DNA of 64,000 bases from Candidatus Acidulodesulfobacterium ferriphilum (GTDB taxonomy: Bacteria; SZUA-79; Acidulodesulfobacterales; Acidulodesulfobacteraceae). The position numbers and the translations under genes are program-made. Of the stretch, positions 1-64,000 are shown in pieces. The notes beneath the pieces were generated by a model. It worked only from the letters and a program-made list of their open reading frames with translations. It was not told the origin of the DNA and searched no databases. Positions within the stretch are counted from its first letter, which is position 1; the number at the start of each line of letters is the position of its first letter. Location: assembly GCA_004195035.1 (NCBI GenBank), contig SGBD01000004.1:162969-226968 (forward strand). The letters are read 5' to 3'.

Positions 1-179
1 TATAAATCAATTAGCAATTAATTTTTGCAATTAATTTTTTATATTATTATATCATATAACTAACATAACTAAAAAATAAAAGTATATAAAAATCTTAAAT
101 TATTTATTTTATAGTGTCTAATATGTTAAAATAACCAAAAATAATTAATAAAGAAATAATATTAAATAAGAGGGCTTGA

Positions 180-1727
180 TTGACTACTGAACTTATAATA
201 AACAGAGATGAATATGAAACACGCGTCGCACTGATAGAGAGCGGTCAATTATCCGAAATTTTTATCGAAAGAAAGTCGGATTCTCCAAAACATGGAAACA
301 TATATAAAGGAAAGGTAATGCAGATTCTTCCCGGCATTCAGGCATCTTTTATAGATATAGGCTGGGAAAAATCCGCATTTTTATATGCCGGCGACTTTTA
401 TGAAATAGATGCAATTGATTATGATTTTTTTGAGCCCGGTGCAGAAGAACCGCCTCTTAACGAACTTAATAATGACAGCGAGATTAATATCGATACGCCG
501 GCACATAAAAGGGTTAAGAAAAAGAGGAAAGGCTTGCCTAATATAGATCAGCTTTTGAAAAAGAATCAAGAAATTCTTGTTCAAATCGCCAAAGAACCCG
601 TTAAAACAAAAGGCGCCCGCGTTACAAGCCACATATCCCTTCCAGGAAGATTTCTGGTATATATGCCGACATCTCCTTCGGTTGGAATTTCAAGGAAGAT
701 TAGAAGCGATGAAGAGAAAAAAAGGCTTAAAAATATTGTTTTAAAATACAGAAGCGAAGGCACCGGATTTATAATAAGAACTGCTGCCGAAAATGCTTCC
801 GAAATCGACATCGAAAAAGACATAAAATTTCTTACCGCCCTATGGAATAATATTTATAGGGACCAGCTCAAAGCAAAAGCTCCCAAACTTATATTTCAAG
901 ATATAAGCATATCCTTAAGAGCGCTGAGGGATTTATTAAATAAAACAATAAACAAAATTATTGTGGACGACAGGGAAGAATACGAGAAAATAGTGGAATT
1001 TTTAACGATTCAATCGCCCGAATATACAAATATAGTCGAGTTTTATGCCAACCCCTTACCGATATTCGAACATTTCAATATCGAGAAAGAAATAGCAAAA
1101 GCATTGAACAAAAAGGTATGGCTTAAATCCGGCGGCTATATAGTAATCGATTATGCGGAAGCCCTTACGGCAATAGATGTAAATACGGGCAAATATGTGG
1201 GCAAAAAAAACTTTGAAGATACGATATTAAAAACAAATCTGGAAGCCGCAAAGGAAATAGCATATCAATTAAAGCTAAGGAATATAGGCGGTATTATCGT
1301 AATAGATTTTATCGATATGGCAAAGGAGAATCACAAAGAAAAAGTATATCACGCCTTAGAAAATTCTCTTAAAAATGACAGGGTCAAAACCACCATTAAC
1401 AAGATAACGGAACTTGGACTGGTAGAGATGACAAGAAAAAGAACGGGAAATAGTATTACCAGCGCGTTTCTGGAGCAATGCCCGATGTGCGAAGGTCTCG
1501 GCATGATAAAATCGCCTCAAACCATTTGTTTTGAAATATTCAGGAGTATACCTGCATACGCAAAAAAGACAAGGTCAAAAAAAATTACTATAACGGTACA
1601 TTCCCATATAATGAATAAACTGTACGAATATGAAAAAGAACTTAAAGAATTAGAAGCGGCAATTAACAAAACGATAATAATTAAAATGCAGGATAGTTTT
1701 TATCCCGAATACTTCGAAATTTCATAA
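180..1727 (+). CDS. rng: Ribonuclease G/E family endoribonuclease
   Basis: Single-strand-specific endoribonuclease that trims rRNA and starts mRNA decay in the cytoplasm. At 515 aa it has RNase G length and lacks the long C-terminal scaffold of RNase E. An S1-type RNA-binding domain lies near residues 35-165, interrupted by a lysine-rich insert at about 85-125. The catalytic Mg ligands match D333 (in AIDVNTGKYVG) and D376 (in GGIIVIDFIDM), and the zinc-link CPMCEGLG is at 434-441. The start is TTG at 180, with an AAGAGGG ribosome site at 168-174 and an in-frame TGA just upstream. It is the only plus-strand gene in the first 13 kb, so it is probably monocistronic. Family assignment is secure; RNase G versus a short RNase E is a naming matter. 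Confidence 0.95.
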   Translation: MTTELIINRDEYETRVALIESGQLSEIFIERKSDSPKHGNIYKGKVMQILPGIQASFIDIGWEKSAFLYAGDFYEIDAIDYDFFEPGAEEPPLNELNNDSEINIDTPAHKRVKKKRKGLPNIDQLLKKNQEILVQIAKEPVKTKGARVTSHISLPGRFLVYMPTSPSVGISRKIRSDEEKKRLKNIVLKYRSEGTGFIIRTAAENASEIDIEKDIKFLTALWNNIYRDQLKAKAPKLIFQDISISLRALRDLLNKTINKIIVDDREEYEKIVEFLTIQSPEYTNIVEFYANPLPIFEHFNIEKEIAKALNKKVWLKSGGYIVIDYAEALTAIDVNTGKYVGKKNFEDTILKTNLEAAKEIAYQLKLRNIGGIIVIDFIDMAKENHKEKVYHALENSLKNDRVKTTINKITELGLVEMTRKRTGNSITSAFLEQCPMCEGLGMIKSPQTICFEIFRSIPAYAKKTRSKKITITVHSHIMNKLYEYEKELKELEAAINKTIIIKMQDSFYPEYFEIS

Positions 1728-1741
1728 ATTGCAAGATATTC

Positions 1742-2068
1742 TCATTTATTTTTTTTATTAGAATCTTTCTTTTTTTTATGAATAAATTTAAATACTATTT
1801 CTCCTTTCTTAATCATATTCAGCTTTTCCCTTGCCAAATTTGCGATATATTGCCTGTTATTGATTAATTCGTATATTTGTTTGTCTATTTTATAATTACT
1901 TTTTTTAATTAAAGTAATTTCCTGTTTCAACTTTTGTTCTTCCGCCCTTAATCTGTACACTTTTACTATTCCCTGAAGGCTGTATATCACGAATAACGCC
2001 AGTAAAAACGCAAAAACAGAACCAGCTATTAATATTGCGTTAAGACTTTTTCCCTTGCTTGATTTCAT
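1742..2068 (-). CDS. FtsB/DivIC-like septum formation initiator
   Basis: Small bitopic membrane protein of 108 aa. A short basic N-terminus is followed by one transmembrane helix (about residues 10-32) and a periplasmic coiled coil (about 35-75), then a very basic tail. This is the layout of the FtsB/DivIC family, which joins FtsL and FtsQ in the divisome. The motif region NNRQYIANLAREKLNMIKKGE resembles the family's conserved segment before the C-terminus. Its ATG lies 29 bp inside the end of the upstream ThiC-family gene on the same strand, so translation is probably coupled. The family is degenerate at sequence level, so the call rests on architecture and that motif. Confidence 0.7.
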   Translation of the reverse strand: MKSSKGKSLNAILIAGSVFAFLLALFVIYSLQGIVKVYRLRAEEQKLKQEITLIKKSNYKIDKQIYELINNRQYIANLAREKLNMIKKGEIVFKFIHKKKKDSNKKNK

Positions 2069-3347
2069 ATTTAAAATATTTCCTTATCCTTAGCGGTGCG
2101 CAGAATTCCCCGCACATACTGCATCCTGCGGTATCATCCTGATTTTTTAATTTAAATAATTTTCTGGCATATTCGGGGTCTATGGAATACTTAAACTGCT
2201 TTTCCCAGTCAATGTCCCTGCGAGCCTTCGATATATTCAAATCATCCCCGTTTTTTTTAAGTTTTATCATGTCCCCGATATGAGCCGCAATCTTAGCCGC
2301 TTTAACCCCTATTTCGACATCTTCCCCTGACGGCAAACCTAAATGTTCAGAGGGGGTAACATAGCAAAGAAAATCCGCCCCGTAAGATGATGATAATGCC
2401 CCTCCTATCGCGGAAGAAATATGGTCATAACCGGCCGCAACATCCGTGACAAGCGGCCCGAGGACATAAAACGGCGCTTCGTTCGACATCCTTTTTTGAA
2501 TCTTGACATTGGCTTCTATCTCGTCGATCGGAATATGCCCGGGGCCTTCTACTATAACTTGAACGCCGTAGTCCCTTGCTATATCGCAAAGTTCGCAATT
2601 GATAATAAGTTCCTGCATATACGCCCTGTCGAAAGAATCGTGCGTCGAACCTGCCCTTAAACCGTTTCCCAGACTTAAAACGGTATCATATTTTTTTAAT
2701 ATCTTTAAAACATCTTCGAATCTTTCATATAAGGGGTTTTCCTTATTGTTTTCTATCATCCATGCAACTAAATACGCCCCTCCTTTTGAAACAAGACCCG
2801 CATATCTGTATGATTGTTTTTTTAATCTCTCGAGAGATATTAAATTTAAACCGGAGTGAATAGCCATAAAAGAAACACCGCTTTCACACTGTTTTTCTAT
2901 AACATCGAAGACTAAATTTTCGGGCATTTTTACCGGATTTTTATATCTGTCTATAGCTTCCCTGAATGCCTGATAAAGAGGAACTGTCCCGACGGGCAAA
3001 GAGGTATTATTCAAAACCTCTTTGCGTATAAAATCTAAATCTCCCCCGACGCTTAACTCCATCAGCGTATCGGCTCCACTATCTTCGGCAATTATGGCCT
3101 TTCTAACTTCTTCTTCTATGTCGGCATGATTTGTGGAAGTTCCGATGCTTGCATTGATTTTTGTGGTCAGGCCACTGCCTATCCCGACAAATTTATCTTT
3201 ATTTTTATTGTGTAAAATAACCGCCTTGCCGTTTGAAATATTTTCAATTAAATGTTCTTTTGCAATGCTTTCCTTATTAAATGCATAATCCATTGCCGCC
3301 GTCCAGATACCCCGAGTCGCGGATTCTTTTTCCGTCATATTCGCCAT
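2040..3347 (-). CDS. thiC: ThiC-family radical SAM enzyme (ThiC, or BzaF cobamide lower-ligand synthase)
   Basis: 435 aa, the short ThiC form without the long N-terminal extension. ThiC rearranges aminoimidazole ribotide to hydroxymethylpyrimidine phosphate for thiamine; the paralogue BzaF turns the same substrate into 5-hydroxybenzimidazole, a cobamide lower ligand. Conserved blocks include GTVPLYQAF, VEGPGHIPIDEI, LGPLVTDVAAGYDHISSAIG and YVTPSEHLGLP. The C-terminal iron-sulfur motif is CSMCGEFC, with three residues before the last Cys where E. coli ThiC has four, and the usual GDGLRPG is GNGLRAG. No thiamine gene or TPP riboswitch is visible nearby, whereas cbiA, cobS, cobT and cobU follow one another just upstream on the same strand. 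That context favours BzaF, but the sequence alone does not settle it. The gene overlaps the ftsB-like gene. Confidence 0.85.
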   Translation of the reverse strand: MANMTEKESATRGIWTAAMDYAFNKESIAKEHLIENISNGKAVILHNKNKDKFVGIGSGLTTKINASIGTSTNHADIEEEVRKAIIAEDSGADTLMELSVGGDLDFIRKEVLNNTSLPVGTVPLYQAFREAIDRYKNPVKMPENLVFDVIEKQCESGVSFMAIHSGLNLISLERLKKQSYRYAGLVSKGGAYLVAWMIENNKENPLYERFEDVLKILKKYDTVLSLGNGLRAGSTHDSFDRAYMQELIINCELCDIARDYGVQVIVEGPGHIPIDEIEANVKIQKRMSNEAPFYVLGPLVTDVAAGYDHISSAIGGALSSSYGADFLCYVTPSEHLGLPSGEDVEIGVKAAKIAAHIGDMIKLKKNGDDLNISKARRDIDWEKQFKYSIDPEYARKLFKLKNQDDTAGCSMCGEFCAPLRIRKYFKYEIKQGKKS

Positions 3348-3428
3348 AAAGTTATTAATTATCCTTTTTAATTTTTGATTTTGAATTAAAATCAGATTAT
3401 TTATTTTATTATTCCGTTAATCTTAATT

Positions 3429-4943
3429 TTATATCATTTTAGCATTATCTATTATATTTTTTGCGATTAGCTTGTTCGAGAAAAAAGACAAATGAATATA
3501 ACTGCCTATAGCGTTTAAAACGCTATACCCCTCTTTTTTTAAAACCTCCGGCGAAGCTAAACTTTCGCATTCGAAAATGTTTTTTAAAGCCGCAGAATTT
3601 TCTCCTGTGGAAGCTGCTCGTCCGTGATTGCCATAACTATATTGATTATATCCGTCATCGTTTTGATAGCCTGTTATAATTTTAGAATAATGGAACTCAT
3701 GTCCGTTTACCCTTAATCCCGCATCTCCCATAAATGATTTTTCTTTAAGGCAAACATTTCTATAACCTAAGGAAAGCCTCGTATTATCCATAGTCACGCC
3801 AAACGGAAGTATTCCCAATAAATCCCAATTTTTACTTTTATAGGTAAGACTTTTGCACAAATACATGAATCCCCCGCATTCCGCATATATTATACCATTA
3901 TTTTCAAAAAATTTATAAATTTCATTCATTATGCCCCGATTTTCCGCAAGATTTTTTGCGTAAATTTCAGGATAACCGCCGCCTATATAAATTGCTCCGA
4001 TGCCTTTTGGCATAGTTTTATCCGATAGCGGACTGAAAAAAACAATTTCCGCTCCAAAATTCTTTAAAATTTCGAAATTAAAATTATAATAAAAAAAGAA
4101 TGCCTTATCATAGGCAACGGCAATTTTTACCCTTTTATTATTTTTCTTTACGGATAAACCATTATTGCTTTCAGTCTTAAATTGCGTATTTTTTATCCGC
4201 TTTGCATAATTAAAAAACAAATCATTAAAGCCTTTTGACTCTTTCTTAAGGGTTCTTATCATTAAATCTATATCTATATTGCGGAAAACTTCATTTTTTA
4301 TATTACTTATAATTTTTTCGAATCCCCCTATCGCCCCTTCAGGATTTTGCGTAATCGGGGCTATAAGGCCGAGATGCCTTTCCTTGATAGAAAAAACTCC
4401 TCCGTCATTCAAAACATAGCCAAAAACCTCTATATCTTTAATATTTTCTTTAATCTCGTTAAATATAATTTCATAATGTCTTGCCGAAGAAATATTATTT
4501 AAAATAACTCCGCAAACATTAACCCCCTTTTTATATTTCTTAAGGCCGTAAACAAGGGAAGCCATGGTAGATGAAATTCGTTTAGAATCCATTACCAAAA
4601 CTACTGGAAATTTAAATTTTTTTGCAATCGCGTAAGAATTTCCATCGTATAAACCCATAGCGCTTTCCACGATAAAGGCTCTGTTTTCGTTTAAATCACG
4701 CGCACAGCCCGCATCGCCGTCAAAAACCCATGAATTTAAAAACTTAACCGGTATCAAAAATGGGTCAAGGTTTTTAACTCCTGTTTTCACAGCCTTCGAT
4801 ATTACGATTGGGTCAAGGAAATCAGGCCCTGCTTTAAAAATATCTATAGCGCAACCCATCTCTTTCACTTTATTTGAAAAAGCCATGGTTATCATCGATT
4901 TCCCCGAAGAAGACCTGTCCGACGCAAAAAAAACCGAAAACAT
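3429..4943 (-). CDS. cbiA: Cobyrinate a,c-diamide synthase
   Basis: ATP- and glutamine-dependent amidation of the corrin a and c side chains. The 504-aa protein has the normal two-domain layout. An N-terminal dethiobiotin-synthetase-like ATPase carries the P-loop SDRSSSGKS at residues 8-16 and KAGPDFLDP near 38-46. A C-terminal class I glutamine amidotransferase carries the nucleophile C356 in YAECGGFMYL and the catalytic H484 in IGSYIHLSF. GGGYPEIYAKNL at 321-332 is typical of CbiA/CobB and separates it from CobQ. It is second to last in the cobamide run, between cobS and the ThiC-family gene, 57 bp after cobS. Whether the substrate is cobyrinate or hydrogenobyrinate cannot be read from the sequence. 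Confidence 0.93.
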   Translation of the reverse strand: MFSVFFASDRSSSGKSMITMAFSNKVKEMGCAIDIFKAGPDFLDPIVISKAVKTGVKNLDPFLIPVKFLNSWVFDGDAGCARDLNENRAFIVESAMGLYDGNSYAIAKKFKFPVVLVMDSKRISSTMASLVYGLKKYKKGVNVCGVILNNISSARHYEIIFNEIKENIKDIEVFGYVLNDGGVFSIKERHLGLIAPITQNPEGAIGGFEKIISNIKNEVFRNIDIDLMIRTLKKESKGFNDLFFNYAKRIKNTQFKTESNNGLSVKKNNKRVKIAVAYDKAFFFYYNFNFEILKNFGAEIVFFSPLSDKTMPKGIGAIYIGGGYPEIYAKNLAENRGIMNEIYKFFENNGIIYAECGGFMYLCKSLTYKSKNWDLLGILPFGVTMDNTRLSLGYRNVCLKEKSFMGDAGLRVNGHEFHYSKIITGYQNDDGYNQYSYGNHGRAASTGENSAALKNIFECESLASPEVLKKEGYSVLNAIGSYIHLSFFSNKLIAKNIIDNAKMI

Positions 4944-5000
4944 AAGGATGCAAGTTTAATTAAAATTTATCTAAATTTATTAATATCCATTAATGCCGAT

Positions 5001-5816
5001 TTAAGATAGGATTTTATAAAATCCGTGCAATGCAATCATATAAACGGCTTCGGATACCTTGACGCTAAAACCGAGCATGTCGCCGTTTACCCCGCCAAAT
5101 TTTTTAGCAAAATAAAACGCCGCGGCCAGAACAAAAAAAATTGAAATCAGCGCCGAAAAAATGCCTGCCAGTTTTAAAAAAATAAAGATGATTATAACAG
5201 TAAAAACAGAGGCGGCAATGAATGTCGAAAGCTTTGTTCCCACGGTAAAGATCGTTCCTATCCCCTTAAAATCCTCCGGCGTATTAGAAAAATAAGACAA
5301 TAACACTATGGAATACCTGCCTATAACGGGAAATGTCAATAATGATAAATAAATAAACCCTGAATTTATTCCGTTAACCGCGAGCCACATAATCAATATA
5401 TAAAAAATAACCGCGATAATTCCCGAAGTCCCTGCGTTAACATCCTTCATTGCATTATAAAATCTGACCTTATCGCCGCTTTTTAAGTAAGCAAAAAGTC
5501 CGTCCGTCGTATCCGACAGGCCGTCGAAGTGAAGCCCGCCCGTTAAAATAAAAAGAAACAGGATAGACATTAAGACGGAAGCCGGGGCCGCCGAAAACTT
5601 ATTAAAAATATAAAATACGAGGGCTAAAATTGCCCCGATAAACAGCCCAGCCAGAGGAAAATATTTTATGGATGCCGTCAACTTAATTATTGCCGAATTA
5701 TCGCCCTCACCGCCGTTAGCCTTATCTTTTCTTCTTAGTCTGAATATTGTTAAAAAGCTTACGGCTTCCAATAAATTACTCACGATAAACGCCTGTTTTA
5801 TTCGCTCATTGGCCAT
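5001..5816 (-). CDS. cobS: Adenosylcobinamide-GDP ribazoletransferase (cobamide synthase)
   Basis: Integral membrane enzyme that joins adenosylcobinamide-GDP to the activated lower ligand made by CobT. The 271-aa chain is strongly hydrophobic with several transmembrane helices. The acidic metal-binding motif reads GGLHFDGLSDTTDGL (about residues 92-106) and is followed by RFYNAMKDVNAGTSGIIAVI. Family members usually have an E where this protein has F in the LHFDG segment, a minor departure. It sits between cobT (57 bp upstream) and cbiA in one transcription direction, consistent with one operon for nucleotide-loop assembly. Confidence 0.92.
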   Translation of the reverse strand: MANERIKQAFIVSNLLEAVSFLTIFRLRRKDKANGGEGDNSAIIKLTASIKYFPLAGLFIGAILALVFYIFNKFSAAPASVLMSILFLFILTGGLHFDGLSDTTDGLFAYLKSGDKVRFYNAMKDVNAGTSGIIAVIFYILIMWLAVNGINSGFIYLSLLTFPVIGRYSIVLLSYFSNTPEDFKGIGTIFTVGTKLSTFIAASVFTVIIIFIFLKLAGIFSALISIFFVLAAAFYFAKKFGGVNGDMLGFSVKVSEAVYMIALHGFYKILS

Positions 5817-5873
5817 TATTTTCCGTAATCAGTTTATTTTTGAGGTTCTGTTATCTTCCGTTATTAATATTAA

Positions 5874-6962
5874 TTATTTATTAAGTTTTGACGCAAAGAC
5901 ATTTGCCTCATCGAATGTCAACATATTGTTATACATGTTAATAGCCGTTTCGATTATCTTCATCGCTATAACTGCACCCGTTCCCTCTCCTAAACGCATA
6001 GACAAATCCAGGATCGGTTTTTTACCTTTTATAAGGTTAACGGCGGTTTTATGACCTCTTTCTTTTGATAAATGGCCTAAAAACATGTAATCCAAAACAT
6101 CGGGGTTAAGATTGACGGCTATTAGCGCTCCTGCGGTAGAAATAAAGCCATCGACTACAACGGGAACCCTGTTAATGGCACACCCCAATATAAAACCTGC
6201 TATTGCGCCGATTTCAAATCCGCCAACCCCCGCTAAAACATCTATCGGGTCGCCGCCGTTTTGTATATTGGATTTAATTGCTTTTTCGATAATAGAGGCC
6301 TTTTTGCTTATTATGCTTGAACTTACGCCTGTTCCGCGGCCGCAAACAAATACGGGCGATTTTCCTGAATAAAAACAAGTAATCGCGGAAGACGGGGTTG
6401 TATTGCCTATACCCATATCGCCGGTTGCGCAAAAATCAGCCCCTCTTTCCTTGACGATATTGGATATTTCTATTCCTTTAAGAATTGATTTTAAAGCATC
6501 GTCATATGTCATGGCCTTGGATTTAAATATATTATTTGTTCCTGCCTTAATCTTTCCATTTATAAAATTGCCTCCTGCCGGCATTTTTAAATTCGCGTTA
6601 ATTCCGACATCTACGACCAGAACATTGGCGTTTACGGAATTTGCTATCGCGTTTATGGCCGCGCCGCCGCTTAAAAAATTTATAACCATTTGAGCCGTAA
6701 CATCCTGTTTAAACAGGCTAATTCCTTCTTCTACGACTCCATGGTCGCCCGCAAATACGCAAACAAACTTATTTTTTAAATACGGTCTTTCTTCTTCCGT
6801 AATGGCAACGATATCTTTGGCAAACTCCTCCAATCTGCCAAGGCTTCCCTTTGGCTTTATAAGCCTGTTAAGCCTATATTCCGCAATTTTATAAAATTTT
6901 TTTTTATCCGCAGGCTTTATTGAATTAACTAATGAAAAAAGATAATCCTTTTTTTTGTTCAT
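5874..6962 (-). CDS. cobT: Nicotinate-nucleotide--benzimidazole phosphoribosyltransferase
   Basis: Activates the lower-ligand base (dimethylbenzimidazole or a related benzimidazole) to its alpha-ribotide for cobamide assembly. At 362 aa it has normal CobT length. The catalytic glutamate is E326 in MRLGEGTGAVIA, and the substrate-binding stretches RPYLKNKFVCVFAGDHGV and TGDMGIGNTTPSSAI are intact. It starts at ATG 6962, 124 bp after cobU, and is followed by cobS. The adjacent ThiC-family gene may supply its base (see that entry). No riboswitch was seen in the gap before it. Confidence 0.94.
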   Translation of the reverse strand: MNKKKDYLFSLVNSIKPADKKKFYKIAEYRLNRLIKPKGSLGRLEEFAKDIVAITEEERPYLKNKFVCVFAGDHGVVEEGISLFKQDVTAQMVINFLSGGAAINAIANSVNANVLVVDVGINANLKMPAGGNFINGKIKAGTNNIFKSKAMTYDDALKSILKGIEISNIVKERGADFCATGDMGIGNTTPSSAITCFYSGKSPVFVCGRGTGVSSSIISKKASIIEKAIKSNIQNGGDPIDVLAGVGGFEIGAIAGFILGCAINRVPVVVDGFISTAGALIAVNLNPDVLDYMFLGHLSKERGHKTAVNLIKGKKPILDLSMRLGEGTGAVIAMKIIETAINMYNNMLTFDEANVFASKLNK

Positions 6963-7086
6963 ATAAAAACTTTAAAAAATTAAAAATCTTTATCGTTATA
7001 TTAATTTTGATTCTATTAATTTTATTATAGATTATGATAAAAAGATAGATATAAAATTGGGCGCTTTTACTAAATCCGTCAGGTTT

Positions 7087-7692
7087 TTATTTCAATAATA
7101 CTGGATTCCCCGCAATAATACAGAAGGCTTTGTCCGATAAGGCGGAAAGCTCCTGTTCCATTAACCCGTTCAATTCGATAAACTTTCTAAGATAAACATC
7201 CGCCGGCACCATATTGAAACCAAGCGAATCGGCTACGGTTATAACGGAGCATTTAATTTCCTTGAGGTATTTTGAAAGCCTTAAAATTGCTCCCTGCGCA
7301 AAATCAAAATCGGATATATTTTTAAAGATGGAAGATAGCCATAATGTTAAGGAATCAATGAGAATTATCCCCTTTTTATTTTTAAAAGATTTATAAGCGG
7401 CATCTATCGCGGCCCGCAAATCCGCAAAATTTTCGTGAACAATAAAAATATCCGACCTTTTTTCTTTATGTCTTTTTATTTTAAGAAGCATTTCACTATC
7501 CAAATTTTCAATTTTTGCGGTTGCGATAAAATGGAGCGGACTATAATCCCGCCCTGCGGGGGCTAAATCGGGACTGGAGTCCAGACCGCCACCGAAAAAT
7601 GTTTTATAAATCAATAAGGCTTGTTCTTCGGCATATTTTGATTTACCGGAAGATATGCCGCCGGTTATAAAAATTTTGGGTGGATTTTCCAT
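7087..7692 (-). CDS. cobU: Adenosylcobinamide kinase / adenosylcobinamide-phosphate guanylyltransferase
   Basis: Bifunctional enzyme that phosphorylates adenosylcobinamide and caps it with GMP before CobS acts. The P-loop is TGGISSGKSKYAEEQ (about residues 10-24), with S where most members have R. The second conserved block, HFIATAKIENLDSEMLLKIKRHKEKR, includes the family's active-site histidine. Between the two lies an extra segment of roughly 18-20 residues, GGGLDSSPDLAPAGRDYSP, encoded by a GC-richer imperfect inverted repeat. It keeps the frame and looks like a palindromic insertion. Total length of 201 aa is a little above the usual 180. First gene of the cob run, 46 bp downstream of the EAL-HDOD gene. 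Confidence 0.9.
   Translation of the reverse strand: MENPPKIFITGGISSGKSKYAEEQALLIYKTFFGGGLDSSPDLAPAGRDYSPLHFIATAKIENLDSEMLLKIKRHKEKRSDIFIVHENFADLRAAIDAAYKSFKNKKGIILIDSLTLWLSSIFKNISDFDFAQGAILRLSKYLKEIKCSVITVADSLGFNMVPADVYLRKFIELNGLMEQELSALSDKAFCIIAGNPVLLK
7538..7582. repeat. Imperfect inverted repeat inserted in cobU
   Basis: Arms GGACTATAATCCCG (7538-7551) and CGGGACTGGAGTCC (7569-7582) pair at 11 of 14 positions around a GC-rich 17-bp centre. The unit lies entirely within the extra CobU segment and keeps the reading frame. Its composition differs from the surrounding AT-rich codons. It resembles protein-invading palindromic elements; whether it exists elsewhere in the genome cannot be seen here. 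Confidence 0.55.
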
Positions 7693-7738
7693 TTATATAT
7701 TACAATTATATTACATTGCAAATTTTTTATAGAATTTT

Positions 7739-8974
7739 TTAAACAACCCCGTAAGCGGATTTTTTAACGGCTTCCAGATACATCAATGCTTCGCTGTCTA
7801 TTTTTAGTATATCGTCAATCGTGGCAAGCGGATTAATTTTTTTAAGTATCGCATTAGCCAAAATATAATAGCCGTTATAAAATGCGTCCACAAATTCAAT
7901 CAGTTCTCCAAGTTTGCCTTTATGGTCAATTAACGCATCGGAAATTGCGGAATCAATATTTATTTCTTTCAATAAATCCTGAAACGGCATTCCAAGGGCA
8001 ACGCTTATGAGAGAAAGCATCCCCACTAAAAAGGCTTCATCGCCAAAACTTTTGCTTATGAATTTATTGCATATCGTTTCCATTGTTCTGCTTTTTACTA
8101 TTGCGCTTTCCAGTATGAGATCCGATTCTAAATCACTTTTGCCGGAAGCAAGCATCATGGTCAAAATCCATCTGGAAACATTGCCGTATCCCAAAAGCAC
8201 GATGGCTTGCCTTAATGATGATATTTTTGCGGCAAATCCGTAAAAAACCGAGTTTATAAGCCTTAAAAGCCTAAAAACAAGAGCGGGCGAAGTTTTAAAT
8301 AATGCTTCTATTTGCTCTATATCCGCATTTGCCTGAAAAGCGTTAAATATATTTATTAATAACCTATAGCTCTGGTCTAAACTCACGGAAGATAAAACGG
8401 AAGGCTTTTGAAAAAAATACCCCTGATATAAATTAAAGCCGAGACTTTTATAAAAATAAAAATCTTCGTCCAGTTCAACTTTTTCGGCCAAAAACTTTAC
8501 TCCGTAATCTTTTAGAAATAGAAGTATTTCTTTAATTTCGTTTTTTGAGTATTGCTTAACATCAATCTTGATATAATCGGATAATCTTAAGATAGGCTCC
8601 CATTCCTCGCCGTAAACAAAATCGTCCAGCGCAAACCTAAAACCTTTGTTTTTAAAATCTTGTATTATAGAAACAGCCGTTTCGTCTATTCTACTCGTTT
8701 CCAGTATTTCAAGGACTATTTTATCTTTAGGAAGCAAATCCATTATATCCTGCCTCAAAATATCGGGAACTATATTAATGAATGCGATTTTATCGCTTAT
8801 CAATGTTTTAAAGCCGACATCATACATATTCTCCAGCACGCTTGCAGTAGCATTTAAATGATCGACCACCTCGGCAACATTTTCGCCGCTTCTTCTAAAA
8901 AGCATCTCGTAGCCGAATATACTTTTATCGCCGTTTATTATGGGCTGTCTTCCGATATAAATTGGTTTTTTCAT
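7739..8974 (-). CDS. EAL-HDOD signalling protein (YuxH-like)
   Basis: 411 aa. The N-terminal half (about 1-190) is a c-di-GMP phosphodiesterase-like EAL domain, opening MKKPIYIGRQPI and GYEMLFRR. The EAL triad is replaced by EML and other metal ligands look incomplete, so it is probably not an active phosphodiesterase, as is common in this family. The C-terminal half (about 200-380) is an HDOD domain, typified by LLRLINSVFYGFAAKISSLRQAIVLLGY. Such proteins are cytoplasmic signalling adaptors. It sits 46 bp upstream of cobU on the same strand and may be co-transcribed, though no functional tie to cobamides is evident. Confidence 0.85.
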   Translation of the reverse strand: MKKPIYIGRQPIINGDKSIFGYEMLFRRSGENVAEVVDHLNATASVLENMYDVGFKTLISDKIAFINIVPDILRQDIMDLLPKDKIVLEILETSRIDETAVSIIQDFKNKGFRFALDDFVYGEEWEPILRLSDYIKIDVKQYSKNEIKEILLFLKDYGVKFLAEKVELDEDFYFYKSLGFNLYQGYFFQKPSVLSSVSLDQSYRLLINIFNAFQANADIEQIEALFKTSPALVFRLLRLINSVFYGFAAKISSLRQAIVLLGYGNVSRWILTMMLASGKSDLESDLILESAIVKSRTMETICNKFISKSFGDEAFLVGMLSLISVALGMPFQDLLKEINIDSAISDALIDHKGKLGELIEFVDAFYNGYYILANAILKKINPLATIDDILKIDSEALMYLEAVKKSAYGVV

Positions 8975-9235
8975 CTATTTTTAACGCTTTTCCTGCAATA
9001 TTTATATTAACGATATTTATCGACATTTCAATGCCCTGCTATTATAATTTCCGCTTTACATCTCTTACATATATATCTTTTATCATTGATTATCTAAAAG
9101 TCAAATATAAAGAGGATAGTTTAAAATTCTTTTTAGCGTAGAGGGGGCGTGGAGGCTTTAGGAGAATTAGCATAAATTTGACACATTACGGTGGAAAGAC
9201 CAAAAGATGGAATCATGTAAACCTTTAAATTCATA

Positions 9236-9310
9236 TGGTGGGCGCGGCAGGTCTCGAACCTGCGGCTTCCACCGTGTGAAGGTGGCACTCTACCCCTGAG
9301 TTACGCGCCC
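9236..9310 (-). tRNA. tRNA-Val(CAC)
   Basis: On the minus strand the gene folds into a cloverleaf: acceptor arm GGGCGCG/CGCGCCC, anticodon arm CCACC/GGTGG with loop TTCACAC (anticodon CAC), a T arm with GGTTCGAGACC, and an encoded CCA. This reads the valine codon GTG. It lies between the EAL-HDOD gene and the SQR operon. Confidence 0.95.
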
Positions 9311-9470
9311 TTAAAACCTTAATAGAAGGTAATATAAACATAAATTATAAACAAATTTTCGTCTTTAATTTAGTTTAATAGCGTATAACAAAAATGTCAA
9401 CAGATTATTAAATGCGAATTATTAAAGAACCCGAAAATAAGAAAAGTTAAATAAAACCTGCAAAAAGATA

Positions 9471-9511
9471 AAAAAAATCCCGGCATTATTTTATTATATA
9501 ATAATACCGGG
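9471..9511 (-). terminator. Rho-independent terminator of the SQR operon
   Basis: On the minus strand a stem of 12 bp with one mismatch (CCCGGTATTATT pairing with AATAATGCCGGG) is followed directly by a run of T residues (the A run at 9471-9477 on the plus strand). It lies 65 bp after the DUF1641 stop codon and ends the dsrE-tusA-tusA-sqr-DUF1641 unit. Confidence 0.85.
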
Positions 9512-9575
9512 CAAACCGTGACAAAAATTCGCACCGCAAATTTATCGGCTTTTTATTTCCCGCTCATCCCTGCTT

Positions 9576-10676
9576 TCAATCTTCCTTGCCAAAAGATGAA
9601 CTTATAAATATGCTTTGCTGGTTTTCTCTTAAATTTTTCGTCAAATTTTTAGCCAAAAGCATCATGAATTTAAGTCCAAAAATAACATCTTTGTCTTTTG
9701 TTAAAGAAATCAATGAAAAAATACCGCCTTTATGATATTTTTCATCGTCTGCTTCGGTCAAAGTCTCATGCATTGAGCAATCGAGAGCTTTTACGAGTTC
9801 TTTTACATCCAGCTGGGTTAAAATGGCTTCCACCATATCCAAACCAGTTCCGACAGCCCTGTCGATAAGCCCATCCGTCATCATTCTTCTTGCCGAAGCT
9901 ACGCCGTTTGCAAGTTCGACAAGGTCATTTAATGTGTTGCTATCAATAAATCCCTGGCCCGCGTCAAGAAGCGGCTTTATGTTGTATTGCAATGTCAGGT
10001 CGGTTAGTTCCGCCAGTTTTTCTGCCGTGCCGGCCATCCGCTCAATCATCGCATCGGTCGTTCCTTTAGCAAACCCTGCGGCAAAATCGCCCATTTCCTT
10101 AAGTATTTGGAGCGTACCAGACCTCTCGAGTTCGTCAATCTTTTCGAGCGAGGACTCTAAAGACTTTGATATTTGTTGTGTTTTTTTAACGAGCCCTGCC
10201 ATATTTTCATCGCTAAGCACATCGGTTAGTTCCGCCAGTTTTTCTGCCGTGCCGGCCATCCGCTCAATCATCGCATCGGTCGTTCCTTTAGCAAACCCTG
10301 CGGCAAAATCGCCCATTTCCTTAAGTATTTGGAGCGTACCAGACCTCTCGAGTTCGTCAATCTTTTCGATGCCATTTTTCAGACTTTCCGACTTTTCGCC
10401 AATCTTTTTGATCATAGAAAGTTGTTCTTCGCCGGAAAAACTATCCAGCATTGAAAGACTGGTCATAATATTATCGGCCACCCTTTGAACCATTACATCC
10501 GTTGCGCTTTCCTTCTGAGCTTGAAGTATTGCGCTAAATTCATCGAGTGTGTCTAACCTATCTATAATATTTAACAAATGTTCTAAGGCTTGCGGTTTTT
10601 CCGTGAGTTTATTAGTTAGGGCGGCGCCGACATCTATTTTTGAGCTACGCTGAACTTCGTTTGCATTTTCAGCCAT
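9576..10676 (-). CDS. DUF1641 protein associated with sulfide:quinone oxidoreductase
   Basis: 366 aa, predicted cytoplasmic and helical with no signal peptide. The C-terminal part (VELANGVASARRMMTDGLIDRA, about 258-279) matches the DUF1641 family, small helical proteins frequently encoded beside SQR and thought to assist it. It is much longer than ordinary DUF1641 proteins because a block of about 49 residues occurs twice with identical sequence (about 103-151 and 177-225). The gene follows sqr by 26 bp on the same strand and has a good ribosome site (GGAGGC). Function is inferred from gene neighbourhood; no catalytic residues are visible. Confidence 0.8.
   Translation of the reverse strand: MAENANEVQRSSKIDVGAALTNKLTEKPQALEHLLNIIDRLDTLDEFSAILQAQKESATDVMVQRVADNIMTSLSMLDSFSGEEQLSMIKKIGEKSESLKNGIEKIDELERSGTLQILKEMGDFAAGFAKGTTDAMIERMAGTAEKLAELTDVLSDENMAGLVKKTQQISKSLESSLEKIDELERSGTLQILKEMGDFAAGFAKGTTDAMIERMAGTAEKLAELTDLTLQYNIKPLLDAGQGFIDSNTLNDLVELANGVASARRMMTDGLIDRAVGTGLDMVEAILTQLDVKELVKALDCSMHETLTEADDEKYHKGGIFSLISLTKDKDVIFGLKFMMLLAKNLTKNLRENQQSIFISSSFGKED
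10000..10369. repeat. 148-bp perfect direct repeat within the DUF1641 gene
   Basis: Positions 10000-10147 and 10222-10369 are identical over 148 bp, with a 222-bp period (74 codons), so the frame is preserved. The segment between the copies differs. Identity at the DNA level, including synonymous sites, shows a very recent duplication or active gene conversion. Confidence 0.95.
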
Positions 10677-10702
10677 AATTGCCTCCTATTTTAATCGTTA
10701 AA

Positions 10703-11842
10703 TTAAAGAACACCCATCGGGGTTAACCAGTAAACCTTATTATATGTTAATTTAAACCAGTGAATAAGCGCTGACGGAGCAACGGGATTTGGCGGAGTAT
10801 TATAATCAAACATAATATATGTTGCTTTACTTAAACCTGTCTCTATAAAACAGAAAACCTTCCCGTCATACCTGAACGGCGTTAGGCCTTCTCTTAACTC
10901 AGAGGCAATATTTTCGACGATAATATCCGATTCAAAGTGGGCAGTAGAACCTGCTTTGCTTATCGGAAGGTTTGTAGTATCCCCGACAACATAGACATTT
11001 GTCGCCCCTTCCATCTTAAGCGTAAATTTGTCGGTCGGTATAAACCCGTTCTGTCCAAGGCCGGAATCTTCGATTACCTGCGCCCCTTTGTGCGGCGGAA
11101 TCGTGAGCAATAAATCATATTTTAAAGTTACGCCCTCTAAACTTGTGATGGTTCTTTTATTGGCATCAACCTCTTTCATATTAAACAAAGTTTCAGTTAA
11201 GATGCCGTGTTTTGGAAATGTTTTGGCCGCGAAATGGGCTACAGATTCGAGCCCGTGAAGTCTCCCTATCGGGTAAGTATAGGTATATTCAACCTTATCT
11301 CTTATCCCTCTTTGTTTAAACCAATCGTCCAGCATATATGTAACTTCTAACGGAGCAACAGGACATTTATGCGGCAAACCTATGGCGAGAACAATCTTGC
11401 CGCCCTTAAAAGTCATTAATTCATGGCGAAGTTTTAAACAGGCATCTACCTCGTAAAACCAGTGTCCGCCCTCTCTTAGCCCTGGTATCATTTCAGGGGC
11501 AGGCCTTGACCCTGTGGCAAGAACAACAATGTCATATTTTATAATCAAGCCGTTTTTAAGATGAACCTCATTTTTATCCTTATCGATTTTAACCGCGGGG
11601 TGAAGATGAAGTTCAACCATCGGGTCGAGTAAATTTCTTTCGTCTCTGACAAGTTCATCATGGTGCTTTAAACCAAAAAGCATGTATAAAAGGCCAGGTT
11701 GATAAAAATGCTCCGGCTTATCCGATACCACATCGATTACCAACTCGCCTTTTTTAAGCTCCTGCCTCATTTTTTTTGCAAGTAAATTAGCAATAATTGT
11801 TCCGCCGACCCCTCCTCCAACGATAACCACTCTTTTTGACAT
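10703..11842 (-). CDS. sqr: Sulfide:quinone oxidoreductase
   Basis: FAD enzyme of the inner membrane face that oxidises sulfide (or persulfide) to polysulfide and reduces quinone. 379 aa. The N-terminal dinucleotide fold begins KRVVIVGGGVGG (residues 3-14), with ATGSRP at 109-114 and YVVGDTT at 284-290. The three redox cysteines typical of SQR are present: C135, C160 (PHKCPVAPLE) and C331. The C-terminal region supports monotopic membrane attachment. It follows the two tusA-like genes and dsrE, and precedes the DUF1641 gene. TusA and DsrE proteins carry sulfane sulfur, so the operon probably couples sulfide oxidation to cytoplasmic sulfur transfer. It has a GGAGG ribosome site. Confidence 0.92.
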   Translation of the reverse strand: MSKRVVIVGGGVGGTIIANLLAKKMRQELKKGELVIDVVSDKPEHFYQPGLLYMLFGLKHHDELVRDERNLLDPMVELHLHPAVKIDKDKNEVHLKNGLIIKYDIVVLATGSRPAPEMIPGLREGGHWFYEVDACLKLRHELMTFKGGKIVLAIGLPHKCPVAPLEVTYMLDDWFKQRGIRDKVEYTYTYPIGRLHGLESVAHFAAKTFPKHGILTETLFNMKEVDANKRTITSLEGVTLKYDLLLTIPPHKGAQVIEDSGLGQNGFIPTDKFTLKMEGATNVYVVGDTTNLPISKAGSTAHFESDIIVENIASELREGLTPFRYDGKVFCFIETGLSKATYIMFDYNTPPNPVAPSALIHWFKLTYNKVYWLTPMGVL

Positions 11843-11934
11843 AACAACCTCCTTAATTACATTAATTACATTAATTACATTAAAAGTTAAATTAATTTAA
11901 AGGTATTTTAACTTGCTCCTCTTTGCATCCTTTC

Positions 11935-12195
11935 TTACATTTCTTTAATCTTTTTTGAAAAAATTCGCCAATAACCGGTTTCTTCGATAACACCCATAAA
12001 TTCCTGATGAACCTTGTTTAACCACTCCGGAACATCTTTGGCGCTACCAGCGTCCCCTGAAATTAGTTCTATTATAGAGCCAACAGGCTGCTGCCTCATC
12101 TCCTTTATTAATTCCATAAGCGGCCCCGGGCAATATGTCCCTCTTGCATCCACGGTAATAGTCGGTTTAACATCTTTTAAATTTACATCTGCCAT
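11935..12195 (-). CDS. TusA-like sulfur carrier, canonical CPxP
   Basis: Small sulfur-transfer protein of 86 aa. The active-site motif is CPGPLMEL, Cys at residue 22, which carries a persulfide in TusA/SirA proteins. I place the start at ATG 12195, behind a strong GGAGGTG site; a Met codon 15 bp upstream lies inside that ribosome site. It has an extended C-terminus with EETGYWRIF, shared with the second TusA-like protein upstream. Between that paralogue and sqr in one operon, it is a likely acceptor of sulfane sulfur from SQR or DsrE. Confidence 0.88.
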   Translation of the reverse strand: MADVNLKDVKPTITVDARGTYCPGPLMELIKEMRQQPVGSIIELISGDAGSAKDVPEWLNKVHQEFMGVIEETGYWRIFSKKIKEM

Positions 12196-12326
12196 AGTAA
12201 ACACCTCCAAAATAAAAATAATTAAGCGTTAAAATAAGATCACATAATATAAGATATAATAATACATATTTATTTATCTTAAAACCGTGCCATTGTTAAA
12301 CTTATTGCTGTTTTTCGGTTTTAAAA

Positions 12327-12608
12327 TTACATATTATCCACTTTTTTAGCAAATATTCTCCAATAACCTGTTTCCTCGATAACAGATAAAAGTTCCTGAT
12401 GAACTTTTTTTATCCATTCTATAACTTCTTTGACATCTTCCTCTTTATCCGTTAATAATTCTATTACCGTGTTTTTCGGCTGCTGCCTCATTTCTATAAT
12501 AAACTCGCCCACAGGCGGCATGCAGCACGATACGCCCCTTATATCAACTACAACAGATTCGGTATATTCAATATTCTCTGCTAAATTACCCATACAAACA
12601 TTATTCAT
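12327..12608 (-). CDS. TusA-like protein with altered CCxP active site
   Basis: 93 aa and clearly paralogous to the next gene: both share IIEMRQQP-type and VIEETGYWRIF segments. The active-site loop reads RGVSCCMPPVGEF, so the canonical CPxP has become CCxP, giving vicinal cysteines C28 and C29. A vicinal pair could form a disulfide or trisulfide rather than a simple persulfide, but this is inference. The start codon abuts a perfect 24-bp palindrome and no Shine-Dalgarno sequence is evident. It lies between dsrE and the canonical tusA-like gene. Confidence 0.8.
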   Translation of the reverse strand: MNNVCMGNLAENIEYTESVVVDIRGVSCCMPPVGEFIIEMRQQPKNTVIELLTDKEEDVKEVIEWIKKVHQELLSVIEETGYWRIFAKKVDNM

Positions 12609-12631
12609 TTCAATATCTTAAGATATTGAAA
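12608..12631. promoter_or_regulatory. Perfect 24-bp palindrome at the start codon of the CCxP TusA gene
   Basis: The palindrome has half-site TTTCAATATCTT and no spacer. It ends exactly at the first base of the ATG on the minus strand and takes the place of a ribosome binding site. It could be a dimer operator or an mRNA hairpin limiting translation. It is AT-rich and lacks a T-run, so a terminator is unlikely. Confidence 0.6.
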
Positions 12632-12704
12632 AATGCATTTAAAAATTAAATTTAAAAAAGCAGTTTTATTTCTAATTGATATGCATGTGCATTATGAATT
12701 AAAA

Positions 12705-13103
12705 TTAAAATGTAATGGTTTCCGCCCCTTCCATAATTCCCAGAAACGCGGCAAGGCCTAAATTATCATCGACAATATCTATTAAATCGTCTTTTTCGAT
12801 CCCTAAAATATCCATTACCATAGAGCACACATAAATTTTAATGCCCCCAAGCATTTTAGCCTGGTCAAACAGTTCATAAAACATTGCGGCCTTCTTTTCC
12901 TTAATCTGGTGATAAATTTTACCCCCGGTAAAATTCTTTTTCTCCACATTTTCCTTTAAATAATTGTAAACCGCGTTCATAGTTACAAAAACGGAAACAT
13001 CGATGCCGGAAACTGCCGCAACGGATGCGATCATTGATGCTACATGAGATTTTTCATATTCCTCAGAGGCAATTATTATTGCCAGTTTTTGGTTATCTGC
13101 CAT
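12705..13103 (-). CDS. DsrE family sulfur-transfer protein
   Basis: 132-aa cytoplasmic protein with the DsrE/DsrF-like fold: hydrophobic beta strand KLAIIIASEEYEKSHVASMI at the N-terminus and a single Cys (C93 in IKIYVCSMVMDILG) at the position used for sulfur binding in DsrE-type carriers. It is first in the dsrE-tusA-tusA-sqr-DUF1641 operon and has a strong AGGAGG ribosome site. An inverted-repeat operator candidate lies upstream. The partner sulfurtransferase cannot be named from the sequence. Confidence 0.85.
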   Translation of the reverse strand: MADNQKLAIIIASEEYEKSHVASMIASVAAVSGIDVSVFVTMNAVYNYLKENVEKKNFTGGKIYHQIKEKKAAMFYELFDQAKMLGGIKIYVCSMVMDILGIEKDDLIDIVDDNLGLAAFLGIMEGAETITF

Positions 13104-13326
13104 AAATGGTCCTCCTATGTTTTTATATTTTATTTTAATAATTTATTTTAATGCTTAATGTAAATTTAGTTTTTTGATAAAATTTTTTAAAAAGATAAAA
13201 ATTCCCTCTTCTATATTTATAATTATATGAAATGCAAAATATATACCGAAATCATAATTATTTTTAAGTTAGACAATTCCTTTAAAATCAAGGATTTGAT
13301 TTTTTAATTTCATAATGAAAATTAGA

Positions 13327-13369
13327 TTTATGACAATTTGACAAATTATTTATGACAAATTGTCATAAA
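13327..13369. promoter_or_regulatory. Inverted-repeat operator upstream of the dsrE-sqr operon
   Basis: Arms TTTATGACAATTTG (13327-13340) and CAAATTGTCATAAA (13356-13369) are perfect 14-bp inverted repeats with a 15-bp spacer. The right arm lies in a second, tighter palindrome, TGACAA-A-TTGTCA (13353-13365). It sits in the 415-bp gap between dsrE and tRNA-Val(GAC), 224 bp before dsrE. Two overlapping dyads suggest cooperative repressor or activator binding. The regulator is not in the window. Confidence 0.6.
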
Positions 13370-13427
13370 CCCATAATCTATCAATAAAATATGTTAAAAT
13401 GTTTCAAAATCTGATAAATAATGCCTA

Positions 13428-13457
13428 TTGACAAATCAGGTATTTCGGTTGTAATAT
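13428..13457 (+). promoter_or_regulatory. Candidate sigma-70 promoter for tRNA-Val(GAC)
   Basis: A TTGACA -35 box (13428-13433) and a TAATAT -10 box (13452-13457) are separated by 18 bp. Transcription would begin about 55 bp before the mature tRNA. There is no competing plus-strand gene. Confidence 0.6.
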
Positions 13458-13518
13458 ATATTATCTTTTATTTTTCGGATTGCTTTTTATAAAAAGCTGA
13501 AAGGGTTTCTATTCATAC

Positions 13519-13594
<76 letters not shown>

Positions 13595-13725
13595 GATAAA
13601 CCGCAGTATTTAAGGCATTTCAAGCAATATCCTATCTTGACATAATTTCTTAATTTTGATAAAATTTAATCAATTTTAACGAATTTTGCATACAAAAACG
13701 CATACAATTTTTAGGGTAAAATAAT

Positions 13726-14757
13726 ATGAGAATTTACAGGCGCGGTAGTATCTATTGGTGCGAGTTCAGGCTTGACAATAAGCATTATCAATACTCTTGC
13801 AAGACAAAAGAAAAAGAAATAGCGCAAGAAGTAGCGTCGGCAATTTATGCGGATATGATACGGGACAGATTTAATATACCGGCGAAAAATAAGGCTCAAC
13901 GTTTATTTGCCGAAACCTATCAGGAATATTTAAAAAATCTTAATAATTCAAAAGGGACTATTGAAAAGAAAAAATGGCATTATAAGCATTTTATTAAATT
14001 ATTTAAAGATAAATACATTGCAGATATTGACGTTAAAAATTATCAATTAACAAGAAAGCTTGAAATACAGAACGAACCTAAGAATAAAGGCAAAAACGAC
14101 AGTCAAATAACTTATGCTATTGTCAATAGCGAAATAATGACCTTATCTAATTTCTTTAATTTTTGTATTGAGAAAGGCTATATAGATAAGAACCCTGCAT
14201 TTAAAATTAAGAAACTAAATGAACTATCCCGCATTAAAACTTTATCAAACTCCGACATCGAGAAACTCATCGCAGGCGCTACAAATAAGTTGACTAAAGA
14301 TTTAATTACTTTTTTAATTTATACCGGTTGCCGCAAAGGCGAGGCTCTTAACTTAAAATGGGACGACGTGGACTTGCAGAATAACGTAATAGCTATTAAA
14401 GGAACTAAAACCAAGTATGACAGGTATATTCCGATTTCAAAACCGTTAAAAGAGCTTTTAAGGCAAGTCGGAAAAAATCAGGATGGTTTATACGTATTCG
14501 AGAGGAACGGGGCTAAATTAACCGATTTTAAGCGTTCCTTTCATACGGCGTGCCGTAATGCCGGATTAAAAGATTTAAGGATCCACGACTTGCGCCACGT
14601 ATTCGCAAGCAAAATGGTAATGAACGGGACGTCTTTATTTATTACAGGCGAACTGTTAGGACATAGGACTACGCAAATGACAAAGCGGTATAGCCATTTA
14701 GTCCCGGAGACGCTTAAGAAAGCGGTTGACGATGTATTTAACAAAAAAATATTGTAA
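13726..14757 (+). CDS. int: Tyrosine-type site-specific integrase
   Basis: 343 aa. An N-terminal SAM-like DNA-binding domain (about 60-165) precedes the catalytic domain (about 175-335). Catalytic residues are visible: R in YTGCRKGEALNLKWDD, the HDLRH box (LRIHDLRHVFASKM), LLGHRTTQMT, and the nucleophilic Tyr in KRYSHL. It integrates or excises the island at the neighbouring tRNA-Val. The start follows the tRNA by 131 bp without a clear Shine-Dalgarno site. The stop overlaps the next gene's start (TAATG). Confidence 0.95.
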   Translation: MRIYRRGSIYWCEFRLDNKHYQYSCKTKEKEIAQEVASAIYADMIRDRFNIPAKNKAQRLFAETYQEYLKNLNNSKGTIEKKKWHYKHFIKLFKDKYIADIDVKNYQLTRKLEIQNEPKNKGKNDSQITYAIVNSEIMTLSNFFNFCIEKGYIDKNPAFKIKKLNELSRIKTLSNSDIEKLIAGATNKLTKDLITFLIYTGCRKGEALNLKWDDVDLQNNVIAIKGTKTKYDRYIPISKPLKELLRQVGKNQDGLYVFERNGAKLTDFKRSFHTACRNAGLKDLRIHDLRHVFASKMVMNGTSLFITGELLGHRTTQMTKRYSHLVPETLKKAVDDVFNKKIL

Positions 14758-15428
14758 TGCAAATACAAACTTGGTTAGCCGCAAATACATTCGTTATTTC
14801 AGACACGCATTTTGGGCACGCAAATATTATGCGGTCTGAACCGTTAAGAAGCGGCCTGGTTAATTCTGTTAAAACAGATGTTTCTAATTACGTTGATTTA
14901 ACCGCGGCGGCTGACCGTAAATTGATAGATAATTGGAATTCCGTCGTATCTGCAGACGATAATATCTTACATTTGGGCGATGCCGTCTGGGGCGGAAAAG
15001 ACAAAATAACGAAATATATAAAGGAACTTAACGGCCGGATTTATTTGATTAAAGGAAATCACGACGCCGATAATGCCGCATACAAGGAATTAGGCATTAA
15101 TATTATCGAAAACATTCATTTATTTATAGACGGTTCTTACGATATAATACCCGCAAAACATAAATACGCTAACGCTATTATAACCGAAATTGACGGCAAG
15201 AGGATTATGTTTTCGCATTTTCCTGTTGTAAATGATATCGTTGAGGATATGGAGAATTTTGCCGGGATAACCAAAGAGCTTTATGAAATTTTTAAAAATT
15301 ATAACTGCAATTTAAACATACACGGACACACACATTCGCAATCAATTAAAATAGCTTCGTTCTGCAAAAACGCTTCAATAGAAGCAATCGGGAATTTTAA
15401 ACCGCACAAAATCGGCGAAATTATATAG
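14757..15428 (+). CDS. Calcineurin-like metallophosphoesterase
   Basis: 223 aa with the full set of metal-binding motifs: SDTHFGH (about 19-25), LHLGDAVWGG, KGNHD, SHFPV and GHTHS. Related island and phage proteins act on phosphodiesters or phosphomonoesters; the substrate cannot be named. It is translationally coupled to the integrase by a 1-bp TAATG overlap. Directly after its stop codon lies a short copy of an integrase C-terminus, so it appears to have been inserted at or recombined into an integrase 3' end. It is a cargo gene of the island. Confidence 0.88.
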   Translation: MQIQTWLAANTFVISDTHFGHANIMRSEPLRSGLVNSVKTDVSNYVDLTAAADRKLIDNWNSVVSADDNILHLGDAVWGGKDKITKYIKELNGRIYLIKGNHDADNAAYKELGINIIENIHLFIDGSYDIIPAKHKYANAIITEIDGKRIMFSHFPVVNDIVEDMENFAGITKELYEIFKNYNCNLNIHGHTHSQSIKIASFCKNASIEAIGNFKPHKIGEII

Positions 15429-15474
15429 CCATCTGGTGCCTGATACGTTAAAGAAGGCGGTTGACAACGTGTAG
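15424..15474 (+). pseudogene. Remnant of a second integrase C-terminus
   Basis: Reading from 15424 gives YSHLVPDTLKKAVDNV and a stop, matching the true integrase end YSHLVPETLKKAVDDV except for two conservative changes. The nucleotides have diverged at synonymous sites, so this is not a fresh copy. It overlaps the phosphoesterase stop by a few bases. It marks a past recombination in which the phosphoesterase entered between two integrase ends. Confidence 0.75.
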
Positions 15475-15577
15475 GATAAGAGCGATAAAAAAAGTTAATT
15501 TATCTAAATTTTAAACAGATGCCTTAAAAGGCAAATTATGGTGTTCTGGAGAATGGAAAATTAAGTGGCTGACTAGA

Positions 15578-15894
15578 TTATTTATTATTCAGGGGGGGTA
15601 TAATGCTGTTAAAGGTTTTACCGAGAATGTTTTTATTAAGGTAGGGGTAAGTTCTTGATGGTCCCGTTTTTCTCTTAAGTTCTTTACAAACGAATAATAA
15701 TTTCCTTTCGATATCGCTCAGTCCTTCTTTTTTGGCGTTGTTAATATTAACATATAAATTTTATATTTTTCAAAAAGTTCTAGCGCTTCTTCCTGGAGCA
15801 TAGGCGGTTCTCCATTATTGAATAATCTGTCATAAAGTCTTGAAATTTCTATTTTGCCTTCATCAGAATATAAAAAATTAAAATCAATCACCAT
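15578..15894 (-). pseudogene. Frameshifted small hypothetical gene
   Basis: A start at ATG 15894 follows a good GGAGGG site and reads MVIDFNFLYSDEGKIEIS onward, stopping at 15718 after 58 residues. In another frame the DNA continues open past that stop, from a segment reading VNINNAKKEGLSDIERK to a TAA at 15578, giving roughly 55 further plausible codons. The switch falls near an A-rich stretch at about 15750-15760. The simplest reading is one gene of about 105 codons broken by an indel. I do not recognise the family. Confidence 0.45.
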
Positions 15895-15910
15895 AATCCC
15901 TCCAAAAAAG

Positions 15911-16135
15911 TTATTTACTATAGTGATAATTATATAATCTTTCAGCAAACCCGTCTATTATTTTATTTTTTCTCATTTCGATTTCCGGAATAAAATCTTC
16001 CTCGAGCATTTCTTTAAGATTTATAACCGACCGCCTTTCTAATTTCAATTTGCGCATTTCTTCCGATATCTTCTTTCCTTTCTGGATAAGATAGACCAGA
16101 AAAAATATTTCCGCCGCCGCAAAAATCAATTCCAA
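15911..16135 (-). CDS. Small membrane-anchored hypothetical protein
   Basis: 74 aa from a TTG codon at 16135. A hydrophobic N-terminus (about residues 2-17) is followed by charged helical sequence (ISEEMRKLKLERRS), suggesting a single-pass anchor with a cytoplasmic coiled tail. No family is recognised. Both the start and expression are uncertain because no strong ribosome site is visible. It ends 17 bp before the frameshifted small gene and may share its transcript. Confidence 0.4.
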   Translation of the reverse strand: MELIFAAAEIFFLVYLIQKGKKISEEMRKLKLERRSVINLKEMLEEDFIPEIEMRKNKIIDGFAERLYNYHYSK

Positions 16136-16242
16136 ACTGACACGAAATTTTAAACGGTCTCCCGATTTTATTAAACAAATTAATATTTATAGATATTTTA
16201 GTTTCAATAATTTGTATCTTACAATTGCCTTAAATAAAAAGA

Positions 16243-16578
16243 TTAATGCCTATTACTTAAATAAATACCAAATATCATACACCCTATAAAAAATATCCAA
16301 GCAATTAGCCAGTCTATAAAAGTTGTTTTACTCATTTCATGTTTATCGTCATCGTCATGTTTATCGTGAGGATATTCATAACGATCAACTGCTAAATTGA
16401 GATCATTTCGTTCATCATCTTGTTTTTTCAACATAGTTTGAAAAGCCTCATAATTGGATTTTTCTTGCTCTAAACGATCCTGTTCTTCATGATAATGTTT
16501 ATGGTCTTGCTGTCTTTGTTCATATCTTTCTTGCTCTCTTTCTTGCTCTCTTTTCCAATAATCGTTTTCATCATCCAT
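16243..16578 (-). CDS. Tail-anchored hydrophilic hypothetical protein
   Basis: 111 aa. Residues 1-60 are extremely rich in E, Q, R, D, H and K and likely form a long helix. A His/Asp-rich stretch (HDKHDDDDKHE, about 71-81) could bind metal. A single transmembrane helix lies at about 86-106 near the C-terminus. It has a good AGAGG ribosome site. No family is recognised; it is island cargo of unknown role. Confidence 0.6.
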   Translation of the reverse strand: MDDENDYWKREQEREQERYEQRQQDHKHYHEEQDRLEQEKSNYEAFQTMLKKQDDERNDLNLAVDRYEYPHDKHDDDDKHEMSKTTFIDWLIAWIFFIGCMIFGIYLSNRH

Positions 16579-16761
16579 ACTAACCTCTAATAAAGATTAA
16601 TTTAAAAAAAGAACTACAAAGTAAAACAAAAACTAAATAAAGTATAAAACTATTAAATTACAACTAAATTCACATGCAAGTTGAGTTTATTTTCACCCGC
16701 CTCTGGAATTTGCGTATTTCGTTTTAATCGAACGCTTTTTTAATAATTAAGCCTAAATATT

Positions 16762-17134
16762 CTATAAAAATTCAACAAAGGTATTTATAACTTTATCTAA
16801 ATCTTTTTTAAGCTCATTTTTAATCTGTTCAATCAAATTATATTTTTTGCCATCCCTTTTTGCTTATATAAATCAAATTCCCCTTTCTTATTAATTAGTA
16901 TTTCAATACTTATTTTTTCAATATGAGTTTTTTAAGCCTCTTATTTCCTGCATATAACGGTCATTTTGGACACTCATATCGGTTTCTGTCGGACACTTGA
17001 AATATATCATTTGGTCTATTTCTTTTCAATAATTTTCCATCAAAATCACCCAAACCTTCCCTGTATACATAATCTTTAACTTCTTGTTTAACCTGTAACA
17101 ATTCAAGCCTCTCTTTAATGCCCTCAATTTCCAT
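16762..17134 (-). pseudogene. Decayed gene in the 16.6-17.25 kb gap
   Basis: This 673-bp gap has no intact gene over 60 codons but carries coding-like fragments in shifting frames. From ATG 17134 a 57-residue stretch starts MEIEGIKERLELLQVKQEV and stops at 16961. Further on, other frames read QNDRYMQEIRGLKNS, then ISIEILINKKGEFDLYKQK, then KKYNLIEQIKNELKKDLDK, ending at 16762. Together they resemble one protein of about 120 residues with several frameshifts. I do not recognise the family. Confidence 0.4.
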
Positions 17135-17251
17135 TTTAATCGAACACTGATTCCGTTTCTAACCGAACTCTAAAATCAGCAATTAATGCCTTTATAATTT
17201 TTTAAAAATTCACTACTATACTAAAACTTTATTTTTCAACATTCTTTTTAA

Positions 17252-19528
17252 TTAACTTATTTGCCTCATAAGACATCTAACGGCCTCGGTATATATTCTA
17301 AATTTTTTTCCTTTAATAATTTTATCAAATATTTTATCTTCTTCTGTTAAATATAAAGAGTAATTAGTCTTTTTGTGATTTTCGCAAACACTATCATCAG
17401 TTGCAAATCTTTTTCCGCACCATTTAAGATATCCTTCATAAAAGCCTTCCCCAAATTCTTTTTTAGCATATTCTTCAAAATTTGGATCTTGGCAATATGT
17501 ATAATATTGATTTTCAAGACCGCTCTTAATGTTTTTAAGCTTATTATTTAGCATTTCAGATTTCAAATCAGAGATATCTATTTTTTTTTCACCTACTAAG
17601 CTTGCAAAAGTGTTTATAGAATCTATGGCTTTTTTGATTCCATCTTTTTTCTTTTTATTATTATATTTTTCTGGATTAAAAATATCTGAGTCTATTATTG
17701 CCACATAATGCAATCCAAGTTTCCCTATAAGTTTTATATAATTAACTAAACTGCCGATACCTTCTATGTTGACTATTTCGATATCGCCAATACTTACATC
17801 GTTATTAAATTTTCCTCTACCTTTGATTCTTTCAAAAAAATCATTGTTTCTAATTAAACGCTTGGCAAGTATTTCTTCTGAAAACCCTTCCACTAAGACG
17901 ACGCCTTTCGCAAAAAATAACCGTTTTAATTCTTCGTATTTAAAAAGTTGGATTCGTTCAAGGTTTTCAGGCTTGAATCTGCTAATCTCTGTATTTGTAT
18001 CTTTATTTCTAAAAATAAATATGTTGCCTTTTTTATCTTTTTTGTCTATTTCAACCAAATCCGGCGAATGAGTAATAATAAAAAATTGATTACCGTTCTT
18101 TTTATTATATCTATCTATTTCAAGCAAAAGTTTATGCTGCAATGTCGGATATAGATTTTGAGCTGGTTCATCCAGAATAATTACTTTATTATTATTTCCT
18201 GCTATTACAGCTGAAAGCGTCAGCATTTCATAATATCCGGCAGGACTGAATTCAAACGAATATTCTTCTGAATCCTGACCATCCTTAAAATATAGCTGTA
18301 ATTCTAATTTATGGTCTATTATGGATACATCAACGCTATTTATATTTTGATTAATTTGTGCGTCCGTCGTCTCACTTAAACCCCAGTTCTGCGGTTTAGG
18401 CAATGGCAAAATGTTTGTACCATTTGAAAATTCTTTTATTTCAGCAACCCTTACATCAAAATTTTTACCGTTTGATAATTTTTCAAATGTTTCTTTAACT
18501 TTATTATAATCATCAAATTTATTAATTTTTAATTGCAACAAATAAGGATAAAGATTATTAGAATCGAAATTTTGCATCTCGTTTATTTCTTTTATGGACA
18601 ATATGTTTTTAGAGGGGCATCTGAAATTATCCAATGTAACTATTGAATTTTCGAAAATCCACATAAATATTGTAGAAATAGAAACCCTATTCGTCCCAAT
18701 AGATAAATCTAATTGACTATCTTTTATAAAAAAATTTTCCGCATATTTTATAACCTTAGATATATTATCAATTTCTCCATCTATTTTATTATCAGTTCCA
18801 AATCGGTTAAAATTTTCCAGAAGTAAAGAGTATTTTACGTCTTCGTTATACCATGCTCTAAAAAAATCATTATAATCAGTGTTTTTATTTAAATAACTTG
18901 CTATGTCATTTATATTTCCAATAATTTCTTCTTTTTTTCTATCTGATTGAATGGAACCAAAATTATTTTGATGATAATCGTAGCCGTTTTCAACATAGCC
19001 AGTAACAAGAAAATTATTAACAATATCTATGGCAATTTTTTCTATTTTAATTGATTTGTAAAATATTTTATGGCTTTTGCTAATATCATCATATTCTATT
19101 ATTAATTTACCTTTATTAAATATTTCTTTCCAGAGATAGTTAAAAAATTTAGTAGTATTTTGAAAAGAAAGTATATAATTACTGGAATTAAACGGCTTCA
19201 TTATGATGTTTATTTTAAAGAAAATTATGGCGGTAGCTAATGAAATCATTTCAATTTCTTCGCCGCTTAAAATTAAATCAATATCGGCTTCAATCTTTAT
19301 TTGGCGGGAGTCTCTCTTAAGATAATTTTGTATATTTGCAGAATATGGAAAATTATATGGCTTTAAAATAGCCATTTTGATAAACCCCATTAATTTCGTA
19401 AAGTTAGTTTTACCGGCACCATTTGGCCCCACTACGAAATTTAAATTTTCGTTCAGGTTTACAAGTTCAATACTTTCAAAAGAAAGAAAACCGCTTGCCT
19501 TAATACTGTTAATTTTAAGTCCCGGCAT
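17252..19528 (-). CDS. OLD-family ATPase/TOPRIM nuclease
   Basis: 758 aa. The N-terminal ABC-type ATPase has Walker A VGPNGAGKT (residues 33-41), a signature-like FSPAGYYEM at about 427, Walker B VIILDEP (449-455) and switch His in ITHSPD (about 487). The C-terminal TOPRIM domain has the acidic E547 in VLVEGFSEE and the DxD pair D613/D615 in AIIDSD. This is OLD/GajA-like architecture: ATP-gated DNA-cleaving enzymes used in phage defence. It is last in an operon with a type III methyltransferase and restriction subunit, 37 bp after res. No UvrD-like helicase partner (GajB) is present, so it is not standard Gabija. Confidence 0.88.
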   Translation of the reverse strand: MPGLKINSIKASGFLSFESIELVNLNENLNFVVGPNGAGKTNFTKLMGFIKMAILKPYNFPYSANIQNYLKRDSRQIKIEADIDLILSGEEIEMISLATAIIFFKINIIMKPFNSSNYILSFQNTTKFFNYLWKEIFNKGKLIIEYDDISKSHKIFYKSIKIEKIAIDIVNNFLVTGYVENGYDYHQNNFGSIQSDRKKEEIIGNINDIASYLNKNTDYNDFFRAWYNEDVKYSLLLENFNRFGTDNKIDGEIDNISKVIKYAENFFIKDSQLDLSIGTNRVSISTIFMWIFENSIVTLDNFRCPSKNILSIKEINEMQNFDSNNLYPYLLQLKINKFDDYNKVKETFEKLSNGKNFDVRVAEIKEFSNGTNILPLPKPQNWGLSETTDAQINQNINSVDVSIIDHKLELQLYFKDGQDSEEYSFEFSPAGYYEMLTLSAVIAGNNNKVIILDEPAQNLYPTLQHKLLLEIDRYNKKNGNQFFIITHSPDLVEIDKKDKKGNIFIFRNKDTNTEISRFKPENLERIQLFKYEELKRLFFAKGVVLVEGFSEEILAKRLIRNNDFFERIKGRGKFNNDVSIGDIEIVNIEGIGSLVNYIKLIGKLGLHYVAIIDSDIFNPEKYNNKKKKDGIKKAIDSINTFASLVGEKKIDISDLKSEMLNNKLKNIKSGLENQYYTYCQDPNFEEYAKKEFGEGFYEGYLKWCGKRFATDDSVCENHKKTNYSLYLTEEDKIFDKIIKGKKFRIYTEAVRCLMRQIS

Positions 19529-19565
19529 AAATTTTTATTTATTAATTAATTTGACAATGGGTTAA

Positions 19566-22055
19566 TTACAGATTAAAAAATTTATTAATATCAATATCCT
19601 CTTTGCCCTCTTCAACCAATTTAAAGCTAAAATCTTCGTTTAATTTAAGTTTAATCAATTTCAAATTAATTGATCTTATTTCTTCATTATTCATTCTATC
19701 AAAAACATTTTTTTTATATTGAGTATCCAAATTACCAAGTAAATGCTCCCCCTTGCTCTCAATTATATAAACCAGCTCTATTTGATCGTTTTTATTTTTT
19801 TTGGCGGCTATGAAATCGGGATGAATTTTGCCTTTTTTCCATCCGCTAATTGCGTACCATTTTTTATTTTCCGCAACATTGCGCACCCACCATACAACGC
19901 TTTTTTTATTATCAATCAAATTAGCAACTTTTATTTCCAGAGGATTCATTGATAATTTATCTGATTTTTCAAAAAGATTTGATTTATATGTTTCAATGCC
20001 CTCAGGATATACTTCATATTCTTCCGGCAATAAATAACCTATATCTTGGTCATCGCAAACCGCTAATATTAATTTTTTACTCTCTATCAAAGAATTAAAA
20101 ATTTTTTCTTCCTGATTAAATTTTTCAAGCGATAATTTTTTAATAATTTCATGGGTAATAAATCCGCTATTAACTATTAACTTTTCCTCGTTCTTATATT
20201 CTTTGTATTCTTTAATAAAATCATTTGCTAAATCAAAAGCGACGAATGCATTATCGGTTACATCAGTTATTCTGCGGGTTAAATATGAAATTTCAAATAG
20301 TCCGCTTTCTTTCTCTTCTAAATATTTTTTCTCATATTTTTTATCTATGTCAACTAAAATTTCATAAGTGGTCGGTTTTTCATCGAGTAATGGAAAAATT
20401 TCATTTTTTAGCCATTCCCCATAGTTTACTTTACTCCAATCAATATTAGGTTTAATATCAATATGATAAGAAAACCTGCGATAGCTTTCACTATTTTTTA
20501 TTATCCAAACAGGCAAATACAACGATTCTGGATATTTTTCAAGGATTTCAGGTTTAACTTTTGTTTTGATTTTTTTGGAACCTGCAGGGCCTGATTCCCT
20601 ACTAATATTTTGGATTAAATCACCCAAACCTTCATTTTCAAACCCTTTTTGAATATTTTTTAACACATCCTCCGTATCGCCTTGATTAAAATAAACGTAG
20701 CTTTCATCAAGTTCTTTGATTCCGATTTTTTTAGCATACGGTTGGCGTAAAATCCTGCCGACTAACTGAGTCATTGATGATTCTGATCTTGCGTTAGGAA
20801 TTATACCCAAAATATAAGCGAAAGAACAATCCCAACCCTCTTTTAAAGCTTCTTTGGTAATAATATATCTAATTTCGCTGGATTGAGATAAAAGCTTTTC
20901 CTCTCTAATTTCGTCTATTTCACTTGATTTAACGGCAATTTCATGGGCAGGCACGCCTTGTTCTATCAGATATTCACGTACATCTTCGCTATGAACTTTA
21001 CCTTTTTCTCGCTGATCTTTGCCTGTCCTTTCCGCCTGTATAAGGGCAATAGGTCTAATATAGATGTTTCTGTTGCTATTAAGTTTGATTGCTTCTTCTT
21101 CTATTGAGTTCCTTTTTTTCATTATTTCATTAATCATCTCATGCCAATTTCCACTAATAGAAGGCGAGTGTAAATGTAAATCAAGCTTAATCATGCCTGC
21201 TTTTTCAAGCTGCCGACCGGTAATCTCCACAAGAACATTCATATGGTTTCGTTCTTTAGGAGTGGCCGATAGTCCGATAATCATTGAAGGATTTAAGCCA
21301 TCAAGTGTCTTTTTTGCTATATCAGAGAACATAGTGTGAAATTCATCTACTATAATTAATGGATTTAATATTCTTATAGCATTTCCTAAACTTGATTTCA
21401 CAATTTTATTATTGAATAGGTCATCTTGTATAAAATCCAAATTTGGAATTTTTTCAAGAAGTTTTTGGTGTTCGTCATACCTATTATCTTGAGGAAAAAA
21501 ATCAATATAGCCGCCGCTATCCTGAAATACTTTCATGTTTTCTTTAGTGTTTCTGCTAGTCGATTGGAACATTAACATTAAAATCACTAAATTATCTTCG
21601 GTGTCCTGACGGCGTAAAGACTGACCTTTTTCTAAAATAATTGTCCTATTGCCGCTGCATTGATCGAGCCATTGGCGGTAAATATGATTTTTATCTTTTA
21701 ACTTTTCAATTGTTTGTCTATAAATTATTTCACGGTGGACAATCCAAACGACAAGGCCGGTTCTTTTTTTGGCAAATAGATTATGGTATTCACGGATAGC
21801 TTCAATAGCCAAAAGCGTTTTTCCCCCGCCTGTTGGAATTTTTAAGCAAAAGCGGGGGTAAGATTCGCCCAGACCATTTTTAGGCCTATCGGCAAAATGA
21901 GATAAATTGAGATTATTATAAACTGCATCAACATAAGATATTGAACTTCTCAGGTTAACATCCAGTTTTTCAATTGCGCTTTTTACATTTTCGGCTTCTG
22001 TATAAAATTTTTTAAGCGCTTCTACGACATCAGTTTGGTAATCTTTTAGAATCAT
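19566..22055 (-). CDS. res: Type III restriction enzyme Res subunit
   Basis: 829 aa. Superfamily 2 helicase motor with motif I KIPTGGGKTLLAIEAI (about 82-97), a DExH-like box in LIIVDEFHTMFSD and a motif VI region around VGRILRQPYA. The C-terminal PD-(D/E)xK endonuclease is visible as HPDFIAAKK followed by ELVYIIESKGEH. It forms a complex with Mod and cuts DNA after ATP-driven communication between unmodified sites. The ATG is 2 bp after the mod stop, so translation is coupled. All key motifs look intact. Confidence 0.93.
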   Translation of the reverse strand: MILKDYQTDVVEALKKFYTEAENVKSAIEKLDVNLRSSISYVDAVYNNLNLSHFADRPKNGLGESYPRFCLKIPTGGGKTLLAIEAIREYHNLFAKKRTGLVVWIVHREIIYRQTIEKLKDKNHIYRQWLDQCSGNRTIILEKGQSLRRQDTEDNLVILMLMFQSTSRNTKENMKVFQDSGGYIDFFPQDNRYDEHQKLLEKIPNLDFIQDDLFNNKIVKSSLGNAIRILNPLIIVDEFHTMFSDIAKKTLDGLNPSMIIGLSATPKERNHMNVLVEITGRQLEKAGMIKLDLHLHSPSISGNWHEMINEIMKKRNSIEEEAIKLNSNRNIYIRPIALIQAERTGKDQREKGKVHSEDVREYLIEQGVPAHEIAVKSSEIDEIREEKLLSQSSEIRYIITKEALKEGWDCSFAYILGIIPNARSESSMTQLVGRILRQPYAKKIGIKELDESYVYFNQGDTEDVLKNIQKGFENEGLGDLIQNISRESGPAGSKKIKTKVKPEILEKYPESLYLPVWIIKNSESYRRFSYHIDIKPNIDWSKVNYGEWLKNEIFPLLDEKPTTYEILVDIDKKYEKKYLEEKESGLFEISYLTRRITDVTDNAFVAFDLANDFIKEYKEYKNEEKLIVNSGFITHEIIKKLSLEKFNQEEKIFNSLIESKKLILAVCDDQDIGYLLPEEYEVYPEGIETYKSNLFEKSDKLSMNPLEIKVANLIDNKKSVVWWVRNVAENKKWYAISGWKKGKIHPDFIAAKKNKNDQIELVYIIESKGEHLLGNLDTQYKKNVFDRMNNEEIRSINLKLIKLKLNEDFSFKLVEEGKEDIDINKFFNL

Positions 22056-22057
22056 AT

Positions 22058-23695
22058 TTACTTTTTCTCAAAAAGGTTATAAGGAATACTTACAAAACTA
22101 ATATTAAACCTCTCCAAATACTCCTCATCTAAAAAACAAGCAGGAGCATAAACTATCTTCTTTCCATTATCTTTTTTATTGACTTCTTCCGCCCAATCAA
22201 GAGTAATAGCTAATTTTTTCAATTTCTCCGTATCTTTTTCATATATAAGATAAACCGTTTCGCTATTTATTTTACCGACAAAATAATTTTTTTCATTAAT
22301 TGATTCTTCGTTATCCATTGTTTTGCCCGCTGCCAAGTAATAAACATATTTTGCAAATTCATTATAGGTTGGTAAATCGCCATTTAAAATTGAATCCGCA
22401 TCAATCTTTGGTCCGAGCCTCATATAATAAAAACCAACTTCTAATTTATCTCTTTCTATTACTCGCTTTACACGTTCTCTGGTAATTTCGTGAACATATT
22501 TAAAACCTGCCTTGTACGCAGGCTTGTCTTCTTCAATTTTTTCCGGAAGTTGCACTAAAATAAATTTTCTATTTCCGCCATCTTCTTTATTTAATTCCAA
22601 AACTGCATGAGCTGTTGTGCCGGAACCAGCGAATGAGTCAAGTATGATATCATTATTCCTTAATCCACTCATAGTAAATAATCTTTTTAATAATGAAGTA
22701 GGTTTTGGATGATCAAATACTTTTAGACCATCAAAAATCTCCATTAGTTCTTTAGTTCCCATGGTAGTAGAACCAACGTTATCTAAAACACTTTGGTATT
22801 TTTTAAATCTATTTTCGTTTTCATCCGGCTCATAAATTTTTTCATATGCTTCCAATAAATTTTTATTATTAAAAGCAAAATCAATATCCCCATTTTCAAT
22901 AGCTTTTATCATTTTTGATTTATCCCAACGCCAACATCCATCACTTCCATCAGGCAATCTTGGAAAAAAATCATTACCATCGGGTCCTTTTATTGGATAA
23001 AACAAATTAGGCCTATCCTCTCTTCTACTATTAGACCCCCATTTCCTTAAAAGCTGTGTTGTATAATACTTTTCCTTATTTTGGTCAAACTTCGGAAAAT
23101 TTCCTCCTTCTTTTATTTGCAATCCTGCATTAAATTGACTTTTATTCTTAGCATATACTAAAATATACTCGTGTATTGTTCTGTAATAATTATCATCTTC
23201 AGCCCCACTTTTACCTTTCCAAACCAATTTGGCTATGAAATTATCCATAAAAATTTCGTCGCATATATTTCTTAAATGGTGCTCTTCATTATTATCTATA
23301 CTTATAAAAATAACCCCTTCATCGTTTAAGAACTCTCTTAATAATTTTAAACGTGGAACCATCATGCAGAGCCACTTATCATGCTTAGTTAAATCATCTT
23401 TGCCAACAATTTCACCAATCCAAGCCCTTAAAAGAGGGCTATTAACTTTATCGTTATAAACCCAGTTTTCATTGCCAGTATTATACGGCGGATCGATATA
23501 GATACATTTTATTTTCCCCTGATACTTTGGCAACAAACTCTTAAGCGCAATTAAATTATCCGCTTCTATAATTAGGTTTTCATCCTCATTTTTTCCTTTG
23601 GCAGATAATTTTTTATCCTTTTCCAGTATTTGATACGGGAGTGATAAATGATGATTCCAAACAGCGTTTTTTCCTTTAAAATTTATTGTCGGCAT
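22058..23695 (-). CDS. mod: Type III DNA-methyltransferase Mod subunit (adenine N6)
   Basis: 545 aa beta-class amino-methyltransferase: catalytic motif IV DPPYNTGNENW (about 88-98) precedes the SAM-binding motif I LDSFAGSGTTAHAVLEL (about 353-369). The variable region between them (about 140-340) serves target recognition. It sets the specificity and host protection for Res, whose gene follows after 2 bp. No long simple-sequence repeat suggesting phase variation was seen in the coding sequence. The recognition site cannot be inferred. Confidence 0.93.
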   Translation of the reverse strand: MPTINFKGKNAVWNHHLSLPYQILEKDKKLSAKGKNEDENLIIEADNLIALKSLLPKYQGKIKCIYIDPPYNTGNENWVYNDKVNSPLLRAWIGEIVGKDDLTKHDKWLCMMVPRLKLLREFLNDEGVIFISIDNNEEHHLRNICDEIFMDNFIAKLVWKGKSGAEDDNYYRTIHEYILVYAKNKSQFNAGLQIKEGGNFPKFDQNKEKYYTTQLLRKWGSNSRREDRPNLFYPIKGPDGNDFFPRLPDGSDGCWRWDKSKMIKAIENGDIDFAFNNKNLLEAYEKIYEPDENENRFKKYQSVLDNVGSTTMGTKELMEIFDGLKVFDHPKPTSLLKRLFTMSGLRNNDIILDSFAGSGTTAHAVLELNKEDGGNRKFILVQLPEKIEEDKPAYKAGFKYVHEITRERVKRVIERDKLEVGFYYMRLGPKIDADSILNGDLPTYNEFAKYVYYLAAGKTMDNEESINEKNYFVGKINSETVYLIYEKDTEKLKKLAITLDWAEEVNKKDNGKKIVYAPACFLDEEYLERFNISFVSIPYNLFEKK

Positions 23696-23783
23696 ATAAT
23701 CCTTTATTTATAGGTTTAACAAAGATCTAATAATTGTTCTTGTGATTCAAATCATTAATTATATTTATTTAAAAAGCTATTAT

Positions 23784-24470
23784 TTACAAAGTTTTAAGTT
23801 TTTCAAACAAAATATTTTTAGCTTCTTCCACCTCTCTATAGCTGTTTTTTAATCTTATCGCATTTTCTCTTAATATTCTCATGTAAGTGAGTAATTCTAT
23901 CCTGTCAAAATGGGTTGGTGGTGCTTTATGATAATATTGCTCTAAAAAATATATATATTTTTTTCTATAGTCATTATTAATATCAAATAAATCCAATAAT
24001 CCTTTAATCTTATTATAAGCATTTATAATTAATCTTATAAGTTCCTTATCTGTAATTTTACCTATTAAATTCGCATTATTATTATAAATTAAAAAATATT
24101 CTTCCCTTCTTATATAGAAAAGCTCTATAAAAATATTTTCGGGCAAAATGTTTTCTATTAATTTGTTCAATTCATCATCTTTAGGATTTTTTAATAACCT
24201 TTCAATTTCATTAGCAAAATATTTATCATCTTTAGAAATTGAATTTAATTTCATTATTGCGGATTTAACCATATCTAATTCCCAAAAGGATTCAATTTCA
24301 TGATAGACTCCATTTAAAAACGAATTTATTAATTCCTTTCTTTGTTTTTCTTCTTTTTTAGAATCATAATGGAACGATAAAAAAGCGCCTATTAGAACAA
24401 ATATGCCGCCGACCATCGCCCCAATTAATGCACTCAAAAAGCTATTCCAAAAATTACTTACTTGTTCCAT
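23784..24470 (-). CDS. Membrane-anchored hypothetical protein heading the R-M operon
   Basis: 228 aa. A single N-terminal transmembrane helix (about 10-35, rich in Gly/Ala: SALIGAMVGGIFVLIGAFLS) precedes a long, mostly helical charged region. There is no signal-peptide cleavage site and no recognised domain. It is co-directional with mod, 88 bp upstream, so it probably belongs to the mod-res-OLD operon. Its form (anchor plus helical cytoplasmic part) would suit a sensor or membrane effector, but this is only inference. No strong ribosome site was found. Confidence 0.6.
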   Translation of the reverse strand: MEQVSNFWNSFLSALIGAMVGGIFVLIGAFLSFHYDSKKEEKQRKELINSFLNGVYHEIESFWELDMVKSAIMKLNSISKDDKYFANEIERLLKNPKDDELNKLIENILPENIFIELFYIRREEYFLIYNNNANLIGKITDKELIRLIINAYNKIKGLLDLFDINNDYRKKYIYFLEQYYHKAPPTHFDRIELLTYMRILRENAIRLKNSYREVEEAKNILFEKLKTL

Positions 24471-24494
24471 TTTAAAATCCGTCTGTATTATTTT

Positions 24495-24905
24495 TCAAAA
24501 CCTCATCATCGCTTCCAACTTCACTCCAGCGGATATAAAGCCTTTGGCTTTATAAGCATCCGCCTTCGTATCATTAAGCACATATACGAATACCGTCCCT
24601 ATCGCAACACCCGTCTTTGCGATTACCCTATATCCGTAATAATTAGCCGTAGCCTTGCCGTATTGTCTTGCTTCCGCTATTATATTATTTATAACAGGTT
24701 TAATACCGTTTGGCAAGTTATTCCAACCCGCCATATTAGTATTTTTAACTTCGGCTATATTACCGGAGCAAATCTTATAATTTTCGACAGCCCAGTATCT
24801 TGGATTAGGAAAACCCTGAGCGCGCCTTATAATGCTTATAAGTTTACAACCTGAGATAGTCGTTGTTATCGGAATAGCGTTATAGATATAAGCTCCGTTC
24901 CGAGC
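24495..24905 (-). pseudogene. 5'-truncated hypothetical coding remnant
   Basis: The minus strand is open from 24905 to a stop at 24495, 136 codons of good protein-like sequence, including GFPNPRYWAVENYKICSG and FVYVLNDTKADAYKAKGF. The first ATG in frame is only at 24734, within conserved-looking sequence and without a ribosome site. The 5' end therefore looks lost, either by deletion after the neighbouring primase gene or by a frameshift. I do not recognise the family. Confidence 0.45.
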
Positions 24906-24930
24906 CTATACGGTCAAATTTGAAAGGATT

Positions 24931-25829
24931 TTAAAGCCGAGCAGAAGCATTTTTCAGCGTTCTTGAGAGATAATCCTCTATATGCCCTTTTTTTCTTATC
25001 GCAATATCTGGGCTATATTGCATAATTGCCTTTTTGATGTCATCGGGATTAAATCCTTTTAAGATTGCATATTTGGCGGCTTTAAAATCAAGGGCGGATA
25101 TATCGCTTGTGTTGCAGCTATCATAGACTTTTTTAATATATTCGTGCAGGTATTGCCCATCTTTTTTCCCGCCTGTAATAAGGCGGGGGGGGTGGCTATA
25201 TTCCTTTCAGGCGGCAGTTCAATAAATCCGGCATCGATACCTGCTAAAATTTTGTCTATGTATTCTTGACCTTTTTTGCAGGTTTTACCAATACCTACGA
25301 AAAACTCTACGAACGGATATAATCCTTTTTCATTGCGATATTTAAGTTTTCTGTTAACAAAACCTGCGATCCTGAAAAAATGCCTTATATCGCTTGAATT
25401 TATATCCGCGTCATATGTTTCGGCTAATTGCCGAGATATAAAAGTTAGAATATCCATATTATCTACCGGGCTATCGGATAATTTAATAATCGCTTGAAAA
25501 TTATCAGGCGAAGTCTCCAGATAATAAAGCGGTTCAAAACCGTCATTGTATAATCTTTTGACTCCCTGATTCGTAATATCATCGAGCAGGATATCAGTCG
25601 CACCCCCCGTCTGCCGGCAGAGAAAAAGAAAAATATTATATCCGGCGACATTTAGATATTTTAAATACGATAGCGATTTAGAATAAGTTTTTATCGTTTG
25701 GTCTTTTAATATCTTTACCTCGCCGGTTTCAAAGTTTTTTGCTTTGATAATAAACTTTGTTCCGAAAGGATATAGTTTTAATTGTTCGATAGATTTTTCC
25801 ACGAATTTTTTACCGTTTAATTTAGCCAT
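24931..25829 (-). pseudogene. RepB-type DNA primase, frameshifted at a C8 run
   Basis: The first 214 or so residues resemble the RepB primase domain of plasmids: LEALYY-like EPLYYLETSPDNFQAIIKL, then RHFFRIAGFVNRKLKYRN. The reading frame then passes a run of eight C residues (G8 at 25186-25193 on the plus strand) and ends early at 25059. With one extra C the frame continues as LITGGKKDGQYLHEYIKKV, through AAKYAILKGFNPDDIKKAI, to a TAA at 24931, about 299 residues in all. So this is either a true frameshift, a slippage or phase-variable site, or a sequencing error. It would prime replication of the island. It follows an HTH gene and a tyrosine recombinase on the same strand. Confidence 0.7.
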
Positions 25830-25851
25830 TTTTTTAGCGGGGGCGACCCTC

Positions 25852-25934
25852 TACGACAATACGACAAAATTTCCAATAACACTCACTCCCGCCTGCATTC
25901 CCAGCGGTTTCAAAAATATGACAAACCTACGACA
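25852..25934. repeat. TACGACA direct repeats before the primase gene
   Basis: TACGACA occurs at 25852-25858, 25860-25866 and 25928-25934, twice within CTACGACA, with a related ATGACAAA at about 25918. They lie in the 111-bp gap between the HTH gene and the primase. Short direct repeats beside a rep gene could be iterons or operator sites for the HTH protein. Confidence 0.4.
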
Positions 25935-25940
25935 GCTTTT

Positions 25941-26144
25941 TTATTTACTCACTGCAACGATAGATAATTTATGGCTTTTATTATTAAGTAATTCGGATAA
26001 ATAATTTCTTGAAATCTTAAGATTATGCCGGCGCATTAGTTCCTTTGAAATTTGCCTTAAACTAAAACCCTGATTTTTCATATTCAAAATTTCAGGCTTG
26101 TATCTGGTCAAAATTTTTCTTTTCTTACTTAATCTTCTTTGCAT
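25941..26144 (-). CDS. Small helix-turn-helix protein
   Basis: 67 aa, basic. The centre reads MKNQGFSLRQISKELMRRHN, a good helix-turn-helix (about 22-50), followed by ISRNYLSELL. It may regulate the island replication module. It starts 9 bp after the upstream recombinase stop, with a GGAGGAAC ribosome site, and precedes the primase gene by 111 bp. No closer family name is justified. Confidence 0.7.
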   Translation of the reverse strand: MQRRLSKKRKILTRYKPEILNMKNQGFSLRQISKELMRRHNLKISRNYLSELLNNKSHKLSIVAVSK

Positions 26145-26153
26145 AGTTCCTCC

Positions 26154-27101
26154 TTATCGTTCGTAGGTTGATACTCTGCGGTTATGAGCGAGCGCTCGGT
26201 TATATTCTTTGGAGTTAACGATTTCTTTGTATTCTTTGCCTGTCTTTTCCGATATCTCCGTTCTGACATCTCCAGCAAAACCTTTTTTGAGCGAATGTGC
26301 GGCTTCGTAAGGTTGTCCTGTCGCTTCCGCCGCTTTTTCTAAATGTTTTAAGGTTTGTTTATATTCTTTAGTAGTTAATTGAAATTTGCCGTTTTTATCT
26401 ATTTCAGATAAAACCTTTTCTTTAGTTTCAGGAGAGAGCGAATTAAATCCCTCAAACTTTTGTATTTTACCGCCCTTACCTACTGCATAAAGTTCTCCTT
26501 TGCTGTCAAGCCTTAAACCATTTAAAATGAGTGATTTGTGAAGTCTGATGCCACTTTGCTCGATTACCGCAATGGCTAATTTTATCTTATCAGGGGTTTT
26601 ATTATTGCTATCAATAGCTTTAATCAAACTTTCTTTATTTTCGTAAGAATAATATCCTGCTCGTTCTTTAACCCCCGCGGATTTAAATTGAGTTTCATTT
26701 ATTTTGAAGTCGTATTTTTGCCCGTATTTTTGAGTCAAGGCACTTTCAAATTTGTTGAGTGCCGATTTATAGGTATGCATTGTATCATTTGATCTCTTTG
26801 ATATACTTTCCAAATAAGATTTAATGTGGTCCGAATTTATATTTTTGATATTCTTTATGCCGAAATGTTCTTTAATGTATTCAGATGCTCGAATCGATAT
26901 AGATAAATAGCTTTTGAAAGTAGTTGTTGCAAAAACGCCGGTTGACTTGGCAAACGCCGCCATAAATTTATCTACTCCCTTATCGCCATTGTATCTGGCT
27001 TTAAATTCTTGTTTAGCTTTAAATTTACTTTCTCCAAAACGTTGTAAATTCTTAAAAGCTTCAAGCACCTGATATGTTATACTTGCTCTTTCTCTTGCCA
27101 T
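26154..27101 (-). CDS. Second tyrosine recombinase
   Basis: 315 aa. The N-terminal helical core-binding region (about 60-170) is followed by a compact catalytic domain. Likely catalytic residues are R in EQSGIRLHKSL, K in VGKGGKIQKF, the H-x-x-K box in AAHSLKKGFAGD, H in ALAHNRR and the terminal Tyr in RVSTYER. The usual second Arg is Lys-like here. It differs strongly from the island integrase and is grouped with an HTH gene and a primase, so it may resolve multimers or drive recombination of a plasmid-like form. It has a strong AAGGAGG site. Confidence 0.75.
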   Translation of the reverse strand: MARERASITYQVLEAFKNLQRFGESKFKAKQEFKARYNGDKGVDKFMAAFAKSTGVFATTTFKSYLSISIRASEYIKEHFGIKNIKNINSDHIKSYLESISKRSNDTMHTYKSALNKFESALTQKYGQKYDFKINETQFKSAGVKERAGYYSYENKESLIKAIDSNNKTPDKIKLAIAVIEQSGIRLHKSLILNGLRLDSKGELYAVGKGGKIQKFEGFNSLSPETKEKVLSEIDKNGKFQLTTKEYKQTLKHLEKAAEATGQPYEAAHSLKKGFAGDVRTEISEKTGKEYKEIVNSKEYNRALAHNRRVSTYER

Positions 27102-27471
27102 AATAATGTCCTCCTTATTGTGTTAATATTAAAAAAGACAGTGGTATCCTGTAGTTGTTTATTTTTAAGAAACCCTATAAACAAAAGGGCAAAACTTTTA
27201 AAGCAATAAAGCGCGCAGGTATTTTTAGGGTTCCTTGCGGTCAGAACCGTTTTTTTTCTTTTTTGAAAGGGCAGAAAATAACAAAATATCCCCTTTTACC
27301 TTATTTTATCCTTCCTATTTACCTTGTTTTTGAGACCGTATTTTTTTAAAAGGCGGGTTCGGTCGTTTTCGCCTTAAGGCAGTAAAGGATTTGAGCGGGT
27401 AGGTATAACCAGCATATATATTTTTAATTATGAAATTTCCCGACGAACGGGCGTGAATTTAGGGGACATCC

Positions 27472-27535
27472 AGCGTTTTATTTCCACGTATTTTGTCTCG
27501 CTATTGGCGAGCCAAACTCCTTGAAATAAAACGCT
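27472..27535. repeat. Compound hairpin (possible origin or structured RNA)
   Basis: Outer arms AGCGTTTTATTTC (27472-27484) and GAAATAAAACGCT (27523-27535) are perfect 13-bp inverted repeats. The 38-bp loop contains a second hairpin, CTCGC-TATTG-GCGAG. Two nested stems with a precise outer dyad are unlikely to arise by chance. There is no following T-run, so it is not a simple terminator. Confidence 0.6.
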
Positions 27536-28240
27536 TTACGAACTTTAAAAGTTTTTAATAACTGTTGAAATTTGCGAACAGTTAAAAAAATAATTTTAGG
27601 GTAGTTTTTGCCTGTTTTTTGCTTGCTTTGTTTTTTGCTGATAAAGCTGGCAAAAAACTATGGCGCAAAAAAGAGCGGCAAAAACATTAAAGAAGTTTCG
27701 TAAATTTATAGCAAAATTGAAAGATAGAAACTTTGAGAACTGCAGGGCAACATTTGTAGGTAAAACAAAATGTTGTTATGTAGGTTAGTGAAAATAAGAT
27801 TAATACAAAAATTGATTGAAATTTATGGATAGATAATTGAGATTTAGGCAGAATTTGCCTTATTGAAAGGAATTTAATTTGTTTTTATAAAATATAGTAA
27901 CAAATTAAATTAATAGCAGTTTAGAAGTCCCAGTGTATTATGTTGCAAATATAATACTTTTGTGGTTTTTACTCCACTTGGCTTGGCTTCTGCTTTAAAT
28001 GGGATTACAAAAGGGCCTGTTTAAAATTTTTTATATAATCCCTTATAAAAAGTGTTGCAGGCGGTCGGGTTTTTAGCGCAGAGGCAGTGAAAAATCCGAA
28101 AAAAGCTTTTAATGTTTTTATAATATCAAAAATAAAAAAAGTTGTCAAGAGAAATTTTAAAATTGTTAGTAACTATTAAAATGTCTATATATAAATAACT
28201 TTCATTTTGTCTATTCCTTAACTAAAAATAATAATAAAAT

Positions 28241-28283
28241 AGCGGATAACACCATTAACTCTAATTAAAGGAGGTTATCCGCT
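28241..28283 (+). promoter_or_regulatory. Hairpin enclosing a strong ribosome site
   Basis: AGCGGATAAC (28241-28250) and GTTATCCGCT (28274-28283) form a perfect 10-bp stem. The loop and the stem base contain AAAGGAGG, and an ATG follows at 28285. The reading frame has only nine codons (MKIIRSENK) before TAA. It may be a leader peptide, a decapitated gene start, or a mobile-element remnant. Confidence 0.45.
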
Positions 28284-28346
28284 TATGAAAATTATAAGGT
28301 CGGAAAATAAGTAAACTAATTTATTTTAAAGCTATCGTAGAATTTA

Positions 28347-28742
28347 TTAAAGGGACTTTAAGAAGTTAGAGGCCGTTATTATTTCCAAGTCGCCTATCTT
28401 TTTTAGAACAAGCAAATCTTTGTCCCCTGAAACTATATATGACGCTCCGCCGCTTTTTGCGCAATTTATAAATTTATCGTCGCCGGGATCCCTTGAATAT
28501 TTTTCGTTATAAACATTTTTAATAAATAGACAGTTTTTGACAATTATACCGGCAATTTCTTGATGTTTATTTTCACCGGATTTTTCGGTAAATCTCGTTA
28601 ATACTTCCGAATATTCCTCGAATATTTCCTCCGTGCATATAACGTCAAATTTGCCGCTAAACCATAGTTCGAGCAGGTCTCTTTCTTTTCCTCTAAAAAA
28701 TATGCCGGAGATTAATATATTGGTATCTATAACTATGCGCAC
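28347..28742 (-). CDS. PIN-domain toxin (putative ribonuclease)
   Basis: 131 aa. Acidic PIN active-site residues are present: D in VIDTNILISGIF (about residue 6), E in TEEIFEEYSEVL, and D residues in DPGDDKFINCA and GDKDLLVL. It matches the COG1569/PIN_3-type toxins, Mg-dependent RNases. It overlaps the upstream AbrB-type gene by 10 bp, the usual antitoxin-then-toxin order. It probably stabilises the island. Confidence 0.88.
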   Translation of the reverse strand: MRIVIDTNILISGIFFRGKERDLLELWFSGKFDVICTEEIFEEYSEVLTRFTEKSGENKHQEIAGIIVKNCLFIKNVYNEKYSRDPGDDKFINCAKSGGASYIVSGDKDLLVLKKIGDLEIITASNFLKSL

Positions 28743-28996
28743 TTTTGTTTATTCCTTGTTTCTTTTATAACCCTGCCGACATCTTTGCGCTTTAGATTTA
28801 ATTTTTCCGAAATTTCGTCACCCATAGCGATTAGATTTTTAAAATCCTTTATCTTGGGTTCTTCAATAGGCTTTAAAAGTATATTGCTCCCGTCCTGAAG
28901 TATAATCAGTTTGGAATTCGGCTTTAAGTTTAGGGCTTTCCTGATTTTATTCGGTATGACCACCTGTCCTTTAACGGACATGCTTGTAGTTTCCAT
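28733..28996 (-). CDS. AbrB/MazE-type antitoxin
   Basis: 87 aa. The N-terminal swapped-hairpin DNA-binding domain reads SMSVKGQVVIPNKIRKALNL (about 5-24) and GSNILLKPIEEP. The C-terminal tail should bind and neutralise the PIN toxin encoded next. It has a GGAGG ribosome site and its own promoter with an overlapping dyad, consistent with autoregulation. Confidence 0.88.
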   Translation of the reverse strand: METTSMSVKGQVVIPNKIRKALNLKPNSKLIILQDGSNILLKPIEEPKIKDFKNLIAMGDEISEKLNLKRKDVGRVIKETRNKQKCA

Positions 28997-29015
28997 AATA
29001 ATAAACCTCCAAAAT

Positions 29016-29034
29016 AAGTAAGTATTTCTTACTT
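29016..29034. promoter_or_regulatory. Operator of the AbrB/PIN operon
   Basis: AAGTAAG (29016-29022) and CTTACTT (29028-29034) form a perfect 7-bp inverted repeat with a 5-bp spacer. It lies immediately downstream of the -10 box, across the expected transcription start, where the antitoxin would repress. Confidence 0.7.
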
Positions 29035-29036
29035 TT

Positions 29037-29065
29037 ATTATAAAGGTAATTAATTAAAAAATCAA
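29037..29065 (-). promoter_or_regulatory. Sigma-70 promoter of the AbrB/PIN operon
   Basis: On the minus strand TTGATT (29060-29065) and a consensus TATAAT (29037-29042) are separated by 17 bp. The start codon of the antitoxin is about 40 bp downstream. Confidence 0.8.
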
Positions 29066-29153
29066 GTTAAGATTTTTGTAAAATCAAAAAATCTGGAATT
29101 GAAAAGCCCGTCCGATAGGAATATAATAATAAATGCTCAAATGCTGATACATT

Positions 29154-29190
29154 AAGGGGGTTCGCTTTGTCCGAACAAAGCTGCCCCCTT
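29154..29190. repeat. GC-rich hairpin near the island end
   Basis: AAGGGGG pairs with CCCCCTT and, inside, CTTTGT pairs with ACAAAG around CCGA. There is no T-run on either strand, so a dispersed palindromic repeat is more likely than a terminator. It lies in the 550-bp gap after the antitoxin gene, which otherwise holds only the promoter, operator and attR. Confidence 0.5.
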
Positions 29191-29421
29191 AAAAACCCCC
29201 AGCAAAATCGGGAATGTCATAGAAACCTGTTAAGCTTTACCTGCGGTCTCTGCTCCCGCTGGTCGCATATTTCTTTTTTTCTTGGCGGTCATATGATATA
29301 CTTATATTATCAATTAATATTTAAATTGCCGTTGCAGCATTAAAAATACAATTTCGCATACAGTAGATTTTATTATGATTAAATAACTATATTAAATCAA
29401 TAACTTAGATTATACGATAAT

Positions 29422-29470
29422 TACCTTGACACGGTAGGGGTCGGCGGTTCGAGACCGCCCGTGCCTACCA
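29422..29470 (+). other. attR core (tRNA-Val 3' fragment)
   Basis: 49 bp identical to the 3' half of tRNA-Val(GAC). The 5' half is absent, so it is not a functional tRNA. It marks the right end of the island; chromosomal genes resume with the MFS gene. Confidence 0.92.
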
Positions 29471-29546
29471 AAAGTATAATATATAGAGTACATAATTGGT
29501 TGAAATAAAATCTAAATTTCTACAATGGGTACATTATTTACATGGT

Positions 29547-30755
29547 TTATAAATTAACATCGAGTTCCCTATTTTTAGTCTCGGGTAGAAAAAAAGTTAA
29601 TAAAAAGGCGGTTAGCATTAAAATTCCGATCAAATAATATCCAAAATCCTTATTTTCTTTTACAAAGAACATCATAATCAAAACCCCGCATATAGCCCCG
29701 AATTTCCCCAACATCGCCGAAAAACCGTAAGCCGACGACCTGAAAGATGTATGCGAAAGCTCAGCCGGAAAAATCCCCACGGTAAGGGACGCAAAGGAAT
29801 TAAAAATTTCAGCAATGAAAATAACTAAAATGATGCCGATTAAACTTTTATAAACGGACGGCAGGAAAAAAAGCGCGATTGCCATCCCTATAAAACCGAT
29901 GAGCTGCAAACCCTTTCTCCCGATTTTATCTATATTTAACAGCCCCGCTATAGAACTGATAATGCCCGCAAAAAGGATTAATGATGTAATTAGAGCGTTA
30001 TCCTCATTTGAAATAAGACCTGTTTTTTTAAAAATTAAAGGTATCAAAAGGCCTATGCCGTAAGCCCCGATATCATATAAAAACCATATAATCGAATATA
30101 ACAGCGTATTTTTAATATGGACATTTGAAAACATCCCTTTTATATAAATTTTATTTCCTAAATTTTTAACATTTAGCCATCTTGCAGATTCAGGCATAGA
30201 AATCCTTAAAAACATAACTATAATAGCAGGTATCACAACAATCCCAAGCATAAATCTCCACATTTCCGGGCCAAACGGAAAAAGCGCTGCCGAAACGAGA
30301 GAAGAAAATATTGAACCGAGTCCAAAGGAAAGTCCTGAAAATGCGAGATACTTGCCCCTTAACCCCTGCGGCGCTATCTCGGCAATATAAGAATTAGATA
30401 CGGGATAATCCGCCCCTACCGCAATGCCTATAATAAAGCGGGATAAAAACAGCATTAAAAAATTAAAAGAAACAGCGGAGATAAGACCAAACATGACAAA
30501 AATTACCATGTTTAAAACATAAACCGACTTTCTTCCAAAGATGTCGCCGAAATATCCGACAACCAATGCCCCTGCCGCGCTGCCAAAAATAACCGAAGCG
30601 ACTATCAAACCTGAGCCGAGGACATTTAAATGAAAATAAGGATTAATAAGTATTATCGCAAATGCTATGACGGTCAAGGAATACCCGTCTAAAAACATGC
30701 CCGCGGAGGAAAGCAGAAGGGGCATTGTAAAAAATGTATTATTTTTATTGCCCAA
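29547..30755 (-). CDS. MFS transporter
   Basis: 402 aa with about 12 transmembrane helices. The MFS signature in loop 2-3 is GYFGDIFGRKSVYVL (about 68-82), repeated in degenerate form in the second half as NIDKIGRKGL. The family resembles the sugar/aromatic-acid porters; the substrate is unknown. It starts 7 bp after the TIM-barrel gene, so the two form an operon. It is the first chromosomal gene beyond the island. Confidence 0.85.
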   Translation of the reverse strand: MGNKNNTFFTMPLLLSSAGMFLDGYSLTVIAFAIILINPYFHLNVLGSGLIVASVIFGSAAGALVVGYFGDIFGRKSVYVLNMVIFVMFGLISAVSFNFLMLFLSRFIIGIAVGADYPVSNSYIAEIAPQGLRGKYLAFSGLSFGLGSIFSSLVSAALFPFGPEMWRFMLGIVVIPAIIVMFLRISMPESARWLNVKNLGNKIYIKGMFSNVHIKNTLLYSIIWFLYDIGAYGIGLLIPLIFKKTGLISNEDNALITSLILFAGIISSIAGLLNIDKIGRKGLQLIGFIGMAIALFFLPSVYKSLIGIILVIFIAEIFNSFASLTVGIFPAELSHTSFRSSAYGFSAMLGKFGAICGVLIMMFFVKENKDFGYYLIGILMLTAFLLTFFLPETKNRELDVNL

Positions 30756-30762
30756 TTTTATT

Positions 30763-31674
30763 TTATATGAAATTTTTAGATTTAAGATACTCTATCGATT
30801 TTATTAAATCCTTTTCAGACCTGTTTTCTATAATTAAAGAACCGCCGAATTTTTTATCTTTAAGATAATGAAAAAATTCATCGACTCTTAAAATACCGTC
30901 TCCCAACGCACGGTGTTCTTTTCTTACGGTTATTCTTAAGCCCTGTCTTTCCAAAACCATGTCCTGGATATGAATTTCGCTTATGTTTTCGAGCTTAAAC
31001 TTTTCTATAAATTCGAGGGGCATAAACCCGCTTAATCCCCAGTGTCCTATATCGAAACATATCGAAATATTGTATTCTTTGACTATGGGATATAGATAAT
31101 CGAACGGAAAAACTTCAAGATTTTCCAACGCAAACATGCAGGGATTAAGACCTGTTTTTTTCAATATATCGGACATACTTTTCCTTGCCTGATTTATAGC
31201 GCTAACGATAAGCGCCTTTTTATCTTCTTCCCCGATAGGAAAAAACATTATAGAATCCTCAAACTCGGAGGTTAAATGAAGAACAAATCTTCCAACGCTT
31301 ATGTTTAATGCCTCTAATTCCCGGCAGGCATTTATAACCCTGATTATATAATCTACGGAAAGTTTTCTGTATTCTTCAAGGAGGCTTGACGGATTAAGTT
31401 GTAAATAAGGAAGGTGTACCGAAACCGATTTAATATTCGCTTTAACATCCGAAGATTTTATGATGGGTGCGATTATTTTTCCTAAAAATCCGGGGGATAA
31501 CTGCTCGATTTCGGTGTTTATCTCGACAGCTTGTATGTGGTACTCATTTAAAAGTTTAAAATATCGGTTAAATCTTAATTCTAAAGCGCGGGGATCATTA
31601 TTTCCTATAAGTCCGAACCCTATTCCAAAAAATGAATCGGTATTTACGCCAAAACAAAGATTGCCGTTATTCAC
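30763..31674 (-). CDS. Xylose isomerase-like TIM-barrel protein
   Basis: 303 aa. Resembles AP endonuclease family 2 / sugar-phosphate isomerase-epimerase proteins. Likely metal ligands are E in FALENLEVFP, D and H in CFDIGHWG, H in EIHIQDM and E in LIIENRS. Reaction and substrate cannot be given. It is coupled to an MFS gene, which suggests handling of an imported carbohydrate-like compound. Confidence 0.75.
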   Translation of the reverse strand: MNNGNLCFGVNTDSFFGIGFGLIGNNDPRALELRFNRYFKLLNEYHIQAVEINTEIEQLSPGFLGKIIAPIIKSSDVKANIKSVSVHLPYLQLNPSSLLEEYRKLSVDYIIRVINACRELEALNISVGRFVLHLTSEFEDSIMFFPIGEEDKKALIVSAINQARKSMSDILKKTGLNPCMFALENLEVFPFDYLYPIVKEYNISICFDIGHWGLSGFMPLEFIEKFKLENISEIHIQDMVLERQGLRITVRKEHRALGDGILRVDEFFHYLKDKKFGGSLIIENRSEKDLIKSIEYLKSKNFI

Positions 31675-31759
31675 TTAAACGCCCTATTTTTTTATATTTA
31701 TTTCGTTATTTAATCTCTTACCGGTACTGCCGATTAAGATTATAACATAAAGCGCTAAA

Positions 31760-32164
31760 TTATTTCACGGGGTTTACGGCGATAGAAACCCTTAAAAATC
31801 CATCCTTTTTTATAATATCTATTGTTTTAATGACCCTTTTTAAGTAAATTTTTTTATCTCCGTTAATAATTATGAGATCTTTTTTATTTGTAACCTTTTG
31901 CTTTAATAATGCCGGAAGACTCTGAAGGCTTGTCCTTTCTTTATTAAGAAAAACCGAGCCGTCTTCCTTGAGCGTAACCACAAAATTGTGTAATTTTACG
32001 GCAGAACCCTGGGATGAATTCGGAAGTTTAACATTTAGCCCCTTTTGATGAACCATCGAAAGAGTTACGAATATAAAAAATACAAGAAGAAAAAACATCG
32101 TATCAATCATCGGTATTAATTCGATTCTTGCTCTTTTAGTTTCCTGTTCTTTAAAAAGCTTCAT
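31760..32164 (-). CDS. exbD: ExbD biopolymer transport protein
   Basis: 134 aa. A single N-terminal transmembrane helix (about 18-38) carries the essential Asp in LIPMIDTMFFLLVFFIF. The periplasmic domain contains VTLKEDGSVFLNKE. Together with ExbB it makes the proton-driven motor that energises TonB. Last of the tonB-exbB-exbD run, 74 bp after exbB. Confidence 0.9.
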   Translation of the reverse strand: MKLFKEQETKRARIELIPMIDTMFFLLVFFIFVTLSMVHQKGLNVKLPNSSQGSAVKLHNFVVTLKEDGSVFLNKERTSLQSLPALLKQKVTNKKDLIIINGDKKIYLKRVIKTIDIIKKDGFLRVSIAVNPVK

Positions 32165-32238
32165 ATTTTATCGGGTTTTACCCCTGCCTCCTCCTCAAGT
32201 ATATAAATTAATTATATATATCTATTTTAATTATCTTT

Positions 32239-32916
32239 TTAAACCAGTTGCACCTTCTTTTTTTCGTTTGAGCTAAAACTATTGTTATCTTTCAACTCAT
32301 TTCTTTTGATAAAATTTTCAAATTGCAATACCACAAATTCCATTTGCTTTTTAATCGAAATAATTTTATTCTGGAAGTAATTAAAAAATCCTAAACAAAG
32401 TACTGCAATAATAAGGCCTGCCGCCGTATTTAAAAGGGCTAAAGCAACTCCGCCGGTAATGGCCGTCGGATGCGATACCCCTGTTTTACTTATCACATTA
32501 AACGAAACCATAATCCCGATTATAGTTCCAAGGAGCCCTAAGAGGGGTGCCATTGTGATTAATGTATCTAAAACCCACATATATCTTTCCATCTCTCTTG
32601 TATGCTTCATAGCTTCTTCCGTCAAGACCTCATCCCTTTCCTCTTTAGTTAAACACAGATTGTTAAAATCGACTAAGAGAAGGGAAGAATATATTCCGGG
32701 ATGTTCATTGCAATATTCTTTTGCCTTTTTAAGCCCGTTATCGCTTTTTAAAATACTTTTAATCTCTTCAGTAAAAGACGAGCCTGTTTTAATAACACTA
32801 TGCAAAAAATAAAATCTTTCGATAATAACGGTGATGGCGACAAGAAGCAATACAAGCATAACATACATAAGCGGACCGCCGTCAAATAATACTCCTAAAC
32901 TGTGAAATATATTCAT
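32239..32916 (-). CDS. exbB: ExbB/TolQ/MotA-family proton channel
   Basis: About 225 aa with three transmembrane helices (about 15-35, 110-135, 155-180). The conserved core reads APLLGLLGTIIGIMVSFNVIS and GGVALALLNTAAGL. Two ATG codons lie 6 bp apart; I prefer 32916 because it stands 8 bp after the AAGGAGG site, while 32922 is too close. It energises the TonB receptors in the following 14 kb. Confidence 0.9.
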   Translation of the reverse strand: MNIFHSLGVLFDGGPLMYVMLVLLLVAITVIIERFYFLHSVIKTGSSFTEEIKSILKSDNGLKKAKEYCNEHPGIYSSLLLVDFNNLCLTKEERDEVLTEEAMKHTREMERYMWVLDTLITMAPLLGLLGTIIGIMVSFNVISKTGVSHPTAITGGVALALLNTAAGLIIAVLCLGFFNYFQNKIISIKKQMEFVVLQFENFIKRNELKDNNSFSSNEKKKVQLV

Positions 32917-32997
32917 TACCATATCCTCCTTTTAAGGTTTAATTGATATAAAATTATCCATTTACCTTTTTAAACAATTAAACAATTTAATCTCGTT

Positions 32998-33723
32998 TTA
33001 TCTTCGTTTTAATTTAAAATGTATTTTTATTAGAAAAGTTAACGAATTTATTGATATGCCCTTAGGAAACGGCATAAACGGCGCAGATATCTTTATGGTT
33101 TTAATGGCAGATGAGTTTAAAGTCCCATATTGAGAACCTTTTTCAATCTTTTCGAATACCAGGTCTCCATTTCTTAAAATCTTAAACAATACATTTACAT
33201 ATCCCTCCATCCCTTCTTTTCTTGCATAATACGGATAGACTAAATTCCTTACAACCTTTGCCTTGATTTCGCCGAAATATTTATCTAGTATGCTTGCCGG
33301 TATTTTTTTATGCGCATGGTGAACGACAACAGTATGTTTAACAATCGGAGCTACGGGCGCTACCGGAGCGGGCATAGGAACGGAAACATGATGAACCTTA
33401 AGGGGAGCGGGTTTTATGGATTTTTTAATCAAAACTTTCTTAATAACTCTTTTTATTACAGGCTTCTTATATATTACTTTTTTTATCTTTTTAACAGGAA
33501 CCGCTATTTTTTTAGGCGGAACTATAACCTTTTTTTTATGCGGAAGACTGACGACGGAGATGAGTAAGGGCTTTACCTTTGCGGCGGGTTTCATAAAATG
33601 CTTGGCAATAAGAGAAATCTCGGCAAAAAGGAGCAAAAACATTATTTCCAGTATTAAAGCAATTATAAATGAATATTTTAATCTTGCATTTTTATCTGGA
33701 AATTCTTTTATAATATTTTCCAT
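32998..33723 (-). CDS. tonB: TonB energy-transducing protein
   Basis: 241 aa. An N-terminal signal anchor (about 15-40) is followed by a Lys/Pro/Val-rich periplasmic spanner (about 55-135) and a C-terminal TonB domain (about 150-240) with YPYYARKEGMEGYVNVLFKI and SSAIKTIKISAPFMPFP. It links ExbBD to outer-membrane receptors. A four-site TTAC array lies 70 bp upstream of the start codon, so the operon is probably under the same control as the receptor genes. Confidence 0.9.
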   Translation of the reverse strand: MENIIKEFPDKNARLKYSFIIALILEIMFLLLFAEISLIAKHFMKPAAKVKPLLISVVSLPHKKKVIVPPKKIAVPVKKIKKVIYKKPVIKRVIKKVLIKKSIKPAPLKVHHVSVPMPAPVAPVAPIVKHTVVVHHAHKKIPASILDKYFGEIKAKVVRNLVYPYYARKEGMEGYVNVLFKILRNGDLVFEKIEKGSQYGTLNSSAIKTIKISAPFMPFPKGISINSLTFLIKIHFKLKRR

Positions 33724-33792
33724 AAATTTTTTGAAATATGAATATAAACAATTTGAATTTAATTTATTTTAATTTATTGTATCAAATGAATA

Positions 33793-33829
33793 TTACAAAA
33801 TTATTACAGTTATATTAAATTTTTGTTAC
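33793..33829 (-). promoter_or_regulatory. Pho-box-like array upstream of tonB
   Basis: TTAC or TTAA occurs at 33793, 33804, 33815 and 33826, exactly 11 bp apart. On the minus strand, the direction of tonB, this includes CTGTAATAATT followed by TTGTAATATTC, close to the E. coli PhoB unit CTGTCATAWAW. Confidence 0.7.
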
Positions 33830-33834
33830 AATTT

Positions 33835-33884
33835 AAAAAAGTTTCCGCAAAAGCCGTTATATGGTTATATCCGGCTTCTGCGGA
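33835..33884 (-). terminator. Terminator of the first TonB-dependent receptor gene
   Basis: On the minus strand TCCGCAGAAGCCG pairs with CGGCTTTTGCGGA (one mismatch in 13) and is followed within 4 bases by TTTTTT. It lies 55 bp after the receptor stop codon. Confidence 0.8.
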
Positions 33885-33938
33885 CAAATATTAACCCGTT
33901 TAACTCATTAAAAACATCAAATAATTTAGATCTTAAGC

Positions 33939-36392
33939 TTAAAATTTAAATGATGTCGTCACATAATAGAATCTGGGCATGCCGGGCAAATATTCGGCAT
34001 AAATGGCGTTTGAATTTGGGTATGTGCTGACAAATCCAGGGATTGCGCCGGTAAGATACTGTCTGTTTAAAATATTGTCAATGGATAGGCTGAGTTTCAT
34101 ACCTTTAAGGCCAGCTTCTTTTAATATGCCCATTTTTTTAAAGTTGAAATAGTGGCTAAGATTTAAATTAAACAGCCAGTAACCGCCAAGGTGGAACGCG
34201 CTTGTAGGATTTCCGTTTATGTCTTCTACGAACTGCTCGCCCGTGTATGTCCCCCACAACCTTGCGTCTATATTATAATAGTTTTCGTCAACGCCGATAT
34301 TTGCAAGATGCCTCGGTATAAACGGAACATTTTCACCCGGTAAAACATTTCCTGCCGGACCTGAATAGGTAGAAGTAAACTTTCCGGTATTTAACGAATA
34401 GTTTGCAAAAACATTCAGATGGCGGTTAAAATCATATTGTCCCTCAAGCTGTAAACCCTCATACCGCGACCTGCCGCCGTTTGTCTCATAGGTAACTTCC
34501 GTTGCGGTATTTAAATATGTACCGAATGTATTGGAAAAGTCTTCTTTATACACATTTGCCGAAAGTTCGAGATTATCTAATCTGTACCTCGTTCCAAGTT
34601 CGTAATCGGTAACATATTCGGGCTTTATTCCGCTTAAAGATGTGGTAAAGTTAGTTCCGTTATAAGAAGTCAGCACGGATTCGTAAGCGGTATAATTTGG
34701 AGCTTTCATCGTCCTTCCGTAAGTTGCGTAAAAATTCCAGTTTGGAAGTAGATTATAGCTTAAACCAATCGTGGGTTCTATTTCGGTAAATGTATCCGAT
34801 ACCGTCCCGCCGTACGGATAAAGGGACGGCCATGTTTCGTTTGTTGCAACGCTCATATCCACTATTTGATATTTAACGCCAGGCTCGATAAATAACTTAT
34901 CGGGAATAATGTCCACCCTGTCTTGCGCATAGACCGCATCCATATTCTCCGTACCGTGTTCATTATCGGCAATATTGTAAAAAGGCGCGACAGGCCCGTA
35001 ACTTTCTCCGTAAAACGACTCTATTTTGTGATATCTTCCGAAAAGGAATTGTCCGCCGAGCGTAAGCACATTTCTCGGAAATCTAACGGTAACCGAGGGA
35101 ATATCGCCGAACTGGCTTACATTCACGGCTTTATAATGGTTATCTGTTCCGTAAGCAAATCCGGGAGTAAAGCCGTTTGCAATTGCCGTAGCGCTATTTT
35201 GACCGTCAAGAAACTGCGGGTCTGGATTATAAGTAGCGGTGGGAACAGGCGTTAACGACCAGTTTCCACTTCCGAAACTTAAAGAATAAGGCTGCACGCC
35301 GTTAATATAAATGCTCGAAGGTATATCGCATGACGCCGTGCTGATTCCAGCGCTGGCGGCACTTGTATGGCATGCCGGGTTTACATAAAGATTTTTTGCC
35401 ATATTTTCATTAAAGTAAAAACTCTTATTGTCAAAGGTAAGATCTCTGTTTATATAAGCCTTCCAACCAAGTATGGCGTAATACTCCTGATTGTAAGCCT
35501 GCGCATTTTCGACGGAAGTCGGCCATCCCCAGCTATAGCCGAACTGATCAAGCAGCGGTACGGGAACGAGGTGCGGGTCGTTTGCGTAATCGTCATTTCT
35601 CATAAATATGAACGAAATATGCGATCTGTTGTTATTATACGGCTTAATAAGGGACATATAATATGAATGGAGCCTGTTGGGGTAAGCTGAACCGTCATAC
35701 CAGTTGTTCGCGTCGTCTCTTGATACCTTCAAATACATTCTGATTCCTTCCCAGAGCTTGCCTGTATTCAAAGCAAAACCGTAAGTCCTTGTGGCAAAAG
35801 AACCGTAGCCTCCGAATATCTTGGCGTAAAATTTGCTGGTCGGCATCAATGGTTCATAGTTTATCGTGCCGCCAAGGGAGTCAAAGGAATCAATACTTGG
35901 ATTATTCACGCCGTAATAAATCCCGACCCCGGAAATATCGCCGAGCGTAAACGGAACGTTGTTCCTAACATCCATATAATTGGAAGAATCGCCGTCAAAC
36001 ATGTTGTTAATCGGCACGCCGTCAAAGGTCTGTGCAACCTCGCCTGTGCCAAAGCCCCTTAATTCGACGCGCGAACGGATATTATTAGGACCGCTGGTAC
36101 TTGCGTGTATGGAAGGCGCTTGATTTAATATCGTCTCGAAGGAGTTCATAGGCGATTTTGTTGCCTCGATAGCCCTCTTTTTAATCTTCGATACTGTAAA
36201 AGGCGTCCTTTTCACTTTCTTAGCTTTTTTCTCGGCTTTTAAAACGATTACTTTGGCATTTGCCTTAGACGGGGCATAAAATGCAGCAAATACCGACAGG
36301 GCAATAAACAGGATTAGTTTAAATTCAGTCCTGTTTAACCCTATCCCCAAACCAATCTTTCTTAACTTACCATCAGGAACTTTCAATTTCAT
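33939..36392 (-). CDS. TonB-dependent receptor 1
   Basis: 817 aa outer-membrane receptor. A signal peptide (about 20-46) precedes a plug domain (about 70-200; IRSRVELRGFGTGEVAQTFD) and a 22-strand-type barrel ending FYYVTTSFKF with terminal Phe. It has an AAGGAGA ribosome site. A seven-site Pho-box-like array lies about 250 bp upstream. The ligand is not evident from sequence; the shared array with phosphoesterase genes suggests phosphate esters or their products, though siderophores or cobamides remain possible. Confidence 0.88.
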   Translation of the reverse strand: MKLKVPDGKLRKIGLGIGLNRTEFKLILFIALSVFAAFYAPSKANAKVIVLKAEKKAKKVKRTPFTVSKIKKRAIEATKSPMNSFETILNQAPSIHASTSGPNNIRSRVELRGFGTGEVAQTFDGVPINNMFDGDSSNYMDVRNNVPFTLGDISGVGIYYGVNNPSIDSFDSLGGTINYEPLMPTSKFYAKIFGGYGSFATRTYGFALNTGKLWEGIRMYLKVSRDDANNWYDGSAYPNRLHSYYMSLIKPYNNNRSHISFIFMRNDDYANDPHLVPVPLLDQFGYSWGWPTSVENAQAYNQEYYAILGWKAYINRDLTFDNKSFYFNENMAKNLYVNPACHTSAASAGISTASCDIPSSIYINGVQPYSLSFGSGNWSLTPVPTATYNPDPQFLDGQNSATAIANGFTPGFAYGTDNHYKAVNVSQFGDIPSVTVRFPRNVLTLGGQFLFGRYHKIESFYGESYGPVAPFYNIADNEHGTENMDAVYAQDRVDIIPDKLFIEPGVKYQIVDMSVATNETWPSLYPYGGTVSDTFTEIEPTIGLSYNLLPNWNFYATYGRTMKAPNYTAYESVLTSYNGTNFTTSLSGIKPEYVTDYELGTRYRLDNLELSANVYKEDFSNTFGTYLNTATEVTYETNGGRSRYEGLQLEGQYDFNRHLNVFANYSLNTGKFTSTYSGPAGNVLPGENVPFIPRHLANIGVDENYYNIDARLWGTYTGEQFVEDINGNPTSAFHLGGYWLFNLNLSHYFNFKKMGILKEAGLKGMKLSLSIDNILNRQYLTGAIPGFVSTYPNSNAIYAEYLPGMPRFYYVTTSFKF

Positions 36393-36639
36393 TTCTTTTC
36401 TCCTTTTTTGTTTTTGTTATTATTTTAAGATGTGATACTAATTATTCTTTAGAATTAATAAAAAAATGATAATGATAACCGAATTTGCATTTTTATAAAT
36501 TTATCTTAAAATAATAAAATTCCGTAATTGAATAATTGAATTAAGGCTATTAACGGTTAAATTAAGGTGATTAAAAAAAATAAAAACTTGAAATTTAACT
36601 GGATTTTTACTTGCCGTTAATTATATTAACAAATGAATG

Positions 36640-36708
36640 TTACAGAATTATTACGACTTAGCTAAGGTTTTGTTGAATTTTATTACGGTTTTATTACAGT
36701 TTTGTTAC
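36640..36708 (-). promoter_or_regulatory. Pho-box-like array upstream of receptor 1
   Basis: TTAC-like units (TTAC, CTAA, TTGA) begin at 36640, 36651, 36662, 36673, 36683, 36694 and 36705, with steps of 11, 11, 11, 10, 11, 11. On the minus strand it contains CTGTAATAAAA then CCGTAATAAAA in direct succession. It fills most of the informative part of the 369-bp gap before the receptor gene. Confidence 0.75.
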
Positions 36709-36722
36709 CGATTTAACAAAAG

Positions 36723-36752
36723 CCTCCAAGTCCTTTAAGGAGGACTTGGAGG
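36723..36752 (-). terminator. Terminator of receptor 2
   Basis: CCTCCAAGTCCT and AGGACTTGGAGG make a perfect 12-bp stem with a 6-bp loop, 10 bp after the receptor 2 stop codon on the minus strand. It is followed by CTTTTGTT. It may also insulate the array beyond it. Confidence 0.8.
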
Positions 36753-36761
36753 GTGAAAAAA

Positions 36762-39209
36762 TTAAAACTTTAATGTCATCGTTACATAAGCCGCTATCGG
36801 CATTCCGGGGTATGCTAAAACCGACCCTGCGCTATTTCCTCCGAAGTAGCCGCCGGCAGTGATATACTCATATTCGTTATATTTACGGTTTAACAGGTTT
36901 AAAACCGTGAGCTTAATAACCGCCGCTTTCGGCAAGCCGGCATGCCTGCCGCCAAACGGGATTTTGGCGCTTACCGAAGCATTTAAAACATTAAAGCTTG
37001 GAATCGTTTGACCCGACGGCGCCCCCGTAACATCATCCATAATATACTGTTTACCCGTGTATATATCCCATATTTTTGGGGAATAGGTAATACGGTTGAT
37101 TGAGATGTTATAATACGCGCCTAAATTAAATGTCTCTTCCGGCACATACGGAACATTATCTCCGTTATAATTACCCCCGCCTGTAATGTATGTAGAATAC
37201 ACTGCTTTTTCATAGTTTATATTTGTGAAAAGATGAAGATTATCTATGGGATTGTCGGATGCCGTTAGGTTCACGCCGTCATAATTGGAGGCGCCGGATG
37301 CGTAAATAGATGTCCCGTCAGCCAGGGTGTAGGACAACAGCTGGTTTGAGAAATGCTCATGATAATAATTAACATTTAGAACAAAATTGTTTAATAAATT
37401 ATCGTGATGAACCAAAACCTTAAAACCTGCTGTGTAATATTGATTTTTTTCAGGTTCCAAGGCATTAGCGCCTATCTGCTGAAAGGGTCCTCCGCCTCCG
37501 CCTAAATGAGGATTTTGATAGGCGTCCGAGTAATTTCCGTAAATAGCTGTATTTTTAGTTAATTTATAATTAACGCCCAGCGAAGGTTCAAGTTTTTCAA
37601 AATAAGTCGAAGCGTCAGGCGCTTGAGGTCCGTTGTGTCCCTGTATTGTATCGTCATTACCGTAAGGATTTAACAGAACCGCTTCAGGATAATATTGCGA
37701 AGCATTATTATAAAAGTTTGTTTTAAAGGTAACAAAGTTCAAGCCCGGAGTTATCTTTAACCTTTTAAAAAAATGAAGCGTATCCTGAACGAATGCGGAC
37801 CCAAAGGTTTGATAAAAATCGCTGTATCTATAAGCGCAAGGATTTGTAATGGTTGTAACTTCACTTAGGCCGCTCGGCTGGGCAGTGCAATATGTTCCGA
37901 AAGGATTATAAAACGCGTTTCTCGATATATAATGACTTTTTAGAAACCAGCCGCCGAATTTAATCAGGTTATGAGGAGCGTTTATATCAAAATATGTCCT
38001 ATCCCCGTAAACTTCGTCTTCGGGATTATTATATTCATACAAATTTCCGGCGCCTTGCGAAAAATCGTTTTGGTGGTAATGGAGCCTTTCCCCTTCCCTG
38101 TACCAAACTAAATTATGAAATGAAACAGATTTTGAAACCTTGAGATTAATCGGCGAATAAATTAAATACATATGATTCCTGGCAAGCTTATTCCATACAT
38201 CAAAGGCTAAGGAGCTGTAATAGCCGGTTGTTTGCTGTGAGAAATATGGTCCCGGCACGCTGTTTCCATCTGGATAATAGCCGTTAACCGTTACTCCTTG
38301 ATTTCCGTTGCCGGGGTATATCGGACTTTCCGGTATAAAAGTCGGCCTGTAGCCCTGCGAATGGGCAATGTATGCGCCTAATCCAATGTTTCCGTTAGAA
38401 AATACTTTAACTACTTTTCCGTAATACGCATAGTCGGCAGCCTGGTTATAAAACCCAAAACCTGTTCTATAACTGTTTGAACTTGTAATACCTCCGGCAA
38501 GAACGGCGGAATAACCGCCAATCATCCCTGTTTTTATATTAAAATTTACATTTTTAGTATTAAAACTGCCGTAAGTAAAACTTAAAGAACCTTCGGGCTT
38601 AAGCGAAGGCTGTAAGGGGATAAAACCCAATGTTCCGCCGAGGGCATTATACCACCTATTTGCAGGATTTCCGGGACCGTAAACGACATTGATTCCAGAA
38701 ATTAACGACATCTCCGGCATTAAAGCGGTGGACCATAAGCCTGACCCGGGATTACCCATCGGAACGCCGTCGAATGTTACCGCAATGCTCCCGTCATCGG
38801 TTTCTCCTATTAATCCGCCCCATCCCTGTTGAATTCCGTTGATGCTGAAACTTCCTCTGCTCGCCCCTGTCGGACCGTATGTTTCACTTCTAACCCCGGG
38901 TATTATGGATAAGGCTTGCGTTGCGCCACCGACGGGGGGTGTTGCCTTAAGTTCGGCCTTACCCACGATTAATTTGCTCTGGGTCGATTTAAAAATTTCC
39001 TCTTTGGTGAATTTTAAATCCGTCTTTTTTAATTCTTTTTCTTCTTCGGTAAGAATTTTTTTCAGGTAAGTAGATGAAATTTCGCCAAGATAAACGGGCT
39101 TTTTAGAAGCGTCATTGCCTGAAGCAAATGCGGAAGGCAAAGAAAAAAGGGGGGAAATAATCTGGATAAAAATTGGTAAAACAATAAAAAGGTAAACTCT
39201 TTTTTTCAT
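36762..39209 (-). CDS. TonB-dependent receptor 2
   Basis: 815 aa. A signal peptide (cleavage near FASGND, about 30) is followed by a plug (about 85-210; LKATPPVGGATQALSIIPGV, GGTLGFIPLQPS) and a barrel ending AAYVTMTLKF. It is paralogous to receptor 3: both share the GGTLxFIPxQP segment and a similar ending. The start follows a strong AGGAGG. A Pho-box-like array lies about 100 bp upstream. The ligand is unknown. Confidence 0.88.
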   Translation of the reverse strand: MKKRVYLFIVLPIFIQIISPLFSLPSAFASGNDASKKPVYLGEISSTYLKKILTEEEKELKKTDLKFTKEEIFKSTQSKLIVGKAELKATPPVGGATQALSIIPGVRSETYGPTGASRGSFSINGIQQGWGGLIGETDDGSIAVTFDGVPMGNPGSGLWSTALMPEMSLISGINVVYGPGNPANRWYNALGGTLGFIPLQPSLKPEGSLSFTYGSFNTKNVNFNIKTGMIGGYSAVLAGGITSSNSYRTGFGFYNQAADYAYYGKVVKVFSNGNIGLGAYIAHSQGYRPTFIPESPIYPGNGNQGVTVNGYYPDGNSVPGPYFSQQTTGYYSSLAFDVWNKLARNHMYLIYSPINLKVSKSVSFHNLVWYREGERLHYHQNDFSQGAGNLYEYNNPEDEVYGDRTYFDINAPHNLIKFGGWFLKSHYISRNAFYNPFGTYCTAQPSGLSEVTTITNPCAYRYSDFYQTFGSAFVQDTLHFFKRLKITPGLNFVTFKTNFYNNASQYYPEAVLLNPYGNDDTIQGHNGPQAPDASTYFEKLEPSLGVNYKLTKNTAIYGNYSDAYQNPHLGGGGGPFQQIGANALEPEKNQYYTAGFKVLVHHDNLLNNFVLNVNYYHEHFSNQLLSYTLADGTSIYASGASNYDGVNLTASDNPIDNLHLFTNINYEKAVYSTYITGGGNYNGDNVPYVPEETFNLGAYYNISINRITYSPKIWDIYTGKQYIMDDVTGAPSGQTIPSFNVLNASVSAKIPFGGRHAGLPKAAVIKLTVLNLLNRKYNEYEYITAGGYFGGNSAGSVLAYPGMPIAAYVTMTLKF

Positions 39210-39306
39210 AAATCCTCCTGTAAGGCAAGGTTTTTTGTTTTTAATAAACCGTTTGTTTTAAAAACGGGTATTAATTAATTTGCGGAGTTATTTTAACAAA
39301 TGGATG

Positions 39307-39374
39307 TTACAAGATTATTACGACAAGGTTAAATTTTTGTTAAAATTATGTTACTATTTATTGCCGTTTGTTGC
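39307..39374 (-). promoter_or_regulatory. Pho-box-like array upstream of receptor 2
   Basis: TTAC or TTAA begins at 39307, 39318, 39329, 39340 and 39351 (11-bp steps), followed by TTGC at 39361 and 39371. The block ATGTTACA...ATTATTACGAC at its start matches the array of receptor 1 closely. It lies in the 348-bp gap between receptor 2 and the plus-strand Uma2 gene and could act on either. Confidence 0.7.
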
Positions 39375-39557
39375 AGTTTTGTAATAATTGAATTTTACTA
39401 TTTATATTAATTTATATTTGTAAAGAGGCTTTATTATGGTAAAATATAAACATACAAGGCAAATATGCTTCGATTACTTATCGTAAACGGTTTTTAGGTT
39501 TAATTTAAGTTTAATTTGCATTAAATTTTAATTATTTATTTTTAGGGGTTTTTCTTT

Positions 39558-40163
39558 ATGCCGCGTTCATCCTTATTAGAAAAATTCGAAGAAACATATC
39601 CTATAGGTTTGCCCAAAAAATACACCGCAAAGGACTATTTCAAGCTTCCCGAAGGAAGCCCCTATCAATTAATCGAAGGAGAACTGATAATGACGCCGTC
39701 CCCGTTTACGGAGCATCAAGCCATATCAAGAAATTTAGGAATGATAATAGCTAATCATGTTAAGAAAAATAAATTAGGTTATGTTTACTATGCCCCCATA
39801 GATGTCTATCTCGATAACAGAAATGCTTACCAGCCCGACATAATATTCATCTCGAATAAAAATAGGGATATAATCAAAAAAACCGGCATAGATGGAAGCC
39901 CCGATCTTGTTGTCGAAATACTCTCCCAATCAAACGCATATTACGATAAAAAAGTTAAAAAAGAGGTCTATGAAAGAAGCGGGGTTACAGAGTATATAAT
40001 CATAGACCCAAAGGCGAAAAACATAAACATACTTCGAAGAACGACGGGGGATTCCAAGAAATTCGACGAAATCTTATCGGTTAAATATAAAGATAAGGCT
40101 ATACCTGATATTAAAACATTAGACTTAAAAATAAATTTAGGGGATATATTTACGGAAATTTAA
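39558..40163 (+). CDS. Uma2-family PD-(D/E)xK nuclease-like protein
   Basis: 201 aa. The Uma2/DUF820 core reads YQLIEGELIMTPSP, YQPDIIFISN, DLVVEILSQSN and YIIIDPKAKNI, with the D...ExL-type acidic residues of the restriction-endonuclease-like fold. Its cellular role is unknown; the family is abundant in cyanobacteria and other mobile-rich genomes. It is the only plus-strand gene within the receptor region. Confidence 0.85.
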   Translation: MPRSSLLEKFEETYPIGLPKKYTAKDYFKLPEGSPYQLIEGELIMTPSPFTEHQAISRNLGMIIANHVKKNKLGYVYYAPIDVYLDNRNAYQPDIIFISNKNRDIIKKTGIDGSPDLVVEILSQSNAYYDKKVKKEVYERSGVTEYIIIDPKAKNINILRRTTGDSKKFDEILSVKYKDKAIPDIKTLDLKINLGDIFTEI

Positions 40164-40257
40164 ACGGTCTCAATTATAATCAAAAAAAAACAGTTAATTC
40201 CTTGGTAAACCAATCATGTTAACACCCCCCTTTAAAGTTAAAATTTAATCTAAAAAA

Positions 40258-41400
40258 TTAATCCGGGTTAACCCCTGCTAATATACCACCCACAGGACTA
40301 TGCCGCTTTTTTGCCATATCTTTAATATATCGCATCACTTTTTTATATGATTTTAAACCCTTTGACGCGACCCATTCCTGTTTAAACTGTTCCGGTCCAG
40401 GTACTTTAAAGAGCGAAACGGGGATATATTGCTCGTTTTTTGGAATGGGAATACCCGCATTTCCGTTTATGTTTGCATCCGCGTTTGAGGAGGACTTCGG
40501 TTGTAAGCCGTCTTTTACTCCAGTTCGCCGCACGACATTTTTAACGCCGTTTGAAGTTTTAGACCCTGTTTTTAAGGGTATTTCCCACTCTCCCTTTTTT
40601 CCTATCTTGCGCCTTATCTTGTCAACCCTGTTTCTGCATATTCCCGGATTTAATGCAGGTTTTACCCTCATCGGCATAATATTATAAGGCGTCATATCCG
40701 GCTTATCGGTAAATCCGTTTCTAATAACGGCGGCGTTTGCATCCCACTGGGACATGGGCGGCAATTTAAAGATTGTCTCTATGGTTCTTAAGATGTTTAT
40801 CTGGGAATAACGGCGGGCGATTATTGCTCCTTTTTTTACATAAGGTCCAATCATTAATGCAAATGTTCTGTGCGCATTTATATGGTCTGCGCCGGATTGG
40901 GCGTCATCTTCGGTGATAAATACGAGAGTATTTTTCCAGACAGGCGAACGGCTTAAATAATTTATAATCTCGCCGGTTGCGTAATCGTTGTTTGCGACAT
41001 AGTAATCGGGTGTATAATAGCAGGGTTTTTGCCCCGCCGTATGGTCGTCGGGAAGCCATATATAAACAAACTGCGGAAACTTACCCTCTTTAATTCTTTT
41101 TTTTGCGAAGTTTAAAAAAACCTTAGCCCTTGCAGTGTCTAAAATAAATCTATCCCAGCCGTATGATTTAAGGTCTATATGCTTTTTCATGGCGGCCGAT
41201 ATATCGCCTATTCTGTTGCGGGACACAAACTCCCCGAAGTCTTCAAAAGAAACGTTATGTTTGAGCATATCGTTAAATATGTATAAATTTTGCGGGTATG
41301 CTATCCATGGATTCGACCAGTGTTTCAACGCTTTTAGGCTATCGTAAATCGGCATATATTTATGGCGCGAATTAATATTAATTTTCTTTAAATCCTGCGT
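40258..41400 (-). pseudogene. C-terminal part of a PF04185-type phosphoesterase, after an in-frame TGA
   Basis: This is the same reading frame as the preceding N-terminal part, resuming after TGA at 41401-41403. Fifteen codons (TQDLKKININSRHKY) lead to the first ATG at 41355. It contains the second half of the phosphoesterase domain: FVYIWLPDDHTAG, VFITEDDAQSGADHINAHR and SQINILRTIETIFKL, with likely metal-binding D and H residues. The rest is a basic tail. The sequence shows no decay apart from the one stop, so readthrough, a very recent nonsense change or a base-call error are all possible. Confidence 0.75.
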
Positions 41401-43236
41401 TCATCCAGGATTTCCGACGAGCCCCCTGCCGGAATAGTATTCCGGCCATGTCCTTTGAACAAAATCCGAATCCGATGCTCCCGTCGTCCACTCATGCCCC
41501 TGCGCCGTAACCTCGCCGTCAGCCATAAAGTTTACGAATAGCGCATAATTATCAGCCAGCTTATAAGCGTTCGGAAGCTCTTTTTTATTATATAAATCAA
41601 GATGCGGGTCTGCCCATGCGCCTGCCCTTTTATAATCGCCAAAGTCCTCGTCGAATGTTTTGTTTTCCCTTAAAATAAATACGACATATTTTATATGCGA
41701 TCTTAAAAATTTGGCTATCTTACTATTTTGAGCCTCCAATGTTAACCTTTGGGACAATAAAAAACCGTTATTCTTTAAAGACCTGTATGTTAAATATTTA
41801 ATATGTTTAAAAGCATAATTAAGGTTTACCTTTTGCACAACGCCGTCCATAAAATCCCCAATCCACTGGTAATAAATGTTGGGACCGCTGCCTAAACCCT
41901 TGGCATTGACAATATATATAGAATTTTTAGATGATGCAACGGCGGTTGGATACCATGCAGCAGGGATAAGCCCCGTTCTTTTTCCGCTTTTCAGATTATA
42001 AATTGCAATATCGTTATTTCCTGCATTTGCGACATATATTTTATTATCCTTAAAGGCAATGCCGTCAGGATAACTCCCGGGAGGAGCATTATTATAAGGG
42101 GCATCGTTAATTACCTTAACAACCTTTAAGGTTTTTGAGTTAATTTCATAAATATAATCGTTATTGGAATCCGCAATTAAAACATAAGGGGTGCCTTTAA
42201 TATCGGTAATGGCTGTAGGATGAACGCCTGCGCCATAGCTGTCTTTCGTTAATCTTTTACCCGTATAAACAAACCCTGACTTTTTCATTGTAATTGGATT
42301 TATAACCGTAACGCCGTTTGTTCCCCAATCGCTTACGACAAGCCTTTTATCGTTATCCGAAAGGCTTAAGGCAAATGGGTAAGGTCCCGCATTTACATAA
42401 GCGGTTTTTCCCGTAATCAAATCAATCCTTGCAACAGAGTTAGATAAAAGGCCTGAAGTATATAAATATTTTCCGTTTTTAGAGACGGCAATAAAATCGG
42501 GATAAAAAAGATAAGGTTTTTTAAATTGATGGCCCTGGTACTGATAAGGATATTGGTTTTTCGGAAACGGTTGGTATTTTAAAGCGTATTTTTTAACGAC
42601 GATAAGTTTATTTTTTATAAGTTTTAAAGCGACAATATCGTTGACTCCGCCGCCTGCGGCATAAATAATGCCGTTTGGCGCAAAGGCAAGCCCCTGAAAG
42701 AGGTCCTGATTTTTATTCCTTGCATATGAAAACCGCGCCATTGTTTTATTTATGCTTGCGCTTTTAGCCTGTTTGGGATTATATACAACAAAGTTAGGGT
42801 GTTTAAACTTTTTTAGCCTTCTTTCCTTATAAGCCCTGTACTGAGCGATTTTACTAAGCGTATGCTTATTATAAACCGTTACGCTCTGATAAAACGTAGC
42901 ACCGTTTGCCAAAACGGCTACAAGATTATGCCATACGGCAACATTCGTCGCAAAATTAGGCGTGCCGTTTATAAGACCGAAAGGGGTTATTTTTCTGCCG
43001 GTCGGAAGGGTATGTTCCACAATTCTCAAGTTTTTCAAATAAACCCTGATAGGGCTTAATATATTCTTATCATTAAATAAACCTCTTTTCTTAACGGCAA
43101 CAATCGTATTATTATCGGTTATCTTGGTTGCAAAAGAAGGACTTATAAAAATGAAAATAATAAAAAAATCTATTAATAAGATAAATAAGAAATATAATCT
43201 CCCTATGTTCATAATATTTAAAACCCAGTTTCTCAT
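41401..43236 (-). CDS. Exported beta-propeller phosphoesterase, N-terminal part
   Basis: A signal peptide is followed by a YVTN-type beta-propeller (about 75-530; GKYLYTSGLLSNSVARID, NKIYVANAGNNDIAIYN) and the start of a PF04185-like phosphoesterase (KYVVFILRENKTFDEDFGDY, GHEWTTGASDSDF). It ends at TGA after GLVGNPG, and the same frame continues as the C-terminal part. I place the start at ATG 43236, giving a hydrophobic leader ending SPSFA, 4 bp after the TPR gene; an upstream extension would overlap that gene. Substrate is likely a phosphate ester in the periplasm or outside. No ribosome site is obvious. Confidence 0.8.
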   Translation of the reverse strand: MRNWVLNIMNIGRLYFLFILLIDFFIIFIFISPSFATKITDNNTIVAVKKRGLFNDKNILSPIRVYLKNLRIVEHTLPTGRKITPFGLINGTPNFATNVAVWHNLVAVLANGATFYQSVTVYNKHTLSKIAQYRAYKERRLKKFKHPNFVVYNPKQAKSASINKTMARFSYARNKNQDLFQGLAFAPNGIIYAAGGGVNDIVALKLIKNKLIVVKKYALKYQPFPKNQYPYQYQGHQFKKPYLFYPDFIAVSKNGKYLYTSGLLSNSVARIDLITGKTAYVNAGPYPFALSLSDNDKRLVVSDWGTNGVTVINPITMKKSGFVYTGKRLTKDSYGAGVHPTAITDIKGTPYVLIADSNNDYIYEINSKTLKVVKVINDAPYNNAPPGSYPDGIAFKDNKIYVANAGNNDIAIYNLKSGKRTGLIPAAWYPTAVASSKNSIYIVNAKGLGSGPNIYYQWIGDFMDGVVQKVNLNYAFKHIKYLTYRSLKNNGFLLSQRLTLEAQNSKIAKFLRSHIKYVVFILRENKTFDEDFGDYKRAGAWADPHLDLYNKKELPNAYKLADNYALFVNFMADGEVTAQGHEWTTGASDSDFVQRTWPEYYSGRGLVGNPG

Positions 43237-43240
43237 AAAA

Positions 43241-44023
43241 TTATTTAAAAAGATTTTTGGAAATTTGTTTAATATGATTCGTTTCTTTATGTTTCTTATA
43301 ATATATATCTTTTTTAACCAAATTAACCGCATTTTGAAAAAGTTTGCTTTTCGGATTAAGCTTATAAGCAGTCTTAAGGTCTTGTAATGACAGCTCAAGT
43401 TCACCTATGCTATATTCGGCTCTTCCCTTTATAAAATAAGCATACGAATTTTTAGAATTATTCTTAATGACATTATTGGAGTAATATAATGCCTTTTTAA
43501 AGTGGTTCGGCTTGGAATTTTCGTATCCCATTGCCGTATTAAGCATTAAAATGTCAGATAGATGCCTGTCGTTTGCATACTTAAGTCCCTTTTTGTATAA
43601 CATAATGGCATAATTAATTTTGCCGGATTTTAACAAATTATTTCCCCTTAGAAGATAATTTAAAGCAATGCTATTTTTTACGGAATCTATAAATTTACCG
43701 GTGTTTTTGTTATTTTTATTGAGTTTTAAAATCGAAGCCAGAGATTTTTTATAGTAATGCGTGCTTAACTTATACTCTTTTAAAAATTGAAGAACATTGG
43801 CGGCAAGTTCGTATGTTTCTGGATTCTTACTTTCCCTTAAAGCCTCTTTGGATATTTTTAAAGCGGAATTATACTTTTTATTTTTAAGCAAGCCTACCGC
43901 CTTGTTATAATCCGCCTGCCATTTTAAAAGCGCGTAAGATGTATTGACGCTAAAAGGAATACCCGCCATAATAATGAATAAATTAAATAAGATATAAATA
44001 AACAAATTTTTTTTAAATTTCAT
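43241..44023 (-). CDS. Exported TPR-repeat protein
   Basis: 260 aa. A signal peptide (about 1-30) precedes at least four to five tetratricopeptide repeats, for example LKNKKYNSALKISKEALRES and LDLSMLNTAM-like helices around KPNHFKKALYYSNNVIKN. TPRs make protein contacts in the periplasm. It lies between receptor 3 and the beta-propeller phosphoesterase and may link them; the phosphoesterase ATG follows its stop by 4 bp. Confidence 0.8.
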   Translation of the reverse strand: MKFKKNLFIYILFNLFIIMAGIPFSVNTSYALLKWQADYNKAVGLLKNKKYNSALKISKEALRESKNPETYELAANVLQFLKEYKLSTHYYKKSLASILKLNKNNKNTGKFIDSVKNSIALNYLLRGNNLLKSGKINYAIMLYKKGLKYANDRHLSDILMLNTAMGYENSKPNHFKKALYYSNNVIKNNSKNSYAYFIKGRAEYSIGELELSLQDLKTAYKLNPKSKLFQNAVNLVKKDIYYKKHKETNHIKQISKNLFK

Positions 44024-44078
44024 TTAAACCCCCTTTGAATTTAATTCCCGGTTTTTCTATAGCCCATATTTTTATTAC

Positions 44079-44124
44079 AAAAAGTATATATGTGGGAAAT
44101 CATAGCGGTTCCCCACATATACTT
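44079..44124 (-). terminator. Hairpin between receptor 3 and the TPR gene
   Basis: AAGTATATATGTGGG pairs with CCCACATATACTT, one 2-bp bulge, and on the minus strand is followed by TTTTTG. It should lower expression of the downstream TPR-phosphoesterase genes relative to the receptor. Confidence 0.7.
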
Positions 44125-44217
44125 GCTTTAACTGCTATAGAGAGAGGATAGAGATAAAGCCGAAGACTTAATTATTTATTATTTATTAAAGTTAAAACTT
44201 CTATGGCGCGATAACTA

Positions 44218-46584
44218 TTAAAACTTAAAATTAGCGGTTAAATAAAAAGTTCTCGGCGCTCCAGGATCAGCCAATATTGCACCAGCGCTTTCTCCTGTGC
44301 TTCCACCGAAATATGCACCGCTTGTAATATATTCAAAAGCATTGTACTGATGGTTAAATAGATTTAAAATGGAAAAATCTATGCCTAAAGTTTTAATATC
44401 CTGCTTTTTAAAGGCATGGGTCGTAAATTTGATTCCGGCGTTTGCTACATTATAACTTGGCATGGTTTGATTAGTCGGGGCGCCTGTCAAATTATTAAAC
44501 ATATATTCTTTGCCGTTATAAATATCCCAAAACTTCGGGGTTAAAGAAAAATTATAATTTCTAAATGGTATCTTATAAGAAAGACCTAAGTTAAAAGTCA
44601 AATCAGGAACATTTGATACAGGGAGATTATCATAATTTTCTTGATTAACGCCCGAAACATAACTGGTATAGTTTGTATGCAACATTTCAAGATTTGAATA
44701 AAGATGAAGATTTTTAACCGGATTATCTAATAAAGAAATATCGACACCGTTATAATTTGCGGATGCGTAAGCAAAATAAGTCGTATATACTGTGTTTACC
44801 AATATTGTCAAGGGGATAGCTTCATGTCCTAAATGATAAGTAAAATAGGTTGCGTTAAATACAAAATGATGTAAAAAATTAATATTGGATTTATTCAACA
44901 AAATTTTAAATCCTGCTTCATAATCCGTATCACGAATTCCCGAAACGCTTCCCGGATTGGCTGCGGCAGCAGAACTTGCAAGACCGACCGGATTTTGGAC
45001 GGTTTGAGAATAATTTCCATATAATCTAAGATAAGGAAAAAGTTGATAGCTTGCCCCTAAGGACGGCTCAGTTCCGAAAATCTGCCTTGAAAAACTGTAT
45101 GCGCTTGTTCCTGCAGCCGGGTCATTATAACTGGTAAATATATTGTGATAACCGACCCAGTCTAAGCCGGGTATAACCGTTAATTTGCCAAGATGAATCC
45201 CGTCTTGAATAAAGGTCGAAAATCCGGTTTCGGAATATCTATCATATTGAGTGCCAAACCATATAGGATTCCATGTTGCATATATATAATAGCCCCCAAA
45301 TTTTACATCGTTATACGGCAAATTTAATTTAAAAGTGAGCCTGTTCCCATAGTTATTGGAATAAGGGCTCCAGTCTTCGGAGGACGGCGCTCCGGGAATA
45401 TAATTATTTACCCTTAAATGCAAGCGGTATCCATGCCTGAACCACGGCATATCAGAAAATGTCAGGTTTGGAGATAACTGCAAATTCAATTTAGAATATG
45501 CCAATAAAATCTGGGTCTTAACTAATTTATACCACATATTATAAGGCAATGAGGAATAATAACCGGATGTTTGCTCGCTGTATAGGGGGGCGCCGCTCGC
45601 ATTTAAACCCTGTGTAGTAACTCCTTGAACGGGGGAAACAGGAATGAAATTTGGACGATAAGCCGAACTTCTTGCGGCGTAAGCCCCAAAGCTTAAAGAA
45701 CCGTTATTTAATGTTTTTATCGCCTTAGCAAAGAAAGCATACGAATGGGAAGGAGCATTAAAACTGCCCGTCCTGAAAGTATTTTCCCTGACATATCCGC
45801 CTGAAAAAATAAAATCCCAACCATTCGTCAAACCGGAACTTAAAGTAAAATTAGTATAATAAGTATTATAACTGCCCGTTCCAAGACTTATTTCTGCGGA
45901 AGGTTTTACCGTCGGTTGAACCGGTATAAAGTTTAGAGTTCCTCCTATACTGCCATACCACCGATTATAAGGATTTCCCGGACCGTAAATTACATTTATA
46001 CCTTCAATCATTGAAAGTATAGGAATCATGTTAGGCTGCCATGCGTTTCTCACATAATCGGTCATAGGAACTCCGTCAAATAAAACCATTACTTCATGAC
46101 GGGCAATAGACCCGCTGGCAGAACCCCATCCTTGTGAAAGCCCCCGCACATATACTTGACTCCTGTCCGACGGATTATTGCCGCCGTATGATCTTACGGA
46201 AACCCCGGGAGCCATTTGCAAAGCTTGAGCGGCATTGCCTACACCGGCATTTTCAATCTCATTTTTATTAATCACAACCTCCGATTGTGTTGATTTAAAT
46301 ATCTCCTTATTCGAGATAACCTTAATCTCTTTTTTTTCATAAGAAAGAAGTCTTCTAACGCCTGAAGAAGTTACAACGCCCAAACTTATTACGCCGTTAG
46401 AATTTTGTTGAGCAAACGCAAAGTTGCTCCGGCCTGCTATAAATAACAAAAATAAAGCCGCCAGGATTAATTTAAAATTCTTACCCTCCCCTCCCCTTTC
46501 ATTCCGGTTTTTCTTTTTACTTCGCGGTTCATTATCTCTTCTCCTAATAAGAATTTTTAGAAAATTAACGATTTTACCTTTCAT
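44218..46584 (-). CDS. TonB-dependent receptor 3
   Basis: 788 aa. After a charged N-terminus a signal segment (about 37-58) leads to the plug (about 95-215; ALQMAPGVSVRSYGG, GGTLNFIPVQPT) and a barrel ending FYLTANFKF. It is a close paralogue of receptor 2 in domain order and motif. The start has an AGGAGG site. A seven-site Pho-box-like array lies about 100 bp upstream. It heads a receptor-TPR-phosphoesterase run, which suggests that the receptor imports what the phosphoesterase releases. Confidence 0.88.
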   Translation of the reverse strand: MKGKIVNFLKILIRRRDNEPRSKKKNRNERGGEGKNFKLILAALFLLFIAGRSNFAFAQQNSNGVISLGVVTSSGVRRLLSYEKKEIKVISNKEIFKSTQSEVVINKNEIENAGVGNAAQALQMAPGVSVRSYGGNNPSDRSQVYVRGLSQGWGSASGSIARHEVMVLFDGVPMTDYVRNAWQPNMIPILSMIEGINVIYGPGNPYNRWYGSIGGTLNFIPVQPTVKPSAEISLGTGSYNTYYTNFTLSSGLTNGWDFIFSGGYVRENTFRTGSFNAPSHSYAFFAKAIKTLNNGSLSFGAYAARSSAYRPNFIPVSPVQGVTTQGLNASGAPLYSEQTSGYYSSLPYNMWYKLVKTQILLAYSKLNLQLSPNLTFSDMPWFRHGYRLHLRVNNYIPGAPSSEDWSPYSNNYGNRLTFKLNLPYNDVKFGGYYIYATWNPIWFGTQYDRYSETGFSTFIQDGIHLGKLTVIPGLDWVGYHNIFTSYNDPAAGTSAYSFSRQIFGTEPSLGASYQLFPYLRLYGNYSQTVQNPVGLASSAAAANPGSVSGIRDTDYEAGFKILLNKSNINFLHHFVFNATYFTYHLGHEAIPLTILVNTVYTTYFAYASANYNGVDISLLDNPVKNLHLYSNLEMLHTNYTSYVSGVNQENYDNLPVSNVPDLTFNLGLSYKIPFRNYNFSLTPKFWDIYNGKEYMFNNLTGAPTNQTMPSYNVANAGIKFTTHAFKKQDIKTLGIDFSILNLFNHQYNAFEYITSGAYFGGSTGESAGAILADPGAPRTFYLTANFKF

Positions 46585-46687
46585 TTCTTATCCTCCTAAA
46601 AAATAAGATTATGTCTTTCGTTTAATTTTAATTTTTAAATAAATTTGCTTTTAAAATTTAATTGAGACATAGTTTATCAAACTAATG

Positions 46688-46756
46688 TTACGCTATTATT
46701 ACGATTGCGTTAAATTATTATTAATATTTGTTGCAAATTTGTTGCGATAATGTTAC
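46688..46756 (-). promoter_or_regulatory. Pho-box-like array upstream of receptor 3
   Basis: TTAC, TTAA or TTGC begins at 46688, 46699, 46710, 46721, 46731, 46742 and 46753: steps of 11, 11, 11, 10, 11, 11, the same rhythm as the array of receptor 1. Confidence 0.75.
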
Positions 46757-46774
46757 GGATGTAACATTTAACCC

Positions 46775-46876
46775 AAAATTGCCGATAGAGATTTTTAAAT
46801 ATATCGCAATACATTAAAAACACTGGATTCCCGCTTTTGCGGGAATCCAGAAAAAGAAATTTCTATCGGCAATTTT
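46775..46876. repeat. Nested inverted repeat, MITE-like
   Basis: Outer arms AAAATTGCCGATAGA (46775-46789) and TCTATCGGCAATTTT (46862-46876) are perfect 15-bp inverted repeats. Inside, CTGGATTCCCGC (46823-46834) and GCGGGAATCCAG (46839-46850) form a perfect 12-bp stem with loop TTTT. The 102-bp unit has no coding capacity. The inner stem resembles widespread bacterial palindromic repeats, so this may be one repeat nested in another. Confidence 0.6.
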
Positions 46877-47068
46877 CAGATTTAATTTAATCATTGACTT
46901 ATTTAAAAATCTTATTTAAAGATATTATTAAATAACCGAAAATATGGCATAATAAGCCATAACGATATTTATAAAATTTATTTATTTGTGACATAAATCA
47001 ATGAATTCATTTTAATAAAAGTTTAAATTTAAATTAGCGCAAAAAGGCATAAAACAAGCGGAGGATAA

Positions 47069-47641
47069 ATGGAAACGATAAACGATATCATTTTAAATTA
47101 CTTGTCTTCCTTCAGCGATACCCGTAACGGCGGCAGATCGGTTAAATCTTTTTTGGAATCTTGGCTCTGCCTTACTTTAATCGCTCAAATAAACATCAAT
47201 AAACACTCCTATAAAAACAAAAACGATAAAGATAAATTAGAGTTTTTATTTAAAGACTTTAAGGCTAATATTGCCGCCATATTGAACGATAAGGATAATA
47301 TAGCAAAACTTAAAAATATCCTTGATATCGTGGAATCGGGCTGTCCGATATTAATAACAAAGTTTGACGATATTAAGGAAACGATGAGCAAAGCCGAAGG
47401 TATCGGAGATTTAAAAGAAAAAGAGCTTGATTATTTTATGGATTGCACCGTAAGTCTAATCCATCTGGGCAAAAATAAACTGTTTAAATCCTTCAGTCTG
47501 GATTCTTTAGCCGAAGATTACAGCAACTTTGATATTATATTTTGCGAAAATGCGTCTATATTAATATATAATATCATCAAAGCCGTTATTGCTCCCTCCG
47601 TTCAGACATTCCGAATATCCCCAAAAGGCTCGGAAGCATAA
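47069..47641 (+). CDS. Hypothetical protein, 190 aa
   Basis: Predicted soluble and mainly helical, no signal peptide, no recognised family. Two Cys-containing stretches (LESWLCLTLIAQ, YFMDCTVSLIHLG) do not form an obvious metal motif. It has a strong GGAGG ribosome site 5 bp before ATG, and codon use resembles its neighbours, so it is very likely expressed. It stands alone on the plus strand between receptor 3 and a convergent lipoprotein gene. Confidence 0.7.
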   Translation: METINDIILNYLSSFSDTRNGGRSVKSFLESWLCLTLIAQININKHSYKNKNDKDKLEFLFKDFKANIAAILNDKDNIAKLKNILDIVESGCPILITKFDDIKETMSKAEGIGDLKEKELDYFMDCTVSLIHLGKNKLFKSFSLDSLAEDYSNFDIIFCENASILIYNIIKAVIAPSVQTFRISPKGSEA

Positions 47642-47688
47642 TCACGAAATTAACTATGACGGATAAGTTTATACGCCCCGCCCCTAAC

Positions 47689-48120
47689 CTAATACCGCCA
47701 ATAAGGACATGGACATATCCACGGACCGAACGGGGGACCAAAATACCACTGCCGGTTATACCACAACCATCTGCGCCTTGCGCCCCTGATTGCGGCCCGC
47801 TCCTCTCTCGCCCTTATCCCTGTTTTAAGCATATAGTTCAGCACATTTGGGCAAACCCCCTGCTTATGCAGTTTTATTATTTCGCCTGCATTAAGGTAAA
47901 ATATCTCACCGCTTGCCCTTAACCTGTCAATTATTTCTTTTTGGGGAACATGATTTTTACACATCGATACAATCTGAGTGATAGAAAGGGGAGGCGGGGT
48001 AGGCTTTGTTACGGCGGCGCAACCGGAAACGGCTATACCTGTTATAAAAATTAAACTAACTATTAACGGCAGTTTTTTAAAATTCTTCCATGCCGCGTTT
48101 CCTGCCCGTTTCTTTTTCAT
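47689..48120 (-). CDS. Lipoprotein of unknown function
   Basis: 143 aa. A signal peptide with lipobox VSGC places the mature Cys at about residue 31 (GIAVSGCAAVTKP). The mature part has a short conserved-looking domain (ITQIVSMCKNHVPQKEIIDRL) and an Arg/Trp/Pro-rich end, PPFGPWICPCPYWRY. I prefer ATG 48120, 8 bp after GGAGGG, over an upstream TTG. The first bases overlap the preceding gene by 44 bp. It resembles small lipoproteins with an anti-sigma-like repeat but no firm family is recognised. Confidence 0.7.
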   Translation of the reverse strand: MKKKRAGNAAWKNFKKLPLIVSLIFITGIAVSGCAAVTKPTPPPLSITQIVSMCKNHVPQKEIIDRLRASGEIFYLNAGEIIKLHKQGVCPNVLNYMLKTGIRAREERAAIRGARRRWLWYNRQWYFGPPFGPWICPCPYWRY

Positions 48121-48568
48121 CCCCTGTTCCCTCCTCTTCAAACCATTCTTTATCTTCCATTCCTTCTTCTTCGACTTCTTCCCTAATTTCTTCTTCGGAT
48201 TCCTGTCCCTTTTCTTCCTCTTGCTCCTCTTCCAAATCCTTTAAATCGGACAATAAGTTTGATGCGGTATTGTAATATTCCTCAAATCTTTCCGAATTAT
48301 CCGTGCCCAAAGAAGCCTCCAACAGTTTAATAATACTTTCAGCAAGATCAATATTTACTTGAATTTCTTCACTGTCTTTAATTATGAGTTTGCATTTGGC
48401 GGTATAAAGCTCCAGATGCTTTACGGCAATCTGGAGGTCTATCGCAATTTTTTTCTTAATCCTTTTTTTATAACTTTCGTCCATTTTCTTTTCATCTAAA
48501 ATCGCTTTTAAGATAAGTTCCGTTTTTTTTAGTAATTCAATGCCGCTTTCCTCTACATATAAATCCAT
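48077..48568 (-). CDS. Acidic hypothetical protein
   Basis: 163 aa. Residues 1-110 are helical with regular heptad-like spacing; the last 50 residues are a low-complexity tail dominated by Glu (EEEQEEEKGQESEEE). No signal peptide or family is recognised. It has a GGAGG ribosome site at 8 bp. Its 3' end overlaps the lipoprotein start by 44 bp, so the two are translationally linked. Confidence 0.6.
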   Translation of the reverse strand: MDLYVEESGIELLKKTELILKAILDEKKMDESYKKRIKKKIAIDLQIAVKHLELYTAKCKLIIKDSEEIQVNIDLAESIIKLLEASLGTDNSERFEEYYNTASNLLSDLKDLEEEQEEEKGQESEEEIREEVEEEGMEDKEWFEEEGTGDEKETGRKRGMEEF

Positions 48569-48650
48569 AATAATATCCTCCGTTTTATTTTTATTCTTAC
48601 TTTTTTACATCTTTTCATATCTTTTTCATATCTTTATAAAAACATTTAAC

Positions 48651-49841
48651 TTATGAAAGAAAGGTATCCTCGAACCCGTTTGCGTACCTGTCCCTGTCCG
48701 TCAGCGGATCAAGCCCCCATAGGTTTTCTACATATTTAAGTATCGAGGCATGCTCATGTCTGACATTCGAGATATATCCTTTTTTAACGAACGGAGAGAT
48801 AATTATGCATCCCACCCTCATTCCAAGCCCGTAGTAATCGACAACGGGGGGTACGACATGGTCGTAAAACCCGCCGCATTCGTCCCAGTTTAAAAATATT
48901 GCCGATTTCGAAAACAGACGGCTTTTTCTTAAAGCTTCAATCCGTTTTACGGTATAAAGCATGCCTGTTTTAACATCTGCCGGCGGATGCTCGGAATTTT
49001 TAAAATCCGGAACAAGCCAGCTGAACTTAGGGAGCATCCCCTTTTTTATATCCTCGAAATACTCATGGGCCGGCCTGATTTTATTCCATAACCTTTTATC
49101 TTTCATAAAACTTTCGAACCATATAACGGGAACCCAGTGGTGAACATACTTTTTTGGATTCGGCCAGCCTTCTACATATATTTTCCACGATATTTTTGCT
49201 TTTTCAAGCCTGTTGAATATCGTGGGAAACTCGTAAGGTTTTCTTGGAGGAGCGTCGGTTATATGTCCGTTTGACTGCCCCGCAATCTGATAAAGCCTGT
49301 TTGGCTGGGTCGGAGCCATAATGGAATGAAAATAGTTCTGGCATAGCGCGAAGCTGGAAGCGTATAAATAATAAGGGTATAAAGCCTTTTTAGTATCGTA
49401 ATAGCCCATTATAACCTTATAATCGTCAACCGGCTGATTTATCCCGTTTAAGAAATACCCGTCCATCCTGCCGTTATTGTATATCGTATGAAGGCCTTCC
49501 CATGAATGGTTGGGGTCAACGCGGTCGGGGGTTACATAATTAAAACCTAAATCGTAGGGCTTAATGCTTCCGCCCATGCCGTTGGTTATTCCAAGCTCTA
49601 AGACTCTTTCGGGCTGTCCGTTTATCGTTTTATCCATCATGCCGAAATAGTGGTCGAAACTCCTATTTTCCTGCATTATTAAGACGATATGTTCCGGCTT
49701 TTTAAATTTATTTTTAGCTAAACCGGCGGCGGAACTTACGCTATTGCCTAAAGCATCCGCATCTTTAAGCCCAAAACCGCCTAAAGCCAACCCGCCTAAA
49801 AAACCTAATCCCGTTAATTTTATAAAGTCTCTTCTGTTCAT
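48651..49841 (-). CDS. Tat-exported phosphoesterase (phospholipase C / acid phosphatase family)
   Basis: 396 aa. A twin-arginine leader (MNRRDFIKLTGLGFLGGLAL) indicates export in folded form. The PF04185 domain follows: HIVLIMQENRSFDHYFGMM with the metal-binding E-N pair, SIMAPTQPNRLYQIAG, and FLNWDECGGFYDHVVPP near residue 310, where D and H bind metal. It hydrolyses phosphodiesters or monoesters such as phospholipid head groups. A good AGGAGG-like site precedes the ATG. A Pho-box-like array about 110 bp upstream supports phosphate-starvation control. Confidence 0.88.
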   Translation of the reverse strand: MNRRDFIKLTGLGFLGGLALGGFGLKDADALGNSVSSAAGLAKNKFKKPEHIVLIMQENRSFDHYFGMMDKTINGQPERVLELGITNGMGGSIKPYDLGFNYVTPDRVDPNHSWEGLHTIYNNGRMDGYFLNGINQPVDDYKVIMGYYDTKKALYPYYLYASSFALCQNYFHSIMAPTQPNRLYQIAGQSNGHITDAPPRKPYEFPTIFNRLEKAKISWKIYVEGWPNPKKYVHHWVPVIWFESFMKDKRLWNKIRPAHEYFEDIKKGMLPKFSWLVPDFKNSEHPPADVKTGMLYTVKRIEALRKSRLFSKSAIFLNWDECGGFYDHVVPPVVDYYGLGMRVGCIIISPFVKKGYISNVRHEHASILKYVENLWGLDPLTDRDRYANGFEDTFLS

Positions 49842-49948
49842 ATTTCCTCCGCTATAAAAGGTTAAAACCGTCAGGTCAAAATCGTTCTTAAAAGCAACAA
49901 TAAAACAACAATTTAGATTAGTATAACACCGCGGGCATCGATTTTTTA

Positions 49949-49995
49949 TTACAATTCTGTTAAATTTTTGTTAATTTTTATTACACTTTTGTTAC
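49949..49995. promoter_or_regulatory. Pho-box-like array between the phosphatase gene and kup
   Basis: TTAC or TTAA begins at 49949, 49960, 49971, 49981 and 49992, in 11- and 10-bp steps. It lies between divergent genes, 108 bp from the phosphatase start and about 90 bp from kup, and could act on either. Confidence 0.65.
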
Positions 49996-50082
49996 ATTTT
50001 CGTAATAATTTTAGTGTATAATGATATCCTGTATTTTTTTTAAAAAATAATATAACTATTACTTCATTTTAATTTTAAATTT

Positions 50083-51954
50083 TTGAATAACCCGAGCTTA
50101 GACAAAGCCAAAAAGGTTTTAACCGAGAATAAATCTTTAAAAGCCCTCGGCATCGTATTTGGAGATATAGGAACAAGCCCTATATATACGATTGCCGTTA
50201 TTTTTGCTTACCTCAGGGTCACAAGCGAAAATGTATGCGGAGTTATATCTCTTATAATATGGACATTAATCCTTTTGGTCACAATCCAGTATGTCTGGTT
50301 TGCCATGGGTATAAGCGAAAGGAATGAAGGCGGAACGATAATACTCAAAAATATTATCGAAAAATACGCAAAATCGGCAAAAGAAATAGCATTTATATCC
50401 GTAATATCGTATATTGCATTATCGCTTTTAATAGGCGACTCGGTTATCACCCCCGCCATAAGTATTCTGAGCGCGGTCGAAGGCATAAACTTAATACCTG
50501 TTTTTAAAAATGTAACAACCGATACCGTTATTTTTATAGCCGTAATAATTACCGTCAGCCTGTTTTGGTATCAGCATAAGGGAACGGAAAAAATAGCAAA
50601 GATATTCAGCCCCGTAATGCTCTTATGGTTTGTCGTAATCGGCGCTTCGGGTTTCGCGTCGTTAATGTACACTCCAGAAATTTTATTAAGGGTTATAAAT
50701 CCTTATAACGCTTTAAGTTTTTTATTCAACGGAAGTATTTCCGCAAACCGCTTAATTTCCCACGGCATTATTTCCTTATTCGTGCTGTCTGATGTAATCC
50801 TCTCGGCAACCGGAGGCGAAGCCCTGTATGCCGATATGGGTCATATCGGAAGGGAACCCATTACTAAAGCATGGTATTTCGTATTTATTATGCTTGTTTT
50901 AAATTATACAGGACAGGGCGCTTTTTTACTGAGCCACAGAGCCGATAAGAATACATTTTTCGAGATGCTTTATTCGCAGTCCCATTTATTTTACTTCCCT
51001 ATTTTAATTTTAAGCATCTTAGCAACGATTATAGCGTCTCAGGCGGTTATAAGCGGCATATTCTCCATTGTTTACCAGCTTATAAACAACAGAATCATAC
51101 CCCTGTTAAAAATAGATTACAAGTCCAGCGAAATACAATCCCAAATATATATAAGCTTTGCAAACTGGTTTTTATTTATAAGCGTTTTAACGGCAATAAT
51201 AATGTTCAGGACATCCAGCAACCTTGCTATGGCTTACGGTCTTGCCGTCAGCGGAACCATGACCTTTACGGGCATTTTAATAAATATGCATTTTTATCAC
51301 AAAAAAAGATACTTTATGCTGTTTATATCGCTTATAACGACATTCGCCGATATTATGTTTTTGGCTTCAAATTTATTATATAAAACTGCCGAAGGGGGTT
51401 ATTTTGCATTAATAATAGCAACAATTCCGTTCATTACAATAATGCTATATACAAAAGGGCAGAAAAAACTGCATAGCGTATATAAGATGACGGATTTAAA
51501 AGTGTTTTTAAAAGAATATGAATATCGTTATAGTAATTTCACCAAATTAAAAGGAACATCCCTGTTTTTTGCCAGCCTTTCCGACAAGGTCTCTCCGTAT
51601 ATTGTCAAAACAATGTTTGATAATAATATAATGTATGAAAAAAACATATTTGTTTCCATAGAAAGAACCGAAAAACCTTACGGAATAACCGATGCGCTTA
51701 AAGAGGACATAGCCCCGGGACTCAGTCAGCTTGCCGTAAGCGCGGGATATTCCGAAGTGGTCGATGTGGAAGAGATATTAAAGCAGTACAATATCGACGA
51801 AACCGTTATATTTTATGGTTTTGAAGATATCGTCAGCACTAACCCGCTCTGGAGGATTTTTGCCCTAATTAAGAAATTATCCCCCTCTTTTGTAAGATTT
51901 TATAAGCTTCCTGCCGAAAAAGTGCATGGCGTAATGGTAAGGGTTAAAATGTGA
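50083..51954 (+). CDS. kup: Kup-type potassium transporter
   Basis: 623 aa. About 12 transmembrane helices in the first 430 residues, then a cytoplasmic C-terminal domain. The family signature near the N-terminus is ALGIVFGDIGTSPIYT (about 21-36); ALYADMGHIGR and FLLSHRADKNTFFEM are further Kup motifs. It imports K+ with protons, useful in acid habitats. The start is TTG at 50083 with no clear ribosome site; no better in-frame start is seen. Confidence 0.93.
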   Translation: MNNPSLDKAKKVLTENKSLKALGIVFGDIGTSPIYTIAVIFAYLRVTSENVCGVISLIIWTLILLVTIQYVWFAMGISERNEGGTIILKNIIEKYAKSAKEIAFISVISYIALSLLIGDSVITPAISILSAVEGINLIPVFKNVTTDTVIFIAVIITVSLFWYQHKGTEKIAKIFSPVMLLWFVVIGASGFASLMYTPEILLRVINPYNALSFLFNGSISANRLISHGIISLFVLSDVILSATGGEALYADMGHIGREPITKAWYFVFIMLVLNYTGQGAFLLSHRADKNTFFEMLYSQSHLFYFPILILSILATIIASQAVISGIFSIVYQLINNRIIPLLKIDYKSSEIQSQIYISFANWFLFISVLTAIIMFRTSSNLAMAYGLAVSGTMTFTGILINMHFYHKKRYFMLFISLITTFADIMFLASNLLYKTAEGGYFALIIATIPFITIMLYTKGQKKLHSVYKMTDLKVFLKEYEYRYSNFTKLKGTSLFFASLSDKVSPYIVKTMFDNNIMYEKNIFVSIERTEKPYGITDALKEDIAPGLSQLAVSAGYSEVVDVEEILKQYNIDETVIFYGFEDIVSTNPLWRIFALIKKLSPSFVRFYKLPAEKVHGVMVRVKM

Positions 51955-51977
51955 ATACTTGAAAATATAAAAAATAC

Positions 51978-53294
51978 TTAATCCTTATAATTTTTATCCT
52001 TTCCCCATAAGAATTTAAGGCGGTTCTTAAGCTCCTTCTCTATTCCTATGTCTTCGGGGCGGTAATAAATTCGGGAAGACAGCTCGGGCGGAAGATACGG
52101 CTGCTTTACGAAATGGTTTTCAAAATTATGAGCATATTTATACCCTTTGTGGTAATCCAAATCTCTCATTAGTTTTGTCGGCGCGTTTCTTAAATGAAGC
52201 GGCACGGTAACGCCGGGAAAGTCTTTTACATCTTTTAAAGCCTCCTCGATAGCAAGGTAGCTTGCGTTTGACTTGGGACAGCTTGCAAGATAAACGGCGG
52301 TCTGTGATAAAATAATGCGGGCCTCCGGCATACCAATAACATTAACGGCATTAAAACAGCTGACGGCAAGATTTAAGCCTTCGGGTTCGGCATTCCCGAT
52401 GTCTTCGGAAGCCAAAATTATCATTCTTCTTGCGATAAATTTAATATCTTCTCCCGAATCCAGCATCTTTGCAAGCCAGAATACCGCTCCATCCGGGTCG
52501 CTCCCCCTTATGCTTTTAATGAAAGCCGAAATCGTATTATAATGCTCCTCCCCCGTTTTATCGTATTTTGACTTTCTAAGGTATGCCTCTTCTATAATCT
52601 TTTCGGTCAATATTATCTCGCCCTTATCGCCTTGCTTCGCAAGGTTGACCGCAATTTCAAGAGCGTTTAACATTATGCGGGCGTCGCTTCCAGAATATTG
52701 GATCAGGATATTTATATCCTCTTTATCTATAAAAATCTTCTTTTTCTTTAGAACTTCGTCCGTATTTAAGGCTCTATCTATTATTTTACTTAAATCATCC
52801 TCGGATAATGGATTCAGGGTAAATACCAATACCCTCGAAAGAATTGGCGAGTTTATTTCAAACGACGGATTTTCCGTAGTTGCGCCAATTAATATAAGGC
52901 TTCCTTCTTCGATAGAATGCAAAAGTAAATCCTGCTGAGACTTGTTAAAACGGTGGATTTCATCGATAAAAAGAATTACGGGCTTTTTATAGTGCTTAAA
53001 ACTAATATCGGCTTTGTCTATAAATTCCCTTAACTCTTTAACGCCTGTAGAAACCGCAGAAATACTGTAAAACTCGTAATCAAAAGCATTTGCAATAATA
53101 CCTGCAAGGGTGGTTTTTCCGCTTCCCGGCGGACCCCAAAGTATCATCGAGCGGATAAACTTGGAATCCAGCATATTCCTTAACGACTTATCCTTGTCGA
53201 GAAGATGGGACTGACCGATAAATTCGGATAGGACCTTAGGTCTAAGCCTGTCGGCAAGCGGCGGTAAAAAATCGCGGTTATTAAAAAAACTCAT
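51978..53294 (-). CDS. rarA: Replication-associated recombination protein A (RarA/MgsA)
   Basis: 438 aa AAA+ ATPase that acts at stalled forks. Walker A is LWGPPGSGKTTLAG (about 53-66), Walker B ILFIDEIHRFNKSQQ, sensor region LIGATTENPSFEINSPILSR. The C-terminal part includes RGSDPDGAVFWLAKML and APTKLMRDLDYHKGY, which distinguish RarA from RuvB. It is convergent with kup, 23 bp apart. Confidence 0.95.
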   Translation of the reverse strand: MSFFNNRDFLPPLADRLRPKVLSEFIGQSHLLDKDKSLRNMLDSKFIRSMILWGPPGSGKTTLAGIIANAFDYEFYSISAVSTGVKELREFIDKADISFKHYKKPVILFIDEIHRFNKSQQDLLLHSIEEGSLILIGATTENPSFEINSPILSRVLVFTLNPLSEDDLSKIIDRALNTDEVLKKKKIFIDKEDINILIQYSGSDARIMLNALEIAVNLAKQGDKGEIILTEKIIEEAYLRKSKYDKTGEEHYNTISAFIKSIRGSDPDGAVFWLAKMLDSGEDIKFIARRMIILASEDIGNAEPEGLNLAVSCFNAVNVIGMPEARIILSQTAVYLASCPKSNASYLAIEEALKDVKDFPGVTVPLHLRNAPTKLMRDLDYHKGYKYAHNFENHFVKQPYLPPELSSRIYYRPEDIGIEKELKNRLKFLWGKDKNYKD

Positions 53295-53540
53295 AAAAAT
53301 TCACCCCTGTAGCCTATATTCCGACATAAATTGCATACATAAATAAACAAATCTTGCTCATTTCATATTCGTCTTTTTTTTGAATTCGGCTTAACAGTTA
53401 CGGAAATGATAAACTGCATATATGTATATATAATTAATGAAAATTTAACATGATATTATCGGATAAGAAATGACGGCGGCGGCAAGCAGGGGAAACAAAA
53501 TAAATTTGGAGGCTTAATTTTGATACTACGCCTATTTTTT

Positions 53541-53921
53541 TTAAAATTCGTTATATTTCTTATTGGAACCCCATGCCTTATCTACGGGGTATTTTACCTC
53601 GTTTACCTTCATTTTAGCTTCAAACGACTCTGTAATATCGATGCCATATTTTTGAGAAAATCTCAATATAAAATAAAATATATCGGCTAATTCGTGGCTG
53701 ATTTCCTTAAGTTTTTCATTATCATTCATCAAAAGCCGTATTTCTGCGTCATCTTTAAATCTAAAAAATTCTAAAAGTTCCGATGCCTCGGTTATTATGC
53801 CTATGGCAAGGTCTTTCGCATTATGATACCTGTCCCAATCCCTCTTTTCGCAAAATTCCCTTACCGCATCTTTCAATTCGGCAACGGTTGACTGCGAATC
53901 ATTTTTTAAATAGCTTCCCAT
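53541..53921 (-). CDS. MazG-like nucleotide pyrophosphohydrolase
   Basis: 126 aa, the short single-domain MazG/dCTPase-like type. Metal-binding motifs are EASELLEFFRF (about 50-60) and HELADIFYFILRF (about 95-107), the E-x-x-E and E-x-x-D helices of the all-alpha NTP-PPase superfamily. It probably removes damaged or excess dNTPs. It is 42 bp downstream of lgt on the same strand. Confidence 0.88.
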   Translation of the reverse strand: MGSYLKNDSQSTVAELKDAVREFCEKRDWDRYHNAKDLAIGIITEASELLEFFRFKDDAEIRLLMNDNEKLKEISHELADIFYFILRFSQKYGIDITESFEAKMKVNEVKYPVDKAWGSNKKYNEF

Positions 53922-53963
53922 TCTGCGAATTTCCTTTGTTCTTTATTACACATTTTCATTTTA

Positions 53964-54821
53964 TTATAATTCTTTATATTTATAATGCCTGTAGATTAAG
54001 ACTGCTATCGAAATTATAACGGCAAACATGCTTAGCACCTGTGAAACCCTGATACTGTTCCCCAGCCATAAACTGTCTATCCTTGTGCCTTCCGTAAAAA
54101 ATCTGGTCGTTCCGTACCAAATTAAATAACCTATAAGTATCTTTCCGGCAACCTTAGGTTTTTTTCTCGAAAGCCACATCAAAAATATGAATCCAAAGAA
54201 ATCCGGAACAGACTCGTAAAAAAAAGACGGTTCAAAGTGGGCATACATAGTCAGGTTCTTTGGATAAGCCGTTTGAAAAGGGTATCCCCATAACCCAAAT
54301 ATCAAATGTTTTGGGGTGTAGGCGTTTACGGGGCGCATTGCCTTCGCAATAGGAAGCCCCCATTTAACGGGATAGCCGAAAGCCTGCTGGTCTATAAAAT
54401 TCCCCCACCTGCCGATAGCCTGCCCTAAAAGAAGACTCGGGGCCAGCATATCTATATACCGCCAGATATTTAATTTCTTTATCCTAGTATATAGATAAAG
54501 CGTTAAAAGTCCGCCTATTTCTCCGCCGTATATCGCAAGTCCGCCTTGCCATATATAAAAAACACTTATAAGGTTTTTTGCGTAATACCCCCATGCAAAT
54601 ACGACATAATAAAAGCGCGCAAAAATAATCGACATCGGTATGGCAAATACCATAATGTTAATTATGTTTTCGGGATCCTCGCCCCAGGATTTTGCCCTAA
54701 AATATGCTATCGCTATACCGATAACAAAGCCGATACCTATCAAAATTCCGTACCAATGAACAGGAAGCGGTCCTACAAATATTATCGGATCGGGCGCATG
54801 CCAGCTGTTAAAATTAAACAT
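53964..54821 (-). CDS. lgt: Prolipoprotein diacylglyceryl transferase
   Basis: 285 aa polytopic inner-membrane enzyme that attaches diacylglycerol to the lipobox Cys. The Lgt signature is LGQAIGRWGNFIDQQAFG (about 136-153), and the catalytic-region His in FNSWHAPDPI and PVHWYGILIG are present at the N-terminus. Seven or so transmembrane helices. Consistent with the lipoproteins encoded at 47.7-48.1 kb and 58.8-59.4 kb. Confidence 0.95.
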   Translation of the reverse strand: MFNFNSWHAPDPIIFVGPLPVHWYGILIGIGFVIGIAIAYFRAKSWGEDPENIINIMVFAIPMSIIFARFYYVVFAWGYYAKNLISVFYIWQGGLAIYGGEIGGLLTLYLYTRIKKLNIWRYIDMLAPSLLLGQAIGRWGNFIDQQAFGYPVKWGLPIAKAMRPVNAYTPKHLIFGLWGYPFQTAYPKNLTMYAHFEPSFFYESVPDFFGFIFLMWLSRKKPKVAGKILIGYLIWYGTTRFFTEGTRIDSLWLGNSIRVSQVLSMFAVIISIAVLIYRHYKYKEL

Positions 54822-54891
54822 AATAATGTCCTTTAATTTATAAATTTAGTTAATTTATTGCCGTTATAAGAAGCGCGCTGCCCGACATCTG

Positions 54892-56178
54892 CTACTTAAT
54901 AGATTTAGCAAATGCGTAAGTTCTTTCAAAATATTCGTTTGACAGGCTGGTTATCGTTACCGTACCGGCGCCGGAATTTTCCTGAATAAATTTTCCATGC
55001 CCTATGTAAATCCCGACATGCGAAATATAAGGAGCATAAGTCCTGAAAAATAATAAGTCTCCCGGCTTTAATCTGCTTTTAGGGATATATTTGCCTAATC
55101 TTGATTGCTCGCGGGCCGTCCTCGGAAGATGTATATTATCCTTTGCAAATACGCGCTGAACAAAACCGGAACAATCCATGCCGGTTCTTGTCGTTCCGCC
55201 CCAAGCATACGGAACGCCTTTATACCTGAACGCGGTATCGACTATCTTTCTTCCGATACTCACATGATTGTTTCTTTTAGCCGCGTTATGTTTAGGGCCG
55301 TTATTTTTTTTGCCGCCGGTTAAAACTTGAAAAGTCGCAACCCTATAATAATTGTATTTATTATCATTATTGTTATTATTAATTTGAGCGGTCCTATAAC
55401 TTTCAGGCACTACCAGAACGGCCCCCTGCCTTATCACATTGGAATAAAGGCCGTTTAATTTTCTTAAGTCGGCAACGGAAGTTCCGTATTTTTGAGCTAT
55501 CAAAGACAGCGTATCGCCAAACTGCACTTTGTAATGGCCGTAGGTAACGGCGGGGCGGTAGGCGGAATGATTATAACCGCCGGAGACTACTTTTAACTTT
55601 TCACCAGGATATATTATATAGTTATGAAGACCGTTAAAAGACATTATGGAGGCAACCGTAGTGTTATGGCTGTCCGCAATCTGACTGAGCGTTTCTCCCG
55701 GTTGGACGGTTACAACAGCGGAAACCTGAGGCTGAGCTTGATTTGCATTTTCGTGAACAGGCACTACCAGAACGGCCCCCTGCCTTATCACATTGGAATA
55801 AAGGCCGTTTAATTTTCTTAAGTCGGCAACGGAAGTTCCATATTTTTGAGCTATCAAAGACAGCGTATCGCCAAACTGCACTTTGTAATGGCCGTAGGTA
55901 ACGGCGGGGCGGTAGGCGGAATGATTATAACCGCCGGAGACTACTTTTAACTTTTCACCAGGATATATTATATAGTTATGAAGACCGTTAAAAGACATTA
56001 TGGAGGCAACCGTAGTGTTATGGCTGTCCGCAATCTGACTGAGCGTTTCTCCCGGTTGGACGGTTACAGTCGTAATAAAAGAATAAGCGTTTAAAGAAAA
56101 AATACCGATAAAAGCCAGCGAAATAAATAAAATAAACAAAAAAAATTTAGCGAGCAAAGAAAAATTTATTTTATTCAT
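54892..56178 (-). CDS. LysM-NlpC/P60 peptidoglycan endopeptidase
   Basis: 428 aa. A signal peptide (about 1-35) is followed by four LysM domains arranged as two nearly identical pairs (about 37-140 and 155-258). The C-terminal NlpC/P60 cysteine peptidase (about 310-425) has nucleophile C336 in DCSGFVQRVF and H387 in SHVGIYIGHGKF. It cleaves peptide stems in the periplasm. The LysM pairs were duplicated recently (see repeat). Confidence 0.92.
   Translation of the reverse strand: MNKINFSLLAKFFLFILFISLAFIGIFSLNAYSFITTVTVQPGETLSQIADSHNTTVASIMSFNGLHNYIIYPGEKLKVVSGGYNHSAYRPAVTYGHYKVQFGDTLSLIAQKYGTSVADLRKLNGLYSNVIRQGAVLVVPVHENANQAQPQVSAVVTVQPGETLSQIADSHNTTVASIMSFNGLHNYIIYPGEKLKVVSGGYNHSAYRPAVTYGHYKVQFGDTLSLIAQKYGTSVADLRKLNGLYSNVIRQGAVLVVPESYRTAQINNNNNDNKYNYYRVATFQVLTGGKKNNGPKHNAAKRNNHVSIGRKIVDTAFRYKGVPYAWGGTTRTGMDCSGFVQRVFAKDNIHLPRTAREQSRLGKYIPKSRLKPGDLLFFRTYAPYISHVGIYIGHGKFIQENSGAGTVTITSLSNEYFERTYAFAKSIK
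55404..56068. repeat. 311-bp direct repeat encoding LysM pairs
   Basis: Positions 55404-55714 and 55758-56068 are the same apart from a single substitution noted at about 55488/55842 (G versus A). The period is 354 bp (118 codons), so the frame is kept. A recent in-frame duplication or ongoing gene conversion. Confidence 0.95.
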
Positions 56179-56372
56179 TTAATCTTTACCACCCCATTGG
56201 TAATTTCTTAATAACTTATTTATTTTTTATTTATTTTCGATTATATTTGCTTCCCGTCATTCCGCCGATGCGGAAACGGCAAACCACTTTTTTATGTATA
56301 TTACTACAACAGAATTAAGTATGTCAAGGAAATCCGACCGAAATTTTTAAAATATTTAATATTTTTCCGGAT

Positions 56373-58583
56373 TCACAATACCTCTATATCGCACGATTTA
56401 TCTTTACATCTGTAAATAAGGGGTTTTTTGGTCTTTTTATAATCATGCACCGCTCTCCTTACCTCCTCGAAAATTATCATATCATCCTCTTTATGACGAT
56501 CGCCAAAATTCATATAACTTTCTATAATATCCCTGTTATTAATATCGATAAAAATATTAATGGAATTAAATTTAAAAGATCTTTTGCCGTTGTTAATGTT
56601 GTTAATATTATTGGCCCCTTTAAAATAATTCATAATGCCGTTGTCGGTTAAGCTTCCGATTATTATATTTTTGTTTACTCCCTGCGCATAATACACCAGA
56701 CTTATTATATAGCTTGAGCTGTTGTATCTAAAGTTATTTGCATCGTTAATAAAATATTCGAATGACTTTAATATTACATTTTGAAATTGAATCTCGTTCG
56801 TCAACGCATAAAGCCTTGCCATTCCCGATAATATCATTGAGTTTGGGGAATAACCGCCGTAATCGATAATCGATTTTTCCTTATGGCTTAGAAATCCTAT
56901 TTTTGAGCTTTTTATGGTATGATTTATATCAAAAAACCCGCCATCTTCGCCATCGTAATAATTTTTTATAACATGTTCGGCAATTCTTTTCGCATATACC
57001 AGATACATCGGTTTAGATGTCGTTTCGAATAAGCCTGTTAAAGCCAAAATTATATAAGCATTATCTTCGAGAACCCCGCCGCCCGGCTCGCCGATAAATC
57101 TGCCCACATCGCCGTTTTTATCAAAAACATCTAAAAAGGGCTTAATGGATTTTTCGGCTATTTCGTTAAGTTTTTGTCTGTTCCCGTTATTGCTGTTATA
57201 AGGGTTAAAAATCTTGCTTAATTCGGTTATGGAATATATAATATTTCCGTTTATGGAACTATATTTAACCTTATCGATAAACGGCTGTTTTCTTTTATCC
57301 CTTTGAGATTTAAGTCTGGATACGGCATTATTATAAAATTTGCTCAGGACAATATCCTCTTCCAACTCTCTTGAATCAACATATAAAACATTTGGGACCG
57401 TCCCATTTGTCCTAATTGCCGCCGCCCCGCCGCCGTGAGCGCCCTGCCCCCGCATTCTGCCGTCCTTACCGATATTAAACAAATTTATTACCGCTTTCAA
57501 TTCTTCGTTTTTTGCAAAAACATCTTTTAGCTCGTCTAAAGTCCATGTAAAAAAACTGCCGTCATCGCCGTCTGCCGCATCGGCATCCATACTGGCATAA
57601 AAACCGCCGCTTATTCTGTCATACAAATCGTTTGTAATAAAATCCATTGTTCTGTTTATCGCATTCAATATGACTTTGTCGCCCGCAGCTCCGTAATAAT
57701 TCAAATAAACCCTTAACGCATTTGCATTGTCGGCCGCAAGCTTTTCAAAATGCGGAATTATCCACTTCCTATCGGTGGAATATCTGTGGAAGCCGCCCCC
57801 GACATGGTCAAAAACACCGCCAAAAACCATCTTTTTAAGCGTAAAAACCCCTTTTGACAGAGAATCCCTGTCATGGTTTATTATATAATCCCACAAAAGC
57901 AGTTCCATCCCCGAAAAATAAAAAAACTTGGGGGACTCGTCAAGTCCGCCGTTTTCGTTATCAAAATGAAGTTTAAATTCTTGCGCCGCCTCATTTAAAA
58001 GCCTACCTGCATATTCTTTATTTAAACTTTTATCTCCCTTAACGGCTTCGTTTATTCTTTGAATATTAAATATGGAAAATTTGTTTAAATCCTTAAATAT
58101 TCTGTTATAAAAATCTTTGCTCTGCGAAAAAACAGCCTCTTTATTTTCTCTGTAATATTTTCCGATTTCGGCTAAAACCGATTTGTAAGAAGGAATACCG
58201 TATTTTGCCTCCTTTGGAAAGTAGGTGCCTCCATAAAAAAAATATCCCTCATATGTCAAAAATGCCGTAAGAGGCCATCCGCCGTTGCCGGAAAAGGCGC
58301 TCACGGCTTTTTGATAACGGGAATCGATATCAGGCCTTTCGTCTTTATCAACCTTAATCGCGACAAAATTCTCATTTATTATACTTGCCGTCTCTTCATC
58401 TTCGTAAGACTCTTTATCCATTACATGACACCAATGACACCAAACGGCTCCGATGTCCAAAAGTATCGGCAAATCATTTTCTTTTGCTATATCGAACGCC
58501 TCCGTGCACCACGGATACCAGTTAACAGGCTGACGAACCGCGGATTTTAAATAGGAACCTTTTTCGCTTTTTAAGTTATTCAT
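56373..58583 (-). CDS. YyaL-type protein with thioredoxin-like domain
   Basis: 736 aa. The N-terminal DUF255 thioredoxin-like domain has LDIGAVWCHWCHVMDKESYE with C49 and C52. The remainder is a six-hairpin glycosidase-like helical domain with HVGGGFHRYSTDRKW and DADAADGDDGSFFTW. Family members (SSP411/SPATA20) are widely conserved but the reaction is unknown. The position near sulfur genes is suggestive only. It seems intact and full length. Confidence 0.9.
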   Translation of the reverse strand: MNNLKSEKGSYLKSAVRQPVNWYPWCTEAFDIAKENDLPILLDIGAVWCHWCHVMDKESYEDEETASIINENFVAIKVDKDERPDIDSRYQKAVSAFSGNGGWPLTAFLTYEGYFFYGGTYFPKEAKYGIPSYKSVLAEIGKYYRENKEAVFSQSKDFYNRIFKDLNKFSIFNIQRINEAVKGDKSLNKEYAGRLLNEAAQEFKLHFDNENGGLDESPKFFYFSGMELLLWDYIINHDRDSLSKGVFTLKKMVFGGVFDHVGGGFHRYSTDRKWIIPHFEKLAADNANALRVYLNYYGAAGDKVILNAINRTMDFITNDLYDRISGGFYASMDADAADGDDGSFFTWTLDELKDVFAKNEELKAVINLFNIGKDGRMRGQGAHGGGAAAIRTNGTVPNVLYVDSRELEEDIVLSKFYNNAVSRLKSQRDKRKQPFIDKVKYSSINGNIIYSITELSKIFNPYNSNNGNRQKLNEIAEKSIKPFLDVFDKNGDVGRFIGEPGGGVLEDNAYIILALTGLFETTSKPMYLVYAKRIAEHVIKNYYDGEDGGFFDINHTIKSSKIGFLSHKEKSIIDYGGYSPNSMILSGMARLYALTNEIQFQNVILKSFEYFINDANNFRYNSSSYIISLVYYAQGVNKNIIIGSLTDNGIMNYFKGANNINNINNGKRSFKFNSINIFIDINNRDIIESYMNFGDRHKEDDMIIFEEVRRAVHDYKKTKKPLIYRCKDKSCDIEVL

Positions 58584-58764
58584 TTAATATGCTAATTTAG
58601 GAAATCTTTTCGATAATATCCAAAGATTATAATTATTATGATTTAAATATGGATAGCCGTAATTCGTAAAGCCGGGATTAGTTTACGAATTATATCACAA
58701 AAACATATTAATTAAAATTATGTAAATAACGGCAATAAAGTAATAAAGAAGGGGGGATTTATAA

Positions 58765-58794
58765 ATATCCCCCTCCCATATGGGAGGGGGATAT
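58765..58794 (-). terminator. Perfect palindromic terminator after the sox/dsrE-like cluster
   Basis: A 30-bp perfect palindrome with half-site ATATCCCCCTCCCAT. It lies 36 bp after the last dsrE-like stop. The 3' side on the minus strand is AT-rich but lacks a long T-run, so strong pausing with partial termination is possible. It could also terminate from the opposite direction. Confidence 0.65.
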
Positions 58795-58830
58795 GAAAAA
58801 ACAGTATGAGTATGTTTGTAATACGCTAAC

Positions 58831-59388
58831 TTATGGTTTTATATAAGAATAACCGGTCATTTCATAGTGCAGAATGGCAAAGAATCCATCAGGCGTAACA
58901 TGAACGATGGGCAGTATTTCATTGGACTTAATACCTAATTTTATCATTGCTACATGGCAGGACTCAAACTTCACATTATGCTTATATAATTTTTCGATAA
59001 GAGCCGTCAATTTGTTATCTTTTTTAAGAAACATTTTGACGGCAGGGCCGTAGGCTACAAAAACCACTTTATACCTTTTAGGATTATAATGGAGTTCCCA
59101 GATAATATCGTTCATGTTTAAAAGGGCGACTTTCCATTTCTTCGGATTCGGGGACGAAACCTGAAAAACAACTTTGATAATCCTGTGATTAAAAAAACCG
59201 TTATACGATGCCGGAGTTAAAAGAGGTTTTTTTATTTCAATTTTCTTTTTTACGGCCGCGTTAGAAGGCTTAGTAACGGCCGCCGCCGGAGCCTCTTTTG
59301 CCGGTTTTTTAGCACAACCCGTTAAAAGCAGGGATCCGCCGGTCGTAACGATAATTAATAAAATCAATAGCTTCATCAATTTTTTCAT
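58831..59388 (-). CDS. Periplasmic DsrE-fold lipoprotein
   Basis: 185 aa. Lipobox LLTGC puts the acylated Cys at about 25 (GGSLLLTGCAKKP). An Ala/Lys/Pro linker leads to a DsrE-like domain (about 65-180): IIKVVFQVSSPNPKKWKVAL, VFVAYGPAVKMFLKK and a conserved Cys in KFESCHVAMIKLG. It ends GYSYIKP like its paralogues upstream. Likely a membrane-anchored sulfur carrier or binding protein in the periplasm. It is last in the soxB-led run and has a GGAGGG site. Confidence 0.75.
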   Translation of the reverse strand: MKKLMKLLILLIIVTTGGSLLLTGCAKKPAKEAPAAAVTKPSNAAVKKKIEIKKPLLTPASYNGFFNHRIIKVVFQVSSPNPKKWKVALLNMNDIIWELHYNPKRYKVVFVAYGPAVKMFLKKDNKLTALIEKLYKHNVKFESCHVAMIKLGIKSNEILPIVHVTPDGFFAILHYEMTGYSYIKP

Positions 59389-59457
59389 TGTTCCCTCCGC
59401 ATAATTTTAACCTTAATACCGCGTTAGAAATTATATAACTTAACTCTATAAAATAAT

Positions 59458-60048
59458 TTACGGTTTTAAATAAGCCCACCCCTCGGCTTCCCTTATAACT
59501 ATTTCACCCTGAGCCGATGGAACCATCTTCACAAAAGAATAAAGTTTTGAGGGCGGGATATGAAGTTCATATAAAGTATTAGCGCATTCGGCAATTTCAA
59601 CTCCGTCTTTTTTTAACTTTAAAAGAGCATTCTTAAAACCGTTTCCCTTGAAGTAAATATGGACGCCCGGACTGAACGCAATAAGTTCGATTCTTATATG
59701 CCCTTTTACTCTGGGATCGTTCAGTAAATTCTTAATATTCTTGATAGTTTTCTTCATTACAGCCCTTTTGTTTACATCGATTACATAGAGCGCTTTATAA
59801 ACTTTCCCCTGAACGGAAACAGCCCCCATGGTAAACGCCGGCTTAGAGGATGTATTGGGAAAATATATCCTTGTTCCATTTACATTATGCCATCCTCTAA
59901 TTTTACGGATGTGATTTTGATAGTACTTTTTTAAATATGCGGAAATCCCTTCACCGTTCGTGCTTGCCAATGCACAAGGAGCGACAACCAAGTTAGCCGT
60001 GATTACAATAGCGGCTGCGGTAATAAAAGTATAAATAACCTTTTTCAT
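59458..60048 (-). CDS. Periplasmic DsrE-fold protein (divergent member)
   Basis: 196 aa. Sec signal peptide ending CALA (about 1-28). The DsrE-like domain has RIELIAFSPGVHIYFKG and the conserved Cys in VEIAECANTLYELHIPP, where the other members have CH instead of CA. It ends GWAYLKP. It is the most divergent of the four paralogues and lacks the His after the Cys. A regulatory or structural partner is possible. It follows the third paralogue by 99 bp. Confidence 0.72.
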   Translation of the reverse strand: MKKVIYTFITAAAIVITANLVVAPCALASTNGEGISAYLKKYYQNHIRKIRGWHNVNGTRIYFPNTSSKPAFTMGAVSVQGKVYKALYVIDVNKRAVMKKTIKNIKNLLNDPRVKGHIRIELIAFSPGVHIYFKGNGFKNALLKLKKDGVEIAECANTLYELHIPPSKLYSFVKMVPSAQGEIVIREAEGWAYLKP

Positions 60049-60147
60049 AATCTACTCCATATTGTTACAATTTAGAATTAATTTGTTTTGCTATATAACC
60101 TCCCATTTAACTTGGCCGTTCGCGATTTATTAAATAAATATCTTCCC

Positions 60148-60642
60148 TCACGGTTTTATATAAGCATATCCCTGCATTTCTTTCTTAATAATGTAAGCAA
60201 CGGCGCCCGGATATACCACATTAACAAACGGGAAAAGCTGTTTCTCGTGAACATGCATGGCAAGCATCGTCATATGGCATGCAACAAGATTAACTCCATA
60301 AGTGCTTAAACTCTGAAGCAGGGGGTAAAACTTTTTATCGTATTTTTTCATAAATACTTTAAGTCCCGGACCGTATGCGACTACATCGACTTTATAATTA
60401 ATGCCGTGAGCGCTCATAATCTGGACAACTTTAGCGGCATTGCCGAGGGCAAGCTTCCATCTCGCCGGACTATCCTGTGTTATTTGAATTACAACCTTCA
60501 TAGTTTTGTTTTTAAAATACGGAAGCGCCTGAATCTTTTTGTAAGCATAAGCGTTGCCGCTAAAATACACTAAAGTCAAAGCCAGAACGATAAAAACTGC
60601 TTTAAAATTCAGCAAACCATTTTTAAGTAAATATTTATTCAT
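60148..60642 (-). CDS. Periplasmic DsrE-fold protein
   Basis: About 164 aa from ATG 60642, which follows AGGAGA; an upstream ATG in frame lacks this site. Signal peptide ends near NAYAYKK. The domain reads TMKVVIQITQDSPARWKLAL, DVVAYGPGLKVFMKK and the sole mature Cys in NLVACHMTMLAMHVH, ending GYAYIKP. It lies directly after the soxA-like gene. The single Cys-His is where DsrE-type proteins bind sulfur. Confidence 0.78.
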   Translation of the reverse strand: MNKYLLKNGLLNFKAVFIVLALTLVYFSGNAYAYKKIQALPYFKNKTMKVVIQITQDSPARWKLALGNAAKVVQIMSAHGINYKVDVVAYGPGLKVFMKKYDKKFYPLLQSLSTYGVNLVACHMTMLAMHVHEKQLFPFVNVVYPGAVAYIIKKEMQGYAYIKP

Positions 60643-60706
60643 TATTATTCTCCTTTCTCCGTTTTTTAATGGCCATACGCCAACCATTTATTTAATAATT
60701 TTTTAA

Positions 60707-61519
60707 TCATTTTCCTACGCTTATTTTATAGCCCTTTGAAAGCGAATAAACATACAGGTCGAGATACTTCCATGCTTTAGAACCTATCTTCTTTTTAAAT
60801 CCCGTTTCCCCTGTGTATATGCAGTGGTTAAACTGGTCCTGCATAGTAATAATCCCGCCCCATTTTTTATATTTGGGATAATAAACGGCGTGGCCTATTA
60901 CCGGCTTGGTCGGCTTGCCGCCCAGAACGCCCGCTCCGCCACCGGGATGACAGGAATCGCAGCTAAAATCGGAAGCGCCTAGAGGAGTATCGTAATAATG
61001 TTTTCCAAGCGTTAAGGCCTGTTGAAGAGTTTTTGGGCGCAGACAGGCTTTTGTAAAAGTCGGGCTCGGCGTTGCATTATATCCTTTAATTCTGTAGCCG
61101 TTGCTTAAATAGGTTACATAAAGGGTAAGATAATTGAGCTTCTGTCCGCTCAGCGGTTTTCCTTTTAAAGCATGGACGATACACATATTTAATCTTTCCC
61201 CAAGGGTAATAATCTGATGGGTTTTAGGATTGAACCTTGGAAAAGTAGCCGCAACGCCCGCCAAACTCCTGACCACCTTTCCGGTCTTTGGGATATAGGT
61301 GCCGATACTGTCAACATGACACTTGGCGCATGAAAAACCGTTTGTTCCAAGTTTAGCGCTATAAAATTCTGCCTTCCCCAATTTCAGGGCGGCCTGTATT
61401 TTTTCTTTGGCAATCATTTTCTTGTTTAATTTTCCTTTTGCGTAAGCAATACTATTAAAAAAGTATGATGCAAAGATAACCAGAAAAACTCCCAAAACAA
61501 CTAAAATAAATCTTTTCAT
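60707..61519 (-). CDS. soxA: Diheme SoxA-type c-type cytochrome
   Basis: 270 aa with a Sec signal peptide. Two homologous halves each carry a heme site: CAKCH (C64, C67, H68) and CDSCH (C187, C190, H191). Each is followed 42-45 residues later by a Cys in an N-x-C context, C113 (LNMCIVHAL) and C233 (FNHCIYT), the expected positions of the SoxA heme-ligating Cys and the persulfide Cys. SoxA with SoxX couples thiosulfate to a sulfur carrier. SoxX is not in the window. It lies between two dsrE-like genes and has an AGGAGG site. Confidence 0.85.
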   Translation of the reverse strand: MKRFILVVLGVFLVIFASYFFNSIAYAKGKLNKKMIAKEKIQAALKLGKAEFYSAKLGTNGFSCAKCHVDSIGTYIPKTGKVVRSLAGVAATFPRFNPKTHQIITLGERLNMCIVHALKGKPLSGQKLNYLTLYVTYLSNGYRIKGYNATPSPTFTKACLRPKTLQQALTLGKHYYDTPLGASDFSCDSCHPGGGAGVLGGKPTKPVIGHAVYYPKYKKWGGIITMQDQFNHCIYTGETGFKKKIGSKAWKYLDLYVYSLSKGYKISVGK

Positions 61520-61551
61520 TTTGTCCTCCTACGATAACGGTTGTTTTATAT

Positions 61552-62079
61552 TTAAGGTTTTAGAAATGTATAACCCTGCATCTGCTTTCTGGCTATCTCT
61601 ATGACTCCAGCCGGAACTACTTTAACAAAAGGAAACAGCGCTTCTTTTGTCAAATGGCCTTTAAGCATGGTATTATGGCATGCCCGTATTTTTAATCCAT
61701 AAGTAACCAAACTTTGAAGAACGGCTTCATTTTTTTTATCGAACTTCTTCATCACCATTTTTATGCCCGGACCAAACACGACAAGCTCCAGCTTATATTT
61801 GAAAGAATTATCCCCAAACGCGGCCATGACATTTTTTATATTGGCAATCACAAGTCCCCACCTTGCCGGCTTTGCATAATCAACTTCGATTACCATTTTC
61901 ATAGTTTTGTGTTTAAAAAATTCGGGAAGAGGCAATGGATGGGTATTGTAATATGCTGGATAGGAACTGTAAGACGATGGACCGTACTTTAAGGCATAAG
62001 CTTTAGACGCGGACGAGAAAAATAAAATTGAAACCGCGGCAATCATTAATAAACTTAAAAATAAACGAGACTTTTTCAT
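61552..62079 (-). CDS. Periplasmic DsrE-fold protein
   Basis: 175 aa. Signal peptide ends near KAYA (about 29). The domain has KTMKMVIEVDYAKPARWGLV, LVVFGPGIKMVMKK and its only Cys in KIRACHNTMLKGHL, ending GYTFLKP. It is most similar to the paralogue after soxA. It follows soxB by 107 bp and precedes soxA by 32 bp, with an AAGGAG site. Candidate carrier or acceptor for the sulfur released by SoxA/SoxB. Confidence 0.78.
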   Translation of the reverse strand: MKKSRLFLSLLMIAAVSILFFSSASKAYALKYGPSSYSSYPAYYNTHPLPLPEFFKHKTMKMVIEVDYAKPARWGLVIANIKNVMAAFGDNSFKYKLELVVFGPGIKMVMKKFDKKNEAVLQSLVTYGLKIRACHNTMLKGHLTKEALFPFVKVVPAGVIEIARKQMQGYTFLKP

Positions 62080-62186
62080 TTTTAATCTCCTTAATCTTAA
62101 TTTGGTTATAAGTTGTATAACATGTCGATCAATTATTTTCCTTCTTATTTATATAAGAGCCTTTAATCCGCCTGACTATCGCCTTA

Positions 62187-63881
62187 TCACCCCGCAGTCC
62201 TTGAATGCCTGTATATGACATCTCCGGTTTGGATAGACCTGATTGTTTTATGTCCCCTTATATAGTCCGCTATTACATCGTAGGCCTTTTCTTTTTGCAG
62301 GCCGCCGTCAACCGTATCGCTTAATTTCTGCATCTTTGCGCCTGATGTGATAAGCCAGTAATCCTTATCCGGATTTATAGGTTTGCCTTTTATCGTAAAA
62401 CTTTTAATCCTTTTAGCGCCGTGTCGGTTTATAAGTATATGCATTTTAGAATTAGATATTCTTGTTGCATCTCCGCCCATTTGCAAATAAGGGTCTCTTG
62501 CAAAAACATCGCTCAAATTGCTCGATGTCGTCTCGAGAATCTTTTGTCCGCTCAGCTTGACCCTGTAAACCTCGGGATAGGTCGTGCCGTATTCTCCGTA
62601 AACATGCTCCATGGTGATCTTTTCGCCGGGCAGAACCGTTTCGCCCCAACGCCAGCCCGGGGTAAACACTAACGGGGTGTCGTATTTTTCCATAAATGCC
62701 TGCTCTACTACATTGTCCACCGTGCTGATAAAGGTCGCCCTTCTGTACAGCAGGTCTTCGGATGTTCCGAGTTCTTCGTTCAGCGTGCGGGCGTGCGGCG
62801 CGTATTCTTCGTCTATTATCCTGCTTATTTCCGGGTCCGGCTTAATCCAGTTCGTAACTATCGGAATAAGTTTATGGTCGTAATCCACGATTTTTTTGTT
62901 CTGAACATTCAAATCTATTCTTCCGACAAACTTTCCGTGGGTGCCCGCCTGAACGATGATTGTATTGTTTATAATCTGCGGAGCGGGAAGTATGTCGTGG
63001 GTATGCCCGCCGACTATAATGTCTATTCCGTTTATAAGGGCGGCGAACTTTCTGTCCACTTCGAGGCCGTTATGTGAAAGGACGACAACTAAATCAACTT
63101 TTTCTTCGTTCTTCAGTTTATTAACCATCTTTTGGGCATGACTCGTGTTAATGCCGAAGTTCCAGTTTTTAACGAAATGGGAAGGATGCGCAAGCGGAAC
63201 ATACGGGAACGCCTGTCCTATTATTCCTACCCTTAATCCGTTGACTTCTTTTATTATATAGGGTTTAAAAATTAGACCGCCCCAGGTAGCATTTGTAACA
63301 TTCTGCGCAATAAAGGGGAATTTCAGCTTTTTTATGTTGGATAAAAGCTGCTTTTCGCCGTAGGTAAACTCCCAATGCCCCGTCATAGCATCGTATCCCA
63401 TGGCATTCTGGACGTTTACTACCGCCATGCCTTTAGTGAGCAATGCGATGCCGGTACCCTGCCATGAATCGCCGGTATCGAGCATTATGGTCTTGCCGTA
63501 TCTTTCTTCTTTTATTTTGTTGAATACGGTCGCCATATGTGCGTAGCCGCCCATGGGACCGTATTCTTTATTTAATTTTAAAAAATCTACGTATGAACAG
63601 AAATATCCCATTGCAGACTTAGGATTTATATCGTAGTAGAGGTTGAAAGAATTCCCTACTAGATGACCTGGTCTTCCGTTCATAAAATGAGGCCCTATAT
63701 TTACGGAAGGCTCTCTATAAAGAGTAGGCTTTAAATGGGCATGGGAATCTGAATTCCATATTATGGTCAAATTACCTACCGGTTTGAACTTTAAAAGATT
63801 AACGGGATTTACCGCCGCCGCTCCCGCAAGGACGGCGGCGGTTTTTATAAAACTTCTTCTGGAAACGTTTTTTAAATCCAT
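62187..63881 (-). CDS. soxB: SoxB thiosulfohydrolase
   Basis: 564 aa dimanganese enzyme that hydrolyses the sulfate group from carrier-bound thiosulfate. A Tat leader (SRRSFIKTAAVLAGAAAV) precedes the metallophosphatase domain: IWNSDSHAHLKPT, MLDTGDSWQGT, VVLSHNGLEVDRK and VGGHTHD. The C-terminal 5'-nucleotidase-like domain has YGTTYPEVYRVKLSG. It heads the soxB, dsrE-like, soxA, dsrE-like x3 run. Its promoter would lie at or beyond 63.9 kb; the last 119 bp show no gene. Confidence 0.92.
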   Translation of the reverse strand: MDLKNVSRRSFIKTAAVLAGAAAVNPVNLLKFKPVGNLTIIWNSDSHAHLKPTLYREPSVNIGPHFMNGRPGHLVGNSFNLYYDINPKSAMGYFCSYVDFLKLNKEYGPMGGYAHMATVFNKIKEERYGKTIMLDTGDSWQGTGIALLTKGMAVVNVQNAMGYDAMTGHWEFTYGEKQLLSNIKKLKFPFIAQNVTNATWGGLIFKPYIIKEVNGLRVGIIGQAFPYVPLAHPSHFVKNWNFGINTSHAQKMVNKLKNEEKVDLVVVLSHNGLEVDRKFAALINGIDIIVGGHTHDILPAPQIINNTIIVQAGTHGKFVGRIDLNVQNKKIVDYDHKLIPIVTNWIKPDPEISRIIDEEYAPHARTLNEELGTSEDLLYRRATFISTVDNVVEQAFMEKYDTPLVFTPGWRWGETVLPGEKITMEHVYGEYGTTYPEVYRVKLSGQKILETTSSNLSDVFARDPYLQMGGDATRISNSKMHILINRHGAKRIKSFTIKGKPINPDKDYWLITSGAKMQKLSDTVDGGLQKEKAYDVIADYIRGHKTIRSIQTGDVIYRHSRTAG

Positions 63882-64000
63882 TTAAAATGTACCCCCATTT
63901 TTTTTCAAATAAATCAAATAAATTTTATATTATATAATTTTGCCGATACCGTTTTAAAATCCGGTCTTTACGGAATTCATTATGCTTATTATCTTCCTGG

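Follow-up and report, generated by a model that had tools for sequence, protein, structure and literature searches.

Predicted PhoB operators before TonB-dependent receptor genes and pst genes in Candidatus Acidulodesulfobacterium ferriphilum

Five arrays of phased TTAC half-sites lie in a 64,000-nucleotide stretch of the Candidatus Acidulodesulfobacterium ferriphilum genome (the window), where they stand before tonB-exbB-exbD, three TonB-dependent receptor genes and the gene of an exported phosphoesterase. The arrays are genuine and score well beyond what chance would produce. We read them with high confidence as Pho boxes, predicted operators at which PhoB would act on sigma70-type promoters. 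This reading draws on what the sequence holds, namely an operator common to these genes, the geometry and conservation of that operator, and the kinds of gene behind it. From these we infer that PhoB binds the arrays, that low phosphate induces the genes, and that the receptors are used for phosphorus-containing substrates.

The proposed mechanism is as follows. When phosphate is scarce, the single PhoB-type response regulator would be phosphorylated and would bind the 11-bp half-sites head-to-tail. The promoter-proximal half-site would replace the -35 element and bring in RNA polymerase at the -10 hexamer, which lies 6 nt downstream, while additional upstream half-sites would lengthen the row of PhoB molecules. 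The genes switched on in this way would encode the Pst importer, a phosphate symporter, the TonB-ExbB-ExbD energiser, all three receptors and the exported phosphoesterase.

The source genome (1.87 Mb, 97% complete), which was covered by pattern and model searches and by reading individual stretches, contains the window within contig C4. It belongs to the candidate phylum SZUA-79, to which the acid-mine-drainage order Ca. Acidulodesulfobacterales is assigned (PMC10591310). The publicly named relatives are MAGs, among them isolate SZUA-79.

Arrays, promoters and genes in the window

All features located here are on the minus strand. Array w1 has four half-sites (TTGTAACAAAA ATTTAATATAA CTGTAATAATT TTGTAATATTC; steps 11-11-11; 33788-33831) and precedes tonB-exbB-exbD. 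Array w2 (36635-36710), with seven half-sites of which one is degenerate (CCTTAGCTAAG, 36657-36667), lies before receptor A; w3 (39302-39376), with seven half-sites and a possible eighth, before receptor B; and w4 (46683-46758), also with seven, before receptor C. The five half-sites of w5 (49944-49997; steps 11-11-10-11) are located before the Tat phosphoesterase gene and divergent from kup. The repeats are direct 11-bp repeats of the Pho-box type, sometimes with 10-bp steps. An 11-11-11-10-11-11 rhythm is common to w2 and w4, and the steps in w3, counted from the promoter going upstream, are 11-11-11-11-10-10. A block, ATGTTAC...ATTATTACGA, recurs in w2, w3 and w4 and corresponds to the two half-sites adjoining the -10 hexamer.

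An earlier note on this DNA had described five TTAC arrays of four to seven half-sites at 11- or 10-bp steps, with the ATGTTAC block in three of them and the shared rhythm in two. All five were found in place on the gene strand, with 4, 7, 7, 7 and 5 units, and the block and the rhythm occurred as described. Its comparison of the units with the E. coli PhoB unit was also borne out, the 11-bp head-to-tail half-sites having a consensus close to CTGTMATAWAW. The note had further called such long tandem arrays unusual. They are indeed extended (up to seven units), but this is a matter of degree, as both Streptomyces and the E. coli ugp promoter provide examples of Pho operators with three or more repeats (PMC4415409, PMC7866108).

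Four of the five arrays hold the same position relative to the promoter. In w1 to w4, as in the pst promoters described below, 6 nt separate the last half-site from the -10 hexamer, which is TACAAT in w1 (33776-33781), TAATAT in w2 (36623-36628), TAAAAT in w3 (39290-39295) and TAAACT in w4 (46671-46676). This operator spacing equals that of the PhoB-activated phoA and pstS promoters of E. coli MG1655, which are laid out in the same way (CTGTCATAAAG TTGTCACGGCC-GAGACT-TATAGT for phoA and CTGTCATAAAA CTGTCATATTC-CTTACA-TATAAC for pstS). In w5 the nearest half-site is shifted upstream by one 11-bp repeat, so that the last half-site starts 29 nt (18 + 11) upstream of the hexamer TATACT (49920-49925). 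The same shift was seen in the relative G002, with a different spacer sequence.

A logo of the operator was compiled from 93 family promoters, which were picked by a model that included the window sites, and it is partly circular for this reason. It reads WTKTAACAAAA at half-site 4, ATTTAACATAA at half-site 3 (usually ATTTAAC), YTGTMATAAWA at half-site 2 and YTGTAAYATTM at half-site 1, followed by NTTTGN and a TATAAT-like hexamer. The typical operator in the family has four half-sites, and the longest have seven. Arrays of 30-39 bits were also noted upstream of ssb and of a DNA methylase gene (L036, L035), where the -10 geometry is lacking.

The genes behind the arrays agreed with those that had been proposed from the sequence alone: tonB-exbBD, three receptor genes and the gene of a Tat-exported phosphatase, which proved to be a PF04185 phosphoesterase. 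Behind w1 are tonB (PF03544; 32998-33723), exbB (PF01618; 32239-32922) and exbD (PF02472; 31760-32164), which probably form an operon with the genes of an AP_endonuc_2 TIM-barrel protein (30763-31674) and an MFS transporter (Sugar_tr; 29547-30755). The genome has further copies of TonB and ExbB besides those of the window, with 3 and 4 family matches, respectively, in total. Receptors A (817 aa; 33939-36392), B (815 aa; 36762-39209) and C (788 aa; 44218-46584) are the only three Plug-domain receptors in the genome, and all of them lie within the window and have an array. A TPR protein (43241-44023) is conserved after receptor C. Further along is a gene for a beta-propeller and PF04185 phosphoesterase (40258-43404). 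It is read here as two ORFs (41401-43404 and 40258-41355) that share a frame and are separated by an in-frame stop, and in relatives it encodes one protein of 944-1012 aa. The phosphoesterase behind w5 (48651-49841), of the phospholipase C / acid phosphatase type, carries an N-terminal RRDFIK Tat motif and is predicted to be exported.

The pst genes, the regulator and conservation in the family

Outside the window, arrays that match these in sequence and geometry stand before pstS, before pstCAB-phoU and before a phosphate:H+ symporter-like gene. The pstS operator reads TTGTAACAAAA ATTTAACAAAA CTGTAATAAAA CTGTAACATTA-ATTTGC-TATTAT, and those of pstC and the symporter-like gene are nearly identical. 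The assignments of pstS (TIGR00975), pstC, pstA, pstB and phoU were all above the curated cut-offs, and the symporter-like gene had the phosphate:H+ symporter as its best NCBIfam model, below the cut-off (318 of 610). The pst genes of four relatives (G002, G005, G006 and G007) are likewise preceded by arrays, and relatives also have arrays before tonB-exbBD or phosphoesterase genes. The earlier note had looked to enrichment before pstSCAB, phoU and phoBR. The arrays before pstS and pstCAB-phoU answered to this, but neither phoB nor the best phoR candidate has an array upstream.

The genome encodes a single regulator with a Trans_reg_C domain (OmpR/PhoB type). PhoB was its best NCBIfam model (251.7 bits, below the equivalog cut-off of 296.2), and the phospho-acceptor Asp, the active-site Lys and the recognition helix RTVDVHIRRLR are identical to those of E. 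coli PhoB. The regulator has the DNA-contact residues of E. coli PhoB. A candidate PhoR-type sensor kinase, at C1:440273, is unlinked to phoB and matched PnpS/PhoR best, below the cut-offs (222 of 334.2).

The sites outside the window allowed the arrays to be scored independently of their own sequence. An 11-bp unit matrix was built from the 12 half-sites of the three outside operators, and arrays were scored as chains of four units. This matrix, from pst-type sites alone, recovered all five window arrays with 25.9-42.9 bits. The maximum was 18.2 bits in ten Markov strands of 475 kb, and fourteen random 20-kb stretches of the same genome reached at most 16.6 bits. None of 2000 dinucleotide shuffles per region reached the observed score (z 5.5-8.2), and none of 8780 shuffled upstream regions scored 20 bits or more. 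The simple pair pattern GTAAYN6GTAAY was only mildly enriched (30 matches vs 21 for the reversed control), indicating that the signal is carried by the array and not by the pair.

Conservation was examined with a 58-nt sequence model in 19 family genomes (candidate phylum SZUA-79, Ca. Acidulodesulfobacterales) and 11 outgroup genomes. The motif was present in every family genome and in none of the outgroups. Within the family, an array of at least 20 bits stood directly upstream, within 500 bp, of 29 of the 32 receptor genes, many of the relatives' stretches in this count having been chosen for containing receptors or model matches, vs 16 of 524 other genes; the Fisher p of about 1e-33 is nominal, as related sequences are not independent. 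Two of the three receptors without an array of their own lie behind a codirectional, array-driven gene, and one (G019, L203) is without any. A receptor of G005 (C26, L158) is at a contig edge, outside what the count could judge.

Iron, phosphate and the substrate of the receptors

The Pho regulon proposed in the earlier note is upheld by the arrays before the pst genes and by the PhoB-type regulator. Uptake of phosphate esters through the receptors, the other part of that proposal, is plausible, and esters are the likely substrates. It is also possible, though rather unlikely, that the Pho-regulated receptors import Fe(III)-phosphate or ferric chelates and so free phosphate from iron minerals. 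The siderophore-receptor-like barrels on Pho operators fit this idea, as does the co-precipitation of iron with phosphate in the acid-mine habitat (PMC6776010), but the secreted genes linked to the receptors are phosphoesterases, which point to esters. This alternative bears on nothing but the substrate and agrees with PhoB operators as the explanation of the arrays.

In a rival reading, the receptors would be siderophore receptors under iron control and the arrays sites of an iron regulator. The best NCBIfam matches of the receptors are indeed siderophore-receptor families, and FecA is their nearest solved structure. Tan et al. (2019) called the receptors of this order Fe(III) siderophore transporters, a reading that came from annotation (PMC6776010). 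The family matches, however, do not reach the curated cut-offs (126.6 of 223.5 bits), and the arrays are direct 11-bp repeats of the same kind as those before the pst genes. The leader of receptor A contains a weak Fur-like stretch (36462, 5 of 19 mismatches), but equally good ones occur elsewhere in the window, some of them inside genes. Fur control was rejected, since the 97% complete genome has no Fur-family protein (no PF01475 match) and no convincing Fur box was seen. Fifteen of the 19 family genomes searched do have a Fur-family protein, so this argument holds for the source genome only. Iron control of the arrays is very improbable. The earlier note had raised an iron or a cobalamin regulator as a competing owner of the arrays; a cobalamin riboswitch was also rejected, the Rfam scan of the window giving two tRNAs only.

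Since binding to direct repeats spaced by about 10-11 bp is common among OmpR-family regulators, a different member of this family, not related to phosphate, might own the arrays and happen to share the pst genes; this is just as improbable, given that the only Trans_reg_C protein of the genome has the recognition helix of E. coli PhoB and that the regulon core consists of Pst, PhoU, phosphate transport and phosphoesterases.

With the arrays read as PhoB operators, we lean towards a broader view. In the candidate phylum, the phosphate-starvation response may have captured nearly all of TonB-dependent transport, and the published "siderophore importers" may instead scavenge phosphorus, possibly as Fe(III)-bound phosphate from acid mine water. 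This would move the reading of the lineage's receptors from iron to phosphorus.

Comparison with known phosphate regulons

The predicted regulon is closest in its operators to the PhoB regulon of E. coli (pstS, phoA), with which it shares 11-bp head-to-tail half-sites near CTGTMATAWAW, an identical -10 spacing, an identical recognition helix and the inclusion of the Pst system. It differs in size and pattern: the E. coli Pho box has two half-sites, whereas the operator here typically has four and up to seven, with half-site 3 usually ATTTAAC. In addition, PhoB sites are reported at E. coli phoB itself (PMC10294691), while phoB here is without an array. For PhoP of Streptomyces, single operators are known to combine more than two 11-nt direct-repeat units that differ in strength (PMC4415409, PMC7866108), but their consensus is GTTCACC and the host is a high-GC Gram-positive without an outer membrane.

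In gene content, the PhoB regulon of Caulobacter crescentus is similar, with several TonB-dependent receptors, Pst and phosphate-releasing enzymes (PMC11208175); in the present genome, all three receptors and the TonB-ExbB-ExbD operon are on predicted Pho operators. In Flavobacterium, phosphate depletion induces PusCD, TonB-dependent transporters of the outer membrane that are linked to phosphomono/diesterases (PMC8115612). They belong to another phylum, and no SusD-like partner was seen in the window loci.

No precedent for PhoB together with ExbB was found in the literature searched. What is new here is the organism group, the length of the operators (four to seven sites in a fixed pattern), a TonB-ExbB-ExbD operon as part of the regulon and the near-complete capture of the receptors. 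An uncultured acid-mine lineage thereby gains a defined, predicted Pho regulon with a precise operator, and the geometry of the E. coli PhoB operator holds in a distant phylum. New conserved small proteins also appear to be part of the phosphate response.

Small basic proteins and phosphoesterases

Two genes on contig C2 of the genome under study, G000 (L003:3356-3568 and L039:9375-9626), lie behind Pho-type promoters and encode homologous small basic proteins of 70 and 83 aa, which share 41% identity. This family was present in 16 of the 19 family genomes and in none of the 11 outgroup genomes. Most copies of the gene retained a box of at least two half-sites with the correct -10 spacing, in which 6 nt separate the last half-site from the -10 hexamer.

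On contig C1, near 661 kb, a Pho array of 52 bits precedes a 113-aa protein and a LigT-type phosphoesterase (L129:5972-7017). The 113-aa protein contains two Cys-pair motifs, and its homologues in the relatives G018 (L201:4063) and G023 (L207:7483) have their own arrays. The gene for a PHP-domain phosphoesterase (L037:10766-11494) adjoins the phosphate:H+ symporter-like gene, and has a separate Pho array of its own in the relatives G004 and G006 (L139:5492 and L143:6690). Within the window, a β-propeller/phosphoesterase gene (40258-43404) was read as two ORFs of one frame, separated by an in-frame stop. In relatives it encodes a single protein of 944-1012 aa, and the stop reflects either decay or an assembly error.

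Other proteins behind arrays

A 431-aa protein on contig C2 near 79 kb (L131:5437-6732) follows a Pho array of 49 bits; it includes an HNH-like stretch, IQVHHITQLQDGGKENVKNYIAL, and no signal peptide was evident. Weaker arrays, of 32 bits, precede two paralogous coiled-coil proteins of 122 and 165 aa (L130:6217 and L132:5857), which are probably membrane-anchored. In relative G006, where no TonB receptors were detected, a strong Pho array lies upstream of a 527-aa signal-peptide protein (L138:4929-6512). The search for a family match to this protein returned none. Its appearance is that of an outer-membrane barrel, and perhaps it serves as a phosphate porin.

Arrays facing metH-like and kup genes

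An array of six to seven units near 25.5 kb of contig C5 (L038:8500-8590), with TATATT at the correct spacing, is directed into a metH-like gene that lies on the opposite strand, at that gene's 3' end, and could possibly drive a transcript antisense to it. The five-half-site array before the Tat phosphoesterase (window 49944-49997, minus strand) may also touch the divergent kup promoter, since the kup side (49998-50030) carries a lone half-site, TCGTAATAATT, followed after 6 nt by TATAAT.
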